The notes under the pieces are model-generated. The model saw only the letters and a list, made by a program, of their open reading frames with translations. It was not told the origin of the DNA and ran no database searches. A program made the position numbers and the translations under genes. Shown here in pieces: positions 1-64,000 of a stretch of DNA of 64,000 nt (within the stretch, counting starts at the first letter, position 1; each line of letters starts with the position of its first letter). This stretch comes from Flavobacterium sp. NG2. Its GTDB lineage: Bacteria > Bacteroidota > Bacteroidia > Flavobacteriales > Flavobacteriaceae. Where the stretch lies: positions 1,528,001-1,592,000 of the forward strand of contig NZ_CP139420.1 of NCBI RefSeq assembly GCF_034119845.1. The letters run 5' to 3'.

Positions 1-134
1 TTTATTTGTTGTTTTTTGGGCAGAGAAAGGTGTGGTAACTTTTAAATGAAAACTACTAAATCTGTTTTCTATTTACGGATTATTTGGTAAAAACATATAT
101 AATAGACTTAAGATAATTACTAGTCGATACTTCT

Positions 135-1376
135 TTAATTTGTGCCTTTTAAAATATGTTCCATAATAGTATTTGTGGCTCCTTTATTTGTGAACACAAA
201 GTCACTACAAATTAGTCCTTTTTCTTTTTGCGAATTGGAGTTTGTTATGAGATTGTCAAAAGTTGTTTCTAGTTCTACTAGGTTTGAAATAGAGATACAT
301 CCTCCTAAATCAACTAATGTTGTTGCTTCTGCAAAGTGTGAATAGTTGCTTCCAATTACTATAGGGACACCAAAAGTAGCTGGTTCTAAAATATTATGAA
401 CACCTGGGTTTCCAAAGCCACCACCCACGTATGCAATGTTAGCATAGCTATATATTTTAGTTAGAATTCCAATCGTGTCGATAATGAAAACATCATAATC
501 GGCTAGGGTTTTGCCTTCCATCTCTGAAAACAAAACGGTTTTCTTCGATAATCCATTTTTCAATTGTGCTATTTGTTCGGGTTTTATGTTGTGTGGTGCA
601 ATGATGAATTTAATCTTTTGATTGGTTGTATTAATGTAGTTAACAAGTAATTCTTCGTCTTTGGGCCAAGAACTGCCTATTACAATGGTTGTAGTATTGT
701 TTTTAAATTGTGCTATAAAATCCAAAGTATTGTTTTTTTCTAAAATAGCGACTACTCGATCAAAACGTGTATCTCCCGAAACAATTACATTTGTTTTTTC
801 TAATTGTTGAACAAGTTCTTTAGATTTTTCGTTTTGAACGAAGAAATAAGTGAAGGTATTTAGTGCTTTTCTGTAAAATTCACCATACCATTTAAAGAAT
901 AATTGGTTCTCACGAAAGATGCCAGATATTAAATAGGTTGGGGTGTTATTCATCTTTAAAACGGCTAAATAATTAATCCAAAATTCATATTTAATAAAAA
1001 ACACCATTTCAGGATGCGTTAAAGCGATAAAACGTTTCGCATTTTTTTTAGTATCCAAAGGTAGATAAACAGTGATGTCGGCAACGGTATTGTTTTTTCG
1101 AACTTCAAAACCAGAAGGAGAGAAGAACGTTAGGATTATTTTATGAGATGGGAATTCTGATTTTATTTTTTCCATCACAGGTAGTCCTTGTTCGTATTCA
1201 CCTAAAGAAGCGGCGTGGAACCAAATGGTTTTATCTGAGGATTTTATATTTTTAGAAAGTGTATCAAAAACGGTTGTCCTTCCTGATACAAAAAGTTTTA
1301 TTTTAGGATTAAATAGGGCGATAAGTTTTAGAATAAATTCAGCTAGATAAAGGGTGAAATTGTATAGAAAGCGCAT
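135..1376 (-). CDS. waaA: 3-deoxy-D-manno-octulosonic acid (Kdo) transferase
   Basis: This enzyme transfers Kdo from CMP-Kdo to lipid A precursor at the inner face of the cytoplasmic membrane. The 413 residues match the usual family length. An N-terminal hydrophobic stretch (about residues 4-22) is the membrane anchor. HAASLGEYEQ places the expected catalytic Glu at position 60. The C-terminal half has the GT-B nucleotide-sugar site (GGGFGNPGVHNILEPATFG, about residues 315-335). The start lies just after the divergent intergenic region shared with the sugar aminotransferase gene at 1529, which fits a role of both in surface glycan synthesis (inference). Family assignment is firm. Confidence 0.93.
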   Translation of the reverse strand: MRFLYNFTLYLAEFILKLIALFNPKIKLFVSGRTTVFDTLSKNIKSSDKTIWFHAASLGEYEQGLPVMEKIKSEFPSHKIILTFFSPSGFEVRKNNTVADITVYLPLDTKKNAKRFIALTHPEMVFFIKYEFWINYLAVLKMNNTPTYLISGIFRENQLFFKWYGEFYRKALNTFTYFFVQNEKSKELVQQLEKTNVIVSGDTRFDRVVAILEKNNTLDFIAQFKNNTTTIVIGSSWPKDEELLVNYINTTNQKIKFIIAPHNIKPEQIAQLKNGLSKKTVLFSEMEGKTLADYDVFIIDTIGILTKIYSYANIAYVGGGFGNPGVHNILEPATFGVPIVIGSNYSHFAEATTLVDLGGCISISNLVELETTFDNLITNSNSQKEKGLICSDFVFTNKGATNTIMEHILKGTN

Positions 1377-1528
1377 CGGTCTGTTTTTTGGGGCTAAAAT
1401 ACATTTTCTTTGGTTTAAATGTGTTGGTTTGAAACCAATAATACCTATTTTTGTTTTCTTTTTATGAAAGAAGCGTCTTTATGAGCAACAAATAATCGAC
1501 ATCTTTCTAATTATAAATTTCTGGATAA

Positions 1529-2659
1529 ATGAAGAAAATTCAAATGGTTGACTTAAAAAGTCAATACGATAAAATCGCTACAACAGTTAATGCTTCTATT
1601 CAAGAAGTTTTGGATACAAACACCTATATAAACGGGCCTCAAGTGCATCAATTTCAAAAATCATTAGAAGATTATTTGGGAGTAAAACATGTTATTCCTT
1701 GTGCTAATGGAACTGATGCTTTGCAAATCGCCATGATGGGATTAGGTTTAAAGCCTGGTGATGAAGTTATCACTGCTGATTTTACTTTTGCAGCTACAGT
1801 TGAGGTAATTGCTTTGTTGCAGTTGACTCCAGTTTTAGTGGATGTGGATATGCATAATATGAATATTTCTATCGAAAGGATAAAACAAGCAATTACTCCA
1901 AAGACCAAGGCTATTGTCCCAGTGCATTTATTTGGTCGTGCGGCCAATATGGATGCGATAATGGAATTAGCGGCAGCTCATAATTTGTTTGTTATTGAAG
2001 ACAATGCACAAGCTATTGGGGCCGATTTTATTTCAACTACGGGTGCCAAAAGTAAAGTAGGAACAATTGGTCATGTGGGGGCTACCTCTTTCTTTCCATC
2101 AAAAAATTTAGGTTGTTATGGTGATGGTGGTGCTATTTTTACTAATGATGATGCTCTAGCACATACTATTCGTGGAATAGTAAATCACGGAATGTACGAG
2201 CGTTACCACCATGATGTGGTAGGGGTGAATTCTCGTTTGGATAGTGTTCAAGCGGCTGTTTTAAATGCAAAATTACCTTTGTTGAATGAGTATAACCATG
2301 CGCGTCGTGAAGCAGCAGCTAAATACAATACTGCACTTTCGGCACATACAAAGATTGTTACTCCTTCATTTGATTTTGACCAAAATAATCATGTTTTTCA
2401 TCAATATGTGTTGCGTATTATTAATGCTGACAGAGATGGATTAATGAAACATTTGCTAGACAAAGGGATACCATGTGCAATCTATTATCCAATTCCGTTA
2501 CACTCTCAAAAAGCATATTTGGATTCAAGGTACAAAGAGGAAGATTTTCCAGTTACGAATCAGTTGGTAAACGAAGTTATTGCTTTGCCTATGCATACGG
2601 AACTAGAAGATGAACAAATCCAGTTTATTACAGATAGTGTATTGGAGTTCTTGAAATAA
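1529..2659 (+). CDS. DegT/DnrJ/EryC1/StrS-family sugar aminotransferase
   Basis: This is a PLP-dependent aminotransferase of the family that aminates keto-sugar nucleotides for lipopolysaccharide or capsule sugars. At 376 residues it has normal length. NGTDAL (about residues 60-65) is the phosphate-binding loop. VIEDNAQA gives Asp158 for the pyridine nitrogen, and FFPSKNLG gives Lys192 for the internal aldimine. GDGGA and the C-terminal HVFHQYVLR segment are also typical. The sequence resembles the WlbE/WbpE type, which acts on UDP-3-keto-GlcNAcA, but the exact substrate cannot be told from sequence. It is divergent from waaA with 152 bp between them and is followed by a strong terminator. 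Confidence 0.88.
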   Translation: MKKIQMVDLKSQYDKIATTVNASIQEVLDTNTYINGPQVHQFQKSLEDYLGVKHVIPCANGTDALQIAMMGLGLKPGDEVITADFTFAATVEVIALLQLTPVLVDVDMHNMNISIERIKQAITPKTKAIVPVHLFGRAANMDAIMELAAAHNLFVIEDNAQAIGADFISTTGAKSKVGTIGHVGATSFFPSKNLGCYGDGGAIFTNDDALAHTIRGIVNHGMYERYHHDVVGVNSRLDSVQAAVLNAKLPLLNEYNHARREAAAKYNTALSAHTKIVTPSFDFDQNNHVFHQYVLRIINADRDGLMKHLLDKGIPCAIYYPIPLHSQKAYLDSRYKEEDFPVTNQLVNEVIALPMHTELEDEQIQFITDSVLEFLK

Positions 2660-2678
2660 AAAGATTTTAATATAAATT

Positions 2679-2718
2679 AAAAGCCTCGAAATTAACTAAT
2701 GTTGTTTTCGAGGCTTTT
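2679..2718. terminator. bidirectional terminator
   Basis: A perfect 12-bp inverted repeat (AAAAGCCTCGAA at 2679-2690 and TTCGAGGCTTTT at 2707-2718) has A/T tracts on both sides. It sits between convergent genes ending at 2659 (+) and 2720 (-), so it can end transcription from both. Confidence 0.85.
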
Positions 2719-2719
2719 G

Positions 2720-3814
2720 TTATTTTTTCAGGAATTGAATTGTTTTTGCTTTTACCTTTCCTTGGTATAATTGAATGAAGTAAGATCCTGGTTTTAGAAA
2801 AGAAACATCAACTTTGTCCATTTTTATTTTTTCATAAATTAATACTTTTCCAGTAGGTTCAATAATTTTATAGGCATCCAGTTTATTGAGTATTGATTCT
2901 GTGAAAGATAAATATTCATTAACAGGATTTGGAAATATATTTACATTCTTAAATGCATTTTCAAATTCATCTACGCCTAATGATGGTAGTTCTTGAATGC
3001 TAAAATCTGCGAATAACATGCTTTCATCACGTAATGCAGATTGTGTCGCAATACTTCTATAAATACCCCATTTAGGTCTTGCAAAAGTATTGTCTGGTCT
3101 GAAGGTGATCAGTGTGTTGTCACTATAAGTTGCCAAAATAGAATTATCACTTATTTTTTTTATTACAAAGTCGTAAGTACTTGTAGCGGCCGATCCATAA
3201 GTTATTGTTTCGGTTGCTTCGACCCAATGCCCTTCAAAAGCAGCCATTTCTAAATTTAAGAGTTTAGTAGCGGAGGAGGTTGCTGGGGGGTAATAATTAA
3301 GTTCTAATTTGCTTGTCGCTCCTGAGCTGGTTGCTTTTCGTAAGGTAATAGCAAAAATGGGATTGCTTTCATCGCCGCCCACAGCTTTTATCTGGTGGAT
3401 ATGAGTGAAATTTGAGGAAGGTTGAAACCCTACAGGGATTCTAAACTTCCATTTGTATTGTACAATTTCACCTAATGTGCCTTTTAGATTCGCAGGTGAG
3501 GGACTGTAAGTTTTAATTTCGTTACGTTGACGATCTGTTGATGTTGTTGAAATATCATTGTCGGGAGTGACGTGAATGCTAAATTCAAAAACATCTTTGT
3601 TTAGTTGTGAGTCAAATTTTTGAGTAATATGACGCATATTGTTATGAATAGCATCGGGTACTTCTATGGCGTCATTTCCAGGGGCCAAAACACTATTGAT
3701 ATGAGCATAGGTGTCTTTGGACGTGTCGGCACTGAGTACGGTTTGTCCATAACTAAGAATAGGAAAACTTAAAAGTAGAGTTAGAACAGTTTTTATAGTT
3801 GGTGTGGTTTTCAT
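2720..3814 (-). CDS. secreted polysaccharide-lyase-like protein with T9SS sorting tail
   Basis: The protein has 364 residues. The N-terminus is a signal peptide (hydrophobic TVLTLLLSFPILSYGQ). Residues about 60-275 form a beta-rich domain with DRQRNEIKTY, a WKFRIP strand and FTHIHQIKA, the pattern of concanavalin-like (jelly-roll) lyases such as heparinase-I-like and related polysaccharide lyases. Residues about 288-364 are a type A T9SS C-terminal sorting domain (NIFPNPVNEYL ... KPGSYFIQLYQGKVKAKTIQFLKK), so the protein should cross the outer membrane and be surface-anchored or released. It lies 2 bp downstream of an alpha/beta hydrolase and they probably form one unit acting on a polysaccharide. 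Secretion is well supported. The lyase assignment is moderate and the substrate is unknown. Confidence 0.65.
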   Translation of the reverse strand: MKTTPTIKTVLTLLLSFPILSYGQTVLSADTSKDTYAHINSVLAPGNDAIEVPDAIHNNMRHITQKFDSQLNKDVFEFSIHVTPDNDISTTSTDRQRNEIKTYSPSPANLKGTLGEIVQYKWKFRIPVGFQPSSNFTHIHQIKAVGGDESNPIFAITLRKATSSGATSKLELNYYPPATSSATKLLNLEMAAFEGHWVEATETITYGSAATSTYDFVIKKISDNSILATYSDNTLITFRPDNTFARPKWGIYRSIATQSALRDESMLFADFSIQELPSLGVDEFENAFKNVNIFPNPVNEYLSFTESILNKLDAYKIIEPTGKVLIYEKIKMDKVDVSFLKPGSYFIQLYQGKVKAKTIQFLKK

Positions 3815-3816
3815 TG

Positions 3817-4707
3817 TTAATTAATTATATTGATATCAGTCAAGAATTTTATCATGGCTTTATAAATCTCATCATTTTTTTCTTTTTCAAATTTGCCATG
3901 AACACCGCCTGGTACGGTTATGAATTCGGATTTCACTCCCATTTCTTGTAGTTTTTTATATAAGTCAACAGATTGTTGGTAAGGAACGGTTGGGTCGGCA
4001 TCACCATGAACTATAAAAGTAGGAGGGCTGTTTTTAGTAACATAGTGAATTGGTGAAACGGATTGTATGAAACTTTTATCAGTTACTTTATCCCCTAGCC
4101 ATTGTAAGGCCGATTTGCTTTTTAGCTTTCCAAAAGACCAATCGGATACATCTGTAATTCCGTATTTGTCAATGATAGCGGCTACTTTTACATTGGGAGT
4201 TCCTTTGCAATTGGTGTCAAAACGGGAGTCATTTGCTAAGAGTCCACCCATTAATGCCAAATGTCCACCAGCACTTCCACCCATGATAACAATTTTGTCG
4301 GTGTCGATGTTGAGTTCTTTGGCGTGTTGAATTAGATAAATAAGCATGCATCGGGTATCTTCGACAGCAGCGGGTGCAGTGGCTTGTTGGGATAAGCGGT
4401 ATTCCATATTGGCTACGGCAAAACCTGCTTTAAAAAATGTATTGTAGCCTGTTTGAGATTCTTTGACGCCTTTGTTCCATCCACCACCGTGAATATTAAT
4501 GACAATAGGTGTGGGTTTTGGTGTATTAAGGTTAAAGTATAAATCAGCTCTACCTTCCCAGTCGCCTACTTTGGTGTAGATAACGTCAATTTTTGCAGTA
4601 TGCGTTTTAGGATACTCAACTGGTTTGTAAGTGGTGCTTTCGTCTGTTTGTGAGAATCCAGTCAGAGTTAAGCATAGAAATATTATAGTTAAAATCAATT
4701 TATTCAT
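3817..4707 (-). CDS. secreted alpha/beta hydrolase, BD-FAE/lipase-like esterase
   Basis: This 296-residue hydrolase has a signal peptide (residues 1-20, ending GFSQ). The oxyanion-hole motif HGGGW is at 73-77, the nucleophile Ser145 is in GGSAGG, the acid is probably Asp238 in HGDADPTVP, and His270 is in GGVHGKF. The triad is complete, so it should be active. Relatives include hemicellulose and xylan de-esterifying enzymes and small-ester lipases. It is cotranscribed with the T9SS lyase-like gene (2 bp gap), so removal of acyl groups from the same glycan is a reasonable inference. The substrate is not determined by the sequence. Confidence 0.85.
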   Translation of the reverse strand: MNKLILTIIFLCLTLTGFSQTDESTTYKPVEYPKTHTAKIDVIYTKVGDWEGRADLYFNLNTPKPTPIVINIHGGGWNKGVKESQTGYNTFFKAGFAVANMEYRLSQQATAPAAVEDTRCMLIYLIQHAKELNIDTDKIVIMGGSAGGHLALMGGLLANDSRFDTNCKGTPNVKVAAIIDKYGITDVSDWSFGKLKSKSALQWLGDKVTDKSFIQSVSPIHYVTKNSPPTFIVHGDADPTVPYQQSVDLYKKLQEMGVKSEFITVPGGVHGKFEKEKNDEIYKAMIKFLTDINIIN

Positions 4708-4823
4708 AATAGTGAATTTTTATTATTTGGAAAACCAAATTGGGAAACCAAATATAATTACTTTTTTAGGATATAAATAATTTCAACCGAAATATCTTAA
4801 AAACGAGAAGTTTAGATAAGAAA

Positions 4824-4856
4824 AAGTCCTCATAAACAACTTGTTTATGAGGACTC
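4824..4856 (-). terminator. terminator of fabD
   Basis: A hairpin (AGTCCTCATAAA pairing with TTTATGAGGACT around CAACTTG) is followed on the minus strand by TTTTTC. It lies 47 bp past the fabD stop. Confidence 0.75.
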
Positions 4857-4902
4857 TATTTGTTGTTACAACTGAAAACTGCGACTTGAAACGGAATACT
4901 AA

Positions 4903-5778
4903 TTATGCATTCGCGGTCGCTGCCTCTTTATTAATTTTTCCAATTAATCCAGCCAAAACTTTTCCAGGACCTACTTCAGTAAATAAAGTCGCTCCATCAG
5001 CAATCATTTGTTGAACGGATTGTGTCCATTTTACTGGAGCCGTCAACTGAATGATTAAGTTTTTCTTGATTTCGTTAGCGTCAGACACTGCCGATGCTGT
5101 CACGTTTTGATATACTGGGCAAATAGGAGTAGAAAAGGTAGTCGCTTCTATTGCAGCTGCTAATTCCTCCCGTGCAGGTTCCATCATAGGCGAGTGAAAA
5201 GCACCACCAACCGGTAGTAATAAAGCGCGTTTGGCACCCGCTTCTTTCATTTTTTCACAAGCTAATTCTACCGCTTTAAATTCTCCTGAAATTACTAATT
5301 GACCAGGGCAGTTGTAGTTTGCTGCAACAACAACTCCGTCAACTGAAGCACAAACCTCCTCCACAATGTTGTCTGCTAACCCTAAAACAGCAGCCATCGT
5401 TGATGGCTTGATTTCGCAGGCTTTTTGCATGGCTAAAGCACGTTGTGAGACTAGTTTCAAGCCGTCTTCAAAACTCAAAGCACCATTGGCTACTAAAGCA
5501 GAGAATTCTCCTAATGAGTGACCTGCCACCATTTCTGGTTTAAAGTCGTCACCTAGTGTTTTGGCTAATATTACCGAATGCAAGAACACTGCTGGTTGGG
5601 TAACTTTGGTTTCTTTCAATTCCTCAGCAGTACCCTCAAACATGATGTCTGTGATTCTGAAACCCAATATTTCATTTGCTTTTTCGAATAAATCTTTGGC
5701 CAAAGCCGAGTTCTCGTACAAGTCTTTTCCCATACCTGTAAATTGTGCTCCTTGACCAGGAAATACGTATGCCTTCAT
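4903..5778 (-). CDS. fabD: malonyl-CoA:ACP transacylase
   Basis: FabD loads malonyl groups from CoA onto acyl carrier protein for fatty acid synthesis in the cytosol. The 291-residue protein begins with the diagnostic FPGQGAQ. It has the nucleophile Ser88 in GHSLGE, Arg113 in SQRALAMQ, which binds the malonyl carboxylate, and His195 in GAFHSPMM. GPGKVL near the C-terminus is also typical. It stands alone here, with its own promoter (TATTTTTG, 5839-5846) and terminator, instead of in a fab cluster. Confidence 0.95.
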   Translation of the reverse strand: MKAYVFPGQGAQFTGMGKDLYENSALAKDLFEKANEILGFRITDIMFEGTAEELKETKVTQPAVFLHSVILAKTLGDDFKPEMVAGHSLGEFSALVANGALSFEDGLKLVSQRALAMQKACEIKPSTMAAVLGLADNIVEEVCASVDGVVVAANYNCPGQLVISGEFKAVELACEKMKEAGAKRALLLPVGGAFHSPMMEPAREELAAAIEATTFSTPICPVYQNVTASAVSDANEIKKNLIIQLTAPVKWTQSVQQMIADGATLFTEVGPGKVLAGLIGKINKEAATANA

Positions 5779-5838
5779 CTTTTAAAGTTTAAAGTTTAAG
5801 ATTTTAAATTCTGAATTGTTTGAATGTAAAACCGTGGG

Positions 5839-5846
5839 CAAAAATA
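5839..5846 (-). promoter_or_regulatory. -7 promoter element for fabD
   Basis: On the minus strand the bases read TATTTTTG, a full match to the Bacteroidota -7 consensus TAnnTTTG. It lies about 60 bp before the fabD start. No clear -33 TTG is seen. Confidence 0.55.
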
Positions 5847-5909
5847 CTATTTTTTTTAATAGTAACTAAAATTGGGTTTAGGAGCATAAACCTAGTACAT
5901 TTAATAACG

Positions 5910-5972
5910 CCTCGTCCCGCTCTCGCCTTTATCTCTTCGCTCCGCTACGAGGATATCGGCTCCATCGGGGCT
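5910..5972. repeat. dispersed hairpin element, copy D
   Basis: The piece begins CGTCCCGCTCTCGCC and ends TCGGCTCCATCGGGGCT. These ends are diverged forms of the ends of the elements at 10073-10154 and 49359-49443 (TCCCGCTATCCGCT and CCGCTTCTATCAGGGCTA). The middle is short. It lies between fabD and the insertion sequence. It is the weakest member of the family. Confidence 0.5.
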
Positions 5973-6009
5973 CATATCTTTGTTATAGTTACAAAATGAT
6001 AAAATACGT

Positions 6010-6020
6010 ATCTTTAAAAT
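6010..6020. repeat. left 11-bp inverted repeat of the IS
   Basis: TATCTTTAAAA is the exact reverse complement of 7424-7434. Short subterminal inverted repeats are known for the IS1111 subgroup of this family. Confidence 0.5.
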
Positions 6021-6038
6021 AGTAATAATTGATAAACA

Positions 6039-6116
6039 AAATGAAGTTGCAAAATTCTATCGGGGCCAGATACGTTTAATACGATATTGTAAGCTAGGTT
6101 AATCAACTTCATTTTA
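6039..6116 (+). ncRNA. candidate IS110 bridge RNA region
   Basis: Upstream of the transposase, AAAATGAAGTTG (6039-6050) pairs perfectly with CAACTTCATTTT (6105-6116), enclosing 54 nt. A second hairpin follows near 6176-6200 (ACTAATG with CATGTAGT, one bulge), and a short palindrome around CTTAAG lies at about 6136-6150. IS110 elements are known to make a structured bridge RNA from a non-coding end, with internal loops that pair with target and donor DNA. The long 5' non-coding region and its stem fit that layout. The exact RNA ends and the guide loops cannot be set here. Confidence 0.5.
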
Positions 6117-6228
6117 ATTACATTTCAAGTCGCAATAGTACTTAAGCACTAGGTTTTTAATTTAGATGCAGTATAACTAATGAGCCAAGACCCATGTAGT
6201 TTTTTGTTTATCTAAAAATCAAAAAGTT

Positions 6229-7386
6229 ATGATTTTAAAGTATTCTGTGGGATTAGATGTTTCTAGTAGCAAAATTGATGGATCAATTTGTGTCATTGAT
6301 GAGAACCAACAAGTTCAGTTTAAGTCTAAAATAACCTTTAACAACACTGTTTCTGGTTTTGAAAGTTTAGACTCTTGGATAACAAAATGGCATAAAGAGA
6401 TGGATTTGCCTTTGGTTGTTTGTATGGAAGCCACAGGTGTCTATCATGAAAATTGTGCGTTATATTTATTTGAAAAAGGATATAAACTATCTATAGTTTT
6501 ACCTAATAAGGCAAAGAAATACTTAGAATGTTTGGGTTTAAAATCTAAGAATGATAGTATTGACGCTAGAGGATTGGCACAAATGGGAGCTGAACAATGC
6601 TTAAGCCTTTGGGAGCCATTAGGACGCTACTATTATGAATTACGTCACTACACCAGACAGCATCAAAATATACAAGAATTAAAAACGGTCATAAGTAATC
6701 AAATCCATGCATTAGAACACTCGATGTATCGTTCCGATTTATTGATTGATCAACTTAAAAGCACTATAACTCTGTTTGATGCTCAGTTGAAAGAATTAGA
6801 TAAAAAAATGAAATTACATCTTAAATCTGATGCTGTAGTTTATAATAAATGCTTAAATATCTTGGCAATTAAAGGAATAGGATACTTAACTATAGCAACT
6901 CTAATAGCAGAAACTAATGGTTTTGAGCTATTTAAAAACTATAAGCAATTAGTTTCTTATGCTGGTTATGATGTTGTTGAAGCTCAATCAGGAACTAGGG
7001 TTGGAAAGACTAAGATATCTAAAAAAGGGAATTCAAGAATAAGAAGAGCTCTTCATATGCCGTCTTTAATAGTTATAACATGTAAAGAAAAACCGTTTTT
7101 AGATTTGTATAATAGGACTTTTGAAAAACACGCCATAAAAATGAAAAGTTATGTAGCGGTACAGAAAAAATTATTAGTAATGGTCTATCATTTGTGGAAG
7201 AAAAATAAACGATACGATACTAATTATCGAATAAATATTCAAGAAAAGGAACAGGAGCTTTCTTCTCTGCTTGCCTTTGAAAAAGGCACAAACGCAAAAA
7301 TGGATAAAAAAATTAGCCCCAAACAAGTTGAGGCTAAACAAGGTAAACATTCAACGAAAAATCGCAGTATGCTTCCTCTCTGCTAA
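6229..7386 (+). CDS. IS110-family transposase (DEDD recombinase)
   Basis: The 385-residue protein has an N-terminal RuvC-like DEDD domain: Asp10 in VGLDVS, Glu67 in MEATGVY, and Asp109 and Asp112 in KNDSIDARGLA. The C-terminal Transposase_20 domain carries Ser254 in AQSGTRVG and the conserved ISKKGNSRIRRAL segment. All expected residues are present and the frame is intact, so it may be active. The enzyme class cuts and joins DNA using a bridge RNA encoded by the element. The last 60 residues are a charged tail beyond the conserved core. The gene probably arrived by transposition between fabD and the Fe-S gene. Confidence 0.93.
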   Translation: MILKYSVGLDVSSSKIDGSICVIDENQQVQFKSKITFNNTVSGFESLDSWITKWHKEMDLPLVVCMEATGVYHENCALYLFEKGYKLSIVLPNKAKKYLECLGLKSKNDSIDARGLAQMGAEQCLSLWEPLGRYYYELRHYTRQHQNIQELKTVISNQIHALEHSMYRSDLLIDQLKSTITLFDAQLKELDKKMKLHLKSDAVVYNKCLNILAIKGIGYLTIATLIAETNGFELFKNYKQLVSYAGYDVVEAQSGTRVGKTKISKKGNSRIRRALHMPSLIVITCKEKPFLDLYNRTFEKHAIKMKSYVAVQKKLLVMVYHLWKKNKRYDTNYRINIQEKEQELSSLLAFEKGTNAKMDKKISPKQVEAKQGKHSTKNRSMLPLC

Positions 7387-7423
7387 AACAAATATATTGA
7401 AAAATTAATCAAAATAAATTAGG

Positions 7424-7434
7424 TTTTAAAGATA
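7424..7434. repeat. right 11-bp inverted repeat of the IS
   Basis: TTTTAAAGATA lies 37 bp after the transposase stop and is the exact complement of the left copy at 6010-6020. Confidence 0.5.
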
Positions 7435-7469
7435 GTACCTATGAATCACGAGTGGTATTTTAAAGAAAA

Positions 7470-7697
7470 TTATTTATCGTTTTTGTAAAATGAAAGTGCT
7501 CCTGAAGGGCATTTTTGCACCGTTTCAATGATTTTTTCGGTTGCCGAAGCATTGATTTTAATCCAAGGAGTTTCTTTAGGTTGGAAAACGTCAGGATTGT
7601 TGCGGACACAATTCCCAGAGTGAATGCATTTCCCAGATTGCCATACGACGGTTACTTCTCCGTTGGTATATTCTTTTTTAATGTCTTTTGAATTCAT
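7470..7697 (-). CDS. divergent 4Fe-4S mono-cluster protein (PF06902 type)
   Basis: This 75-residue soluble protein has the motif C24-I-H-S-G-N-C30 and Cys63 in KCPSGALSF, the spacing of the divergent mono-cluster ferredoxin-like family (Fer4_19). Only three cysteines are present, as in many relatives, so a fourth ligand would be non-Cys or the cluster is atypical. It probably acts as a small electron carrier or as a partner of an unlinked enzyme. Nothing nearby names the partner. The IS ends just beyond its stop codon but the reading frame is complete. Confidence 0.8.
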   Translation of the reverse strand: MNSKDIKKEYTNGEVTVVWQSGKCIHSGNCVRNNPDVFQPKETPWIKINASATEKIIETVQKCPSGALSFYKNDK

Positions 7698-7810
7698 GAT
7701 TTGTAGTTTTGGTTAATGGTTTGTTTTTTAGCGTTTTAAGCGCAAACTAAGTTCGGGATATAAAATAAGAATTGCAAGTTTTGGTGTCGCTAGGCGAAAA
7801 ATAAATCCAT

Positions 7811-7854
7811 AAAAAAAGCTCCATATTTCTATGAAGCTTTTCTAGTGGCGGGAG
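7811..7854 (-). pseudogene. tRNA 3'-end plus terminator remnant
   Basis: On the minus strand the stretch reads CTCCCGCCACTAG followed by an AAAGCT...AGCTTT hairpin and a T run. It closely resembles the 3' end of tRNA-fMet (TTCCCGCTACTA) plus its terminator at 8691-8731. No other part of a tRNA is present. This looks like a leftover of a fourth tRNA-fMet copy or a displaced tail (inference). Confidence 0.55.
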
Positions 7855-7893
7855 ATGTTGAAATAACTACCTTCTTTTTTGAGGATTATTATT

Positions 7894-8592
7894 CTATTTA
7901 TATGTGCTCAAATCTAGATTAAGAATAGTGCCTACTCTGCTAAACTCTTCATTAATCTTTGCATTCAAGATGAGTTGTTCGTTATTTATAGGATGGTTAA
8001 AAATTAACTGATGTGCATGAAGCATCATTCCTTTTAGGTCATAATTCTCCAGCCATAATTTATTTTGTTTGTTGCAACCATGTGGGCGACTTCCTAGAAT
8101 AGGATGAAAAATATGTTTGAAATGTTTCCGTAATTGATGCATACGACCTGTTTCAGGAATCGCTTCTACCAAACAATATCGTGACGTTGGTTTGCTGTTG
8201 AATTCTAGTTCGATTTCAGTATTTTGCAAACGATGAAAGTAGGTTATTGCATTTTGTTTAATATCATCATCATTGGTTAGATCATAATCTATCGTTAGTT
8301 CTTCGGGTGACCAACCACGTAAAATGGCTAAATACTTTTTTTCGACTTCGCGTGTGGCAAAACGATCATTCATAATTTTTAAAACCTCTTTATCCAATGC
8401 AAATAACAAAACACCAGATGTTTTGCGATCTAACCGATGAATAGGGTATACGTGTTGTCCACCTATTTGATTTCTCAATTCTTGGATGGCATACACTTTG
8501 GCGTCGCGCGCATAAAATGATTTGTGAACCAATAATCCGCTTGGTTTATTAATGGCAATAATATATTCGTCTTGGTATAGAATTTCTAACAT
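7894..8592 (-). CDS. truC: RluA-family pseudouridine synthase, TruC-like
   Basis: The 232-residue enzyme isomerises a uridine in tRNA to pseudouridine. HRLDRKTSGVLLFA (from residue 52) contains the catalytic Asp55. The N-terminus ILYQDEYIIAINKPSGLLVHKS is the pattern of the TruC subgroup, which modifies U65 in the T stem. No S4 domain precedes it, again as in TruC. It sits next to the tRNA-fMet cluster, but there is no evidence that this is functional. TruC versus another RluA-type enzyme is the main uncertainty. Confidence 0.82.
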   Translation of the reverse strand: MLEILYQDEYIIAINKPSGLLVHKSFYARDAKVYAIQELRNQIGGQHVYPIHRLDRKTSGVLLFALDKEVLKIMNDRFATREVEKKYLAILRGWSPEELTIDYDLTNDDDIKQNAITYFHRLQNTEIELEFNSKPTSRYCLVEAIPETGRMHQLRKHFKHIFHPILGSRPHGCNKQNKLWLENYDLKGMMLHAHQLIFNHPINNEQLILNAKINEEFSRVGTILNLDLSTYK

Positions 8593-8690
8593 TTGGCAAA
8601 AGTAAAAGATACGTTAACAATTAATTGTATTCTTTTTTTATATAATCCTCAACTTTATAAATTGATCCATAAAAGTCCTAACTGCATAGC

Positions 8691-8722
8691 AAAAAAAAAG
8701 CTCCAGATTTCTCTGAAGCTTT
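8691..8722 (-). terminator. terminator of the tRNA-fMet cluster
   Basis: On the minus strand, just after the last tRNA, AAAGCTTCAGAG...CTGGAGCTTT forms a hairpin followed by a run of nine T. A near copy of it lies at 7811-7840. Confidence 0.75.
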
Positions 8723-8727
8723 CTTAG

Positions 8728-8800
8728 TAGCGGGAACAGGACTCGAACCTGTGACCTTCGGGTTATGAGCCCGACGAGCTGCCTACTGCTCTATCCCGCG
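8728..8800 (-). tRNA. initiator tRNA-fMet (CAT), copy 1
   Basis: The 73-nt gene folds as a cloverleaf: acceptor CGCGGGA with TCCCGCT, anticodon stem TCGGG/CCCGA around CTCATAA, and T arm ACAGG-TTCGAGT-CCTGT. The anticodon is CAT. Three consecutive G:C pairs in the anticodon stem and an unpaired first acceptor position mark it as the initiator. Position 1 is C and 72 is U, where E. coli has C1 and A72. CCA is not encoded. Identical to the copy at 8918-8990. Confidence 0.92.
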
Positions 8801-8818
8801 CTGTGTGTTTTGCAATCT

Positions 8819-8883
8819 TGGTTGAACCTGTGTCCGCCGTGGCGGATATGAGCCCGACGAGCTGCCTACTGCTCTATCCCGCG
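8819..8883 (-). pseudogene. broken tRNA-fMet between two intact copies
   Basis: The 5' half, through CGGGCTCATA, is identical to the flanking tRNA-fMet genes. Then the anticodon-stem 3' side and variable loop are replaced by a perfect hairpin TCCGCC-AC-GGCGGA. A partial T arm (ACAGGTTCAA) remains, and the 3' acceptor strand is lost. It cannot fold into a tRNA. The copy probably decayed after tandem duplication and picked up the hairpin sequence (inference). Confidence 0.85.
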
Positions 8884-8917
8884 ATGTGCGTTTGTAATCT
8901 CAATAGAATTAACTTAG

Positions 8918-8990
8918 TAGCGGGAACAGGACTCGAACCTGTGACCTTCGGGTTATGAGCCCGACGAGCTGCCTACTGCTCTATCCCGCG
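8918..8990 (-). tRNA. initiator tRNA-fMet (CAT), copy 2
   Basis: Same 73-nt sequence as copy 1, with CAT anticodon and the three-G:C anticodon stem of initiators. It is first in the cluster, about 13 bp from the -7 promoter element, and is followed by the broken copy and then copy 1. Confidence 0.92.
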
Positions 8991-9002
8991 TTGTTTCGGG
9001 TG

Positions 9003-9032
9003 CAAAGATACACATAAATCTTAGATTTACAA
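9003..9032 (-). promoter_or_regulatory. promoter of the tRNA-fMet cluster
   Basis: On the minus strand, TTG at 9032-9030 is followed after 19 nt by TATCTTTG at 9010-9003. This is a full match to the Bacteroidota promoter TTG-N19-TAnnTTTG and is correctly placed for the tRNA at 8990. Confidence 0.75.
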
Positions 9033-9080
9033 TACGTAATTTTAAAAAATGTTTTATTTCGTCTATTCACTTGATATGAC

Positions 9081-9088
9081 TACCTTTG
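9081..9088 (+). promoter_or_regulatory. -7 promoter element for era
   Basis: TACCTTTG matches TAnnTTTG and lies 20 bp before the era ATG. No clear -33 TTG is present at 17-23 nt. Confidence 0.6.
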
Positions 9089-9108
9089 CGGCATTAAAAT
9101 TAAAGTAA

Positions 9109-9990
9109 ATGTCACATAAAGCAGGTTTTGTAAATATTATTGGGAATCCGAATGTTGGGAAATCAACATTGATGAATGCCTTTGTGGGGGAAAGGTTGTC
9201 TATTATCACCTCTAAAGCACAAACAACTCGTCATAGAATCCTTGGAATTGTCAATGGAGAAGATTTTCAGATGGTATTGTCTGATACTCCTGGAATCATC
9301 AAACCTGCTTATGAGATGCAAGAATCGATGATGAACTTTGTCAAATCGGCTTTTGAGGATGCTGACGTTTTAATCTATATGGTGGAAATAGGGGAGCAGG
9401 ATTTGAAAGACGAAGCTTTTTTTAATAAAATCATCTATGCTAAAATTCCTGTGTTGTTATTGTTGAATAAAATTGATAATTCAAATCAAGAACAGTTAGA
9501 AGAGCAAGTGGCTTTTTGGGCTGAAAAAGTGCCTAATGCCGAGATTTTCCCAATATCAGCCTTAAAGAATTTCAATGTGCCAGAAGTTTTTGGACGTATT
9601 TTGGAATTGTTGCCTGAATCACCTCCTTATTATCCTAAAGACCAGTTGACAGATAAACCAGAACGTTTTTTTGTTAATGAAACCATTCGTGAGAAAATCT
9701 TATTGAACTACAGTAAAGAGATTCCGTATGCAGTAGAGATTGTAACTGAGGAATTTGTAGAAACAGATGCGATTATCCGTATTCGTTCTCTTATTATGGT
9801 AGAGCGCGATACCCAAAAAGGAATCATCATTGGACATAAAGGAGCGGCTTTGAAAAAAGTAGGAATGGAGGCTCGTGAGGATTTAGAAAAATTCTTTGGT
9901 AAACAAATTCACATCGAATTGTATGTGAAAGTGAATAAAAACTGGAGAAGTAACGCGAATATGTTGAAGCGTTTTGGGTATAATCAATAA
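9109..9990 (+). CDS. era: GTPase Era (ribosome assembly)
   Basis: Era is a GTPase with an RNA-binding KH domain that acts in 30S subunit maturation on the 3' end of 16S rRNA. The 293 residues show G1 GNPNVGKS (12-19), the switch SKAQTTRHRILG (35-46), DTPG (59-62) and NKID (120-123). The C-terminal KH domain (about 200-290) includes IIGHKGAALKKVG and ends with the typical KVNKNWRSN. Length and order of domains are normal. der follows on the same strand, a common pairing of ribosome-assembly GTPases, with about 250 bp of repeat-rich DNA between them. Confidence 0.97.
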   Translation: MSHKAGFVNIIGNPNVGKSTLMNAFVGERLSIITSKAQTTRHRILGIVNGEDFQMVLSDTPGIIKPAYEMQESMMNFVKSAFEDADVLIYMVEIGEQDLKDEAFFNKIIYAKIPVLLLLNKIDNSNQEQLEEQVAFWAEKVPNAEIFPISALKNFNVPEVFGRILELLPESPPYYPKDQLTDKPERFFVNETIREKILLNYSKEIPYAVEIVTEEFVETDAIIRIRSLIMVERDTQKGIIIGHKGAALKKVGMEAREDLEKFFGKQIHIELYVKVNKNWRSNANMLKRFGYNQ

Positions 9991-10000
9991 TTTGCCGTAG

Positions 10001-10055
10001 GGACAGGTCGCGACCTGTCCGTACAGATGAAAAATGCGACCTGTCCGTACAGATG
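10001..10055. repeat. 20-bp palindrome plus partial direct repeat
   Basis: GGACAGGTCGCGACCTGTCC (10001-10020) is a perfect palindrome. Its right half and flank (20 nt, 10010-10029) are repeated exactly at 10036-10055. A close relative of the palindrome lies inside alaS at 21717-21735. Confidence 0.8.
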
Positions 10056-10072
10056 GGATTTGTAACGAAATG

Positions 10073-10154
10073 CCCTAGCCCTGATAGAAGCGGCATCCTT
10101 TTATGTTTCGCCTTAGCGAACATAAAAGATAGAGCGGATAGCAGGATTAGCTCC
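10073..10154. repeat. dispersed hairpin element, copy A
   Basis: The ends are CCCTAGCCCTGATAGAAGCG and GAGCGGATAGCAGGATTAGC, matching copy B at 49359-49443 in the opposite orientation. The middle is a hairpin of CTTTTATGTTTCGC with GCGAACATAAAAG, unlike the middle of copy B. The element fills the era-der intergenic region. Confidence 0.75.
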
Positions 10155-10213
10155 AAAATAAATTTAAAAAATCTAGCAATTGCGTAGCTTAGTGACTTAG
10201 CCACTTTTTTGAC

Positions 10214-10221
10214 TACCTTTG
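10214..10221 (+). promoter_or_regulatory. -7 promoter element for der
   Basis: TACCTTTG, a full -7 match, ends 18 bp before the ATG at 10240. It overlaps a possible in-frame TTG start at 10219, so that start is ruled out. Confidence 0.6.
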
Positions 10222-10239
10222 CAAAAAGTTAAAATAAGC

Positions 10240-11550
10240 ATGACAAATAATATTGTTGCCATAGTAGGAAGACCAAATGTAGGGAAATCGACTCTTTTTA
10301 ATCGTTTGATTCAAAGAAGAGAGGCGATTGTTGACTCGGTTTCGGGGGTTACACGTGATAGAAATTACGGAAAAAGTGAGTGGAACGGAAAGGAATTCTC
10401 TGTAATTGATACGGGTGGATATGTACGTGGTTCTGACGATGTGTTTGAAGGAGAGATTCGCAAGCAGGTAGAATTGGCCATTGACGAAGCTGATGTGATT
10501 ATTTTTGTGGTGGATGTTGAGGAAGGAATTACTCCAATGGATGATGCTGTAGCGAAGTTGTTGCGTAAAGTAACCAAGCCAGTGTTGTTAGCCGTGAACA
10601 AAGTAGATAATGCGATGCGTGAAAAAGACGCGGTAGAATTTTATAATCTTGGTTTAGGTGAATATTACACTTTTGCGAGTATTTCAGGAAGTGGAACAGG
10701 GGATTTATTAGATGCTTTAATCGAAGCTTTTCCTGAAAAACCAGAGGTAGAAGATGTGTCAGACTTGCCACGTTTTGCCGTTGTAGGACGTCCGAATGCT
10801 GGGAAATCTAGTTTTATCAATGCATTGATTGGTAAAGACAGATATATTGTTACTGATATTGCAGGAACAACTCGTGATGCGATTGATACAAAGTTTGACC
10901 GTTTTGGGTTTGAATTTAACTTAGTGGATACAGCGGGAATTCGTCGTAAGGCTAAGGTAAAAGAAGACTTAGAGTTTTACTCGGTGATGCGTTCTGTGCG
11001 TGCTATTGAGCATGCGGATATTTGTATTTTGATTATCGATGCGACTCGTGGTTTTGAAGGACAGGATCAAAGTATTTTTTGGTTGGCCGAAAAAAACCGA
11101 AAAGGAGTAGTGATTTTGGTAAACAAATGGGATTTGGTCGAAAAAGACACCATGTCAACACGTGATTACGAAGAGAAAATCCGAAAAGAATTGATGCCTT
11201 TTACCGATGTGCCTATTTTGTTTGTTTCGGCATTAACCAAACAACGTTTATTGAAAGCGCTTGAGGCTACAGTAAAAGTATATGAAAACCGTCAACAGCG
11301 TATTGCAACTTCAAAATTCAATGAGTATATGTTGAAAATAATAGAAGCTTATCCGCCGCCAGCGACTAAAGGGAAGTATGTGAAAATAAAATATTGTATG
11401 CAATTGCCATCACCAACACCTCAGTTTGTGTTTTTTGCCAACTTGCCGCAGTATGTTAAAGAACCGTATAAACGTTACCTAGAGAATAAGATTAGAGAAA
11501 ATTGGGATTTTTCAGGAGTGCCAATAGATATTTATATCAGAGAAAAATAA
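10240..11550 (+). CDS. der: GTPase Der (EngA)
   Basis: Der is a double-GTPase needed for 50S ribosome assembly. The 436-residue protein has two G domains, each with a P-loop (GRPNVGKST near residue 9 and GRPNAGKSS near 183), DTGG and DTAG switch II motifs and NKxD motifs (NKVD, NKWD), then a C-terminal KH-like domain. I start it at ATG 10240 ([13 protein letters not shown]) because the frame extends upstream to a TTG that overlaps the -7 promoter. The gene is followed directly by a terminator. Confidence 0.96.
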
Positions 11551-11554
11551 AGTT

Positions 11555-11585
11555 AAAATCCCGAGTTCATCGGGATTTTTTTATG
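11555..11585 (+). terminator. terminator of der
   Basis: AAAATCCCGA and TCGGGATTTT pair around GTTCA, and the hairpin runs into a T tract right after the der stop. Confidence 0.85.
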
Positions 11586-11619
11586 GTTTTAAGTTGTTGT
11601 AGCGTTTAAAGGAAAGGAC

Positions 11620-11859
11620 TCAATCTGTTTCTTCGTTGTCTAGAGTTTTTATTTCATGGTCTTCGTACCAATCCTTAAAAGTTTTGGTTGTGGTGTAATT
11701 GTCTGTCAGGACAGTATAGACCATAAAAGGAATCAAAAATACACCAATAATGTGCATACCGATTATAATTCTCAAAGAGATGTCCGTTTGATTTAAGCCA
11801 GCAAATATAAAGACATATGCTGTAGTAAACCATACGAGTTTAATAGCAAAATTTTTCAT
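11620..11859 (-). CDS. small two-helix membrane protein, unknown function
   Basis: Starting at ATG 11859, the 79-residue protein has two hydrophobic segments (about residues 4-20 and 28-47), then a charged tail (FKDWYEDHEIKTLDNEETD). A longer frame continues upstream to 12000 but that part is Lys/Ser/Thr-rich and unlike a signal or membrane segment. AAGAGAAAATAAAGTC before 11859 fits a Bacteroidota start region. I do not recognise a named family. It is convergent with der, and the OMP gene at 12199 is divergent from it. Confidence 0.6.
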   Translation of the reverse strand: MKNFAIKLVWFTTAYVFIFAGLNQTDISLRIIIGMHIIGVFLIPFMVYTVLTDNYTTTKTFKDWYEDHEIKTLDNEETD

Positions 11860-12198
11860 GACTTTATTTTCTCTTAAAGTTACAGGGTTTAATTTAGAAT
11901 ATGAGTTAAAGTATTGATAATTAATCTGTAATGGAGGAGTTGTGAATATTGAGAGTTTGGATTTTGTTAATTGAATTTTAGCTTTAAGAAATACACTCAT
12001 ACGGATAATGTTAGGAATGTAATAATTAATGCCTTTTTACCGTTGTTGAAATATAATTAAATAATCCAATTCGGCTTCTACGTTTGTAGTCAATCAGTAT
12101 TTAATCACTGAGTAAATTCTATTTTGGTTAAAAGTTTTTTTTGAATTAAACCTTTTGCAATTTATGTTGTCATAAAATACTATTATTATAACAAAACC

Positions 12199-14982
12199 AT
12201 GTTCAAGAACCATTTTATATACATTTTTCTGTTTTTTACTTTCGCCACTTTTGCGCAAGATAGCTATACTATTCAAGGGCAAATTTTAGATATTAATACC
12301 CAACAACCCTTAGAGTCTGCAAATGTATTTTTCTCGGCCAATAGGGATTCTTTAAAATTAGGCTCTACAACAACAGATAATAAAGGGCTTTTTAAAATAA
12401 GATTGAAGAAATACGAGAAGCCAGTATTCTTTAATGTCTCTTTTGTAGGTCATGAAAATTACAGAGACGAGTTGTCAGGGATAGTTGAGAATAAGGATTT
12501 TGGGGCTATTTATCTATTTGGAACCGAAAATGTTTTGAATGATGTGATTATCAAATCGGCTGCTCCGCCTATGGTAGTAAAACAAGATACGTTAGAATAT
12601 AACGCTTCCTCTTATAAAGTAAGACCTGATGATAATGTAGATGCCGTGCTAAAAGAATTACCTGGATTTCAGTTTGATGATGAGGGTAAAATCACAGTTA
12701 ATGGTAAAGAAGTTACACAGATTTTGGTCAACGGAAAGGCGTTTTTTGGAAAGGATGGAGCGATTGCATTGCAAAATTTACCAGCTGATATTATCAATAA
12801 AATTCAAGTTTCTGACTTTAAAACAAAGAAAGAAGAGCTGGCGGGCGAAGATGCAGCTTCTGATTTTTTAAGTATCAATTTGACTATTGACGAAAAGAAA
12901 AATAAAGGGTATTTTGGGAAATTTCTTGGAGGTTATGGTACTGATGATCGGTATGAAGGGAGTTTTTTGTTGAATCAATTTGACCAAAAACAGCGTATTA
13001 GTGCTGTAGGCTCTGTTAATAATATCAATTTATCAGGGTTTTCGATAGACGAAGCATTTGGTGATGATAAAAATAAAGGAAGCAATGATGTAGGTGTTGC
13101 TATTTCGAGAAAAGGAATTACCCAATCGAATTTAGCTGGATTGAATTACTTTAATGAATGGTCGGATAAGTTAGAAACCACAGGTGATTACTCTTATAAT
13201 AATAGTATCAACAAAAATAAAAAAACATCAACTTTACAGCGTTTTTTGCCTACAGGAAATTTAGTTACTCAATCGGATTCCGAAGCAAGAATTGAGAACA
13301 ACAATCACAAAGTTAATTTCGAATTAAACTATAAACCAACTAATACTACTCAGATTTCGTTTGAGCCAAGGTTGAGAAAATCAAATTATGAAAATGAAGG
13401 AAAGTCTTTCAGTAGTACAACTGATGGTGATGGAGTTTTGCTAAATGAGAATAAAGGAACAACGCTGAAAACTACAAATGGGATTAATTTTGATAACCAA
13501 ATTAATGTCAATAAGAATTTTCAGAAAAAACGTAGAAATTTAAATTTGTCGATAACTAATAATAATTCAGATAATGAAAATATAGCCTTCAATAATTCAA
13601 CTACAGAATCATTTAAAACAGGAAATATTATCTTGCGTAATCAAAAGAATGATAATCAAATAAAGCGTGATTATTATTATGTAAGTGCCGAATTTACGGA
13701 ACCAGTTTCTGATGTGCTACGTTTTAGAGTGGGTGCCGATTACCGTTGGGATAACAAAGTGACGGATGAAAAAACTTTTAATTTTGATGAATCCTCTAAT
13801 TCTTATTCTCTTTTCAATGATAGACAGTCCAGTTATGTGGCTTCAAAGCAACATGCAATTGCACCTAAGATGGGAGTTTTTTATGATAATAAAGTCTTTT
13901 CTTTTAATATTCGAAATAATACCTTCTTAGTCAATTATGATAACTTGTCGATGTATTTGGGTAAGGAGACGAATTTGAAAGCAAATTATTTTATACCTGA
14001 ATGGCATACGCAGTTGAAGTATAAAATAGACCGTTCTAATTATGCATTGATGAAATATGATTATAGAGTAAATCTGCCAACGGCTTACCAGTTATTGCCT
14101 GTTTTGGATATAAGTAGTACAGTAAATACCGTGATTGGTAATCCTGATTTGGATCCAATTAAAAAACACCTTTTCAATTTTAGTTTTAGAAACTACAATG
14201 TCAAAAAACGTTCGGGTTATAGTATTTATATGAAAGCGGATATTATTGATAGTGATATTATCTCGACCCGCGTATATGCTGAAGATGGTACAAGTCAAAC
14301 TACTTTTGCTAATATTAATGATATTTACAATGCTTCCTTAGGCGCAAATTGGAATAATTATATTAAAAAAGAGGGAGATACTTATCGCTATGGTTTAGGA
14401 TTTAATACGACATACGGACTTGATAAAGGTTTTGTGAATAATGTGTTTTATGATGCTAACACGTTGTCTATTGCTCCTAAGGTTTATTTGTCCTATAACT
14501 ATGGTAAGGTTTTTAATATTGCTCCTTCTTATAGTTTTTCATATAATGAATCAAAGTATAAAAATTATTCCATCGACTCTCGTTCAAATGTTATCCATAA
14601 AATGAATCTAAGGACAACAAATTATATTGTTGAAAATTGGGTTTTAAGTAACGACTTTGGTTACAATTACAACTCCAATTCAGGAGGAGCGTATAAGAAC
14701 GATTTTTATTTATGGAATATGAGTTTAGGTTATACGTTTTTGGATAAAACATTGACGGCACGATTGAAAGTCTACGATGTCCTAGATCAAAATCAAGGGT
14801 ATTCAAGGTCTATTACAGATACTTCAATACGAGATGAGGAAAATACCGTTTTGAAGCGTTATGCGATGTTCTCTTTAATTTACAAGGTAAAGAATTTTGG
14901 AGGGCTAAAAGAAATTCCTAACTCCAAATCCGATTCTAAAAAAGATAGTAAAGAGAAGGATCGTGATAGAACAGAGGGGTGA
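12199..14982 (+). CDS. outer-membrane beta-barrel protein with carboxypeptidase-like domain (TonB-receptor type)
   Basis: The 927-residue protein has a signal peptide (ending ATFAQ, residue 20). Residues about 22-110 form a carboxypeptidase-regulatory-like beta-sandwich (GQILDINTQQPLESANVFF). A plug-like segment at about 120-230 carries YNASSYKVRPDDNVDAVLKELPG and ILVNGKAFFG. The rest, about 230-900, is a long beta-barrel of alternating polar and aromatic strands. This is the OMP_b-brl_3 family of SusC-related, TonB-linked barrels. No SusD partner is adjacent, so it is probably not a classic glycan-uptake pair. The C-terminal tail is rich in Lys, Asp and Glu. The ligand is unknown. Confidence 0.85.
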   Translation: MFKNHFIYIFLFFTFATFAQDSYTIQGQILDINTQQPLESANVFFSANRDSLKLGSTTTDNKGLFKIRLKKYEKPVFFNVSFVGHENYRDELSGIVENKDFGAIYLFGTENVLNDVIIKSAAPPMVVKQDTLEYNASSYKVRPDDNVDAVLKELPGFQFDDEGKITVNGKEVTQILVNGKAFFGKDGAIALQNLPADIINKIQVSDFKTKKEELAGEDAASDFLSINLTIDEKKNKGYFGKFLGGYGTDDRYEGSFLLNQFDQKQRISAVGSVNNINLSGFSIDEAFGDDKNKGSNDVGVAISRKGITQSNLAGLNYFNEWSDKLETTGDYSYNNSINKNKKTSTLQRFLPTGNLVTQSDSEARIENNNHKVNFELNYKPTNTTQISFEPRLRKSNYENEGKSFSSTTDGDGVLLNENKGTTLKTTNGINFDNQINVNKNFQKKRRNLNLSITNNNSDNENIAFNNSTTESFKTGNIILRNQKNDNQIKRDYYYVSAEFTEPVSDVLRFRVGADYRWDNKVTDEKTFNFDESSNSYSLFNDRQSSYVASKQHAIAPKMGVFYDNKVFSFNIRNNTFLVNYDNLSMYLGKETNLKANYFIPEWHTQLKYKIDRSNYALMKYDYRVNLPTAYQLLPVLDISSTVNTVIGNPDLDPIKKHLFNFSFRNYNVKKRSGYSIYMKADIIDSDIISTRVYAEDGTSQTTFANINDIYNASLGANWNNYIKKEGDTYRYGLGFNTTYGLDKGFVNNVFYDANTLSIAPKVYLSYNYGKVFNIAPSYSFSYNESKYKNYSIDSRSNVIHKMNLRTTNYIVENWVLSNDFGYNYNSNSGGAYKNDFYLWNMSLGYTFLDKTLTARLKVYDVLDQNQGYSRSITDTSIRDEENTVLKRYAMFSLIYKVKNFGGLKEIPNSKSDSKKDSKEKDRDRTEG

Positions 14983-14999
14983 AAGTTTTGAAATGGTTT

Positions 15000-16424
15000 T
15001 TAGTTAAAGGCTGTTTTGAATAATTTAGGAGTAAATTTTGCCTGTACATAAACCCAATTAGGGATTTTGGTAGCATCTCCTGATTTTTTTATTGCTGTCA
15101 TAGTTTCTGTTGGCAACGCAAAAGAAAATCCGGTTTCGATATGTGTATAGCTATTTGGTTTGTAGCTAAGCATTAAATCATGTTCATATCCCATGTATTT
15201 TGTAAGTTCTTGATTGGTTGCAGTAACAGCAGTTTTTTGAGTGTAAAACAAATGGCTGTTAGAGCTTATTTCCAATTTTGGGCTAATTGTTTTTGATATA
15301 AATAAATAAGGGTTTGTTAATCCTGAATTATTTAAGTCTGTTGGGAATTTGATAAAGAAATCCATAAATCCATTAAAGCGGTGAGCAACTCCGTATAGCG
15401 GCACAAAATTATGATCAACAGTTTCAACAGTACCTCTATCGCCACTTAAAATTTCAGCTCCCAAACGTATTGTTAGACTTTTAGGGATAGTATATTTGAT
15501 TTCGGGTTGCAGGTACCAAGCTTTAATTGTTTTGTCTGTAGTATTTCGACCAGATTGAAGATATCCGCTTGTAGTAGTGTACCAATTCCCTTGGGTGTAC
15601 TCTAAACGACCTCCATAAGTTAGTCTCCACAATATTTTCTCGGTATCTGTTTTACTTTGATAACCATCTGCAGCTACAATTGTTGTTCCTGTAAATTTGG
15701 GTGTGAATTCATATTTTGCATAATTTACTGCAAGTGCTTTGTAACTAGACCATGTACTTGGAGTTGCATTTCCAGGGGTAAGGCTCAATTGTGTAGGAGT
15801 GAAATCTGTGCCAGATTGACGTTCAGCTGTTTGGTTGAAGGATCCAATTAGTTCAGAAATCAATTTTCCTTTGTTGTATTTAAAATTAATAGCATCATAG
15901 GTGTTACCATTTACCCTCCATTCATTTTCGGCAAAAAGGCGTTGATTATCAATTGCAATCCGTTGACGACCTATTCTAATTGAAAAATTAGGTGTAATTG
16001 TTGGTTCTATATAAGCTTCAAATAACTGAATCGTTCCGTCTAATCCTCTTGGATCGCGTGATCCCCAAATACGTGCATCTTGTAATGATAGAAAAGCATT
16101 TAATGAATTGGCTTGTTGATAACTGAAATTTAATCTGCTGCGTTGATTAACAAAGGCCGCAGGAATAGAAGAACTAGTAGGGATGTTTCCATAGCCATCT
16201 CTATATTCAAAACGATTTTTAATTTGTAAGTCAACTTGAAATATTTTGTCTTTTGGTTTTGCTTGTTGATTGAATGCGTAATCAGCACGAATAGAATCGG
16301 CTTCCTTTTGTTTGACTAGTCCTTTTTGTATTAATACTTTAAGGATATCGTCTGCTGTTTGCGCATTTGCCGTTCCTAGTTTTAGGATAGTCACCAAAAT
16401 AAAGAGGAAATGTTTGATTTTCAT
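15000..16424 (-). CDS. outer-membrane porin, alginate-export/phosphate-porin-like
   Basis: The 474-residue protein has a signal peptide (residues 1-21, ending ANAQ). An N-terminal helical piece ADDILKVLIQKGLVKQKEADSIRADYAF is typical of Bacteroidota porins in this group. A 16-18-strand-like barrel follows with FRIGRQRI-type motifs (here IRIGRQRIAIDNQRLF), as in the alginate-export (PF13372) fold. The gene lies 76 bp downstream of the Rrf2 regulator on the same strand and could be cotranscribed with it. It is convergent with the barrel gene at 12199. The transported solute cannot be deduced. Confidence 0.72.
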   Translation of the reverse strand: MKIKHFLFILVTILKLGTANAQTADDILKVLIQKGLVKQKEADSIRADYAFNQQAKPKDKIFQVDLQIKNRFEYRDGYGNIPTSSSIPAAFVNQRSRLNFSYQQANSLNAFLSLQDARIWGSRDPRGLDGTIQLFEAYIEPTITPNFSIRIGRQRIAIDNQRLFAENEWRVNGNTYDAINFKYNKGKLISELIGSFNQTAERQSGTDFTPTQLSLTPGNATPSTWSSYKALAVNYAKYEFTPKFTGTTIVAADGYQSKTDTEKILWRLTYGGRLEYTQGNWYTTTSGYLQSGRNTTDKTIKAWYLQPEIKYTIPKSLTIRLGAEILSGDRGTVETVDHNFVPLYGVAHRFNGFMDFFIKFPTDLNNSGLTNPYLFISKTISPKLEISSNSHLFYTQKTAVTATNQELTKYMGYEHDLMLSYKPNSYTHIETGFSFALPTETMTAIKKSGDATKIPNWVYVQAKFTPKLFKTAFN

Positions 16425-16500
16425 TTGTCTGTTAAAAAGATTTCGGATGCAAATATATAATTAATTCTATATAATTAGTAGAGTTTAAGAAAAAATAATT

Positions 16501-16914
16501 TTATTTTTTAATTAATGAACCAATAGTGATGCCTTGCATGGCTTTTAATGTTTCTTCACGAATAGTTACTAAACCATGTCTTAAGGCACATTCAGTCTCA
16601 CTTGTACAGTCAGAACAAGGTTCGTAAAAATTAAGGGAAGCGCATGGGAGTAAGGCGATAGCACCGTCAAAAAGACGGTGAATATCTGCCAATGTAATTT
16701 CGTTTTTGGGTTTTATTAGGTAATAACCACCGTATTTACCTTGTTTGCTACCGACAAAATGGGCACGTTTTAAGTCTAGTAAAATTTGTTCCAAAAATTT
16801 TTTTGGAATAGAAGCACCTTCTGCAATTTCTATAGTACGGGCGATATGGCTAGCATCTTTTTCAGCAAGAAATAATAAAGCCTTTAAGGCGTATTTAGAT
16901 TTATGAGAAAGCAT
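16501..16914 (-). CDS. Rrf2-family transcriptional regulator
   Basis: The 137-residue protein has the Rrf2 winged helix at the N-terminus (KYALKALLFLAE ... IPKKFLEQILLDLKRAHFVGSKQGKYGGYYL). The C-terminal part has four cysteines, Cys91, Cys100, Cys103 and Cys109 (LPC...PCSDCTSETEC), which suggests an Fe-S sensing member of the IscR/NsrR/CymR group. It precedes the porin gene. A likely reading is redox, iron or NO sensing that affects the porin (inference only). No operator is identified. Confidence 0.88.
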   Translation of the reverse strand: MLSHKSKYALKALLFLAEKDASHIARTIEIAEGASIPKKFLEQILLDLKRAHFVGSKQGKYGGYYLIKPKNEITLADIHRLFDGAIALLPCASLNFYEPCSDCTSETECALRHGLVTIREETLKAMQGITIGSLIKK

Positions 16915-16967
16915 TTAATAAAGTGTTTATACAAATATAAGAGTAAATCGATATAATCAAAAAAAAG

Positions 16968-17795
16968 TTACCAACTTCCACCAGAACCACCGCCAGAGAA
17001 TCCTCCGCCGCCAAAACCTCCGCCGAAGCCACCTCCGCCACCAAAACCACCTGATGAACCTCCGCCAAATCCGCCTCCGCCACCGCGACCTAAGCTGCTT
17101 AACAGGATAACATCAAGTAGGCTAGGGCCACCGCCACGATTACCAGAGTTACCACCGCTTCCTCCACCTTTATTTTTTGATGCTAGGATGATGATAAAAA
17201 TGATGATAATGATAAATGGAAGTATTGGAAAATCTTGTTCTTTGTTTTGTTGTTTTCTTTCTCCTTTGTATTTTCCTTTGAAAACCTCAATAATAGCATC
17301 GGTACCTTTGTCGAGACCGTTATAATAACTTCCGGCTTTAAATTCAGGAATGATAATGTTTCGGGTGATTTCGCCACCTATACCAGCTGTTAATCGGTCT
17401 TCGAGTCCGTAACCTGGGGAAATCCAAATTTTTCTTTCGGCTTTCGCCAATAAAATAAGTACTCCGTTATCATCTTTTTTAGTTCCTCCAATTCCCCATT
17501 GGTGTGCCCATTTTGGAGTTAGGATTCCTATATCTTCGCCTTTTAAGCTTTCAATAGTAATAATGACAATTTGGGTTGTAGTGGTGTCAGAATAGCGAAT
17601 GAGTTTTTCTTCCAGTTGTGCCTTTTCAGTACTACTCAGCACATTGGCATAGTCATAAACAGAGGTTTGGAATTTAGGTATTTCGGGAATGGTAAATTGC
17701 GAAAAAATCGCATTGGTTATCAAAAAAAGAGCAAGCAGAAAAGTATATTGAATAATCCCTTTGGAATTTGAGTATTTCATTTTTGGAATTTTCAT
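16968..17795 (-). CDS. TPM-domain membrane protein with glycine-rich tail
   Basis: The 275-residue protein begins with a hydrophobic signal or anchor (about 13-32, ending FSQ). A TPM (TLP18.3/Psb32/MOLO-1) domain follows at about 40-165 with VYDYANVLSS, QIVIITIESLKGEDI, NGVLILLA and YGLE. A second hydrophobic helix (about 189-206) precedes a tail of Gly-rich GGGFGGG blocks ending GGSGGSW. Proteins of this type occur with LemA and are thought to act at the membrane. It is 3 bp from the next TPM gene, in the order lemA, TPM, TPM on the minus strand. A start 18 nt later (MKYSNSKG) is also possible. Confidence 0.85.
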   Translation of the reverse strand: MKIPKMKYSNSKGIIQYTFLLALFLITNAIFSQFTIPEIPKFQTSVYDYANVLSSTEKAQLEEKLIRYSDTTTTQIVIITIESLKGEDIGILTPKWAHQWGIGGTKKDDNGVLILLAKAERKIWISPGYGLEDRLTAGIGGEITRNIIIPEFKAGSYYNGLDKGTDAIIEVFKGKYKGERKQQNKEQDFPILPFIIIIIFIIILASKNKGGGSGGNSGNRGGGPSLLDVILLSSLGRGGGGGFGGGSSGGFGGGGGFGGGFGGGGFSGGGSGGSW

Positions 17796-17798
17796 TAG

Positions 17799-18236
17799 TT
17801 ATCCTTTTGATATTTCGTTTGATAATTCGTTTGTGTTGTCTTCATGGTAAGGAAAGTATTTTTGTAGTTGTTCACCAGCTCTGGTGACACCGTCAATCAA
17901 TCCTTGTTTGAAGTTTCCAATTTTGAATTGGGATGCCATAGCATCTTTGGTACAATCCCAAAAATCATCAGGTACAACATCGTTAATTCCTTTGTCGCCA
18001 CAAATCACAAAATGATGATCATCAACGGCAAGATAAATCAAAACGCCATTTTTGAGTTGGGTAGCATCCATGCCTAAGTTATGAAAAACTTCCAAAGCTC
18101 TATCATAAGGTTTTTTTGAAGTTGTTCTCTCGATATGAATTCGAATCTCGCCAGAAGTTTCTTTTTCAGCTAAACGAATGGCTTCTACAATTGCTTCTTC
18201 CTCTTCTTGGGTTAAAAAATCTTCTACTTTTGACAT
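17799..18236 (-). CDS. second TPM-domain protein
   Basis: From ATG 18236 (MSKVEDFLTQEEEEAIVEAI) this is a 145-residue soluble protein with one TPM domain: ETSGEIRIHIE, NGVLIYLAVDDHHFVICGDKGIN, and FKIGNFKQGLIDGVTRAGEQLQKYFP. The frame extends upstream for 11 more codons, but these are Leu/Lys-rich and would put the start too close to the upstream repeat, so the later ATG is preferred. It lies between lemA and the membrane-bound TPM gene and is probably in one operon with them. Confidence 0.85.
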   Translation of the reverse strand: MSKVEDFLTQEEEEAIVEAIRLAEKETSGEIRIHIERTTSKKPYDRALEVFHNLGMDATQLKNGVLIYLAVDDHHFVICGDKGINDVVPDDFWDCTKDAMASQFKIGNFKQGLIDGVTRAGEQLQKYFPYHEDNTNELSNEISKG

Positions 18237-18294
18237 GCAAAGGAGTTTTAGTTTCAAGTGTAAATACACTCAAAATTAGAATAAATATTTTTTA

Positions 18295-18355
18295 CCATTA
18301 AGAAATTAAGAGTGTTAAGTTTGATGTATCTTAATGTTACTTAATCTCTTAATGG
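18295..18355. repeat. imperfect inverted repeat CCATTAAGA
   Basis: CCATTAAGAAATTAAG (18295-18310) is inverted at 18340-18355 (CTTAATCTCTTAATGG). It lies between lemA and the TPM genes. Similar CCATTTAAGAAA stretches occur at 58887-59106. Confidence 0.6.
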
Positions 18356-18448
18356 TTATTTTTTTCAATGTTTTGAAAGATTTTAATTTTGATTTCAAAG
18401 ATGTATTTCTGAAATCAAAAATCGTTAATCAAAAATCAAAAATCTTTT

Positions 18449-19042
18449 TTAGAATTTTACTTCTACTGGTTTTTCAGCACCTTCAACGGCATTGAAATAC
18501 GCTTTTTCTTGGAATCCAAACATGCCAGCAAACAATGTGTTTGGGAAGGTTTTAATATGAGTGTTGTATGGTTTTACAGATTCGTTAAAACGTGTTCTAG
18601 CTGTCAGAATTTGGTTTTCAGTACTAGCCAATTCGTCTTGTAATTTCAAGAAGTTTTGGTTGGCTTTCAAATCAGGATATTGCTCTACGGTTACCAATAA
18701 GCGTGACAACGAACTGCTTACGCCACTTTGCGCTTTGTTAAAAGCTTCTAATTGCTCTGGAGTAATATTGGTTGGGTCAACAGTCGTTTGAGTTGCTTTA
18801 GCACGAGCTTCGATTACTGCGGTCAAAGTGCTTTTTTCAAAATCAGCTGCTCCTTTAACGGTGTTCACTAAGTTTCCAATAAGGTCATTTCGTCTTTGAT
18901 AAGAAGTTTGTACATTTCCCCAAGATTCTTCAATATCTTGATTTAATGTTACGGCTGTATTGTTAATTCCTTTAACCCAGCTGTAACCTGCAAAAATAAT
19001 TACTGCAACAATAATCCAAGGTAAAAATTTTTTAAAATCCAT
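18449..19042 (-). CDS. lemA: LemA family protein
   Basis: The 197-residue protein has an N-terminal membrane helix (about 7-24), then the four-helix LemA domain with DIEESWGNVQTSYQRRNDLIGNLVNTVKG, LTAVIEARAKATQ and NQILTARTRFNESVKPYNTHIKTFPNTLFAGMFGF. Length and motifs are those of the family. The downstream TPM genes on the same strand give the common LemA-TPM association. The exact cellular role of LemA is not established. Confidence 0.93.
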   Translation of the reverse strand: MDFKKFLPWIIVAVIIFAGYSWVKGINNTAVTLNQDIEESWGNVQTSYQRRNDLIGNLVNTVKGAADFEKSTLTAVIEARAKATQTTVDPTNITPEQLEAFNKAQSGVSSSLSRLLVTVEQYPDLKANQNFLKLQDELASTENQILTARTRFNESVKPYNTHIKTFPNTLFAGMFGFQEKAYFNAVEGAEKPVEVKF

Positions 19043-19097
19043 GTTATTTATGTTTAATTGTTTATTTGTTTAACTGTTTATTTGCTTATTTGTAATA

Positions 19098-19430
19098 TTA
19101 AAGTTCGTTTTTAATATTAGTTAACTGTGTTTTTATGGCTTCCAGTTTTCGAATGATTTCAAATTTGTCCAAGGTTTTCTTTTGTCCTTCTTTCAAATGT
19201 GTTTTGGCGCCTTCAAGTGTGAAACCTCTTTCTTTAACCAAATGATAGATTAGTTGTAAGTTGGTTACATCCTCAGGAGTAAACATTCTATTGCCTTTGG
19301 CGTTTTTCTTTGGTTTCAAAATATCAAACTCACTATCCCAAAAACGTATTAGGGAAGCATTGACATTAAAGGCTTTGGCAATCTCGCCAATGCTGTAATA
19401 TCGTTTGTCTTTAGAAAGTTCTATGTGCAT
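19098..19430 (-). CDS. MerR-family transcriptional regulator
   Basis: The 110-residue protein starts with a MerR winged helix: YYSIGEIAKAFNVNASLIRFWDSEFDILKPKKNAKGNRMFTPEDV (about 11-55). A short coiled-coil dimer segment follows with no effector domain. It belongs to the small Bacteroidota MerR type often found beside lemA and M23 peptidase genes. It sits 55 bp upstream of lemA and so may control the LemA-TPM unit (inference). Confidence 0.9.
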   Translation of the reverse strand: MHIELSKDKRYYSIGEIAKAFNVNASLIRFWDSEFDILKPKKNAKGNRMFTPEDVTNLQLIYHLVKERGFTLEGAKTHLKEGQKKTLDKFEIIRKLEAIKTQLTNIKNEL

Positions 19431-19527
19431 CTTTAATTTTTGTTTCAGGTTTAACGTTTCAGGTTTTTTCCTGCAAGGTATAAAATCTGTTTTTTAATTT
19501 CAATGTTAATAATATAAGGTATTCCTA

Positions 19528-19588
19528 AATTTTAAATCTCAAATCTCAAATTCCAAATTCCAAATTCCAAATCCCAAATCTGAAATCC
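19528..19588. repeat. simple repeat, AAATTCC/AAATCTC units
   Basis: Degenerate 7-bp units such as CAAATTC, CAAATCT and CAAATCC run in tandem just past the M23 peptidase stop. No gene function is visible in it. Confidence 0.7.
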
Positions 19589-20566
19589 TTAATCCAACGA
19601 TTGATTCTCTTGATTTGCTAATTTAGAAATCGCCACATATTCCACCGCCGAAATATTACCGTAATAAAAATTCAGCGGATTCACCACTTTACCATCTTTA
19701 TGTACTTCGTAATGCAAATGCGGTGCTTCTGAACGGCCTGTGCTGCCAACAAAGCCTATCACGTCTCCTCTTTTTACATTTTGTCCCGCTCTACAATTGT
19801 ATTTGCTTAGATGGGCATAGAGCGTCTCATATCCATAACCATGCCTAATCACCACATGATTGCCATAACCTGAAGCATTGGCATTTGCCTGGGCAATACT
19901 TCCGTCGCCAGTAGCGTATATTGGAGTGCCTTGTTTGGCTGTAAAGTCCATTCCTTCATGCATTTTGCGTGCTTTGGTAAAGGGATCGGTGCGATATCCG
20001 AAACCTGATGCCATGCGTTTTAGATTTTCATTTCGCACTGGCTGAATGGCAGGAATGGCAGCCAATAATTTATTTTTCTCCTTCGCAAGTTTCAAAATTG
20101 CGTCCAAAGACTTCGATTGAACTGTCAATTGTTTGGCTAAAACATCTACTTTTTTGGTAGTACTCAAAACTAGTTTGGTATTGTCATACCCCTGTAATTT
20201 TGCATAACGCTCAGGGTCTTTAATACCTGATTTTCGTTCTTCAGTGGGAATAGGTGAGATGTTAAAATAGGTGCGGTACAAGTTGTTGTCGCGGTCTTCA
20301 ATAGCGGCTGTTACCTCGTTTAATTCGTCAATTCGTTTGTCTAAAAGGTCATAATTCAGTTTTAAATTTTCAATCTGACGCATTAACAAACGGTCTTTTG
20401 GGGTGTCAAAATAAGGCGTGTTCAATAAAGCCACAAAACATAAAAAACCAAATAAAGCCGAAGCCACCAAAAACAACATCGCATAAGCTATTTTGTGTCT
20501 TTTTTTGGTTTTAATTTTTCGATAAGCCAGATTTTCAGAATCGTAATAATATTTTACTTTCGCCAT
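19589..20566 (-). CDS. M23-family peptidoglycan endopeptidase, membrane-anchored
   Basis: The 325-residue protein has a cytoplasmic basic N-terminus, one membrane helix (about 27-48), a periplasmic coiled coil (about 60-165) and a C-terminal LytM/M23 domain. Zinc ligands are His203 and Asp207 in HEGMDF and His285 in HLHYEV. His252 in YAHLS is also conserved, so the site is complete. The coiled coil plus M23 layout is that of cell-wall endopeptidases or their regulators. It is divergent from alaS. Confidence 0.92.
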   Translation of the reverse strand: MAKVKYYYDSENLAYRKIKTKKRHKIAYAMLFLVASALFGFLCFVALLNTPYFDTPKDRLLMRQIENLKLNYDLLDKRIDELNEVTAAIEDRDNNLYRTYFNISPIPTEERKSGIKDPERYAKLQGYDNTKLVLSTTKKVDVLAKQLTVQSKSLDAILKLAKEKNKLLAAIPAIQPVRNENLKRMASGFGYRTDPFTKARKMHEGMDFTAKQGTPIYATGDGSIAQANANASGYGNHVVIRHGYGYETLYAHLSKYNCRAGQNVKRGDVIGFVGSTGRSEAPHLHYEVHKDGKVVNPLNFYYGNISAVEYVAISKLANQENQSLD

Positions 20567-20669
20567 ATTTTAAAATACCCTATTTTTGCACGTCCAAAAA
20601 GGTTAGTTGAACAAATTTAATAAATGTTTCATTCGTACCACTGCTTTTTTCGGAATAAAAAATAATTAG

Positions 20670-20812
20670 TGCCTATTCCAGCTATCCGTTGCAAGTTCTC
20701 GTTTAGCAATCTTTTTTTCTACGCTGTTGCAGGAGCTTCCTCCGGTCGCTCTGCACCATCAAGAAAAAAATAGATTGCCTAAACTCAAAGCTTTCCACTG
20801 CTATCTGGGGCA
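20670..20812. repeat. dispersed hairpin element, copy C
   Basis: Ends ATTCCAGCTATCCGTTGC and TTTCCACTGCTATCTGGGGC resemble the conserved ends of copies A and B. Inside is a long stem: TTTAGCAATCTTTTTTTCT pairs with AAGAAAAAAATAGATTGCCTAAA around a GC-rich core (CAGGAGCTTCCTCCGG). It occupies most of the gap between the M23 peptidase and alaS. Confidence 0.6.
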
Positions 20813-20893
20813 AAAAAAAATAATAATCAAATAGTTAAAGTTGGTTTAAACGTTGAAAACTTTAAACCTTAAACTTTAAACAAATTTTAATAA

Positions 20894-23518
20894 ATGAAAT
20901 CACAAGACATTCGCAAAGCGTATTTACAATTCTTTGAAAGCAAAGGGCACTTAATTGTTCCTTCGGCACCTATAGTATTAAAAGACGATCCCACCTTGAT
21001 GTTCAACAACTCAGGAATGGCACAGTTCAAAGAATATTTTTTAGGAAACGCCACACCTAAAAGCAATCGTATCACCGATACGCAAAAGTGTCTTCGTGTT
21101 TCAGGAAAACATAATGACTTAGAGGATGTAGGTTTTGATACTTATCACCATACCATGTTCGAAATGTTAGGAAACTGGTCTTTTGGTGATTATTTCAAGA
21201 AAGAAGCTTTGCCTTGGGCTTGGGAATTCTTGACCGAAGTTTTAAAATTAGACAAAGACCGTTTGTACGTTTCCGTTTTTGAAGGAAACGAAGCGGAGAA
21301 TGTGCCTTTTGACCAAGAAGCTTTCGATATTTGGAAACAATTTGTTCCAGAAGATCGCATCATTTTAGGAAACAAAAAAGACAACTTCTGGGAAATGGGA
21401 GACCAAGGACCTTGCGGACCTTGTTCTGAAATTCATATCGATTTGCGTACAGATGAAGAAAGAGCCGAAGTTTCAGGTTTCAGTTTGGTAAATGCGGATC
21501 ATCCACAAGTAGTGGAGATTTGGAACAACGTATTTATGGAATTCAACCGTAAAGCCGATGGTTCTTTAGAAAAATTACCAGCACAACACGTAGATACCGG
21601 AATGGGATTTGAGCGTTTGTGTATGGCAATGCAAAATGTAACCTCAAATTATGATACTGATGTGTTTACGCCACTAATCGAAAAAGTGGAGCAAATTACA
21701 GGATTGAAATACGTACGGACAGGTCGTGACCTGTCTATACAATCCAACATCGCCATCCGTGTGATTGTGGATCATGTGCGTGCCGTAGCCTTTGCTATTG
21801 CTGATGGACAATTGCCATCAAACACTGGTGCAGGTTATGTAATTCGTCGAATTTTGCGTCGTGCTATTCGTTATGGTTTTACCTTTTTGAATACCAAAGA
21901 GCCATTTATCTTTGAATTAGTAGCCGTTTTGGCAGACCAAATGGGAGAGTTTTTCCCAGAAATCAAAAAACAACAAACCTTGGTTACCAATGTCATTCGT
22001 GAGGAAGAAGCATCTTTCTTGAGAACCTTAGATCAAGGGTTGCAATTATTAGAAAATGTAGTGGCTGAAACCAAAGGAACTGAAGTTTCGGGGGTGAAGG
22101 CTTTTGAATTATATGATACTTTTGGATTTCCAAAAGACTTGACCGCTTTGATTTTGAAAGAAAAAGGAATGTCATTCAACGAAGGGGAGTTTGAAGCTTC
22201 GATGCAAGCACAAAAATCACGTTCTCGCGCGGCTTCTGAAGTTTCGACTGATGACTGGAAAGTGCTAGTAGAAGGAAATGTAGAATCTTTCGTAGGATAC
22301 GACCAAGCAGAAAACGAAGTAAAAATCACCCGTATTCGTAAAGTAGATTCTAAGAAAGATGGGGTGATGTACCAAATCGTTCTTGATGCTACGCCTTTCT
22401 ATCCAGAAGGTGGAGGTCAGGTTGGTGACAAAGGTACCTTGGTTTCGGCTAACGAAACGATTGAAATCATCGATACCAAAAAAGAAAACAACTTGATTTT
22501 GCATTTTGCAAAACAATTACCAGAAAATATTAATGCAAGTTTTGTTGCTAAGGTAAATACAGATTTGAGAGCTTCAACGGCTAAGAATCACTCGGCGACT
22601 CACTTAATGCACCAAGCGTTGCGTACTATTTTAGGAACGCATGTGGAGCAAAAAGGGTCATTGGTAAATCCAAACTATTTGCGTTTTGACTTTTCACACT
22701 TTTCAAAAGTGACTGATGAAGAGCTGCAACAGGTAGAGGATTTTGTAAATGAAAGAATTCAAGAGCAATTGCCATTAATCGAGCGTCGTAGTATTCCAAT
22801 CCAACAAGCGTTAGACGAAGGAGCGATGGCATTGTTTGGTGAGAAATATGGCGACAATGTACGTGCGATTAAATTTGGTAGCAGTATGGAATTGTGTGGA
22901 GGAATCCACGTAAATAATACAGCCGAAATTTGGCATTTCAAAATTGTTTCTGAAGGAGCGGTAGCAGCAGGAATTCGTCGTATGGAAGCGATTACAAGTC
23001 AAGCGGTAAAAGATTTCTATGCTTCACAAGAAAATTTGTTGGGCGAAATCAAAGCTACTTTGAAGAATCCGCAAGATACTATCAAAGCGGTAGTAGCATT
23101 GCAAGACGAAAACGCGAAACTGAAAAAGCAATTAGAAGCCTTGTTGAAAGACAAAGCTAAAAACATGAAAGCCGAATTGGCTCAAGAATTGCAAGAAGTA
23201 AACGGAATCCAGTTTTTAGCCAAACAAGTGGATTTGAATCCTGAAGGAGCAAAAGATTTGGCTTACGAATTAGGAAATCTAGGAACTAATTTGTTCTTGG
23301 TCTTGGCTACAGCCGACGAAGGAAAACCAATGTTGACTTGCTATATTTCGAAAGAATTAGTAGCTGACAAAGGGTTAAACGCAGGACAAGTAGTTCGTGA
23401 ATTAGGGAAATGCATCCAAGGTGGTGGAGGCGGACAGCCGTTTTTTGCTACTGCAGGAGGGAAAAATATTGCGGGAATTTCAGAAGCATTAGAAAAAGCG
23501 ATTAACTTTGTAAAGTAA
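20894..23518 (+). CDS. alaS: alanyl-tRNA synthetase
   Basis: AlaRS charges tRNA-Ala and edits mischarged Ser and Gly. The 874 residues contain the class II catalytic core ([35 protein letters not shown]), the helical tRNA-binding part ([22 protein letters not shown]), the editing domain with [12 protein letters not shown] and [12 protein letters not shown], and a C-terminal C-Ala domain ([14 protein letters not shown]). Residues 274-283 ([10 protein letters not shown]) are odd. They replace the short linker expected before [15 protein letters not shown] and are encoded by DNA matching the palindromic repeat at 10001, in frame. The rest looks normal. Confidence 0.97.
21712..21740 (+). repeat. 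palindromic repeat inside alaS, in frame
   Basis: GGACAGGTCGTGACCTGTC (21717-21735) differs by one base from the first 19 bases of the palindrome at 10001-10020, and the flanks (CGTAC before, TATAC after) also resemble it. It encodes part of residues 274-283 of AlaRS without shifting the frame. Confidence 0.75.
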
Positions 23519-23537
23519 TCACTTTGAATATGTTATA

Positions 23538-24392
23538 ATGGTTTTGGAAACTGTCTTTTCGGGAATACAAAAACAGTATAAAATTTTCACACTAGTTTTA
23601 ATGCTATCTGTGCAAAGCGTTTATTGTCAAAGTAGAACAGAAAAATCCAAGGAAGAGCTCACTCAAAAATCGAGTACAAGAGATAGTTATAGGTATTCTA
23701 TTGCTAACTCTTCGGCGGAGAGGGGTTTTTTTTCAGTGATTTTTGTAGATATTTTTGAATTTATTTTCATAGAATCATTAAAAGCCACCTTTATTGGTGA
23801 TTATAATAATGAAAATCATTTATACAACTCAATATCAAAGTATCCATATTACAATGAAAATACAATAGGCAATTATACCAATCGAGATAGTATTACAAAG
23901 ACTAGATGTCGTTTAGACCTTGAAAATAGGATTTTTTATAATACTAACAATTTATATGGGAATCATGTAAAGGTAAAACTAAGGCCTATTAAATATTTTT
24001 ATATTGAGGGAAATTTACGGCATTTGTTTGAAAAGAATAGGATTAGTAATTATACGAGTACTCTTTTTGTCTCTGATTTTGCTATTTGTTATGATAGGAT
24101 TCGAATGGAGAAATTTGATTTAGGCTGGCGAATAGGAGCGACTTATATAGGTAATGAAGTAAGGAAGATGGGATTTGCTTACGGAATCAATGCTAATTAT
24201 TTTTTAAACAATACTATTAGTTTTTCGGGCTCAGCAAAATGGAGTGCTATAAATTTTGAACCTGTTAATTCCTATGAGTTGGTAAGTGTGTTTAATAGAA
24301 AAAAATACTTCTTTTCTTTTGGTTATGAACATTTAAAAATAGCGACTCCAACATATGATTTTGTCACATTTGGTTTAGGAACTTATTTTTAA
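23538..24392 (+). CDS. exported barrel-like protein, unknown function
   Basis: The 284-residue protein has a hydrophobic N-terminal segment (about 16-31, ending VYCQ) that looks like a signal peptide, though the N-terminal extension of about 15 residues is long. A start further in is possible. The body has alternating aromatic/polar strands (KVKLRPIKYFYIEGNLRHLF, GWRIGATYIGNEV, YFFSFGYEHLKI) and ends in F, the pattern of a small outer-membrane barrel. It lies 19 bp after alaS. I do not recognise the family. Confidence 0.55.
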   Translation: MVLETVFSGIQKQYKIFTLVLMLSVQSVYCQSRTEKSKEELTQKSSTRDSYRYSIANSSAERGFFSVIFVDIFEFIFIESLKATFIGDYNNENHLYNSISKYPYYNENTIGNYTNRDSITKTRCRLDLENRIFYNTNNLYGNHVKVKLRPIKYFYIEGNLRHLFEKNRISNYTSTLFVSDFAICYDRIRMEKFDLGWRIGATYIGNEVRKMGFAYGINANYFLNNTISFSGSAKWSAINFEPVNSYELVSVFNRKKYFFSFGYEHLKIATPTYDFVTFGLGTYF

Positions 24393-24435
24393 ATGTTGAA
24401 AAATAATACTAATTAGTAAATTGAATTGTGTTTTG

Positions 24436-24443
24436 TATCTTTG
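24436..24443 (+). promoter_or_regulatory. -7 promoter element for the lipoprotein gene
   Basis: TATCTTTG is a full -7 match. It is 60 bp before the ATG at 24504. Confidence 0.5.
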
Positions 24444-24503
24444 GCTTTTTAAAATGTAAATATAACGTTTTCAATAGGCTAGTAGCAATAGTAAATCTTT
24501 TAA

Positions 24504-25286
24504 ATGAACAAGACTAAATATGTATTTTGGTTATTATCGGTTGTTTTCTTGGTTCTTGTATCTTGTACACACGAAGACCAAGATGATTCGATAAAATTTT
24601 TAAAAAGTATCGTTGAAACTACTGATGGAGGTAGCGTTAAAATAACTACTTTTTCATACAATGGTGCCGAAATATCGAGTATCGTTGACGATTCGACTAT
24701 TAAAGAATTCAAATACAATCTTGGTCTCATTACCGCAATTGATATTACAAATAAGACGACTTCAGTTAAAACTACTGTGGAGTACTTTTATGAAAATGGA
24801 AAGTTGATACAGGTGAAATTAGCTGGAGATTATATGATAAATTATGTCCATAATTCTGACGGAACTATTTCATATGAAAAATTTGATATCAGTACTTTGA
24901 ATTTGAAGGTTAAAATTCATCATGGTGTACTGACTTTCAAAAATGGTAATATCATCAAAGAAGAACGAGTTTTAGATAATCAAGCAGTGGGTGTTATTTC
25001 TAAATATAACGTCTATTATGATTACGATTATAAATTAAATCCGTTGCACAACATTGTTGGCTATGATAAATTATTGGATCATGAAGAGTTAATGTCGTCT
25101 AATAATTATCTTATCAGTACCGTAGAAACCAGTGTTGAAAAGGATGGACAAATTATTTCGTCAGCTAGTTTTTATAAAAATACGTTCCAATACGATAAGA
25201 GAAATTACCCTATTGAGAAGAATTCGTTGGTAAGTATTCCACACAAAGGCATTTCCTATAATTTGAAAACAACCTATCATTATTAA
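24504..25286 (+). CDS. lipoprotein of unknown function
   Basis: The 260-residue protein has a lipoprotein signal peptide: hydrophobic YVFWLLSVVFLVLVSC with lipobox Cys21. The acidic start of the mature part (THEDQDD) agrees with surface or periplasmic lipoproteins of this phylum. The rest is made of short beta units (TFSYNGAEISSIVDDSTIKEFKYN, VEYFYENGKLIQVKL), reminiscent of YD/RHS-like beta hairpins. Function unknown. It lies 7 bp upstream of the GSCFA gene and may share its transcript. Confidence 0.7.
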   Translation: MNKTKYVFWLLSVVFLVLVSCTHEDQDDSIKFLKSIVETTDGGSVKITTFSYNGAEISSIVDDSTIKEFKYNLGLITAIDITNKTTSVKTTVEYFYENGKLIQVKLAGDYMINYVHNSDGTISYEKFDISTLNLKVKIHHGVLTFKNGNIIKEERVLDNQAVGVISKYNVYYDYDYKLNPLHNIVGYDKLLDHEELMSSNNYLISTVETSVEKDGQIISSASFYKNTFQYDKRNYPIEKNSLVSIPHKGISYNLKTTYHY

Positions 25287-25293
25287 CCCTACA

Positions 25294-26250
25294 ATGGATT
25301 TCAGACTTCAAGTTCCTGTCTTAAAAAGTAAATTTCCTATTGATTATGATTCCAAAATACTATCACTAGGTTCTTGCTTTGCGGAGAATATGAGTCAGAA
25401 ATTTGACTATTTTAAATTCCAAAATACAGTTAATCCTTTTGGGATTATTTTCAACCCTGTCTCCATTGAAAAATTAATCCAACGTACGGTTCGCAAAGAC
25501 TATTTTACGGATAACGATGTTTTTTTTCATAACGATTTAGGGCATTGTTTTGAAGTGCATTCAGAATTGTCAAATCCTGATGAAGAAGAATTGATTAATC
25601 AATTGAATGGATTATTAGATGGATTTTATAACCAAATCACGCAAGCCACACATGTGGTAATCACTTTAGGGACCGCCTGGGTATATCGCCATATTGAAAG
25701 AAATACAATCGTGGCCAATTGCCATAAAGTTCCTCAAAAACAATTTACTAAGGAATTGTTATCTGTAGAGACTATTGTGAGTAGTATTCAAAGTAGTATT
25801 GATGTAATACAGTCTGTTAATCCAAATTGCAATTTCATATTTACCGTTTCACCAGTTCGACATATAAAAGATGGTTTTTTTGAAAACAATATAAGTAAAG
25901 CATCATTACTGCGAGCCATTTATGAAATAGTGAATACTGAACACTATAAACTGAATACTGAATACTTTTGTAGCTACGAAATCATGATGGATGAATTGCG
26001 TGACTATCGTTTTTACGCTCCAGATATGTTGCATCCAAGTCAAGTGGCGATTGATTATATCTGGGAACGATTCAAAGAAGCCACGATTTCTGAATCTTCA
26101 TTTTCCGTGATGAAAGAGGTTCAACAGATACAAACCGCCTTATTGCATCGTCCTTTTAATCCCAATTCAGAGTCTCATCAGCAATTTGTTATCAAAAATC
26201 AAAAACGAATTGAAACTTTGACCCAAAAATATCCTTTTATGGTTTTTTAA
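25294..26250 (+). CDS. GSCFA-domain protein
   Basis: The 318-residue protein carries the family signature LSLGSCFAENM (about 25-35). Further SGNH-hydrolase-like blocks are VVITLGTAWVYRH and DMLHPSQVAIDYIWERF, placing the likely nucleophile in GSCFA and Asp/His in DMLHPS. No signal peptide is seen, so it is probably cytosolic. Members are common in Bacteroidota, and in some genomes they sit beside alaS, as here. The substrate is not known. Confidence 0.9.
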   Translation: MDFRLQVPVLKSKFPIDYDSKILSLGSCFAENMSQKFDYFKFQNTVNPFGIIFNPVSIEKLIQRTVRKDYFTDNDVFFHNDLGHCFEVHSELSNPDEEELINQLNGLLDGFYNQITQATHVVITLGTAWVYRHIERNTIVANCHKVPQKQFTKELLSVETIVSSIQSSIDVIQSVNPNCNFIFTVSPVRHIKDGFFENNISKASLLRAIYEIVNTEHYKLNTEYFCSYEIMMDELRDYRFYAPDMLHPSQVAIDYIWERFKEATISESSFSVMKEVQQIQTALLHRPFNPNSESHQQFVIKNQKRIETLTQKYPFMVF

Positions 26251-26299
26251 CTTTTGATTATGATTTTCTCAAAGGATTTTGTTTATTTGAAATTATGTT

Positions 26300-27667
26300 T
26301 TGATTAAAGTAATGCCTATGGATTCAAATATACTTTACCTTAATTGTTTTGTCATATTTATATTATCATTAATTGTAGTCTCTATCCTTATTACCAAAAA
26401 AGAAAATCCCAAAGCAAGATTATCGTTCTGCTTTTTCTTTTTGAACATTATCTTAGTCTGTTTTTCTAATTTAATCACCTATTATTACGGCAATTATCAT
26501 TTGGTATTCATTCAGTTTTCTATTTCTGGTTTTGCATTGTTGTACGGGCCTATGCTGTTGCAATACGTTTATTTTACTTTGGAACAAAAACTACCTAAAT
26601 ATTGGAGTTTAAACTATTGGATTGTATTATTGGTTTTTGTTGCAGGTCTATATTATTTATTTATACCTGACGAATTGCAAAAACAATATTTTGACGAAAT
26701 GATTCAAGGAAATCATACGCCTACGGCAATTTTGAATAATTTGGTGTTGTTTCATTCCGTTTTTTATTTTATTTATCTACGAATATTTCTCAATAAATTT
26801 AAAGTGAGTGAGAACGATATCCAACTAACTTTAAGAAAGGAATGGGTTTCTGATTTTGTGAATTATATGATTTTCTGTAATGTGATTTTTATTTTCTATT
26901 ACATAATCGCTACATTATTTTATGCTGAATATATTGTTTTTGGGGATTTAGTAATTGTTCCCATTATTATCTTGGCTATCTATTCATTTATTGTCATCAA
27001 AAGTTCTCAAAAGCATAAAGAAGCCGAATACAAATATGTTTTGTCACATATCGAAAATCAAAATGAATTGTTGCAACAACGTTTGTCTATTTCGAGAGAT
27101 TTGCATGATAATATAGGTTCTCAGCTTACTTTTATCTTGTCCTCTGTTGAAAACATACAGTATGCGCATACCATTGAGGATGTACATTTAGGAACTAAAT
27201 TGAATTCCATTAGTCAATTTGCAAAGGAAACCATCGTGGAATTAGGAGATACGGTATGGGCATTGAAGAGCAACGAAATGCTATTTGAAGATTTAGAAAT
27301 GCGTATCAATGATTTTATAGCTAAAGCAAAAATGTCAAACGAAGCAATTCAGTTTAGTTTTGTGATTGACAAAAATGTAAGAAATAAAAAGTTGAGTTCC
27401 ATTGAAGGCATGAACATTTATAGGGTGTTACAAGAAGCCGTTCACAACGCTTTCAAACACGCACAAGCAAGACAGATTACAATAACGGTTTCTGAAAAAG
27501 AAAACCAACTCCTAATTACCATTCAAGATGACGGAATTGGGTTTGACAGTGCTACTATTGTCAAAGGAAACGGATTGAATAATATGAAAAAAAGAATCCT
27601 TCAAATAGGAGGGCAGTTGATATTGGATTCTAATTCGCAAGGAACAAAAGTGGAAATTAGGCTCTGA
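26300..27667 (+). CDS. sensor histidine kinase, multi-pass membrane type (NarL-partner class)
   Basis: The 455-residue protein has about seven membrane helices in residues 12-235 and no periplasmic domain of note. A short coiled coil (about 238-262) leads to a HisKA_3-type phosphoacceptor ISRDLHDNIGSQLTFI with His269. The ATPase domain shows the N-box YRVLQEAVHNAFKHA, the G1 box DDGIGFD and the G2 box GNGLNNM. This kinase class partners NarL/LuxR-type response regulators, one of which is encoded at 40494. The catalytic core is closely similar to that of the kinase at 29948. A start at 26318 (MDSNIL) is equally plausible. Confidence 0.88.
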   Translation: MIKVMPMDSNILYLNCFVIFILSLIVVSILITKKENPKARLSFCFFFLNIILVCFSNLITYYYGNYHLVFIQFSISGFALLYGPMLLQYVYFTLEQKLPKYWSLNYWIVLLVFVAGLYYLFIPDELQKQYFDEMIQGNHTPTAILNNLVLFHSVFYFIYLRIFLNKFKVSENDIQLTLRKEWVSDFVNYMIFCNVIFIFYYIIATLFYAEYIVFGDLVIVPIIILAIYSFIVIKSSQKHKEAEYKYVLSHIENQNELLQQRLSISRDLHDNIGSQLTFILSSVENIQYAHTIEDVHLGTKLNSISQFAKETIVELGDTVWALKSNEMLFEDLEMRINDFIAKAKMSNEAIQFSFVIDKNVRNKKLSSIEGMNIYRVLQEAVHNAFKHAQARQITITVSEKENQLLITIQDDGIGFDSATIVKGNGLNNMKKRILQIGGQLILDSNSQGTKVEIRL

Positions 27668-27689
27668 TTTTCCTCTTTTTATTTAAAAA

Positions 27690-27707
27690 ATAGGGCAATT
27701 GCCTTAT
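27690..27707 (+). promoter_or_regulatory. shared operator, site 1
   Basis: ATAGGGCAATTGCCTTAT is nearly palindromic around GGCAATTGCC. It is identical to sites at 32533 and 37755. Exactly 30 nt after its end a TTTG -7 core ends (27734-27737), and the ATG of the next gene follows 27 bp later. Confidence 0.8.
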
Positions 27708-27763
27708 TTCCCATCAGCAATCATATTTAGAATTTTGTTTAAACTAATTTTAAATATGCCAAT

Positions 27764-28813
27764 ATGAAAACCTTTTTTAAAAAATTATTTTTTCTATTCC
27801 TGCTCACAGCCTTTCTAACTTCGAATGCTCAAACAATTAATGAGTTTAAGATTAAGAGTTTTGGAGGAACCAAACAATTAAAAAACAAACCTAAAAAAGT
27901 ATTTGTAAACGATTTTGTGGTACATTATCAGTTTTACAATCAAAAAGAGAAGACTTCCAAAGGAGGAATGCTAGGAAGTGTACTGACGGGTGACGCCAAA
28001 TCAAAACTTTTTTTAGGATTGGATAATTTAACCGAAGAAAATTTTAAAGACATTACCAATGATTTGTTTGCTGATTTTAAAAATCAATTGAAAACAAAAG
28101 GCTATGAATTTGTTGATGGGAAAAATTATGAAAAAACAGATGCCTTCAAAGGAAGAGAGCGCATAGAAAATTATCCCGTTTCTTATACCATTTTCCCAGG
28201 AGTAGCCTCTGTTCGTCCGAGTAATTATGCCTTTTATTCTTCAAACGAAAACTTCTTGAAAATGAATTACGGTTCTAAATTGTCCAAAGATTTGGATGAT
28301 GCAGTGGTGGCCAATGTAGAATTGTTTGTGTTTTTTATTGAAGATAAAAACTCATGGGCTCAAAGAAATAAAAGTGCCAATATAAAAGTAGAAACACAAT
28401 TGCGTATTGTTGCTTATGACAATGTCAAAGCCATCAATGAAAAAGAAATAAGCAAATTACAAGCCTTAACCATCGGGAAGAAAAAACAAGTGGATATTCC
28501 AGCACAAAGCCAAATTGACATCACTTGTGGACGTAACCCTATTGGAGGGTCGCCTGATGTTAGTTATATAGGAACGCTTAAAAATGATATTGTTATCGAT
28601 GGAGCTTTCAAAACGCAAACTATTAAGAGTGAGGCAAAAAATGATGAAGATTACATAGGTACCAATACGGCTTTTGGGAAAGTGTATAGAGCCAACAATA
28701 TTACGGTTTCTAACAGTTATGTTTTACCAGTGGATGTAGAAAAATATAAAGCAGGGGTGTTAAAAGGTGGAATAGCTTTCCTTAAATCACACATTGATGA
28801 AATGCTAAATTAA
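27764..28813 (+). CDS. exported protein of unknown function, operator-controlled
   Basis: The 349-residue protein has a signal peptide (FFLFLLTAFLTSNAQ, about 9-23) and no other membrane segment, so it is periplasmic or outer-membrane associated. Visible blocks are KPKKVFVNDFVVHYQFYNQ, a Gly-rich GGMLGSVLTGDAKSKLFLGL and a Lys-rich C-terminal third. I recognise no domain. It is the first gene after operator site 1 and has its own terminator, so it seems to be a monocistronic output of the local two-component system. Confidence 0.7.
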   Translation: MKTFFKKLFFLFLLTAFLTSNAQTINEFKIKSFGGTKQLKNKPKKVFVNDFVVHYQFYNQKEKTSKGGMLGSVLTGDAKSKLFLGLDNLTEENFKDITNDLFADFKNQLKTKGYEFVDGKNYEKTDAFKGRERIENYPVSYTIFPGVASVRPSNYAFYSSNENFLKMNYGSKLSKDLDDAVVANVELFVFFIEDKNSWAQRNKSANIKVETQLRIVAYDNVKAINEKEISKLQALTIGKKKQVDIPAQSQIDITCGRNPIGGSPDVSYIGTLKNDIVIDGAFKTQTIKSEAKNDEDYIGTNTAFGKVYRANNITVSNSYVLPVDVEKYKAGVLKGGIAFLKSHIDEMLN

Positions 28814-28831
28814 AACACCTAGATTTGATTT

Positions 28832-28870
28832 AAAAGCTGACTGAATGATAAAAAAGAGGTCAGCTTTTTT
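28832..28870 (+). terminator. terminator after the exported protein gene
   Basis: AAAAGCTGAC (28832-28841) pairs with GTCAGCTTTT (28859-28868), and a T run follows. It covers a possible upstream start of the next gene (28845), so that start is unlikely. Confidence 0.75.
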
Positions 28871-28898
28871 ATTTTTAGGAATAGTGAAATTTCGTTAT

Positions 28899-29924
28899 AT
28901 GCAATTCAAAATGAATAGAATCCTTCCCGTTTTTATCTTAATGCCCCTACTATGGATTTTATGCTCCAATGTTTCCCAACCCGGAGTGTATAATAGTGGC
29001 GGAATGGCATTTACCATGTTGTTTCCCGAAGATTCATTGGCTTACAAAAAAATACAAATGCGGGAAGAGCGTATTTATATTCAGTTGTACAAAGGCTATG
29101 CTGTGGTCAAAGGAGTTTACCAAATGGTCAATACCTCTTCAGATAAGTTGAGTTTTAAAATGGGATATCCCATCAAAGGAATTTATCATGGTGGGGCAGT
29201 AGAAAGCAATGAAGTGAGTTTGGATTCGATTTATAAATTCAAAGTGAAGTCCAATGGCAATGAGCTGCCTATCCTTACACATCAATTTGATGATACGAAT
29301 GAAGTAATGACGTTTGCAAACCAAAATTGGTTAACATGGCAGATGGATTTTTTGCCCCAACAAGAAAATGTAATTACGGTTTATTTCATTGTAAACACCA
29401 ATAACGGACAGGTTGCAAGAGGGTATTCTAGAGATTATTTGAATGTGTTTACCTATCTCCTTGAATCAGGCAAAGTATGGAAACAACCTATAGAAAAAGC
29501 TACTTTTACCATACAATTGCGAGATGGTTTAAGTTACAAAGCTATTCGTGGCTTATCTGAACATTTTCAGTTTAAAAAAGCTTCTAATGCTCCGATACTC
29601 TTGGGAGGGTTAACAGCTTTTTCACCTTTGCCTAAAGATAATTTGGTTGTTACTTACGGTCATCAAATCGAAAATTTTGATTTCGAAAAGGTATTGGAAA
29701 AAGAAACTATTTTATTTGAGGCAATAGATGATTTTTCCAATCAAAAATTACCTTCCACTTTTGAAAAAATACAACCTCAAAGTCCTTATGAGGTATCATT
29801 TGATATTTGGTCAACTTTTCCGTTTATGATTATTATTTTAGGAATAATAGCACCTGTTGTTCTTATTGTAGTGGTTGTTTTTTATATTTTTAAGCAAATT
29901 TATAACCGTAGAAAATCCAAATAA
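28899..29924 (+). CDS. exported protein with C-terminal membrane anchor, unknown
   Basis: I start this gene at ATG 28899 (MQFKMNRIL, or 28911), because the frame's earlier ATG at 28845 lies inside a terminator hairpin. The 341-residue product has a signal segment (ILPVFILMPLLWILCSNV), a large extracytoplasmic domain (MLFPEDSLAYKKIQMREERIYIQLYKGYAVVKGVYQMVN...) and one C-terminal helix (FMIIILGIIAPVVLIVVVVFYIF) with a basic tail. The KMGYPIKGIYH segment recalls DUF4424-like domains, but this is weak. The kinase gene follows after 23 bp, so it may supply a periplasmic partner for that kinase (inference). Confidence 0.65.
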   Translation: MQFKMNRILPVFILMPLLWILCSNVSQPGVYNSGGMAFTMLFPEDSLAYKKIQMREERIYIQLYKGYAVVKGVYQMVNTSSDKLSFKMGYPIKGIYHGGAVESNEVSLDSIYKFKVKSNGNELPILTHQFDDTNEVMTFANQNWLTWQMDFLPQQENVITVYFIVNTNNGQVARGYSRDYLNVFTYLLESGKVWKQPIEKATFTIQLRDGLSYKAIRGLSEHFQFKKASNAPILLGGLTAFSPLPKDNLVVTYGHQIENFDFEKVLEKETILFEAIDDFSNQKLPSTFEKIQPQSPYEVSFDIWSTFPFMIIILGIIAPVVLIVVVVFYIFKQIYNRRKSK

Positions 29925-29947
29925 TAGTCTTAATTAATCTGCTTGGT

Positions 29948-31894
29948 ATGAATAGCAATAGCTGTAATTTAGAGTTAAGAAACAAGTGGAAGTACCTATT
30001 GCTGCTTTTAGGTTTTTGGTGTCATGGAATTTTGGCTCAAGAAAAAATGCCTTTGCAACAGCTCAAAAAACAAGCGAATTATTGGATACAAAAAGCGAAT
30101 GATTCCAGCGACCAAAACAACAATGAAGCGCTTGTTTATGCTAAAAAAGCATTGGCAATTTCTCGACAAATACCCAATGATACACTTTTGTCACAAGTAT
30201 ATAATACGTTAGCCAACGCTTACCAACACAAAACCTTATTAGATAGTGCTATTGTATTTCATAAACAAGCGTTGCAACTTCGTCAAAAAATAAACAGTCC
30301 ATTAGAAATTGGGGACAGCTATAATAATTTAGGAATATGCAGTGAGTTTTTAGGTGATTTAAAAACTGCCTTGACGTATTATTTTAAGGCCTTGTCAATG
30401 TATGAACGTCAAGGCAGTCCAAGCAAGCAAGCGATGGTTTTGACTAATATTGGAATCGTTTATAAGGAACAAAAGTCGTATGCCAAAGCTTTGAACTACT
30501 ACAAAAAAGCCAATGTTATATATACTAGTATTAACGATGATTTTGGGAAAACGGCAACCTATGGTAATATGGGTTCGGTATTGTTGAATTTAAAGCAATA
30601 TGAAAAATCGATACACTATTCTGCTAAAGCATTTGAAGGATATCAAGCTTTAGGGTTCAAAAACTACCTTCCGTACCCAGTTTCGAACATGGCCATGGCG
30701 CTGGATAGTTTAGGGAATTATTCTCAAGCGGAAACTAAATTTAAAGAGGCTATACTTGGTCATAAAGAAACGGGTAATGCTTATGAAGTGGCGAATGTTT
30801 TGAATGCTTATGCCAAAAGTTTGTTGAAGCAAAAAAGATATACTGAAAGTATTCAACAATCCAATGAAGCTTTAGTGTATATTGAAAAGACAAATGCTGA
30901 AAAACTAAAAGTAGCCCAATTGCAAAACTTGTCTAAAGCTTATGCCGGCTTGAATAAATTTGATAAAGCCTATTGGTTTTCGCAACAATACAATGCGATT
31001 AAAGATACCTTATTTGAAAAAGAAAAAGCCAAAGCTGTTTTTGAATTGGAAACAAAATACCAAACAGCCAAAAAAGATGCTTTGTTAATTAAGTCTAAAA
31101 ATCAACTCGCTGAACGTGAGCGCCGAATTAAAGAGAAAAACAAATTGTTTTATTTTGCTTCGGGCATGGCTTTTTTGTTAGGGTTGATAGGTTTTTTAGT
31201 GTACCAACAACAACGACTTAAAAACAAACAAATTATCAAAGAAAACGAATTAAAACAGGCGTTAATCAAAATTGAAAATCAAAACAATCTTCAGCAACAA
31301 CGACTGGCGATTTCTAAGGATTTGCATGATAATATTGGCGCGCAATTGACCTTTATTATTTCGTCATTGGACAATTTGAAATATTTTGATTTTACTAAGG
31401 AAAAATTGTATTCCAAGTTTGATGCGATAGGTACTTTTACCCGTTCCACAATTACGGATTTGCGTGATACCATTTGGGCTATGAACAAGGAACACATCAC
31501 CTTTGAAGACTTAAAAATAAGAACGACTAATTTTATTGAAGCGGCACGAACTTCTTTGATTGGTATCACTTTTTCATTCACACATCCTCCTCAATCAGAG
31601 GAAATATGTTTTAATGCTTTAATGGGTATTGATGTGTATCGAATTATTCAAGAAGCGGTGAACAATGCAGTCAAACATGCAAAAGCGACCCAAATTAGTG
31701 TTCGTTTTGAAAATAAAAATAACCAACTCGAAATCACCATTCATGACAATGGAACTGGTTTTGACACCACTATTATTGAAGCAGGTAACGGAATGCTATC
31801 GATGAAAAAAAGAGCTCGCGAAATAGGAGCAACATTACAATTAACGTCATCAGATACAGGAACCCGTGTTCAGTTGTGTTTGCCTGAACAATAG
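29948..31894 (+). CDS. TPR-containing sensor histidine kinase
   Basis: The 648-residue kinase has a signal peptide (YLLLLLGFWCHGILAQ), then a periplasmic array of about seven tetratricopeptide repeats (about 55-350, e.g. DSYNNLGICSEFLGDLKTALTYYFKAL). A coiled coil leads to a single membrane helix (about 400-419) and a cytosolic HisKA_3 motif ISKDLHDNIGAQLTFI with His460, then the ATPase domain (YRIIQEAVNNAVKHA, DNGTGFD, GNGMLSM). This layout is common among Bacteroidota two-component sensors. The core is a paralogue of the kinase at 26300. The only response regulator nearby is at 40494. Confidence 0.93.
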   Translation: MNSNSCNLELRNKWKYLLLLLGFWCHGILAQEKMPLQQLKKQANYWIQKANDSSDQNNNEALVYAKKALAISRQIPNDTLLSQVYNTLANAYQHKTLLDSAIVFHKQALQLRQKINSPLEIGDSYNNLGICSEFLGDLKTALTYYFKALSMYERQGSPSKQAMVLTNIGIVYKEQKSYAKALNYYKKANVIYTSINDDFGKTATYGNMGSVLLNLKQYEKSIHYSAKAFEGYQALGFKNYLPYPVSNMAMALDSLGNYSQAETKFKEAILGHKETGNAYEVANVLNAYAKSLLKQKRYTESIQQSNEALVYIEKTNAEKLKVAQLQNLSKAYAGLNKFDKAYWFSQQYNAIKDTLFEKEKAKAVFELETKYQTAKKDALLIKSKNQLAERERRIKEKNKLFYFASGMAFLLGLIGFLVYQQQRLKNKQIIKENELKQALIKIENQNNLQQQRLAISKDLHDNIGAQLTFIISSLDNLKYFDFTKEKLYSKFDAIGTFTRSTITDLRDTIWAMNKEHITFEDLKIRTTNFIEAARTSLIGITFSFTHPPQSEEICFNALMGIDVYRIIQEAVNNAVKHAKATQISVRFENKNNQLEITIHDNGTGFDTTIIEAGNGMLSMKKRAREIGATLQLTSSDTGTRVQLCLPEQ

Positions 31895-31925
31895 TCGAAT
31901 GTGGTTTTTTATAGCACAACATAAA

Positions 31926-32516
31926 ATGAATTCGAATACTCATTCCATAGCTACTTACTGTTCAATTGTCCTTATGACAGGATGTACCATTATGGAAATT
32001 ATTCATAAACAAACCACTGTATTTTACATTTTGTACTTGTTTTGGTTTGACGAATTTATTCGGACTGTTTTTGATAGAATCGCTTACTATTCCAAAAAAG
32101 TTCCAACAGCTAATGCGGTTCAATTCCTTGGAAACAATAAAGAAAGGTTCTTTATGTTGGGTATTTATTTGGTGTTTATTATTGTCTTTTTTGGTGTCAT
32201 TATTGATTGGAAAGAACTCGATTTGATAGGATTGAATTTTGAAATTTTTAGTTTTAAAAACCCTTATTTTAATGGGAGCCTATTCATTTTTACACTAAAA
32301 GAAGGCTTTCTTTTTTATACTAATTCGAAAGTAAGATACGCCAAAGATATTTTCTCGAACGGCATACTCACGCTGCATCTGTCTCTATTGCTAGGCATTT
32401 TGATTTGGTTTTTATCTGCTCAAAAATGGCAATTCATGGTCGAATATGCCAATGTTTTCGCGGTTATTCCTTTTTTGATTGTCAAAATTATCTTCGAACT
32501 AAAACTAAAAGAATAA
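31926..32516 (+). CDS. polytopic membrane protein, unknown
   Basis: From ATG 31926 (MNSNTHSIATY) the 196-residue protein has about five hydrophobic segments, among them ILYLFWFDEFIRTVFDRIAYYSKK. The helix-plus-Asp/Glu pattern is somewhat like the DUF6498 protein at 39474. The upstream extension to 31866 overlaps the kinase gene and is less likely. It is the last gene before operator site 2. Confidence 0.6.
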   Translation: MNSNTHSIATYCSIVLMTGCTIMEIIHKQTTVFYILYLFWFDEFIRTVFDRIAYYSKKVPTANAVQFLGNNKERFFMLGIYLVFIIVFFGVIIDWKELDLIGLNFEIFSFKNPYFNGSLFIFTLKEGFLFYTNSKVRYAKDIFSNGILTLHLSLLLGILIWFLSAQKWQFMVEYANVFAVIPFLIVKIIFELKLKE

Positions 32517-32532
32517 CTGTTTTTTGAGCAAT

Positions 32533-32550
32533 ATAGGGCAATTGCCTTAT
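32533..32550 (+). promoter_or_regulatory. shared operator, site 2
   Basis: ATAGGGCAATTGCCTTAT is identical to sites 1 and 3. The TTTG core ends at 32580, exactly 30 nt after it, and the ATG at 32601 follows 21 bp later. Confidence 0.8.
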
Positions 32551-32600
32551 TTATTCGTGTTTCCTGTTTGGTTTATTTTGTGATATTCAAATAACCCATT

Positions 32601-34061
32601 ATGAGAGCGATACGATACTTGTTTTTATTTTTTGTAGGTAGCACAATAGCCCAAAACGGTTTGTTTACTAACATACAATGGAGTACTAAATTAAAACCCA
32701 TACTCAATAAAGCAGAAACCCATTGCTTGCTTTGGAACGGCTCTAGCTATGGTTTAATCTATGATTTGACAACAGGAGAACAAGTAAAAGAAGTTATCCT
32801 AACAGGCTTTACTAAGAGTAGCAGTTTTGAAGCTCTTGTTTTTGATTATAGAAATGACAAAGCCATTATAGCAGGTTGGGACAATAGCGAACTAAAACCA
32901 GACCATTATTTCTTATGGGATGAAGCCTCAAATTCTTTTTTTCCAGGCAATAATTTTGCAAAACCCAATCATGGAAAAATTATCGATTTGATAGGAGATG
33001 AAATAGTTTTTTGTTTTACGATTTATAAAAAAGATAGCAAGGGGCGTCTTGATTTAGACAAACCCGAACATAGTTTTGTGCAATTTTACAATTGGAAAAC
33101 TAAAAAATGGCGTGAAACCAAATACGACTACGAATTTGCCGTTGCTATTCCGTCTAAGAATTTATTGGGCTTTAAGGAAAAAAACAAAATAAAATACCTT
33201 GATATAAATACGCTTTCTTTTTTGGATACCACGACTGATTCGTATGACAATATTATCACGCATTATCAAGATGGAAAGGTTTATGCTGCTAAATACAATA
33301 AAGGAATTGATAAAGTAGCCTTGCTAGATGAAAAGACCTTGACCACAGGGAAATTCAGCAAACCACCTTCAACAAATAATTTGGATTATTATTGGGGTGC
33401 TTTATGGAAATACCAAATCCAACTGTTGAAGACCGAAAATAAAAGTTTAAATGCTCAGGATGTCGATTTAGTAATCACCAATAAGCAAACCAAAGAGGAA
33501 AAGAAAGCAAGAATCACGGCGGGTAGTAAGGAAGAGGTAGCTTTACTTCGGGATAGAGTTGAAACAATCAAAAATGCCCGTTTGAATCAAACAAAGAATG
33601 ATTTAGCTAAAAAATATGCCGGTCAAACAGCTGATTTTAAGGAATGGGAAATCAATTTTCAGGACTTGCCTAAATCCTACGTACATAATTATCAAAACGC
33701 CAAAGGAAGAGATATAACTAATTTAAAAATGTCTCGAAGATTGTTCTTAACGCCTAATACCACGGTTTATGCGATTGGTAGAATATTTCAATGTGAGGAA
33801 TCCAAAACCTTTTTGGTGATGCTCAGAGGGCCTCAGGCAGAAGGAACCGAATCAGTTTATGCGGTGCTTAAAACAGACCATTATGGCAATAGATTGCAAT
33901 ACCAAATCGTTGCAAGAACCCTCAGCAATAATTTAGGATATATCCAGATGGATGATTTTTCCATTTCGACCTATCTCAATAACAATACAACCATTGATGT
34001 TACTGAGAATTATATGGGAGAAAAAAAGAAAAAACAGTATAAAATATATTGTCTGAATTAA
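32601..34061 (+). CDS. exported beta-rich protein, unknown, operator-controlled
   Basis: The 486-residue protein has a signal peptide (YLFLFFVGSTIAQ, residues 6-18). Repeated short beta units (HCLLWNGSSYGLIYDL, AIIAGWDNSEL, DIIDL-type turns) in the first 280 residues suggest a propeller-like fold. A charged helical linker follows (about 285-340, KEEKKARITAGSKEEVALLRDRVETIKNARL), then another beta region. I recognise no named family. It is the first gene after operator site 2, leading into the MORN and TPR-CHAT genes, so the three are likely one transcript. Confidence 0.65.
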   Translation: MRAIRYLFLFFVGSTIAQNGLFTNIQWSTKLKPILNKAETHCLLWNGSSYGLIYDLTTGEQVKEVILTGFTKSSSFEALVFDYRNDKAIIAGWDNSELKPDHYFLWDEASNSFFPGNNFAKPNHGKIIDLIGDEIVFCFTIYKKDSKGRLDLDKPEHSFVQFYNWKTKKWRETKYDYEFAVAIPSKNLLGFKEKNKIKYLDINTLSFLDTTTDSYDNIITHYQDGKVYAAKYNKGIDKVALLDEKTLTTGKFSKPPSTNNLDYYWGALWKYQIQLLKTENKSLNAQDVDLVITNKQTKEEKKARITAGSKEEVALLRDRVETIKNARLNQTKNDLAKKYAGQTADFKEWEINFQDLPKSYVHNYQNAKGRDITNLKMSRRLFLTPNTTVYAIGRIFQCEESKTFLVMLRGPQAEGTESVYAVLKTDHYGNRLQYQIVARTLSNNLGYIQMDDFSISTYLNNNTTIDVTENYMGEKKKKQYKIYCLN

Positions 34062-34123
34062 CGAATAAACGCATTTACAAAACAAACCTCTTTCAATTTC
34101 AACTCACAAAATAAAAACTAATT

Positions 34124-34867
34124 ATGATGAAAAAAATACTACCATTAGCCTTGTTGTTAGCCATTACAACCACTTGGGCACAATCTAATTTTAACAAACA
34201 ACCAGGAAAAAAAGAGTTTAAAAAAGGAATGGTTACTTACGAATCGTTTACAGATTCTAACGGTGCTGTATCGTACGGATTTAGAATAAACGGACTAATT
34301 GTAGGACCCAATATGGTGTTGCATACCAATGGGAAATCTTCGTTTGTAAATTACAATCTTAGTAGCCAAATGGACGGAACTTTAATTGAAATGGATAAAA
34401 ATTCGGGGACGATAGATTTGATTACCTACAGAGATGGCGAAAAAGATGGTCCGTCGTTCAAAATAACCAATGGAAAACCGAGCTCAAGTCAGCAATATAA
34501 GAATGGTAAAATTGACCCAAAAGGTTTTAATCCACCACCTCCTGGAAAATATGCCTTGCAAAAAGGGGATGGAAAAACAGGTTTGACGATGGAAAAATAC
34601 GATAAAAGTTATGCTTTAGGCTATTTTATTCACGGATACAGAAATTTTCCGATGATTCATGTATGGAATGATGGAGACTCTTATTACGGGCAATATATGT
34701 TTGGAGAACGCAGAGGGTTTGGCGTTTTTTTCTATAAAAACGGAAATAAATACGTAGGCTATTGGGATGAGAATTATAGAGAAGGACTTGGTTTTTTAGT
34801 GGATAAAAACGGAGTAGTCATTGAAAAAGGCTATTATGATGACGGAAAATTAGTAACTCCATTATAA
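34124..34867 (+). CDS. exported MORN-repeat protein (short)
   Basis: The 247-residue protein has a signal peptide (LPLALLLAITTTWAQ). The C-terminal third contains MORN-type repeats with the usual Y-x-G-x-(W/F)-x-x-G pattern: DSYYGQYMFGERRGFGVFFYKNGNKYVGYWDENYREGLGF. The N-terminal part is related in style (KFMVTYESFTDSNG-like and DGTLIEMDKNSGTIDLITYRDGEKDGPS units). MORN repeats bind proteins or lipids at membranes, and the role of exported bacterial ones is unknown. It sits 10 bp before the TPR-CHAT gene. Confidence 0.82.
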   Translation: MMKKILPLALLLAITTTWAQSNFNKQPGKKEFKKGMVTYESFTDSNGAVSYGFRINGLIVGPNMVLHTNGKSSFVNYNLSSQMDGTLIEMDKNSGTIDLITYRDGEKDGPSFKITNGKPSSSQQYKNGKIDPKGFNPPPPGKYALQKGDGKTGLTMEKYDKSYALGYFIHGYRNFPMIHVWNDGDSYYGQYMFGERRGFGVFFYKNGNKYVGYWDENYREGLGFLVDKNGVVIEKGYYDDGKLVTPL

Positions 34868-34877
34868 TTTCAATTCT

Positions 34878-37736
34878 ATGATGTCTTTGAAAAAAATAGC
34901 GATTCTATTTGGATTTTTTTGGTCATTAGTCGTAAGTGCGCAAAATGATTTCAATGCTTTTTACAGCACTTATTTAGAAGGCTATAAATCCAATGATTTG
35001 TCAAAAATGAAATCCGGAAGCGAAGGCCTGATGGTTAATTTTTCGGATGAGTTTGCTGGCTTTTATCTGAACTCGTACTATCAAATCCTAAAAGGAGATT
35101 TGAATCAGGCGCAACTAGCCAATACTCAGGCAATGAACATTCAGCCTTTGATATCATATCCCTATTACACACAGGCCTATATTGACTATCTCAATGGCAA
35201 TACAGCAACTGCCATGAAAAATTTAGAATGGGCTGCTCAGTTGTGTACCTTTCCTTCACCCAAAGACATTATTGATGATATCGAAAAAATTGAGGCCATT
35301 ACAAAGAAAGATTTATCGGGACTGAAAAACCAATGGAACTCCTATTACCAAACGAATTTTATTCAGCCTAAAATAAATTCTGCCAATGCTTTAGACCAAT
35401 GCGTAAACGGTATTTTGACTAAGGGACAAAAGTGTGACAATCTGGACGCTCAATTTGCTTATTTTTCGACTTTAAAAAATGCCAATCCGTTATTTCAAAA
35501 AATGCTGCCCTTACTTAAAGCGGTAACGTATTATTACGGAAGAAATACAACAGCCAGCATTAAACAATTTGAAACCTTTATCGAAGGCAGCAAAAACATT
35601 GCTCAATTATACTGGAAAAGAAGTTACGCACTACATTTTTTATCAACCATCAAGAAAAATTCCTTTGACAGCCGTGGGGCTTTGTTGGATATCAATGAAG
35701 CGTTAGTCGATTATTCAAAGTTGCATTTCCCTTCGGTACATCAGGCGTATATGCAAATGCATAAAATTAATGTGATAGGGGATGTAGGCAGTAATGTGGA
35801 GGAAAAAGTTCAAATGGCATATCAATTGGAACAAACCGCTAACAAAATCAACAATGATTATTATAAGGCTCGAGCCTATGGAGTCATTGGCGCTACCAAT
35901 TTTTTTAGTCGTGACCCTGTTGAAAAACAAAAAGCCACAGATTATATTTTGAAAGCCTATAATCTGGCAAAGAAAATACAAGATGACGACTTGTCAAATT
36001 CGGTTAATACTAACTATGCGATGATTAAAGCCAAACAAGGCTTGTTTGCTGAAGCAGTGCGTTTGAACGAAGAGGTAGCTACTAATTATTTGTCAAAAAA
36101 ACAATTTCAAAAAGCGCAAAACAACTACAACAACCTTGGTTTTGTTTTCTACATGCAAAAAGAGTATGCTAATGCGATTGTTCAGTTTGAAAAAAGCATC
36201 GATTTAATTGATAAAGTAAAAAAAGACTTGAATGCCAAGCAAAAGTTGGAATACATGAATGCTGTTTCGGGAACTTTTGAGGCGATGATGATGTGTCTAA
36301 AAGAAACCAATAAGGTGGACAAACTTTTTGAAATGCAAGAAAAAACAAGAAGTGGTTATCTTAAAGAATTGCTCAACATCAATACAAATTTTGCAACGAT
36401 AAAGGATGCTCAGGATATGCTTACCAATGAGGAAGTACTGCTTACTTTTTCGATAGGTCGTCCTGGGGAAATCATTATTACGGCGATTACTAAAAACAAA
36501 GCCGAAATACGCTACAATTATCCTATTGAGAATTTAATTGCTTTAAAAAAGTTTTATACCGATCGCATCAAAAAAGTACCTTCTGAATTGAACAAATACA
36601 TGCAGGATTTTAATGTGGATTACGTCAACGGGAAATTGGTGCGTTATGCAGATAAAAGCAGCAATTACACCAAAGACGATTTTGTTACTTTAGTGCAATG
36701 GACTCGTGATGTTTTAGAAAATTCAGACAAACCCGATTATCAAAAACCACAAGCCGATTTTTTACATTTTTGGTACAATCTCACCTTGCAACCCGTACAA
36801 GATTTGGTTTCACAATACAAAAATGTCATTATTAGTGTGGCTTCGGAGTTGAATTATTTGCCTTTTGAAGCTTTCATTAGTCCCAAAAACCAATACTTTG
36901 TAAGTACTAATAATGTGCGTTATATTCCTAACGTAACCATTTGGAAAAAAATCGCAAACCGCCATTATAGTAATGACCGAAAATCCATTTTGGCTTATGG
37001 AGGCGCACAGTTTCAACCCTCAGGAAATGTAAAAGGAACGGTTCGTAATATGGAAGATTTTTACAAAGTTTCGGATGCGGTGACTAAAAAAATCCAGCAA
37101 GGGAATTACAATCTTAAACCAGAATTGGAAGCCGTAGGTTTTGGTGGTGCCAATTTCTTAGAAGGAACGCTCAAAGAAGTACAATTTATGGCTACGCTGT
37201 CAAAAGATGTTAAGGTGGTAACAGGACTGAATATGAGTGAATCCAACTTTAAAAAAGCCAATCTTTTGGGTGAATTAAAACAATACAAAAACATCCTTAT
37301 TTCTACTCATGGTTTTACTGATGATGTGATACCTGAATTTAGTGGCGTGATGTTTTCGCAACCCAATGGAGGCGATGGCAAAGAAGATACGTTTTTGCTA
37401 GCTCCCGAAATTATGAAACTCAACCTCAATGCTGATATGACGGTTTTGAGTGCATGTAGTACCGCAGTAGGTAAATTGTACGGAGGAGAAGGAATTAATG
37501 GCTTGAATAACGCCTTCTTGATTGCGGGATCCAATAGCACTTTGCTTTCGTTGTGGCCCGTAAATGATGCTAGTACGGCGATAACCATGCAAATGTTGTT
37601 TAAAAAAGTAGTTCAAGAAAATGCCCAAACCAGTGTAGTCTTGAACGATATCAAACGTGCTTTTATCAACGGTGATATAGGTGAAGCAGCCAAATCACCC
37701 AAATATTGGGCGCCTTTTTTATACAACGGGAGATAG
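34878..37736 (+). CDS. exported TPR-CHAT (caspase-like) protein
   Basis: The 952-residue protein has a signal peptide (IAILFGFFWSLVVSAQ, about 6-21). Residues about 25-480 are TPR-like helical repeats (SYPYYTQAYIDYLNGNTATAMKNLEWA, NNYNNLGFVFYMQKEYANAIVQFEKS). The C-terminal part, about 620-952, is a CHAT domain of the caspase clan. The catalytic pair is His811 in ISTHGF and Cys860 in LSACSTAVG, both present. CHAT proteases are known in other contexts to cut partner proteins on a signal. This one is exported, so it would act in the periplasm or outside. It is cotranscribed with a MORN protein under operator site 2. Confidence 0.9.
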   Translation: MMSLKKIAILFGFFWSLVVSAQNDFNAFYSTYLEGYKSNDLSKMKSGSEGLMVNFSDEFAGFYLNSYYQILKGDLNQAQLANTQAMNIQPLISYPYYTQAYIDYLNGNTATAMKNLEWAAQLCTFPSPKDIIDDIEKIEAITKKDLSGLKNQWNSYYQTNFIQPKINSANALDQCVNGILTKGQKCDNLDAQFAYFSTLKNANPLFQKMLPLLKAVTYYYGRNTTASIKQFETFIEGSKNIAQLYWKRSYALHFLSTIKKNSFDSRGALLDINEALVDYSKLHFPSVHQAYMQMHKINVIGDVGSNVEEKVQMAYQLEQTANKINNDYYKARAYGVIGATNFFSRDPVEKQKATDYILKAYNLAKKIQDDDLSNSVNTNYAMIKAKQGLFAEAVRLNEEVATNYLSKKQFQKAQNNYNNLGFVFYMQKEYANAIVQFEKSIDLIDKVKKDLNAKQKLEYMNAVSGTFEAMMMCLKETNKVDKLFEMQEKTRSGYLKELLNINTNFATIKDAQDMLTNEEVLLTFSIGRPGEIIITAITKNKAEIRYNYPIENLIALKKFYTDRIKKVPSELNKYMQDFNVDYVNGKLVRYADKSSNYTKDDFVTLVQWTRDVLENSDKPDYQKPQADFLHFWYNLTLQPVQDLVSQYKNVIISVASELNYLPFEAFISPKNQYFVSTNNVRYIPNVTIWKKIANRHYSNDRKSILAYGGAQFQPSGNVKGTVRNMEDFYKVSDAVTKKIQQGNYNLKPELEAVGFGGANFLEGTLKEVQFMATLSKDVKVVTGLNMSESNFKKANLLGELKQYKNILISTHGFTDDVIPEFSGVMFSQPNGGDGKEDTFLLAPEIMKLNLNADMTVLSACSTAVGKLYGGEGINGLNNAFLIAGSNSTLLSLWPVNDASTAITMQMLFKKVVQENAQTSVVLNDIKRAFINGDIGEAAKSPKYWAPFLYNGR

Positions 37737-37754
37737 TTTTTGGAACCCAAACAA

Positions 37755-37772
37755 ATAGGGCAATTGCCTTAT
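37755..37772 (+). promoter_or_regulatory. shared operator, site 3
   Basis: ATAGGGCAATTGCCTTAT is identical to sites 1 and 2. The TTTG core ends at 37802, exactly 30 nt after it, and ATG 37826 follows 24 bp later. Confidence 0.8.
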
Positions 37773-37825
37773 GGTGTGTGACTTCCTTTTTTTTCAACTT
37801 TGATTGTACTTTAATTTTGATACTT

Positions 37826-39466
37826 ATGAAACGATTTTTTACCCTATTCCTCTTATTCAGTCTCTCTTTGGTTAAGGGACAAAACTTCCCCAAAGTCGTA
37901 TTAAAACATTATGATATTGTGACCAATGATGTCGTTGCAATAAATGAGATTTCCAGTTCTTACAATGGTGTTTCAAAAACATTTGGTGTTGAAAGAAAGA
38001 CAGCGTACGAATTTGATGCAAACGGGTACAATACGGCGATTAAATATCCTTCGAGTGATTCCAAAACAATTATTTCGTATGATAAAAAATACACCCAACA
38101 AACCAAACAAATTAATGATAAAAAATATGTTGAATACCTAATCGTAACTCCAGAACGTTATTATATTATGCCCACAAATGACGTGGAGAAAAACAGCGAT
38201 GGTTCTGTCAAGAAAATAACGTATAAGGATTTGACTAACAAAAAAGATTTCGATTATAATTTTAGTTATAAGGGAGGTATTACAACCATTACGTCAACAG
38301 GTAGTTTTAATTTGACTCAACGGTTTTCTTCTGATGGATTAATGCTTTCGGAAGCCACGGATTTATTAAATACGTATTGTTTTTATAATAATCCAAAGAC
38401 TAAATTGCTCTCTCAAAAAATATCAAAATTAAATAAAGGCGGTTCGGATATTTATTATGTATCGCTATATGAATACGATACACAAGGCAATTGGATAGTA
38501 CGTTATAACTTTTCGACGATTCCTACGTATGGAACAATGGGGAATTTGATACAGTCGGTTACCGTTAGGGAATTGTTTTATAAAAAAGACAATAAGACCG
38601 GCTATACGACCATACCTGAAAATATTAAAAATAAGGCTATCAATCTTCGAACGAGCATTTCGGTTACTAAATTAGAGACTAATAATTACGAGAGTTTTCC
38701 AGTTTATATTGATTTTGATAAAAATCTTAACTCTCAAGCAAGTCTTAGCAATCCAAGTACACCTAGTAGTCCAAGTACACCAAACTCTCCACAACCCATG
38801 AGTGTGGATGTAAAATGTAGAGGGAATTGCCAAGATGGTTGGGGAACCTATACGTATGACAATGGTTATTATGACGGTTTTTGGAAAAACGGCCAAAAAA
38901 ACGGCTACGGTCTATATTCGTGGAATACAGGAGCTAAATATTTTGGAAACTGGGAAAACAATCAAATGTCGGGTTATGGTGAAACGATATTAAGTAACGG
39001 TGACCTTCATTTTGGGTTATACAAAAACAACAAATATGATGGGGCAGGAGTGTTCTTTAACAAAGAAAAAAACAAATACGAACACAACATTTACCAAGAG
39101 GGAAATTTTCTAAAAACAGCGGGTTATATAACCATTCCAGGCGCAACTACAGGTTGTACAGCAGGACAGTGTTATAATGGTTATGGACGCTATGTATTTC
39201 CAAATGGCGATCAATACTACGGACTTTTTGTAAATGGAGCGATGCATGTAGGAAGTTTTATTTTTAAAAATGGAGATGTTTACATGGGCGAATTCAATGA
39301 TAAAAATCAATTCTCAGGCTACGGATTTTATAAATTCAAAGAATCTGGTGATTTCTATCGAGGCAATTGGGCTGCTGGTAAATATGATGGTTGTGGTTAC
39401 GGTTTTTTTAACAAACAAACGAGCCGTGGCGAATTTAAAAATGGGGTTTTGGTAAACAAAATGTGA
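37826..39466 (+). CDS. exported MORN-repeat protein (long)
   Basis: I start at ATG 37826 (MKRFFTLFLLFSLSLVKGQ), which gives a clean signal peptide and lies after the operator. The frame runs further up but overlaps the TPR-CHAT gene. The 546-residue protein has an N-terminal beta-rich region with YD-like units (about 25-330), a Ser/Pro-rich linker (SNPSTPSSPSTPNSPQP), and then at least eight MORN repeats to the end (YYDGFWKNGQKNGYGLYSW, YFGNWENNQMSGYGE, YYGLFVNGAMHVGSF, YRGNWAAGKYDGCGYGFF). Two Cys pairs lie in CRGNCQDGWG and CTAGQCYNGYG. It heads the operon that ends with the response regulator. Confidence 0.85.
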   Translation: MKRFFTLFLLFSLSLVKGQNFPKVVLKHYDIVTNDVVAINEISSSYNGVSKTFGVERKTAYEFDANGYNTAIKYPSSDSKTIISYDKKYTQQTKQINDKKYVEYLIVTPERYYIMPTNDVEKNSDGSVKKITYKDLTNKKDFDYNFSYKGGITTITSTGSFNLTQRFSSDGLMLSEATDLLNTYCFYNNPKTKLLSQKISKLNKGGSDIYYVSLYEYDTQGNWIVRYNFSTIPTYGTMGNLIQSVTVRELFYKKDNKTGYTTIPENIKNKAINLRTSISVTKLETNNYESFPVYIDFDKNLNSQASLSNPSTPSSPSTPNSPQPMSVDVKCRGNCQDGWGTYTYDNGYYDGFWKNGQKNGYGLYSWNTGAKYFGNWENNQMSGYGETILSNGDLHFGLYKNNKYDGAGVFFNKEKNKYEHNIYQEGNFLKTAGYITIPGATTGCTAGQCYNGYGRYVFPNGDQYYGLFVNGAMHVGSFIFKNGDVYMGEFNDKNQFSGYGFYKFKESGDFYRGNWAAGKYDGCGYGFFNKQTSRGEFKNGVLVNKM

Positions 39467-39473
39467 TCAGACC

Positions 39474-40211
39474 ATGGGGGAACTTAGTAAAATAGTGGCG
39501 GTTTTACCTTCCTATCAAGGAGTGTATTGGAATGCCCTGTTTTTAATAGTGTTGTTGTTTCTTGGAAAAGCGAATCCTATGGCCATTGTTTTTGCGTATG
39601 TGTTAGAGACGATTATCATAGGTGTGTTTCATGTAGGAAAACTGATTTTAATCCTCCGTAACAATCCTTTGGAGAAAACACAATCTGCGATTACGTCTTA
39701 TTTCACAATTCCTTTCTTTTTACTCCATTATGGTTTTTTTGTAGCTATTCAAAGTGTTTTTATTTATATCGGTTTTGCAATCAAAGACGAACGCTTTTCA
39801 ACCTCGTTGCAAGCGAGTAACTTTCTTTCTATTCTATCGTTAGAAGGATTTTATTGGGTGTTCCTTTCCTTGATAGCAACTCATTCGATACAGTTTTATT
39901 TCCATTTTTATAAAAATAAAAAATACAATGAGTATAGTTTGAATCGGTATTTTATGAAACCTTATTTGCGGATTTTCATTCAGCAATTTTTAGCCATTAT
40001 ACCGTTCTTCTTTTTGATTGTTTATGACCATGTGGGAATAATAGCGGCTTTGTTGCTCATTGGGATGCGAACATTTCTAGATGTTTATCTTAGTGAATTA
40101 GCACGTCATCCAGAGAAATTAAATAAGGTAGCGCGCTCTTTGATGAAAACCAATAAACCCGAAGAATTACCCGAAATCAAAAAAACATTGCAGGTTTTTT
40201 TGGAAGACTAA
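39474..40211 (+). CDS. DUF6498-like integral membrane protein
   Basis: The 245-residue protein has about six membrane helices. NALFLIVLLFLGKANPMAIVFAYVLETIIIGVFHVGKLILI near the start matches the pattern of DUF6498 (hydrophobic helix, then W/Y-x-L-E-x-x-x-x-G-x-F-x-x-x-K). A second polar loop (RNNPLEKTQSAITSYFTIPFFLLHYGFF) and the C-terminal cytosolic tail are also present. It lies 7 bp after the MORN gene, in the operon ending with the response regulator. The function of this family is unknown. Confidence 0.65.
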   Translation: MGELSKIVAVLPSYQGVYWNALFLIVLLFLGKANPMAIVFAYVLETIIIGVFHVGKLILILRNNPLEKTQSAITSYFTIPFFLLHYGFFVAIQSVFIYIGFAIKDERFSTSLQASNFLSILSLEGFYWVFLSLIATHSIQFYFHFYKNKKYNEYSLNRYFMKPYLRIFIQQFLAIIPFFFLIVYDHVGIIAALLLIGMRTFLDVYLSELARHPEKLNKVARSLMKTNKPEELPEIKKTLQVFLED

Positions 40212-40236
40212 AATGAAAGCAAAACAAGGATGAAAG

Positions 40237-40497
40237 ATGAGTGTATTGTTAATTTTATTATTTTTAGTAGGTTTGGTACTAGTAATGTGTTGCATCCAAG
40301 CCATCGCTAAGTCCAAAAAAGAACACCAAGTTTTGATGGAACAAATTGAGGATCAATTAGGACTTCAAAAAGAAACCCAGCAGGATTTGCAAAAGAACGC
40401 AAAACAAGATTGGGTGTCGATGATTTATTTTAAGTTAAAAATCATCCAACAACAAGTATATTTACTATCGGAAATTTCTAAAGAAAGGGAACCATGA
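40237..40497 (+). CDS. small membrane protein with coiled coil, overlaps the response regulator
   Basis: The 86-residue protein has one N-terminal helix (LLILLFLVGLVLVMCCIQAIA, about 4-24) and a Gln/Lys/Glu-rich coiled coil after it. Its last four bases overlap the start of the response regulator (ATGA), so the two are translationally coupled. Such small coiled-coil proteins can tether or tune a partner at the membrane. Here that partner would be the regulator or the kinases (inference). Confidence 0.7.
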   Translation: MSVLLILLFLVGLVLVMCCIQAIAKSKKEHQVLMEQIEDQLGLQKETQQDLQKNAKQDWVSMIYFKLKIIQQQVYLLSEISKEREP

Positions 40498-41135
40498 AAA
40501 TAGCCATTATAGATGATAATCACTTTTTAATTCAGTCAGTCAAAGAAAAATTATCTTTTTTTGAAGAAGTAGAAATCAAATTTACAGCTTGTGATGGGAA
40601 TGATTTGATGGAAAAATTAGAGAACCACTACCATCTCGATGTGTTGTTAATGGATATCGAAATGCCCGTGATGAATGGAATCGAGGCTACCTTGTTAGTC
40701 AAACAAAAGTATCCTCATATCAAAATTATCATGCTCACCGTTTTTGATAACGACGAAAATATATTTAATGCCATAAAAGCGGGTGCCGATGGCTATTTGT
40801 TGAAAGATGTAAACCCTCATACCTTGTTCAACGGAATCGTGGAGACTTTAAATGGTGGTGCTGCCATGAATCCTTCAATCGCGATGAAAACACTAAAACT
40901 CTTGCGCAATCCAGTGGATTTTAATCTTGATAATCCAGAAGATTTTAATCTTACCGCTAGAGAAATCGATGTTTTAGAACAACTAGCTCAAGGATTAAGT
41001 TATACCGTTATTGCGCAAAATATGTTTTTGTCGCCATCGACCATTCGCAAACACATTGAAAATATTTATAGCAAATTACAAGTGCATTCTAAACTAGAAG
41101 CCGTTCAAAAAGCCCAACGAAATAATTTGATTTGA
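40494..41135 (+). CDS. NarL/FixJ-family response regulator
   Basis: The 213-residue protein has a receiver domain (acid pocket IIDDN, phospho-acceptor Asp54 in LLMDIEMPVMNG, conserved Thr in MLTVFDND, Lys in LLKDVNP) and a C-terminal LuxR-type helix-turn-helix (about 148-213, LTAREIDVLEQLAQGLSYTVIAQNMFLSPSTIRKHIENIYSKL). It closes the operon that begins at operator site 3, so autoregulation is likely. It is the best candidate to bind ATAGGGCAATTGCCTTAT, since it is the only regulator in the island. Two HisKA_3-type kinases (26300 and 29948) are possible donors. Confidence 0.95.
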   Translation: MKIAIIDDNHFLIQSVKEKLSFFEEVEIKFTACDGNDLMEKLENHYHLDVLLMDIEMPVMNGIEATLLVKQKYPHIKIIMLTVFDNDENIFNAIKAGADGYLLKDVNPHTLFNGIVETLNGGAAMNPSIAMKTLKLLRNPVDFNLDNPEDFNLTAREIDVLEQLAQGLSYTVIAQNMFLSPSTIRKHIENIYSKLQVHSKLEAVQKAQRNNLI

Positions 41136-41183
41136 GTTAAAACTATAACGCCACTTTTTATATCTTCGTTCAAAAATTAAGAT

Positions 41184-41825
41184 ATGGCTTATACTTCTAA
41201 ACTGGCAGAATTTAGAAAATGGTTTACCATCCTGCTTTTGGCATTGGTTTTGTTTTTTGGCTATCAATATTTTTCGAAAAAAGACAATAGTTCTACTATA
41301 GAATACGATACAGCACTAATCCAGTCCCAAATTAAAAATGTCGCGAAACTGGTAGTTACCGAAGGACATTTCTCCGAGGTACTTACCTATAAAGACCAAC
41401 GCAAAACCTATATTCCAGGGCTTACTTTTGATAAAAAAGCATTGGTGGTTGTCAATGCTGAAGTGACTGTTGCTTTTGATATGAGTCAATTAACCTATGA
41501 TATTGATGCCGAAAATAAAACTTTGACATTGACAAATATTCCTGAGGAAGAGATCAAAATCTATCCCGAACTTAAATATTACGATGTCGAGTCTAGCCGA
41601 TTCAATGAATTTACAGGTAGTGATTATAATAAAGTTGCTAAAATTGCCAAAGCTAATATTGCTAAGAAAATCGAAAAATCAACACTTAAATCCAATGCCA
41701 AAAACCGATTAATCTCTGAACTTTCAAAATTATTGATTGTCACGAAGTCTATGGGGTGGAAATTAGAGTATCAAGGTAAGATAGTTGAAAATGAAAGTGA
41801 CTTGACTCAAAAAGTGAAATTATAA
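41184..41825 (+). CDS. DUF4230-domain protein
   Basis: The 213-residue protein has one N-terminal membrane helix (about 13-29), then a DUF4230 domain (SQIKNVAKLVVTEGHFSEVLTYKDQRK...FDKKALVVVNAEVTVAFDMSQLTYDIDAENKTLTLTNIPEEEIKIYPELKYYDVESSRFN). Its role is not known. It lacks the shared operator. A weak -7 match (TATCTTCG) at 41161-41168 lies just before the gene, which suggests a separate promoter from the regulator operon. Confidence 0.85.
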   Translation: MAYTSKLAEFRKWFTILLLALVLFFGYQYFSKKDNSSTIEYDTALIQSQIKNVAKLVVTEGHFSEVLTYKDQRKTYIPGLTFDKKALVVVNAEVTVAFDMSQLTYDIDAENKTLTLTNIPEEEIKIYPELKYYDVESSRFNEFTGSDYNKVAKIAKANIAKKIEKSTLKSNAKNRLISELSKLLIVTKSMGWKLEYQGKIVENESDLTQKVKL

Positions 41826-41833
41826 TAGTAGAG

Positions 41834-41858
41834 AAAGAGGAATTATCCTCTTTTTTTA
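41834..41858 (+). terminator. terminator after the DUF4230 gene
   Basis: AAAGAGGA and TCCTCTTT pair around ATTA and run into seven T. Confidence 0.75.
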
Positions 41859-42000
41859 TGCTTTCTAGTTAAATGAGTAGCTAGTAGTCATTCAAATTTT
41901 AAAACATTTAAAAAAAATCATGTAAGAAGAAGTCTTTAATTTTATAGGAGATTTGTAAATTAAGGGATTCTAAGGCAAAATGATAAGCTATTGATGTTAT

Positions 42001-45000
42001 ATGAACAGTAAATTAACTTCTTATTTTAAAAAAATATTGCGAGTATTGTTTTGGTCTGCCCTTACAATAGTGGCTCTTTTGTTGTTATTAATAGGATTAA
42101 TCCAAGTTCCAGCTGTTCAGAATTTTGCAAAAGACAAGGCTATTACTTTTTTGAATAACAAAATAAAAACAAAAAGTAGTCTAGATAAAATTGCGATAAG
42201 TTTTCCCAAAAACATAGTTCTTGAAGGGTTTTATTTTGAAGATCAAAAAAAAGACACCTTACTGGCAGGAAAACGCTTGGAAGTAGATATCGATTTGTTT
42301 AAAATTTTGAACAACCAAATTGAAATTAATTCGGTTGCATTGGAAGGAGTTACCGCTTCGATTTCTAGAGACAAGGATTCCATTTTTAATTTTGATTACA
42401 TCATCAAAGCTTTCGAGTCGCCTGATCCGAAAGATCCGAATAGCAAACCTTATGTCATATCAGTAGTTGATGTTGATTTAAAAAACATTCGTTTTAATTT
42501 TAAAGATGCTGTATCTAAGAATGACATTCGATTTAATTTGGAACATTTCAATACCGAGTTCAAAGCCTTCGATTTAAATAAAATGAACTTTGATATTCCA
42601 ACAATTGAGTTGAGTGGTGCCAACCTTATTTTGAATCAAGATAGCTTGGATAAGGTAAAAGACATGGTTGTTACTAAAAAAGTTGAGGATAAAACTTCGA
42701 CCACTGATTTGAGTTTGAAACTTAATAAAATCAAGCTTTCCAAAATCACTGTTCTTTACGATGATAAAGAGGGGAAATTGAAAACGAGTTTGAATCTTGG
42801 AGATTTGAAAGCGTTAATCAATGAATTTGATTTAAAAAAACAACTTGTGGACTTAGATTCGTTTGAAGTGCACAACTTGAAAGGGAATTTGGTATTGGGT
42901 AAAAAAGATAAAAAGCAATCTTCTGTAGCCGATGCGACTACAACAAATTCAAATAATTGGAAAGTACGTTTAAAGAATTTAGATTTAGAAAATATAGCTT
43001 TCAAATTTGATGATATGCAATCCAAACCGATAGCAAAGGGAATGGATTATAGTCATTTAGACCTAACAAATCTAAATGCAAAAGCAACAAAAATTAAGTA
43101 TAGCAGGGATACGATTTCGGGAGGAATACAATCTTTGACTGTAAATGAAAAAAGCGGTTTGGCTATTCAACGTCTAGAAACGGAGTTTTTTCATGGTTCG
43201 AAACAAGCTTATCTTACGGGCTTGTATCTAAAATCACCTCAAACGTTGTTGAAGAACAAAATCAAATTAGCCTATGCTTCGGTTGATAATCTTTCGAAAA
43301 AAATAGGAGAAACTACGATTGATGCCCATTTAGAAAAGTCCAAAATAGGGTTTAAAGATATTCTGCTTTTCGCACCAGACCTTCAGAAGAATGAGCCTTT
43401 TTTGTCGAATCCAAATGCTGTTTTGTCGATTCATTCGCAAATCAAAGGAAAAGTAAATAATTTGACGATTCCTTATTTTCAGTTACAAGGCTTTGGTGAA
43501 ACTAAACTGGATATTTCAGGCAAAATAAAAGGATTGCCCGAGTTCGAAAAATCATCTTTTGATTTGAATATAAAAGACCTAACCACGACTTCAAAAGATA
43601 TTAATGCTTTAGTGCCAAAAGGGACTTTGCCAAAAACGATTCATTTGCCAAAACAATTAGCGGCTAAAGGAACTTTCAACGGAACCGTCAATAATTTTAA
43701 AACGAAATTAGCGCTAAATAGTAGTTACGGAAAAGCGGATATTGATGCTTTACTTGACCAACGAATTAAAAATAAGGAACGTTACGATGCGAAAGTGGCT
43801 TTTGATAATTTTGATTTGGGGAAACTCATTCAAAATGATTCTATTGGAAAAATTACGGTTAATGGAACTGCAAAAGGAACAGGATTTGATCCAAAAACAG
43901 CCAACGCACAACTGAAGGTACTACTTAAAAAAGCCAGTTTCAATAAATATAACTACACCAATATTAATCTTGATAGTGAAATTGCAAATGGTGATTTTAA
44001 ACTGAAAAGCAAAAGTGATGATCCTAATCTCAAATACCAGTTGGCTGCCGAGGGTGGTTTTGATGGTAAATATCCTTCGGTTAATTTAAAATTGAATCTC
44101 GATATCGCTGATTTAGAAAAATTAAATTTACATGCGGGGACATTTAAACTTCGCGGAACTATTGCTGGAAACATCACCAATAGTAATCCTGATCAATTGA
44201 ACGGAAAAGTAATCGGTTCGAACATTCAAATTTTAAAAGCAGCCGAGCCAATGATTTTGGATAACGTTGAAATTATTGCTTTTGCGAATGCACAAAAAAA
44301 TAATATTACTGTAAAATCACCATTCCTTAAAGCAGAGATAGACGGGAAGTACCAATTGACAACTCTTGCGGATGCGATACAACATTCGATTTCAAAATAC
44401 ATAGATGTTCAAGGGGTAAAGAAAACGAAACCTTCAAACCAACAGTTAACCTTTAAAGTAGATGTACAAAACGATCCTATTTTGTATGAATTGATTCCAG
44501 GTCTAACCGGCTTAGAGACTATTACTATTACGGGTAAATACAATTCGCAAGGTGATAGTTTAGCGATAAAAGGAACTATTCCAAGGATTGTTTATGCTGA
44601 TAATACATTTGCAAATGGTGTTATCCATGTAGAAACAGTAGAGAATGCATTGGATTATACACTTTCGATAGGTACGGTTGAAAACAGTGAATTCAAATTA
44701 GCAACCACGACTTTGTCAGGTAAAGCCAAAGACAATAAATTGGATTATGCTTTGCAAATTCAAGACAATGCTCAAAAAGAACAATATTATATCGCTGGAG
44801 ATTTATCATCGGCTGAAGGTAAAAATAGTGTGAAGTTGGATGTTGATAAACTAAAATTAAACTATGATTCCTGGAAAGTTCACCCTGAAAACAAGATAGT
44901 GTTTGGAAATAATTCTTTGTATATCAATAAAATGGAATTAAGTAATGCATCGGATATGCTTAAAGTACAGTCGAAGTCTACACAAGATAATGCGCCATTA

Positions 45001-47046
45001 GATGTTCAGTTTTCGAACTTTAAAATAGGAACGTTGTTGAGCATGGTAAAAAAAGAGTCGCTATTGATGGATGGGGTAATCAATGGGACTGCTACCATCG
45101 AAAATGTGATGACGAAACCGACTTTTGTGTCTGATTTGACGGTAGCTGACTTTAGTTTTAAAGGAGATACAGTAGGAGATATTAGTTTGAAGGTAAACAA
45201 TCAAACAGCCAATATGCTTTCTGCTGATGTAGCGCTTACAGGCGAAGGAAATGATGCTACTATTAAGGGGAAATACACCATTGATAAAGGTAATTTTGAT
45301 TTGGATTTAGCGATTCAGAAATTAAATGTCAAAAGTGTTCAAGGTTTTTCGATGGGAAATATCAAGGAAGGAAAGGGAACTTTGTCAGGACAATTTAAGA
45401 TTACAGGAACGACTGCAGCGCCTAAAGTAAATGGGGAATTGTTTTTCAATGACGCTGGATTCCGAATCACAAAACTAAATTCGTTTTTTGAGATAAAAGA
45501 CCAGAAAATTACGCTCGCAAATGAAACCATTGCCTTTGATAATTTTACCGTTTATGATGAAAATAAAAACGCACTAAACTTAAACGGGAAAATGGTGACT
45601 CCTGATTTTAGAGCATATACTTTTGATTTAAGGTTAAAAGCGGATGATTTCAGAGCTATCAATTCAAAAGCTGCGGATAACAATATGTTTTATGGCGATT
45701 TGTTTTTGGATACCCAATTAAAAATTGGTGGAACCTTAGACAATCCGGTAGTTAGTGGTGATGTTCGAATCAATGAGGACACGAAATTCACCATTGTAAT
45801 ACCTCAGTCAGATCCATCAATTGTCGATAGAGAAGGCATTGTAGAGTTTGTTGATGAAGACAATATGTATTTAAAACAAACCGCAAAATTACAAGATGAA
45901 TTGAATCAGTCAGGGGTTTTGGGTATGGATGTGGGAGTTGCCATTACGATTGATAAGGAAGCAGAGTTTACAATGATTATTGATCAAGGAAATGGGGATT
46001 ATTTGAGTTTAAAAGGCGAAGCAGAACTTTTTGGAGGCATTGACCCGTCGGGTAAAACGACACTTACAGGAAGCTATGAGTTTGATGGAGGTTCCTATCA
46101 AATGAATTTTAACAACATCAAAAGAAAGTTTGATATTCAAAAAGGAAGTTCAATTGTTTGGAATGGCGAACCTACTTTGGCTAATGTAAATATTACAGCG
46201 ATTTATAAAGTATCAGCAGCTCCTTTAGATTTGTTAGGAGATCAATTAGGAGCTGTGACAGATGGGGTTAGAAACACCTATAAACAGAAAATTCCATTTC
46301 AGACTTTGTTGAAAATGAAAGGGGAATTAATGAAGCCTGAAATTAGTTTTGATATCGTGTTACCTGATGGGAATTATGATGTTTCAGCAGATATTGTAAC
46401 GGCTTCGCAAAATAAATTAGAACAATTACGTAAGGAGCCTTCGGCACTTAACAAGCAGGTTTTTGCCCTTTTATTACTCGGACGATTCATTGGCGAAAAT
46501 CCATTTGCAAGCGAAAGTGGCGGTACTAGTGCGGAGTCTATTGCTAGACAAAGTGTAAGTAAGATTCTTTCGCAGCAACTCAATGATTTGGCGAGCGACT
46601 TAATTAGCGGTGTCGAATTAAGTTTTGATTTAGAATCCACGGAAGATTATACTTCAGGAGTCAAAGAAAACAGAACTGACTTGAATGTGGGGGTTTCTAA
46701 GAAATTATTAGACGACCGTTTGAAGGTTTCAGTAGGTAGTAATTTTGGATTAGAAGGACAAGAACGTGCTAACGAAACTGCCTCTAATATTGCAGGAAAT
46801 GCTTCGATTGAATACCTGTTAAGTAAAGACGGAAGGTATAAATTAAGAGCTTATCGAAAAAACGAATACCAAGTAGCCATCCAAGGGGAAGTGGTTGAAA
46901 CGGGAGTGGCATTTATTATTACAATGGAGTACAATAAATTCAGAGAGCTTTTCCAAAAAAGCAAAGAAGAAATCGATATTGCCAATAGGAAGAAACGAGA
47001 GAAAGAGAAAAAGGAACTCGAAAAAAAGAATGAAAATGATAAGTAG
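42001..47046 (+). CDS. tamB: TamB, inner-membrane-anchored envelope protein
   Basis: The 1681-residue protein has one N-terminal membrane helix (about 15-36) and a very long periplasmic beta-groove of repeated strands (many D-L-x-x-I-x-F units). The C-terminal TamB/DUF490 domain (about 1200-1640) contains LSLKGEAELFGGIDPSGKTTLTGSYEFDGGSYQMNFNNIKRKFDIQKGSSIVWNGEPT. A Lys/Glu-rich tail ends the protein. TamB-type proteins span the periplasm and help lipid transport or outer-membrane protein assembly. Here tamB is directly followed by a TamA-like gene, the conserved pairing. Confidence 0.93.
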   Translation: MNSKLTSYFKKILRVLFWSALTIVALLLLLIGLIQVPAVQNFAKDKAITFLNNKIKTKSSLDKIAISFPKNIVLEGFYFEDQKKDTLLAGKRLEVDIDLFKILNNQIEINSVALEGVTASISRDKDSIFNFDYIIKAFESPDPKDPNSKPYVISVVDVDLKNIRFNFKDAVSKNDIRFNLEHFNTEFKAFDLNKMNFDIPTIELSGANLILNQDSLDKVKDMVVTKKVEDKTSTTDLSLKLNKIKLSKITVLYDDKEGKLKTSLNLGDLKALINEFDLKKQLVDLDSFEVHNLKGNLVLGKKDKKQSSVADATTTNSNNWKVRLKNLDLENIAFKFDDMQSKPIAKGMDYSHLDLTNLNAKATKIKYSRDTISGGIQSLTVNEKSGLAIQRLETEFFHGSKQAYLTGLYLKSPQTLLKNKIKLAYASVDNLSKKIGETTIDAHLEKSKIGFKDILLFAPDLQKNEPFLSNPNAVLSIHSQIKGKVNNLTIPYFQLQGFGETKLDISGKIKGLPEFEKSSFDLNIKDLTTTSKDINALVPKGTLPKTIHLPKQLAAKGTFNGTVNNFKTKLALNSSYGKADIDALLDQRIKNKERYDAKVAFDNFDLGKLIQNDSIGKITVNGTAKGTGFDPKTANAQLKVLLKKASFNKYNYTNINLDSEIANGDFKLKSKSDDPNLKYQLAAEGGFDGKYPSVNLKLNLDIADLEKLNLHAGTFKLRGTIAGNITNSNPDQLNGKVIGSNIQILKAAEPMILDNVEIIAFANAQKNNITVKSPFLKAEIDGKYQLTTLADAIQHSISKYIDVQGVKKTKPSNQQLTFKVDVQNDPILYELIPGLTGLETITITGKYNSQGDSLAIKGTIPRIVYADNTFANGVIHVETVENALDYTLSIGTVENSEFKLATTTLSGKAKDNKLDYALQIQDNAQKEQYYIAGDLSSAEGKNSVKLDVDKLKLNYDSWKVHPENKIVFGNNSLYINKMELSNASDMLKVQSKSTQDNAPLDVQFSNFKIGTLLSMVKKESLLMDGVINGTATIENVMTKPTFVSDLTVADFSFKGDTVGDISLKVNNQTANMLSADVALTGEGNDATIKGKYTIDKGNFDLDLAIQKLNVKSVQGFSMGNIKEGKGTLSGQFKITGTTAAPKVNGELFFNDAGFRITKLNSFFEIKDQKITLANETIAFDNFTVYDENKNALNLNGKMVTPDFRAYTFDLRLKADDFRAINSKAADNNMFYGDLFLDTQLKIGGTLDNPVVSGDVRINEDTKFTIVIPQSDPSIVDREGIVEFVDEDNMYLKQTAKLQDELNQSGVLGMDVGVAITIDKEAEFTMIIDQGNGDYLSLKGEAELFGGIDPSGKTTLTGSYEFDGGSYQMNFNNIKRKFDIQKGSSIVWNGEPTLANVNITAIYKVSAAPLDLLGDQLGAVTDGVRNTYKQKIPFQTLLKMKGELMKPEISFDIVLPDGNYDVSADIVTASQNKLEQLRKEPSALNKQVFALLLLGRFIGENPFASESGGTSAESIARQSVSKILSQQLNDLASDLISGVELSFDLESTEDYTSGVKENRTDLNVGVSKKLLDDRLKVSVGSNFGLEGQERANETASNIAGNASIEYLLSKDGRYKLRAYRKNEYQVAIQGEVVETGVAFIITMEYNKFRELFQKSKEEIDIANRKKREKEKKELEKKNENDK

Positions 47047-47053
47047 ACCAGAT

Positions 47054-49348
47054 ATGAAAATCACCTATTTAAAATCCTTCTTGGTTTTAATCTCACTCTT
47101 TATGGTTGGCTGTGGGAATACAAAATTTTTGCCCAAAGGTGATTTGTTATACATTGGAGGAAAAGTAAAAGTCGAGGATTCAACATTGAACCGAAAAATG
47201 AAAAAGCAACTTCAATCTGAGTTGGCTGATTTATTGCGTCCGAAACCTAATAAAAAAATATTGGGACTTCGTCCAAAATTATTTTTTTACAATCTAGCGG
47301 GTGAGCCCACAAAAGATAAGGGATTTCGATATTGGTTGCGAAACAAAGTAGGGGAACCACCTGTTTTATTCAGTCAAGTCGATTTGGAACATAATGAAGC
47401 GGTGCTTCGCAATTATGTTGAAAACAAAGGCTTTTTCAAGTCCAAAACCAAGTCTGATTCGACTCGACACGGCAAAAGAGTCAAAGTAGGCTATACCGTA
47501 GCATTAGCAAAACAGTACAAAATAAAAGAAGTCTTTTGGCCAGAGGATTCTACCGCTTTAAGTCAGTCGATTAGTAAACTCAAAAGAAGAAGTCTTTTGG
47601 TTCCTGGAAGACCTTATGACTTAGAAACTATAAAATTAGAAAGAGAACGTATCGATGCGCGATTGAAAGAAAAGGGGTATTACTTTTTTAATCCTGATTA
47701 TATTTTAGCACAAGTTGATAGTACCAAGGGGAATTATGAGTTAAGTATTCGATTAAAAATAAAAAATGAGACTCCATCTAAGGCCAAGCAACCTTATAAA
47801 ATAAATGATATTGTGGTCTATCCTAATTACTCGATAATAGGAGATAGTACCGTTTATAAAAGAAAACACGCGATACAATACGATGATTTTACCATTATAG
47901 ATACCACACAAACCTTTAATCCAAGGGTTTTTAGCCGTGCCTTGTATTTTAAAAAAGGTGATTTCTATAATCGTAAAAATCATAATTTGTCCCTTAATCG
48001 ATTTGTGAATTTAGGTACTTTCAAATTTGTAAAAAACGAGTTTAGGGTAGATGATACCATTCCAAATACGTTAAACGCCTATTATTATTTGACTTTGTTG
48101 CCTAAGAAGTTTATCCGTTTAGAATTGGGTGCAAATACCAATTCAGCGGGCTATACCGGAACCGATTTAAAAATAAATTGGAGCAACCGAAATTTTTTTG
48201 GTGGAGCAGAATTGTTTTCACTTTCCCTTTTTGGTGGTGCTGATTTCCAAATTTCGGGCAATAACGGCGGTTATAATCTCTATACTTTTGGGGGCGAAGC
48301 TAGTTTGATTTGGCCTCGATTAGTAGCGCCATTTCATTGGGATGGTTCGAGCCAGTTTGTACCCAAAACCAAAGTAGCGGTGAGTTATCAACTGCAAAGT
48401 AGAGCACAGTTGTACACATTAAATTCTTTCAAAAGTTCGTTTGGTTATCTCTGGAAAGAAAATGCAAATACAGAGCATGAGTTAAAGGTTTTAGATGTGA
48501 CTTTTGTCAGCGCCAGTAAAGTGACGGCACTGTATCGCGAAGAAATTGCACAAAATCCATCTTTGGCCAAGGTCATCGAAAAGCAATTTATCTTCGGTCC
48601 AACCTATTCGTACACCTTTACAAATACCAATAGTAAGCGAAAAAAGAATACGTTTTATTTCAACGCTGAGTTGGATTTAGCAGGGAATATTACCGGTTTA
48701 GTAACAGGAGCCAATATCAAAAAAGGCGATACCATCAAGATTTTTGATGTTCCTTTCAGTCAGTATGCCAAAATAAAAACCGATTTAAGGTATTATTTAA
48801 AATTAGGAAAAGATAGCAAACTCGCTACTCGTTTGATTTTGGGAGCTGGTTATGCTTATGGCAATAATACGGAGATGCCGTATTCTAAACAATTCGTGAT
48901 TGGTGGTGCTAATAGTTTGCGTGCTTTTAGAGCACAATCGATAGGCCCAGGAACTTTTCAGGCTCCACCCAATGCTTCTGGTTTTTTGCCTGATGAAACA
49001 GGCGATATGAAAATAGAAATCAATGCCGAGTATCGTGCCAAACTCTTCAGTATTGTCGAAGGAGCTTTGTTTGTCGATGCGGGTAATGTATGGCTGTTAA
49101 ACCCAAAAGCATCCAAACCAGGTGGGGAGTTTAGTCACGATTTCTTGAAACAAATGGCAGTAGGGACAGGGGCAGGATTGCGTTTCGACTTGTCATTTTT
49201 GACCCTCCGTACAGATTTTGCTTTCCCCATCAGGCAACCTTATTCCGTCAACGGCAGTAATTGGATACTCAAGGACGTCAATTTTGCTAGCCGCGATTGG
49301 ATCAAAAACAACCTGATTTTCAACATCGCCATCGGTTATCCTTTCTAA
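47054..49348 (+). CDS. tamL: TamL, lipidated TamA/BamA-like outer-membrane protein
   Basis: From ATG 47054 (MKITYLKSFLVLISLFMVGC) the protein has a lipoprotein signal with lipobox Cys20, which is why this start is preferred over earlier in-frame ones that overlap tamB. The 764 residues comprise POTRA-like repeats (KVKVEDSTLNRKMKKQLQSELADLLRPKPN, INDIVVYPNYSIIGDS) and a C-terminal 16-strand Omp85 barrel with QFVIGGANSLRAFRAQSIGPGTF (VRGF/Y-type lid loop) and a final aromatic (NIAIGYPF). In Bacteroidota the TamA partner of TamB is lipidated and called TamL. The 7 bp gap to tamB indicates cotranscription. Confidence 0.9.
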   Translation: MKITYLKSFLVLISLFMVGCGNTKFLPKGDLLYIGGKVKVEDSTLNRKMKKQLQSELADLLRPKPNKKILGLRPKLFFYNLAGEPTKDKGFRYWLRNKVGEPPVLFSQVDLEHNEAVLRNYVENKGFFKSKTKSDSTRHGKRVKVGYTVALAKQYKIKEVFWPEDSTALSQSISKLKRRSLLVPGRPYDLETIKLERERIDARLKEKGYYFFNPDYILAQVDSTKGNYELSIRLKIKNETPSKAKQPYKINDIVVYPNYSIIGDSTVYKRKHAIQYDDFTIIDTTQTFNPRVFSRALYFKKGDFYNRKNHNLSLNRFVNLGTFKFVKNEFRVDDTIPNTLNAYYYLTLLPKKFIRLELGANTNSAGYTGTDLKINWSNRNFFGGAELFSLSLFGGADFQISGNNGGYNLYTFGGEASLIWPRLVAPFHWDGSSQFVPKTKVAVSYQLQSRAQLYTLNSFKSSFGYLWKENANTEHELKVLDVTFVSASKVTALYREEIAQNPSLAKVIEKQFIFGPTYSYTFTNTNSKRKKNTFYFNAELDLAGNITGLVTGANIKKGDTIKIFDVPFSQYAKIKTDLRYYLKLGKDSKLATRLILGAGYAYGNNTEMPYSKQFVIGGANSLRAFRAQSIGPGTFQAPPNASGFLPDETGDMKIEINAEYRAKLFSIVEGALFVDAGNVWLLNPKASKPGGEFSHDFLKQMAVGTGAGLRFDLSFLTLRTDFAFPIRQPYSVNGSNWILKDVNFASRDWIKNNLIFNIAIGYPF

Positions 49349-49358
49349 TCTTTTTTTA

Positions 49359-49443
49359 GGAGCTAATCCCGCTATCCGCTCTAATCTTGTGGCGGCTTAA
49401 CGCCTGCCGCCACAAGGATTTCCGCTTCTATCAGGGCTAGGGG
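49359..49443. repeat. dispersed hairpin element, copy B
   Basis: The ends GGAGCTAATCCCGCTATCCG and CCGCTTCTATCAGGGCTAGG match copy A at 10073-10154 in the opposite orientation. The middle forms CTTGTGGCGGC with GCCGCCACAAG. It follows the tamL stop directly, where it might serve as a terminator. Confidence 0.75.
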
Positions 49444-49518
49444 AGTAGTGGTGTGTTTAGTGATTTGTTTTCAAATTGTACCAAACCAAAATTCTTTTTA
49501 AACCAATCTTGGTTTATG

Positions 49519-49572
49519 TCAAATCGAGCGCAGTCGAGATACATTACTATATCTCGACTGCGCTCAATTTGA
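49519..49572. repeat. long inverted repeat upstream of the CRISPR array
   Basis: A 23-bp arm (49519-49541, core AATCGAGCGCAGTCGAGATA) is inverted at 49550-49572 with one mismatch and an 8-nt loop. It lies 135 bp before the first repeat of the array. No gene is in 49444-49707. Weak T-rich tracts and one poor -7 match (GATCTTTG, about 49613-49620) are all that is seen besides this hairpin. Confidence 0.75.
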
Positions 49573-49707
49573 TGAATTTAACTTTTTTATGAATATCGGT
49601 ATTACAATCCGTGATCTTTGTCATTTTGATAAAGGAGCAATCTCGATAATTATTCAACTACCTTCATTCAATTCCTATAAATCCCTTTATTTTTAAGTAA
49701 ACCTCAA

Positions 49708-51458
49708 GTTGTATATACCCTTCAAAATAAGGGCAGTCACAACTTGAATAGTTGTAGTACGTCAAAAATACAGGTTGTATATGCCCTTCAAAATAAGGGC
49801 AGTCACAACACTTCATTGAATTATAGACTTACATACGGGGTTGTATATACCCTTCAAAATAAGGGCAGTCACAACACGATTCCCGAAGAACAGATTTAGA
49901 AACCAGTTGTATATACCCTTCAAAATAAGGGCAGTCACAACTTTTACGAACGTCGTGAAGATCGTGACCAAGTTGTATATACCCTTCAAAATAAGGGCAG
50001 TCACAACGTTGCGACTGCTCCCTTGTACATGAATAGAGTTGTATATACCCTTCAAAATAAGGGCAGTCACAACTTTACAAATATCAATGGTATATCCAAA
50101 TTGGTTGTATATACCCTTCAAAATAAGGGCAGTCACAACACGATTCCCGAAGAACAGATTTAGAAACCAGTTGTATATACCCTTCAAAATAAGGGCAGTC
50201 ACAACTTTTACGAACGTCGTGAAGATCGTGACCAAGTTGTATATACCCTTCAAAATAAGGGCAGTCACAACCAAGTTGGATAAATGCAGAAGATATTGAA
50301 AGTTGTATATACCCTTCAAAATAAGGGCAGTCACAACTTGTAGCTCTATTGCCCAAATATGTTCTAGTTGTATATACCCTTCAAAATAAGGGCAGTCACA
50401 ACAGTTTCTTATATTAAAAAACGTAAAAAATGGTTGTATATACCCTTCAAAATAAGGGCAGTCACAACCTTCTTAGATTGGATTAATCACGCTCAGCAGT
50501 TGTATATACCCTTCAAAATAAGGGCAGTCACAACAAGAAATACGGAAGAAGCACAGGAAGCACAGTTGTATATACCCTTCAAAATAAGGGCAGTCACAAC
50601 CAAACGGCTATTAATGATGGATTAGCAAAGTTGTATATACCCTTCAAAATAAGGGCAGTCACAACCGGACGTTGAAGCCGTGAAGCACTTCATCAGTTGT
50701 ATATACCCTTCAAAATAAGGGCAGTCACAACTTGTCAAACAACGATTTGCTTCGAAGCTTAGTTGTATATACCCTTCAAAATAAGGGCAGTCACAACTCG
50801 ACCAGATTTTAGCGGTTCTAATATTATGTTGTATATACCCTTCAAAATAAGGGCAGTCACAACCCTAACGCTAAAGATATACGTTTTATAAAAGTTGTAT
50901 ATACCCTTCAAAATAAGGGCAGTCACAACCTTCTTAATGGTTGCAGGACTTGCAGCTACTGTTGTATATACCCTTCAAAATAAGGGCAGTCACAACAAAG
51001 TGGGTAACGTCACACTAGAGCAGATAGTTGTATATACCCTTCAAAATAAGGGCAGTCACAACTTTTTCGTTTTCATCAACTGTCACGTCAATGTTGTATA
51101 TACCCTTCAAAATAAGGGCAGTCACAACGTTCGAGGCGAATACCCTTGTGCATTTATAGTTGTATATACCCTTCAAAATAAGGGCAGTCACAACAGATCA
51201 AGATGATTTAATCGAAGCTTACAAGTTGTATATACCCTTCAAAATAAGGGCAGTCACAACGTTTTTACCTGATTCTGGACTATAATAATAGTTGTATATA
51301 CCCTTCAAAATAAGGGCAGTCACAACCAACACCCGAAGAGATATCGAAAACAGTTTGTTGTATATACCCTTCAAAATAAGGGCAGTCACAACTGCTGGCT
51401 GATTATACTGGTATATCGCAATGTTGTATATACCCTTCAAAATAAGGGCAGTCACAAC
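49708..51458 (+). CRISPR. type VI-B CRISPR array, 27 repeats and 26 spacers
   Basis: The 36-nt repeat begins GTTGTATATACCC and ends GGGCAGTCACAAC. Inside it CCCTT and AAGGG can pair around CAAAAT, and GTTG pairs with CAAC at the ends, the layout of type VI-B repeats. Repeats start at 49708, 49774, 49840 and so on to 51423. Spacers are 30 nt, except 29 nt at 50338 and 50601 and 31 nt at 50930. One repeat, the second (49774), differs by one base (A to G at position 10). The GTTG...ACAAC orientation places crRNA transcription on the plus strand, convergent with cas13b. Spacers 3 and 4 recur as spacers 7 and 8. Confidence 0.97.
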
Positions 51459-51558
51459 CTATTATTAGGTTTGCCTTATTGTTAAAGGGATGAAGTCGTT
51501 TTCTATCATAAAAAAAAGACTTAATGTTGTTGTTTCAAGTTGTCAAGGAGCTGTTTTT

Positions 51559-54500
51559 CTAGATCTTAAAGTGGCTAATTATCAATTTTACAATTTTATA
51601 GTAATAACAAGCGTAAGTATCGGTAGACTCTTTTTTTGATATGCTTTGACAAAAATCATAAAGTTCTTTTGAAGGCATTTGATTGTGAGCAAATTTATTT
51701 CTTATCATGATTAAAACATAAGCTTTTTGAATAGTTTCTGAAAAATTTAATACTTCATACTCAAATTTTTTGGTACTAAAATTTATATCAAAAAAGACAA
51801 GCTCTTGGTCATTTAAAGAGTAAGTTAAGTTTAAAAACCGTTGAATATATAATGAAAAATTAGGATTTTTATCTTTATCTAAAAGTTCATTTTTATCCAA
51901 AACCAATTCATATATTTTCTTTTCAAAAAGAAGGATTTGTTTTAATAATTTCTCACTTCTAATTTTCTCATAATCCAATATTTGAGTTTGGAAATTGTGT
52001 ATTGGTTTGCTATCGTATTTTAAATTCCAATTATGCTCAAGGTAAACATTCCATTTTATTTCTGGCTCATATCCTATAAAGGTTTGAATGCGTTGGTCTC
52101 TTTCATATTTTCTGAATTTCCCAACGTTTTTTAATTTTACAAACTCACTGACATCACTGTTTTGTAATTTTATAGAAACTTCTTTGTTCCAAATAAAATT
52201 TTCTTTTTTGATGTTTTCAGATAAATCTCCTTTTTGTTTATTGTTTTGTAAATCGGCTGTAATTTGATTTTGTATGCGTTCTTGCTTACTTTGAAAAAAA
52301 TCAGTCAAAGGAGTGTTTATTTCGGTATTAAAAACTTTAAAGAACAAATCATCCACCATTAATTTGGTAAATAAATCACGGTTTTTTTGTTTTCTAATTT
52401 CACCTTCTTGTCTCATTACAAAATTAGAGTATTGTTTTTCGGTAAATTGGTATTTATTAGTATAAGCCCTTTTATAACAATTGGTATCATAAAAGGTTTG
52501 AAATTGATGTTGGCTATCATTAGCATATACAAACCAATCTGCAAATTGTTCTTTGTTTTCTTTAAAATCTAGACCCAAAATACGAGTAGGTTTACTATCA
52601 AAAATCCCTTTAGGAAAACAAGTAGGTTTTGCCAAAAGGCGTTTTACTTGGGTAGAAAGCGGTTGGATTTGGTAGTTTTTTTGTTTAAAAAAACGATAGA
52701 GTTCTTTGGTGAGTATTTTTAAAATTTTAGAATCATTTTTATTATCGTCAAATTGGGTCTTTTTTTGCTCAAAATAAGCGAGTCTTTGGTTGAGGTAAGC
52801 TTCATAAAAATCTTCAAAAGTTCTTTTTTTGAAACAATTGCTTATTTCTGTACCAATAGTATCATTGCTAAAATTCCAAACAGACAATAACGAGCTTGTT
52901 TCGTCTTTGGTATGTTCATAGAACGCCAAAGTTCGTTGTAATTCACTATGTTGGTAGCCTTTCCAATTTTCTTTTACTTTCTGGGGCATAAACTGTTTGA
53001 GGTCATTGGCTATCCAGCTAGCTTCAGTTCCTTTTTCAGAAGTATAAAAAACATATTTTCTAAATTTTGATTTTTCTCTTTGTGGGGCTTTTTCATGTTT
53101 CCTAACTTCAATTTTGTTGCTATTGATGGTTTCTAGTTTCTCAGTAGTCAAATTAATTTCTGTCTCAATATCTCTTTTTAGTTTATCATAGTCAACAACA
53201 ATAGTGTTTGTACCTTTGGATAATTTTTTCGGAAATTTATCTTTTGGTAAATCTAAATTAGCGTCTACATTTTTTATTGCATTAAATTGTTCTATGATTT
53301 TGTCACGCAAAACATCTTCTATCTCTTTTGCGGCTATATCTCTACCTGCATTATCCTTTTTAGATTTGTTTTTTACCAGTAATTCATACAAAAGTGCGGG
53401 TATTTCGTTCAAACTCAAAAAAGCGGTTGGGTCTCCTTGCTTGAAGTTCTCATTATTTTTTAAGATTTTCTCAAGAACTTGTTCTTTGGTAGGTTTATTG
53501 TTGCTTCTTCCTGTTCTTCCTTCTTTTTTATAAATCTCTTCCTTTATTTTTTCTTTTTCAAGATGAATAATGTGTGCCTTTGTTTCTTCCAATTTAATGT
53601 AAATAGGAATATTATTGCCTACAAAATTATAACCAGGATTTGGGAAAAACTCCCAACCCAATTCGGTGTTTTCTTGTTCATCTAAAAACTTTCTTTTCAA
53701 ATTTCCTGCTTTAGAAAGATTGCCAAAGACATTAATTTTTTCCTTAATTAATCGTTCAGAAGTTATAGTTGTTTGGTTAATGGTTTTTTGTTGTGAATGA
53801 TGGATGTAATTGCCTAAATGTAATTGAAATTTTAAAGTAGGGAAATTTGCAAACTCATCAAGATAACGCAAGGCAAAATAATTAAATTTGTCTTCGTACC
53901 TTTTTCTGATTACAGGATGAACTACATGGGAGTTTTCTAAATTCTCTTGATTTTCTTCGTTGTCTTTGTAATATTCGTTAATATCTTCAATAAACTCTTT
54001 TTGCTTGGTAGCATTGAGAGATTGGTACACACAGTCTGGTACTTTGCTCAACTCATCAATCATTTGCATCAAAAGAGTTTCTTTATCAAAGGCAGTGGTT
54101 TTTACTCTGTATTTCAGTCCTTTGAAAGCTAGTGTTGAGTAAACTCTATGCGTAGCCATAAAAAGTAGGCTGTTGTTTTTTTCTAAATCTTCCTTGACTA
54201 CTTTGCCTTTATATCCTTTAATATTAGATTTAAAATCTTCAATTTCTCTTTTGGATAAAAATAGCGACAATAAAAATACAATACCACTAGTTGATATGGG
54301 TAATGAGTAATCAAATTCTTTAGGACTGTTGTATTGATTTATAGCTGATTTTGAGGAGTCTTTTAGATTTGTGTCTCCAGTTATTGAATTTTTAAATAAT
54401 AGTTTAGAAAAAGCATCATTATAAATTGAATTTAAAATATTCTCATTATCAGGGATAGAATATATTTTGTCTTGAATTTCACCAGCTTTTTTTTGCTCTT

Positions 54501-55131
54501 TTCTTTTTTGGAGGTTCTCCTCTTTTTTAATTTTTAGCTTTGTTAGTTTTAATTTGAATAACTCCTCAAGTTGTTCTTTTAGGCTGTCTTTTAAAATCTC
54601 TTTGGTTTTGTCATTTTTGAGATAATTCTTTTTGACATCTAATGCTGTTTTTAGCAAAGTATCATCCAAGAAAGAAAGAAGTTCTGAAGAATAATTATAA
54701 TCTATTTTATTGTTTTTGAATTGAATTTGATCATGATAAAAATGAGTATAAAAATTACGTAGTTCATTGATAGCATCAATCAAATAGTTTAAATGCTGCG
54801 TAAAGTATTCACGCCTTTTAATCTCACATTTATTAAAACGCAAATCTTCAATAGATAAGTTTAAGAAGTTGATTACCGGTAAATACTCTGTTAGTATTCT
54901 AATACCTCTTTCCCAGTCAACAATACTACAATTATTTGTAAAATAGTTAGTTATGATTGTTTTTGGACTCTTTTCATTTTTATTTATCTGCAATCTATTT
55001 TTAAATTCAATAAAAATGGCTTCTATATTATCAAATGCCAGGTTGAAGTATCCTGCAAAATAATGTTTGTCAGCTGACAAGTAAGGATTAAAATCAGTTT
55101 GTTTAGTTTGGGTGTTTTCTATTAAATTCAT
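51559..55131 (-). CDS. cas13b: Cas13b, type VI-B RNA-guided RNase
   Basis: The 1190-residue protein is the RNA-guided RNA-cutting effector of a type VI-B system. Two HEPN motifs R-x4-H mark it: R125-N-F-Y-T-H130 in NELRNFYTHFYHD near the N-terminus, and R1144-N-K-F-A-H1149 near the C-terminus (MIRNKFAHNQMPSKEL). HEPN sites at opposite ends are the VI-B layout. Length, high Lys content and the adjacent matching array agree. It makes its own crRNA in known members. Its stop is 100 bp from the array. No csx27- or csx28-like membrane gene and no cas1/cas2 are nearby. It faces the array convergently and looks complete. Confidence 0.95.
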   Translation of the reverse strand: MNLIENTQTKQTDFNPYLSADKHYFAGYFNLAFDNIEAIFIEFKNRLQINKNEKSPKTIITNYFTNNCSIVDWERGIRILTEYLPVINFLNLSIEDLRFNKCEIKRREYFTQHLNYLIDAINELRNFYTHFYHDQIQFKNNKIDYNYSSELLSFLDDTLLKTALDVKKNYLKNDKTKEILKDSLKEQLEELFKLKLTKLKIKKEENLQKRKEQKKAGEIQDKIYSIPDNENILNSIYNDAFSKLLFKNSITGDTNLKDSSKSAINQYNSPKEFDYSLPISTSGIVFLLSLFLSKREIEDFKSNIKGYKGKVVKEDLEKNNSLLFMATHRVYSTLAFKGLKYRVKTTAFDKETLLMQMIDELSKVPDCVYQSLNATKQKEFIEDINEYYKDNEENQENLENSHVVHPVIRKRYEDKFNYFALRYLDEFANFPTLKFQLHLGNYIHHSQQKTINQTTITSERLIKEKINVFGNLSKAGNLKRKFLDEQENTELGWEFFPNPGYNFVGNNIPIYIKLEETKAHIIHLEKEKIKEEIYKKEGRTGRSNNKPTKEQVLEKILKNNENFKQGDPTAFLSLNEIPALLYELLVKNKSKKDNAGRDIAAKEIEDVLRDKIIEQFNAIKNVDANLDLPKDKFPKKLSKGTNTIVVDYDKLKRDIETEINLTTEKLETINSNKIEVRKHEKAPQREKSKFRKYVFYTSEKGTEASWIANDLKQFMPQKVKENWKGYQHSELQRTLAFYEHTKDETSSLLSVWNFSNDTIGTEISNCFKKRTFEDFYEAYLNQRLAYFEQKKTQFDDNKNDSKILKILTKELYRFFKQKNYQIQPLSTQVKRLLAKPTCFPKGIFDSKPTRILGLDFKENKEQFADWFVYANDSQHQFQTFYDTNCYKRAYTNKYQFTEKQYSNFVMRQEGEIRKQKNRDLFTKLMVDDLFFKVFNTEINTPLTDFFQSKQERIQNQITADLQNNKQKGDLSENIKKENFIWNKEVSIKLQNSDVSEFVKLKNVGKFRKYERDQRIQTFIGYEPEIKWNVYLEHNWNLKYDSKPIHNFQTQILDYEKIRSEKLLKQILLFEKKIYELVLDKNELLDKDKNPNFSLYIQRFLNLTYSLNDQELVFFDINFSTKKFEYEVLNFSETIQKAYVLIMIRNKFAHNQMPSKELYDFCQSISKKESTDTYACYYYKIVKLIISHFKI

Positions 55132-55216
55132 AATTATCTCTTTTTGCTAATATACCCAATTAAAGAAAAAGAGTACGAATAAGTTATCAACAATAAAGCA
55201 AGGTTTTTCGTCTAGT

Positions 55217-55243
55217 TTGCCTTTGAATAAAAACGTATCTTTA
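55217..55243 (+). promoter_or_regulatory. promoter for the antitoxin-like gene
   Basis: TTG at 55217-55219 is followed after 16 nt by TATCTTTA (55236-55243), one base off TAnnTTTG. The GTG start lies 20 bp further on. Confidence 0.45.
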
Positions 55244-55263
55244 CATTAATAAATCTATGAAAA

Positions 55264-55527
55264 GTGAATATCGAAGTGCGTAAAAAACAGATAATCAGGA
55301 AAATAAAAGAGGTTCAGGGCGAAAAGTTATTGGAGCTAATAGATGCTGTTTTAAACCGTAACCCTATAGTTGCATATACTATTGACGGAAAATCGTTGAC
55401 TTCTGTGGAGTATAGCAAGCACATTGAATCGATAAGCAATGCTGTTGCAGACGGTGCTGAAACTTACACTTCTGAGCAAGTTCGTACCTCTATTTTGGAA
55501 AGAAAAAAGTTGATTTTAAAGAAATAG
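55264..55527 (+). CDS. small antitoxin-like protein, orphan
   Basis: The 87-residue protein starts at GTG. An ATG at 55257 is in another frame and stops soon. The sequence IRKKQIIRKIKEVQGEKLLELIDAVLNRN followed by a short link and SVEYSKHIESISNAVADGAETYTSEQVRTSI resembles small Bacteroidota antitoxins found before RelE-type toxins. No toxin follows: the next gene is a globin on the other strand. It starts 132 bp from cas13b, divergently. It has no membrane segment, so it is not csx27 or csx28. Confidence 0.55.
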   Translation: MNIEVRKKQIIRKIKEVQGEKLLELIDAVLNRNPIVAYTIDGKSLTSVEYSKHIESISNAVADGAETYTSEQVRTSILERKKLILKK

Positions 55528-55633
55528 AATTCGTAACATCCGTGTGCCATTAATTCAATTATTGAAAAAATTACTTCTCCACTTTTTCTAAATATTCCAG
55601 TTTGGTTTTCGTTAAAACGAGTTGGTATTGTTT

Positions 55634-56020
55634 TTATTCTTTATTATGCATATTCCTAAAATAATCAATTTTATAAAAGAACATTTCGGCCATATTGAAC
55701 GCTCTTAATTTGGCTTCATCAGCAATGGCACCAGCGAACAAATGATCAACGGTAGCCGTGAAAATTTCCATCCAGCGATTAAAATGTTCTTTCTCTACTG
55801 GTAAATGTTTGTGTGGAGGAAACGGACTCCCAGAATACGTATGAACTTCTAATAGAATGGTTTGCCAAAAACGGTACATTTTTTCCAGATGTTCTGGCCA
55901 GCGGTCACGTATTTTGTCATTAAAAACAGGGCCTATTAACGGGTCTTGCTGTACTTTGTCATAAAACGTATTAACTAGGAGTTTGATGTCGTCTAGGGTA
56001 GTAATATCATGTGTAGGCAT
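55634..56020 (-). CDS. group III truncated globin
   Basis: The 128-residue protein matches group III truncated haemoglobins in length and pattern: LLVNTFYDKVQQDPLIGPVFND, WPEHLEKMYRFWQTILL (B to E helix part with aromatic residues), PPHKHLPVEKEHFNRWMEIFTATVDHLF. The proximal His is probably the one in PHKHLPVEKEHFNRW. Such proteins bind haem and are linked to NO or oxygen chemistry. It is monocistronic, between the antitoxin-like gene and ilvA. Confidence 0.88.
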   Translation of the reverse strand: MPTHDITTLDDIKLLVNTFYDKVQQDPLIGPVFNDKIRDRWPEHLEKMYRFWQTILLEVHTYSGSPFPPHKHLPVEKEHFNRWMEIFTATVDHLFAGAIADEAKLRAFNMAEMFFYKIDYFRNMHNKE

Positions 56021-56210
56021 ACTGTTGTTTTAATTTGATGTTGCAAAAACAATTATAAGGTATTGGGAAATAATAGTTTACTGAAATAACTTCTTTTGTG
56101 TCGAAAATGAAATGATTAAACTCTTAGGATTTGAAATTTGTGTCAATTTCCATTCAAGAATTAAGTTGATAAAGAGATTAATATGCGAATTAGCGGTACT
56201 AAAAAATCGG

Positions 56211-57455
56211 TTACCCAATCAACTGCGTGAATAAATCGGGCATTTCGTTTAGGTATTTGTACTCAAAACCTTTGCTGGTCATGTTGTTTTTGATGGCTTG
56301 AATATCATTTCTGTTTTTTAATTCTAAACCTACGACAACTGTACCCACTTCTCGATTGTTTTTTTTGTTATATTGAAAATAAGTAATATCATCGTTTGGG
56401 CCTAAAATATCATTCACAAATTCCTTCAAAGCTCCCGGTCGTTGCGGAAACTGTATTAGGAAATAATGCATTAAGCCTTCGTACAATAACGAACGCTCTT
56501 TAATTTCGGCGGTACGTTCAATGTCGTTATTACTACCACTAACAATACAAACCACTGTTTTTCCTTTTATTTGGTCTTTGTAGAAATCGAGCGCCGAAAT
56601 CGTCAACGCACCTGCTGGCTCTACTACCATAGCTTCTTCATTATACAATCTCAAAATAGTGGTGCACACCTTGCCTTCGGGAATGAGAATGATATCATCC
56701 AGATTCTTTTTACAGATTTCGAATGTCAGATCTCCAACTTGTTTTACGGCAGCACCATCTACAAATTTATCGATGGTTTCCAGAGGGATATTTTTGCCAT
56801 TGTCGATTGAATTTTTCATTGACGGAGCGCCTAATGGCTCTACACCTATGAGTTTGGTTTGTGGACTTAGTTGTTTAAAAACGGTAGTCAATCCAGATGC
56901 CAGCCCGCCACCTCCAATTGGAATAAATAAATAATCAATAGGTTTTTTGTGTGCATCTAGAATCTCTAAGCCTACAGTTCCTTGGCCCGCAATCACATCA
57001 ATATCGTCAAAAGGATGAACGAAAATTTTATTGTTTTTAACGGTGTCTTTCATCGCTGCAGCAAAAGCATCATCAAAAGTATCCCCAATAAGAACAATTT
57101 CGACAAATGATTTTCCAAACAATTCCACTTGTTTTATTTTTTGTTTGGGAGTTGTAGTGGGCATGTAAATTGTACCCTTGATTTGGAGCAAATGACAAGA
57201 ATATGCGACTCCTTGTGCGTGATTTCCAGCACTGGCGCAAACAATTTCTTTAGGAGTGTCTTCTTTGGGTAAGCTACTCATTTTGTTATAAGCACCTCTT
57301 ATTTTGTAGGAACGTACAATTTGTAAATCTTCCCTTTTTAATAAAATAGTAGCCTGAAACTCTTCGGATAAATTTAGGTTATGAGAGAGTGGGGTTACAG
57401 GTACTACTTCTTTCAATTGTTTTGTTGCTTCTTGTATTTTTTCAAATAAATCCAT
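56211..57455 (-). CDS. ilvA: threonine ammonia-lyase (threonine deaminase)
   Basis: IlvA turns threonine into 2-oxobutanoate, the first step to isoleucine. The 414-residue PLP enzyme has Lys51 in SYKIRGAYNKM, the phosphate loop SAGNHAQGVA, and the glycine loop IPIGGGGLASGL. A C-terminal regulatory ACT-like part (about 325-414, FLIQFPQRPGALKEFVNDILG) makes it the short biosynthetic form with one regulatory unit. A hairpin followed by seven T lies just upstream and may attenuate it. Confidence 0.95.
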   Translation of the reverse strand: MDLFEKIQEATKQLKEVVPVTPLSHNLNLSEEFQATILLKREDLQIVRSYKIRGAYNKMSSLPKEDTPKEIVCASAGNHAQGVAYSCHLLQIKGTIYMPTTTPKQKIKQVELFGKSFVEIVLIGDTFDDAFAAAMKDTVKNNKIFVHPFDDIDVIAGQGTVGLEILDAHKKPIDYLFIPIGGGGLASGLTTVFKQLSPQTKLIGVEPLGAPSMKNSIDNGKNIPLETIDKFVDGAAVKQVGDLTFEICKKNLDDIILIPEGKVCTTILRLYNEEAMVVEPAGALTISALDFYKDQIKGKTVVCIVSGSNNDIERTAEIKERSLLYEGLMHYFLIQFPQRPGALKEFVNDILGPNDDITYFQYNKKNNREVGTVVVGLELKNRNDIQAIKNNMTSKGFEYKYLNEMPDLFTQLIG

Positions 57456-57470
57456 TCTTTATTTTAGTAT

Positions 57471-57495
57471 AAAAAAACCTCTCGAAAAAGAGAGG
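57471..57495 (-). terminator. hairpin 15 bp before ilvA: terminator or attenuator
   Basis: On the minus strand CCTCTC pairs with GAGAGG around TTTTTC and is followed by TTTTTTT, ending 15 bp before the ilvA ATG. It lies about 155 bp after the DUF4136 stop, so it may end that transcript or attenuate ilvA. I see no leader peptide rich in Ile, Leu or Val. Confidence 0.55.
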
Positions 57496-57649
57496 CTTTA
57501 TTTGGTTTAACAGTTGTACACTTTATCTAATTACAACATCTCAATTTTAAATTAAAACGGATGTTAGTCTTTATGATAGAATCCTGCTTTATCGTTTTAT
57601 TGTCCTATTGTAAAAATAAGGATTTAATATGAATTTCAATTAGTAGGGA

Positions 57650-58192
57650 TTATTTTTTATCTTTAGTAGGCGGGTACTGTGCTAATATTTTAGCAACAAA
57701 CTCATTAATTTGTTTTTCTTTTCTAGCTCGGTCTTGAGTTAAAGTGCCAACACCTTCTCCTTCCCAAATCAATTCTTTTTTCTTGGCATCAATTAAATCG
57801 ATGTATAAAGTACCTTCAGGAGTTGAGTTGATATAGGTTTGGTTACCTCCCCAAAAAAACGGACTCCATCCCCATCCCCAACCGTAGCCAAATCCAGCAT
57901 TAAATTGATTGACGTCTAGACGTTCTCTCTCTTTGGTAATGATGTTTACCAATAAATCGGGATTTTCACTTTTGGTCATTCCCTTTTTCATTAATTCGTT
58001 ATCTATGGCTCTAAGGATTCTTTTTTTGTCAAATTCTGAAATCTGTACTTTATCAATTCCTGTTTTATGAAAAGCATAGGTTTTATATTGGCTAAAATCA
58101 GCTTTAGAGTCATAATCAGCATTTACATGAACACTACTACAAGAGCTCATAATAAAAACCAACAATATCGGTAAAAGTTTAAGTGTTTTCAT
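57650..58192 (-). CDS. DUF4136-domain lipoprotein
   Basis: The 180-residue protein has a lipobox (LLVFIMSSC, Cys18). The DUF4136 pattern is clear: VNADYDSKADFSQYKTYAFHKTG, ILRAIDNELMKKGMTKSENPDLLVNIITKERE, GTLYIDLIDAKKKELIWEGEGVGTLTQD. A Gly/Trp-rich loop (GFGYGWGWGWSPFFWGG) is in the middle. The function of the family is unknown, and it is found on the envelope. It is separate from ilvA. Confidence 0.9.
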   Translation of the reverse strand: MKTLKLLPILLVFIMSSCSSVHVNADYDSKADFSQYKTYAFHKTGIDKVQISEFDKKRILRAIDNELMKKGMTKSENPDLLVNIITKERERLDVNQFNAGFGYGWGWGWSPFFWGGNQTYINSTPEGTLYIDLIDAKKKELIWEGEGVGTLTQDRARKEKQINEFVAKILAQYPPTKDKK

Positions 58193-58309
58193 AATGCAGT
58201 TTTTTATATTAAATTGATGTTTAGGTGGTTATACCTATGTAAAAGGCTCAAAAATCATACCAAAGGAGGACTTTACGCAACTGTGTCTGATTCGAAAAAA
58301 GGGAGCAAT

Positions 58310-58510
<201 letters not shown>

Positions 58511-58542
58511 TTAATTACTACAAATTTATAACTTTAAGAGGA

Positions 58543-58869
58543 ATGTTTTTTATAGTTTCTAAATATTTAATTCCTAAAGGATTTCGAGGATTGACTCTTT
58601 ATCCCTTTGTGTTTATGAAGTTTGTAGTTGACAAAGACAATCCTATTTTTGTTAATCACGAAAAAATTCACCTCCGCCAGCAAATTGAGTTGCTGGTTTT
58701 GCCTTTTTATATTTGGTATATAGTCGAATATCTTTTTAGGTTGGTTCAATATAGAAATCGATACCAAGCCTATAGAAATATCAGTTTTGAACGAGAAGCT
58801 TACGAGAACGAAACCAAATTAGACTATCTCAAGTATAGAGGAATGTACCGCTTTGTTAAGTTTTTGTAA
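58543..58869 (+). CDS. minimal HExxH membrane protein, putative zinc peptidase
   Basis: The 108-residue protein has FVNHEKIHLRQQIELL, an HExxH motif (HEKIH), followed by a membrane segment (LLVLPFYIWYIVEYLFRLV) and a later FEREAYENE that could give the third Glu ligand. This order is like a very short gluzincin (M48/M56-type) core. Such short proteins are widespread in flavobacteria, but I know no proven activity for them. It starts 57 bp after the start of the divergent DUF5522 gene. Confidence 0.6.
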   Translation: MFFIVSKYLIPKGFRGLTLYPFVFMKFVVDKDNPIFVNHEKIHLRQQIELLVLPFYIWYIVEYLFRLVQYRNRYQAYRNISFEREAYENETKLDYLKYRGMYRFVKFL

Positions 58870-59110
58870 ACCATCTGGATTTTTTTAAACCATTTAAGAA
58901 AAGTAAGAATAGATAAGAGTTATGTGTTTTTTAAACATATAAGTCATTTAAGTTTATATGCTTACTTTGAGGATTTTAAACCATTTAAGAAATGTGAGAA
59001 TAATAAGTATTTCAACGGAACTTAATAAGCTAAAACTTCCAAGACTTAGCTGTTATTTTTTTACGATACTGTTTTATTGTTCTTATATTTCTTAAATGGT
59101 TTAAAAACTC
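58870..59110. repeat. CCATTTAAGAAA repeats, direct and inverted
   Basis: AAACCATTTAAGAA begins at 58887 and a longer copy (TTTTAAACCATTTAAGAAAT) begins at 58974. An inverted copy (TTTCTTAAATGGTTTAAAA) ends at 59106. They fill the gap before the deaminase gene. No gene is seen in the gap. Confidence 0.65.
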
Positions 59111-59155
59111 TATATGGTTTAAAACTTTAAAGGCACTAATATGTTTTATAATTTT

Positions 59156-59163
59156 TACTTTTG
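59156..59163 (+). promoter_or_regulatory. -7 promoter element for the PLP deaminase gene
   Basis: TACTTTTG is a full -7 match and ends 16 bp before the TTG start at 59179. Confidence 0.55.
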
Positions 59164-59178
59164 TAGAAAACACTAGCC

Positions 59179-60075
59179 TTGAACCAGAAGATTCCCATTC
59201 AATTCCCAAACAATATCTCTGTTTACATCAAACGTGAGGATTTGATTCATCCTTTTGTTTCTGGAAATAAATTTAGAAAACTCAAATACAATCTGCTTCA
59301 AGCAAAAAAAGAATCAGCAACTACATTGTTGACTTTTGGAGGAGCCTATTCCAATCACATTGCGGCGGTTGCTTTTGCGGGTAAGGAACAACATTTCAAA
59401 ACTATTGGCGTTATTCGTGGGGAGGAATTAGTAACTAAGGTTCAAGAAAATCCAACGTTAAAATTTGCGCAAGAATGTGGGATGCAATTCGAGTTTGTAA
59501 GCCGTGAAGACTATCGCTTGAAGCAGGAGGAGGCTTTTATGATTCGTTTAAAAGAGAAGCATGGTTTTTTTTACCTCATTCCTGAAGGTGGAACGAATGC
59601 TTTAGCGATTCAAGGTTGCGAAGAGATTTTGACTAAAGAGGATGCTGTATTTGACTACGTTTGTTGTGCCGTGGGAACGGGTGGAACCATTTCGGGGATT
59701 ATTAATAGTGCTTTGCCAGACCAAAAAGTTTTGGGTTTTCCAGCCTTAAAAGGGGATTTTTTAAAAGATGAAATTTGTACTTTTGTAAAAAATAAAAATT
59801 GGGAGCTTATTCAAAACTACCATTTTGGTGGTTATGGGAAAGTAAATCAAGAGTTGGTTACTTTTATTAATCACTTTTATGAGGAAACGAAAATCCCATT
59901 AGACCCCATTTATACCGGGAAAATGGTTTTTGGTATATTGGATTTAATTCAAAAAAACTATTTTCCAGCCAATTCAAAAATTCTATTGATTCATACTGGA
60001 GGTTTACAAGGAGTTGCAGGGATGAATGAAAGATTAAAAAATAAAAAATTACCAATTATAAAAATTCATGATTAA
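59179..60075 (+). CDS. ACC deaminase/D-cysteine desulfhydrase-family PLP enzyme
   Basis: The 298-residue enzyme starts at TTG. It has YIKREDLIHPFVSGNKFRKLKYN with the PLP Lys31 in SGNKFRKL, LTFGGAYSNHIAA, GTGGTISG and HTGGLQG. These are the marks of the ACC deaminase/D-cysteine desulfhydrase group of fold-type II enzymes. The exact substrate (1-aminocyclopropane-1-carboxylate or D-cysteine) is not fixed by these motifs, and many Bacteroidota members are simply D-amino acid lyases. The next gene overlaps its last 8 bp. Confidence 0.85.
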   Translation: MNQKIPIQFPNNISVYIKREDLIHPFVSGNKFRKLKYNLLQAKKESATTLLTFGGAYSNHIAAVAFAGKEQHFKTIGVIRGEELVTKVQENPTLKFAQECGMQFEFVSREDYRLKQEEAFMIRLKEKHGFFYLIPEGGTNALAIQGCEEILTKEDAVFDYVCCAVGTGGTISGIINSALPDQKVLGFPALKGDFLKDEICTFVKNKNWELIQNYHFGGYGKVNQELVTFINHFYEETKIPLDPIYTGKMVFGILDLIQKNYFPANSKILLIHTGGLQGVAGMNERLKNKKLPIIKIHD

Positions 60076-60850
60076 AAAAATCACTTCTATTCTACTCTTG
60101 ACTGTATTAATTGGTTGTAATTCATCTAAATCGACAATTACTACTTCAAAAAATAAAAGAAATACTTCGTCAGGGGTAAGTCGTTCAAGTTCCAATTCGG
60201 GGAGTACAAATGAAGTTGTTAATTCTTATGTTAATCAGTATAAGGATGTAGCGATGAAGAATATGAAAAAGTATGGAATTCCTGCGAGTATCATCTTGGC
60301 ACAAGGAATTTTAGAATCAGGAGCAGGAAAAAGCGATTTGTCTCAGTCTGCTAATAATCATTTTGGAATTAAATGCCACAATGATTGGTTGGGAGAAAGC
60401 GTTAGACATGATGACGATTCTAGTCAAGAATGTTTTAGAAAATACAGAAACTCTGCAGAATCATACGATGATCATGCTAATTTTTTGATTGGAAAAAGTC
60501 GTTATGCTAGCTTATTTGATTTATCAAAAGACGATTATAAAGGATGGGCTAGAGGATTGCGAAAAGCGGGATATGCTACAGACCCTCGTTATCCAGAAAA
60601 ATTAATTTCGTATATCGAACGCTACGATTTGGCACAATACGATGCGCAAGTATTAGGAAAAAAATATGTGTACTCAAATTCATCGAATAATTCCTCAAAT
60701 TCTGTTTCTGGACGTTACCATGAAGTTCAAAAAGGAGACACCCTTTATTCCATTTCAAAAAAATACAATGTTTTGATCGAAGATATCAAACGAAAAAACA
60801 ACCTGTCAGACAATACATTGTCGATAGGGCAACAAATTATTATCAATTAA
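60068..60850 (+). CDS. lipoprotein glucosaminidase (GH73) with LysM
   Basis: The 260-residue protein has a lipobox ([10 protein letters not shown], Cys17) and a Ser-rich linker. A GH73 glucosaminidase domain (about 55-205) carries Glu83 in [18 protein letters not shown], and YDDHANFL...[28 protein letters not shown]-terminal LysM (about 217-260, [41 protein letters not shown]) binds the wall. It should cut peptidoglycan at the outer-membrane side. It overlaps the previous gene and precedes hemL. Confidence 0.93.
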
Positions 60851-60872
60851 ATTAACAGCAACACCTAAAAGA

Positions 60873-62159
60873 ATGTTATATCAAAGAAGTAGTCAGCTTT
60901 TTGCTGAAGCAGAACAAGTAATTCCAGGAGGAGTAAATTCGCCAGTACGTGCTTTTAAAGCGGTAGGAGGAACGCCAATTTTTGTAAAAAGTGCCAAAGG
61001 TGCTTATTTGTATGACGAAGACGGAAATACATTAATTGATTATATCAACTCTTGGGGACCAATGATTTTGGGTCATGCTTTTGAACCTGTGGTGCAAGCA
61101 GTGATTGAAAAGGCAAAATTGGGAACCTCTTTTGGGATGCCAACAGAATTAGAAACTCAAATTGCAGCATTAGCAGTTTCAATGGTGCCTAATATTGATA
61201 AAATACGTTTTGTGAATTCAGGAACCGAAGCTTGTATGAGTGCGATTCGTTTGGCTCGAGGTTTTACCAAAAGAGATAAAATCATCAAATTTGCAGGTTG
61301 CTACCACGGACATTCCGATTCGTTCTTGATTCAAGCCGGTAGTGGAGCGGTTACTTTTGGTTCACCTAATAGCCCGGGGGTTACAGAGGGAACAGCAAAG
61401 GATACATTACTAGCAACGTACAATGATTTAGAAAATGTAAAAACAGTAATTGAAGCAAATAAAAACGAAATTGCCGCTATCATTATTGAGCCAGTAGCAG
61501 GGAACATGGGATGTATTCCTCCTGTGGCAGGTTTTATGGAAGGATTAAGAAGCTTGTGTACTGAAAACGGAATCTTATTGATTTTTGATGAGGTCATGAC
61601 TGGCTTTAGATTGGCCAGAGGTGGTGCACAGGAATTATTGAATATCGATGCGGATATCGTTTGTTTTGGAAAAGTGATTGGTGGCGGATTGCCAGTAGGT
61701 GCTTTTGCTGCTCGTAATGAGATTATGAATTATCTAGCGCCACTAGGGCCTGTATATCAGGCGGGAACCTTGTCTGGGAATCCATTAGCAATGGCAGCTG
61801 GTTTAACAATGTTGCAAACATTAAATAATGATCAAGCAATTTTTCAAAGGTTAGCAGATAAAACGGCTTATTTGGCTGCAGGAATCGATAAAGTATTAAA
61901 AGCGAATAATGTGGTTTTTACAATCAACACAGTTGGCTCAATGATTTCCGTGCATTTTGATGCAGATCCAGTAGTTGATTTTAAATCAGCTTCAAAAGGT
62001 GATAATCCTACTTTCAAGAAATTCTTTCACGGTTTGTTACAAGAAGGGATTTATATCGCACCTTCTGCTTATGAAACTTGGTTTATCACAGATGCTTTGA
62101 CTTATGAAGATTTAGATGTTACTATTCAAGCTATTGATAAAGTTTCAAAGACTTTTTAA
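60873..62159 (+). CDS. hemL: glutamate-1-semialdehyde 2,1-aminomutase
   Basis: HemL turns glutamate-1-semialdehyde into 5-aminolevulinate for haem. The 428-residue PLP enzyme has [36 protein letters not shown] and the catalytic Lys267 in [30 protein letters not shown] and the C-terminal YETWFI are typical. It is 22 bp after the glucosaminidase and has its own terminator. Confidence 0.97.
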
Positions 62160-62183
62160 TATCTTTTAAAGGATATAACAAAA

Positions 62184-62210
62184 AAAACTTCCAGAATTTC
62201 TGGAAGTTTT
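62184..62210 (+). terminator. terminator of hemL
   Basis: AAAACTTCCAGAA and TTCTGGAAGTTTT form a near-perfect stem followed by a T run. It also faces the minus-strand gene ending at 62232. Confidence 0.85.
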
Positions 62211-62231
62211 TTCGTTTTGTTACAATAGAGA

Positions 62232-62606
62232 CTATTCTTCAGATTCAGAAGCTTTTTTCTTTTTTCCTTCTCCACCCTGACCTTTTCTTTGGTCCATGTT
62301 AGCTTTCCATTTTTCAAATTGTTCAGGAGTAAGAACTTCTTTTAGTTTTTTCCCGTTTTCTTTCATTTTTGCACGGTTCTCTTCTTTGTTTTCAGGATTT
62401 TCTTTTACTGCTTTTCTTATAGCTGTTTGTTCTTCAAGAAGTACTGCTACTTTTTTTTGTTGGTCTGCATTTAAAGATAGTTCTTCAGTCATTTTTTTAA
62501 CTCTCATTTCAGTGCTAACTTCATGACCACCTTTTTTCTTTTTTCCTTCTTGAGCAAATCCTGTTAAACCAATAGCTAATAAAGCTACTACAATTAATTT
62601 TTTCAT
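62232..62606 (-). CDS. small secreted helical protein, Spy/CpxP-like, paralogue 1
   Basis: The 124-residue protein has a signal peptide (LIVVALLAIGLTGFAQ) and a charged helical body with MTEELSLNADQQKKVAVLLEEQ and LKEVLTPEQFEKWKANMDQRK, the L-(T/S)-x-(D/E)-Q pattern of Spy/CpxP-type periplasmic chaperones. The Lys-rich end (GEGKKKKASESEE) is its own. It is a paralogue of the gene at 62761. A role in envelope protection is an inference from family resemblance. Confidence 0.7.
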   Translation of the reverse strand: MKKLIVVALLAIGLTGFAQEGKKKKGGHEVSTEMRVKKMTEELSLNADQQKKVAVLLEEQTAIRKAVKENPENKEENRAKMKENGKKLKEVLTPEQFEKWKANMDQRKGQGGEGKKKKASESEE

Positions 62607-62719
62607 TTTATTTAGTTGTTTTAAAAGTTTGTGATGATAAGACCAAGGAAGGTTTAAAAGGTTTAATGGTTTAATGAAAAATTAACATATTTGGTTGTTT
62701 TTTTATTTTAAGCAAAAAA

Positions 62720-62742
62720 AAATCCCGTACAAGACGGGATTT
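62720..62742 (-). terminator. terminator of paralogue 2
   Basis: AAATCCCGT and ACGGGATTT pair around ACAAG, with a T run on the minus strand, right after the stop at 62761. Confidence 0.75.
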
Positions 62743-62760
62743 TAGTTTGGTGCTATTTTT

Positions 62761-63099
62761 TTATTGTGCTGCAGCAGCTTTAGCAGCGTTTTCTTTTTCT
62801 TTTAATTCCTTTTTCAACTGTCTTTGTTCTTTAGTCAAAAGATTGCTGATTTCTTTGTCGATTTCTTTAGATTTTACTTTGTTGTCTTCAACGTGGTCTG
62901 GGTTTTCCTTATCATCTTTTTTAAGTTCTCCCTTAGCCTCTAGCATCGGTTTTATTTTTGCTTGTTGGTCAGGAGTCAAAGTCAATTCAGTAGCCATTTT
63001 CTCTAATGTTTTTTCAGCATAGCTTTGCTTCTTTTTCCCATCTTGTGCAAATCCAGTTAAGCTAACAGCTAATAAAGCTGCGATAATTAATTTTTTCAT
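62761..63099 (-). CDS. small secreted helical protein, Spy/CpxP-like, paralogue 2
   Basis: From ATG 63099 (MKKLIIAALLAVSLTGFAQ) the 112-residue protein has a signal peptide nearly identical to that of paralogue 1. The body is MATELTLTPDQQAKIKPMLEA, EKEIDKEISNLLTKEQRQLKKELKEKENAAKAAAAQ. The longer upstream frame (to 63141) adds an unlikely basic piece before the signal. The two genes are tandem copies that have diverged. Confidence 0.72.
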   Translation of the reverse strand: MKKLIIAALLAVSLTGFAQDGKKKQSYAEKTLEKMATELTLTPDQQAKIKPMLEAKGELKKDDKENPDHVEDNKVKSKEIDKEISNLLTKEQRQLKKELKEKENAAKAAAAQ

Positions 63100-63545
63100 T
63101 TTGTTGTTAAGTTTTTGAGTTAATTTGTTTTTAGGGTTCAAAAAAGGTTTTGTTATCCCTTGTAAAACTGAGGTAAATGTATAAATATTTTGAATTCAAA
63201 AAATAAATTAATCGCTTATTTTTTAGGAGGTTATTTGCGATATTATTGCTATTTATTAACTTAAAACACTGTTAAAAATTATATTTAATTTAAAGAATGT
63301 TTTTGTTTGGTATCAAAATAATAAATGTCATTTTTGGGATTGATTTGGTTTTGTAAAATAAGAGTGTGAAAAAAATCTAAAATATAACTAAAAGCTGTTT
63401 TTTACTATGTGTAGCAAAGAGGTTTTGTGTAGTTAAAGTAGGGCAATAATAGTATTACTGTTTCATTTTTTTTTAAATGGATAATCAATAATTAGGTCAG
63501 AATCCTTTTGGAATTGTATTTTTGAAAAGAAATAAAAATATACTT
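63100..63545. other. intergenic region, no gene seen
   Basis: This AT-rich gap holds no convincing reading frame or RNA gene. It should carry the promoters of the divergent genes at 63099 (-) and 63546 (+). One -7 match is listed separately. Confidence 0.6.
63517..63524 (+). promoter_or_regulatory. -7 promoter element for moeA
   Basis: TATTTTTG is a full -7 match, 21 bp before the ATG at 63546. Confidence 0.55.
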
Positions 63546-64000
63546 ATGGTTAGTGTTCAAGAAGCTTTTTCGATACTCAAAAATAATGTGCCTGCTCTTA
63601 AGGTTGTAGAAATGTCTTTGACTTCAGCCAGGAAACACATTCTTGCCGAAGATTTGTATGCACCTATGAGTATGCCGCCTTTTCGACAATCAGCTATGGA
63701 TGGTTTTGCTTTGGGATTACATGATAGTTTAGAGTATGAAATTATTGGTGAAATTAAAGCCGGAGATGTGCATCAAGTTAATTTATTGCCGGGGCAGGCG
63801 GTTAAAATTTTTACAGGTGCGCCAGTTCCTGATTCAGCTCAAGCGGTTATGCAAATTGAAAAAGTAACCCAAGAGGGAAGGGTCTTAAAGTTGGTTGAGG
63901 CTCCTAAATTAAATATGAACATTCGTCCTATTGGAGAACAAAACAGCAAAGGGGATTTGGCTCTACAAAAAGGAACCCAACTTAATGCAGCTTGTATTGG
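63546..64000 (+). CDS. moeA: molybdopterin molybdenumtransferase, 5' part
   Basis: The gene runs off the window end after about 151 codons. The visible part has VSVQEAFSILKNNV, the family's first block, then SMPPFRQSAMDGFAL, GEIKAGDV, IFTGAPVPDSAQAVMQIE and NIRPIGEQNSKGD. These are the N-terminal and domain-II marks of MoeA, which inserts molybdate into adenylated molybdopterin. The frame is open and no stop is seen. Confidence 0.93.
   Translation, partial: MVSVQEAFSILKNNVPALKVVEMSLTSARKHILAEDLYAPMSMPPFRQSAMDGFALGLHDSLEYEIIGEIKAGDVHQVNLLPGQAVKIFTGAPVPDSAQAVMQIEKVTQEGRVLKLVEAPKLNMNIRPIGEQNSKGDLALQKGTQLNAACI

Follow-up and report, generated by a model that had tools for sequence, protein, structure and literature searches.

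An 18-bp dyad, ATAGGGCAATTGCCTTAT, that recurs three times within a single gene island of Flavobacterium sp. NG2 is very probably the operator of the response regulator encoded at position 40494 of the window (the whole 64,000-nt stretch analyzed here), through which a kinase would drive class-II-like, self-amplifying activation of three operons. Our best reading of the sequence is that this NarL/FixJ-type regulator activates sigma-A promoters by way of a dyad centered near -43.5 and controls its own expression together with that of a variable cargo, most of it exported. The dyad pattern, as read from genome sequences, extends well past the window, and the candidate operator code is strict and old.

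Results

Three dyad sites in one genome. The first-pass annotation reported three exact copies of ATAGGGCAATTGCCTTAT, and these are indeed the only ones in the window (Table 1). The 18-bp site is symmetric at 16 of its 18 positions. Allowing up to 3 mismatches across the whole window returns only the same three sites, including when they are read from the opposite strand (expected number, 0.08; maximum in 100 shuffles, 2 matches). In the 4.15-Mb genome, the exact sequence again occurs three times, the 2-mismatch matches being the sites' own complements; no further sites exist at 1 or 2 mismatches, and six other places resemble the site at 3 mismatches. Scanning the genome for the 18-mer followed by a promoter core recovered just these three sites, and the six 3-mismatch places are absent from the promoter-type matches. 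Three weaker promoter-type sites, each with 2 mismatches, were rejected since their number equals that in the reversed control (n = 3). With promoter-type sites in this genome confined to these three, the putative regulon is self-contained, and its original description as local holds within Flavobacterium sp. NG2 but not among relatives, where sites also occur elsewhere. A chance origin of the three sites is rejected by the window, genome, and shuffled-locus scans.

Promoter geometry. At nt 27 to 30 past every copy lies a TTTG, which the annotation took to be a -7 core. The position of TTTG is as stated, but the complete predicted octamers read GAATTTTG, TTATTTTG, and CAACTTTG, such that the TA of TAnnTTTG is degenerate here, copy 2 lacking even the A. 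TAnnTTTG is reported at -12 to -5 in F. psychrophilum (PMC9723704), and with that placing the dyads would extend from -52 to -35, giving a predicted center, computed from the position of TTTG, of -43.5 (versus near -42 for a class-II-like promoter) and agreeing with the center near -43 proposed earlier. For F. johnsoniae, it is reported that a -33 element could not be identified (PMC7366714).

The spacing between dyad and promoter was assessed in loci picked without regard to the motif, with palindromes accepted at up to 1 mismatch. TTTR lies exactly 26 nt from the palindrome in 24 of 25 cases from CHAT-selected loci, in 10 of 13 from regulator-selected loci of the genus, and in 9 of 12 from regulator-selected loci of the class-and-handles set. 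When the 48 distinct palindromes are pooled and both orientations counted, the score is 45 at offset 26 and 0 to 13 at all other offsets; 1.17 Mb of shuffled loci contained no palindromes.

Gene content of the island. The three sites precede genes whose products all open with a signal-peptide-like stretch, which bears out the view that they stand before exported-protein genes. Of the 16 proteins from the cluster and its margin that were scanned with Pfam, the regulator is the only one with a DNA-binding domain; its Response_reg (81.9 bits) and GerE (63.9 bits) matches both pass the Pfam cut-offs, and its closest solved structures are VraR (5hev, 7ve6, and 4gvp), followed by ChrA and NarL. The regulator reaches no NCBIfam equivalog cut-off, and none of ten window proteins scores above an NCBIfam cut-off. 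The TPR kinase has one TM-like stretch, at residue 399. The start codon of HK1 is TTG, with an ATG a few codons downstream. The TPR-CHAT protein matches PF12770 at 147.3 bits, and its H811 and C860, which we take to be the catalytic His/Cys pair of a predicted peptidase, are invariant in 29 sequences. A structure model of the 349-aa protein was set aside (mean pLDDT, 68.5; best PDB match, HpaA, E = 0.015). The island is flanked by GSCFA on one side and DUF4230 on the other, and these two genes adjoin in three of the four regulator-less genomes examined. Flavobacterium strain UMI-01 has an almost identical island.

Table 1. Features of the island, in window coordinates
Feature	Position	Strand	Basis
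HK1 histidine kinase, ~six TM-like stretches	26300..27667	+	HisKA_3, HATPase_c; TM estimate
Operator 1 (candidate dyad)	27690..27707	+	Motif scans
TTTG, predicted -7 element end, promoter 1	27734..27737	+	
Exported 349-aa protein, no Pfam match	27764..28813	+	Signal-peptide-like start
Membrane protein, sub-threshold DUF4424 match	28845..29924	+	Pfam; TM estimate
TPR histidine kinase whose TPR sensor is probably periplasmic	29948..31894	+	TPR, HisKA_3, HATPase_c
216-aa membrane protein, no Pfam match	31866..32516	+	TM estimate
Operator 2 (candidate dyad)	32533..32550	+	Motif scans
TTTG, predicted -7 element end, promoter 2	32577..32580	+	
Exported 486-aa protein, no Pfam match	32601..34061	+	Signal-peptide-like start
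Exported MORN-like protein	34124..34867	+	Weak similarity to 37826 MORN protein; no Pfam match of its own
Exported TPR-CHAT protein	34878..37736	+	H811 and C860 conserved
Operator 3 (candidate dyad)	37755..37772	+	Motif scans
TTTG, predicted -7 element end, promoter 3	37799..37802	+	
Exported MORN-repeat protein	37826..39466	+	PF02493; start picked by signal peptide
DUF6498 membrane protein	39474..40211	+	Pfam; TM estimate
86-aa single-TM protein	40237..40497	+	TM estimate
NarL/FixJ-type response regulator, proposed operator-binding protein	40494..41135	+	Response_reg, GerE; co-occurrence; helix

Recurrence with the regulator. The dyad is present in every one of 10 loci closely related to the CHAT locus, mostly as ATANGRCANNTGYCNTAT-N26-TTTR, with a spacing of 24 in one (L075) and two-mismatch forms in two. 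No site was found near CHAT in L082 and L083, despite regulators that are 45 to 47% identical and have a near-identical helix. The recognition helix (TVRKHIENIY) is nearly constant down to about 47% overall regulator identity, and the phospho-acceptor D54 is invariant in 15 aligned members.

Among 299 Flavobacterium genomes, 78 encode a 40494-type regulator and 21 contain the strict site, 20 of the latter being regulator carriers (p = 5e-12, this and the following p-values treating genomes as independent). With one mismatch allowed, 44 of 58 site-bearing Flavobacterium genomes have the regulator (p = 2e-19). For the strict site in the class-wide set, where carriers number 92 of 395, the count is 11 of 12 (p = 7e-7). 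The reversed pattern has 0 matches in the 299 genomes and 1 in the 395. Thirty-four of the 78 regulator-positive Flavobacterium genomes have no site even at one mismatch, and 14 genomes have a one-mismatch site and no regulator, about as many as the reversed control yields (18 matches in a count by eye). In G071 (strict site; assembly 87% complete) and in the site-bearing G651 of the class-wide set (72% complete), the regulator was not detected, and in G635, also class-wide and site-bearing, the closest regulator is 41% identical and on a different contig.

Proximity points the same way: 24 of 47 strict matches lie within 15 kb of a 40494-type regulator gene, and in G382 and G594 the site is immediately upstream of it. 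Together with the co-occurrence and the conserved helix, this backs the suggested link to the LuxR-type regulator. A census of 100 genes behind sites, drawn from the window and 49 fetched loci, gave a crude signal-peptide call for 82, membership of a TPR-kinase cluster for 11, and the regulator for 5; the last two counts lend support to the feedback loop suggested at the outset. Pfam matches of cargo proteins include FGE-sulfatase, DUF6252, T9SS tails, and OmpA/PD40, with YbjN barely over its cut-off, and several cargo proteins had no match in the Pfam scans.

Discussion

We propose that an island kinase, most likely the TPR kinase (29948), phosphorylates the regulator; HK1, tied to it by position alone, may supply a second input. 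A regulator dimer would bind the dyad, adjoining and partly covering the place of a weak or missing -33 element, and would recruit sigma-A RNA polymerase to the degenerate promoter. One signal could turn on three exported- or envelope-protein operons, the MORN-like/TPR-CHAT pair included, and the system would amplify itself because the TPR kinase is in operon 1 and the regulator in operon 3. Binding, activation over repression, kinase pairing, operon structure, and cargo function are what we infer from these patterns.

It is improbable that the regulator instead represses, blocking polymerase at the -33 region until a kinase signal frees it: the dyad extends to -35 and could obstruct polymerase, but spacing strict to the base is unneeded for steric repression. 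Activator-dependent promoters tend toward a weak consensus, and all three promoters here are weak by consensus. Strict sites in G071 and G651, where no regulator was detected, together with a TetR-like gene downstream of the site in G071, might suggest that the dyad belongs to a different DNA-binding protein, encoded elsewhere and merely co-resident with the regulator. This we consider highly unlikely, given the proximity of sites to the regulator, their location directly upstream of it in G382 and G594 and ahead of five regulator genes in the fetched loci, and the conservation of the recognition helix along with the site.

Three identical copies in 10 kb could also be leftovers of a recent duplication or of a mobile repeat with no regulatory role, an origin that is scarcely credible because the flanks are unrelated, as first claimed (100-bp pairwise identity, 21 to 31% upstream and 33 to 35% downstream); the maintenance of promoter spacing across many genomes contradicts it as well. 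That the dyad works at the RNA level, terminating the upstream gene or forming a structure in its leader, would fit the start of each dyad 17 to 23 nt past the preceding stop codon, but this has a similarly minute probability given that the dyad is linked to a downstream TTTR at a single fixed distance and to a DNA-binding regulator.

Activation through the dyad, the reading that we favor, has partial precedents. In Porphyromonas gingivalis, FimS is described as a kinase whose TPR sensor is periplasmic (PMC11053733) and FimR as binding and activating surface-protein promoters (PMC1974823). A TPR sensor (presumably periplasmic), a TM segment, and a HisKA_3 kinase are all present here; however, the window kinase and a relative score 65.6 and 86.2 bits against the FimS NCBIfam model, far under its equivalog cut-off of 600 bits, the cargo is different, and the comparison extends to kinase architecture, model scores, and the published role of the regulator. 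With NarL/VraR-type regulators, the 40494 protein has in common a receiver and a GerE domain but differs in its own candidate operator and a Bacteroidota sigma-A promoter. The lux box, a dyad of comparable length, is bound by the GerE-type domain of LuxR and is centered near -42.5 in class II activation, although LuxR has a signal-molecule domain where the 40494 regulator has a receiver, and the promoter here is of the Bacteroidota. PM2 of Bacteroides thetaiotaomicron is another near-palindromic Bacteroidota promoter motif, described as preceding start sites (PMC7366714), but it lies at -30 to -10, not -52 to -35; the comparison is one of description and position.

The titles and abstract openings of the papers listed in the literature searches contain no description of the present operator or regulon. 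We think it somewhat better than an even chance that distant Bacteroidia keep one regulator/operator pair (the TVRKHIENIY helix, and ATANGRCANNTGYCNTAT locked 26 nt from TTTR) as an envelope-signaling system absent from those papers. In Flavobacterium, it would often occupy a GSCFA-DUF4230 island, with a species-varying, mostly exported cargo (MORN-like/TPR-CHAT, OmpA-PD40, and FGE-type proteins, DUF6252 lipoproteins, and T9SS-tailed proteins), and the operator would be a portable substitute for a -33 element that is itself poorly defined. The finding bears on how activators act on Bacteroidota promoters (TAnnTTTG): the regulator, the site that is probably its operator, and the strictly kept promoter geometry are all readable from sequence and directly testable. 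The code provides a means to list targets of a two-component system present in many Bacteroidia, one output of which is indicated to be an exported CHAT/MORN pair.

Operator copies and promoter geometry

The 18-bp operator occurs three times in the window, and a search allowing up to three mismatches returned no further copies there except the opposite-strand reading of the same three sites, as the first-pass annotation had claimed. Across the whole 4.15-Mb genome there are likewise three exact copies, two mismatches add nothing beyond the complements of the copies themselves, and three mismatches match at six places. The 18-mer is symmetric at 16 of 18 positions. TTTG occupies nt 27 to 30 past every copy (3/3) and the 100-bp flanks are 21 to 35% identical in pairwise comparison, which upholds two further points of that annotation, the TTTG ending 30 nt past each 18-mer and the differing flanks. 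Scanning the genome for the 18-mer with TTTG gave just three exact sites, with no excess copies over the control: a relaxed consensus with TTTR (≤2 mismatches) added three sites, each with two mismatches, and because these only equal the reversed control (3 matches), the regulon of NG2 appears, judged by sequence matching, to be limited to three sites.

In Flavobacterium psychrophilum, TAnnTTTG spans -12 to -5 (PMC9723704); transferring this placement, the operator is predicted to span -52 to -35 with its center at -43.5, consistent with the center near -43 proposed earlier. The three window promoters have degenerate -7 elements and no TTTG at the -33 place, which is reached by the operator end. 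We compiled 110 site-promoters, taken from the window and from 49 fetched loci (≤1 mismatch, TTTR at 26; some dyads counted both ways and the set partly selected via TTTR). Of these, 101 have A as the second base of the -7 octamer, and in 100 an ATG ORF with a length of 60 aa or more is found within 250 nt; 84 of these ORFs start 8 to 35 nt past TTTR (median, 25). The spacing was retested on loci picked without use of TTTR: TTTR lies exactly 26 nt from 24 of 25 palindromes in 50 CHAT-selected loci, from 10 of 13 in the 30 genus loci selected by the regulator, and from 9 of 12 in a further 39 regulator-selected loci, chosen class-wide and by handle. In the combined set of 48 distinct palindromes, offset 26 was counted 45 times (both orientations) and other offsets 0 to 13 times; 1.17 Mb of shuffled loci held no palindromes.

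Association of the operator with the response regulator

At E≤1e-40, the NarL/FixJ-type regulator is present in 78 of 299 Flavobacterium genomes; among the matches listed, three are 41 to 43% identical and all others at least 56%. The strict site, ATANGGCANNTGCCNTAT-N26-TTTR, was found in 21 of the 299 genomes, with 47 matches in all (two dyads are counted in both directions); its reversed control gave 0. The regulator is also present in 20 of these 21 genomes (P = 4.8e-12, treating genomes as independent). When position 13 was set to Y and a single mismatch was tolerated, the regulator accompanies the site in 44 of 58 genomes (P = 1.7e-19); 34 of the 78 regulator carriers lack this site, and 14 genomes have it without the regulator, the relaxed-pattern control giving 18 matches (counted by eye). 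For 24 of the 47 strict matches, a regulator gene is no more than 15 kb away (binomial P of about 2e-28, assuming a 2% chance).

Class-wide, 20 site matches fall in 12 of 395 genomes (control, 1 match), and 11 of the 12 are among the 92 genomes with a regulator match at E≤1e-40, a set that includes many remote paralogues (P = 6.5e-7). The match in G635 is only 41% identical, and none was found at E≤1e-40 in the site-bearing G651. The site is directly 5' of the regulator gene in genomes G382 and G594 and directly 3' in G546, where two in-frame stops interrupt the match. Across 91 regulators, a recognition-helix stretch approximating STVRKHIENIYxKLQVHNK is kept down to about 47% overall identity, the lowest-identity paralogues deviating in it, and D54 is invariant in 15/15 aligned proteins. 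Eight Flavobacterium regions (L185 to L187, L206 to L208, L211, and L212) have two regulator copies in one island with sites nearby, mostly each adjoining a TPR kinase; cross-talk of such pairs on one operator code is possible.

An alignment scan of named genomes for CHAT recovered 50 loci, 10 of them close, and all 10 close loci contain the site: L072, L073, L074, L077, L078, L079, and L081 have 2 to 5 copies each, L075 has a single site with a spacing of 24, and the Xanthomarina loci L076 and L080 each have one two-mismatch form, ahead of the CHAT-containing gene group. L072 (Flavobacterium sp. UMI-01) is nearly identical to the window (CHAT, 98%) and adds little evidence. Among the 40 more distant loci, only L084 has the site, with TTTA at 26; it was not found at L082 and L083, although a related regulator lies near CHAT. 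Apart from NG2 itself, CHAT was matched over its full length in only one of 150 relatives, G025. In the ten close loci, the gene immediately ahead of TPR-CHAT encodes an exported MORN-like protein (L075 is cut by the locus edge), and a MORN-type gene follows CHAT in the distant L082 to L084; the MORN-like and TPR-CHAT proteins may be a peptidase/partner pair. In another family of the order, a search at up to three mismatches gave six sites scattered over G143 and three in G120, one of the latter being the exact 18-mer, so that the regulon seems dispersed in some relatives.

Gene groups, cargo, and island position

Gaps within the three gene groups are at most 62 nt, and we infer that each is one operon. 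A mechanical start call for the MORN gene at 37706 was dropped for 37826, which begins a signal-peptide-like stretch.

Coordinates of features in the window
Feature	Position	Strand	Remark
385-aa ORF	6229-7386		
GSCFA-DUF4230 junction	25294-26250, 41184-41825		
Island	26251-41183		
HK1	26300-27667	+	directly upstream of operator 1
Operator 1	27690		
Exported protein, 349 aa	27764		operator 1 group
Gene	28845		operator 1 group
TPR kinase	29948-31894	+	operator 1 group
Gene	31866		operator 1 group
Operator 2	32533		
Gene	32601		operator 2 group
MORN-like gene	34124		operator 2 group
TPR-CHAT protein	34878-37736	+	operator 2 group
Operator 3	37755		
MORN protein	37826		operator 3 group
DUF6498	39474		operator 3 group
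Gene	40237		operator 3 group
Response regulator	40494-41135	+	operator 3 group
Type VI-B CRISPR system	49707-51458, 51559-55131	-	Cas13b, array
169-nt block	49839-50007, 50103-50271		within array

Crude signal-peptide calls were obtained for 82 of the 100 genes behind the site-promoters of the window and 49 fetched loci. Their largest cluster is a 160- to 182-aa lipoprotein (20/100), followed by the TPR kinase (11), a 692-aa protein (8; OmpA and PD40 in one member scanned), a 123-aa protein (7), the MORN-like 247-aa protein (6), small TM proteins (6 and 3), and the regulator itself (5), with at most 4 in each remaining cluster. Because signal-peptide calls, TPR kinases, and the regulator are found among these genes, the cargo supports a role in controlling envelope or secreted proteins, together with feedback; the feedback loop suggested by the first-pass annotation gains support from regulators and TPR kinases directly behind sites in relatives.

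Of 40 regions retrieved from the surroundings of sites and regulators, several of them truncated at contig ends, 33 include a TPR kinase, 32 the regulator, 25 GSCFA, 18 alaS, and 15 DUF4230. Four genomes lacking the regulator were inspected: GSCFA adjoins DUF4230 in three, and the fourth has GSCFA and no DUF4230 nearby. The position filled by the window island is therefore vacant in some relatives, and from gene order the junction looks like a site of gain and loss for TPR-kinase/regulator islands in Flavobacterium. Sites also occur outside the island, as in F. piscinae, whose CHAT cluster (L079) and regulator (L176) are on separate contigs.

Elsewhere in the window, a Cas13b gene (PADLOC E=1.5e-236) adjoins a CRISPR array of 66-nt period, in which a 169-nt block is repeated unchanged; spacers have therefore been duplicated within the array. 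The 385-aa ORF, which we take to resemble an IS110-type transposase, has no PADLOC match.

Proposed mechanism

Most likely, the TPR kinase, and perhaps HK1 too, would respond to an envelope signal; the signaled kinase would activate the regulator, which would bind the dyad adjacent to the -33 place, switching on the three operons, its own among them. The nearest functional parallel is FimS/FimR, in which changes to the periplasmic TPR of FimS alter fimbriation (PMC11053733); the window TPR kinase scores below the FimS model cutoff. No prior description of the operator or regulon was found in the literature searched, a collection with few subscription journals. The system is a two-component regulon of a known type that stands out for an operator code both strict and deep.
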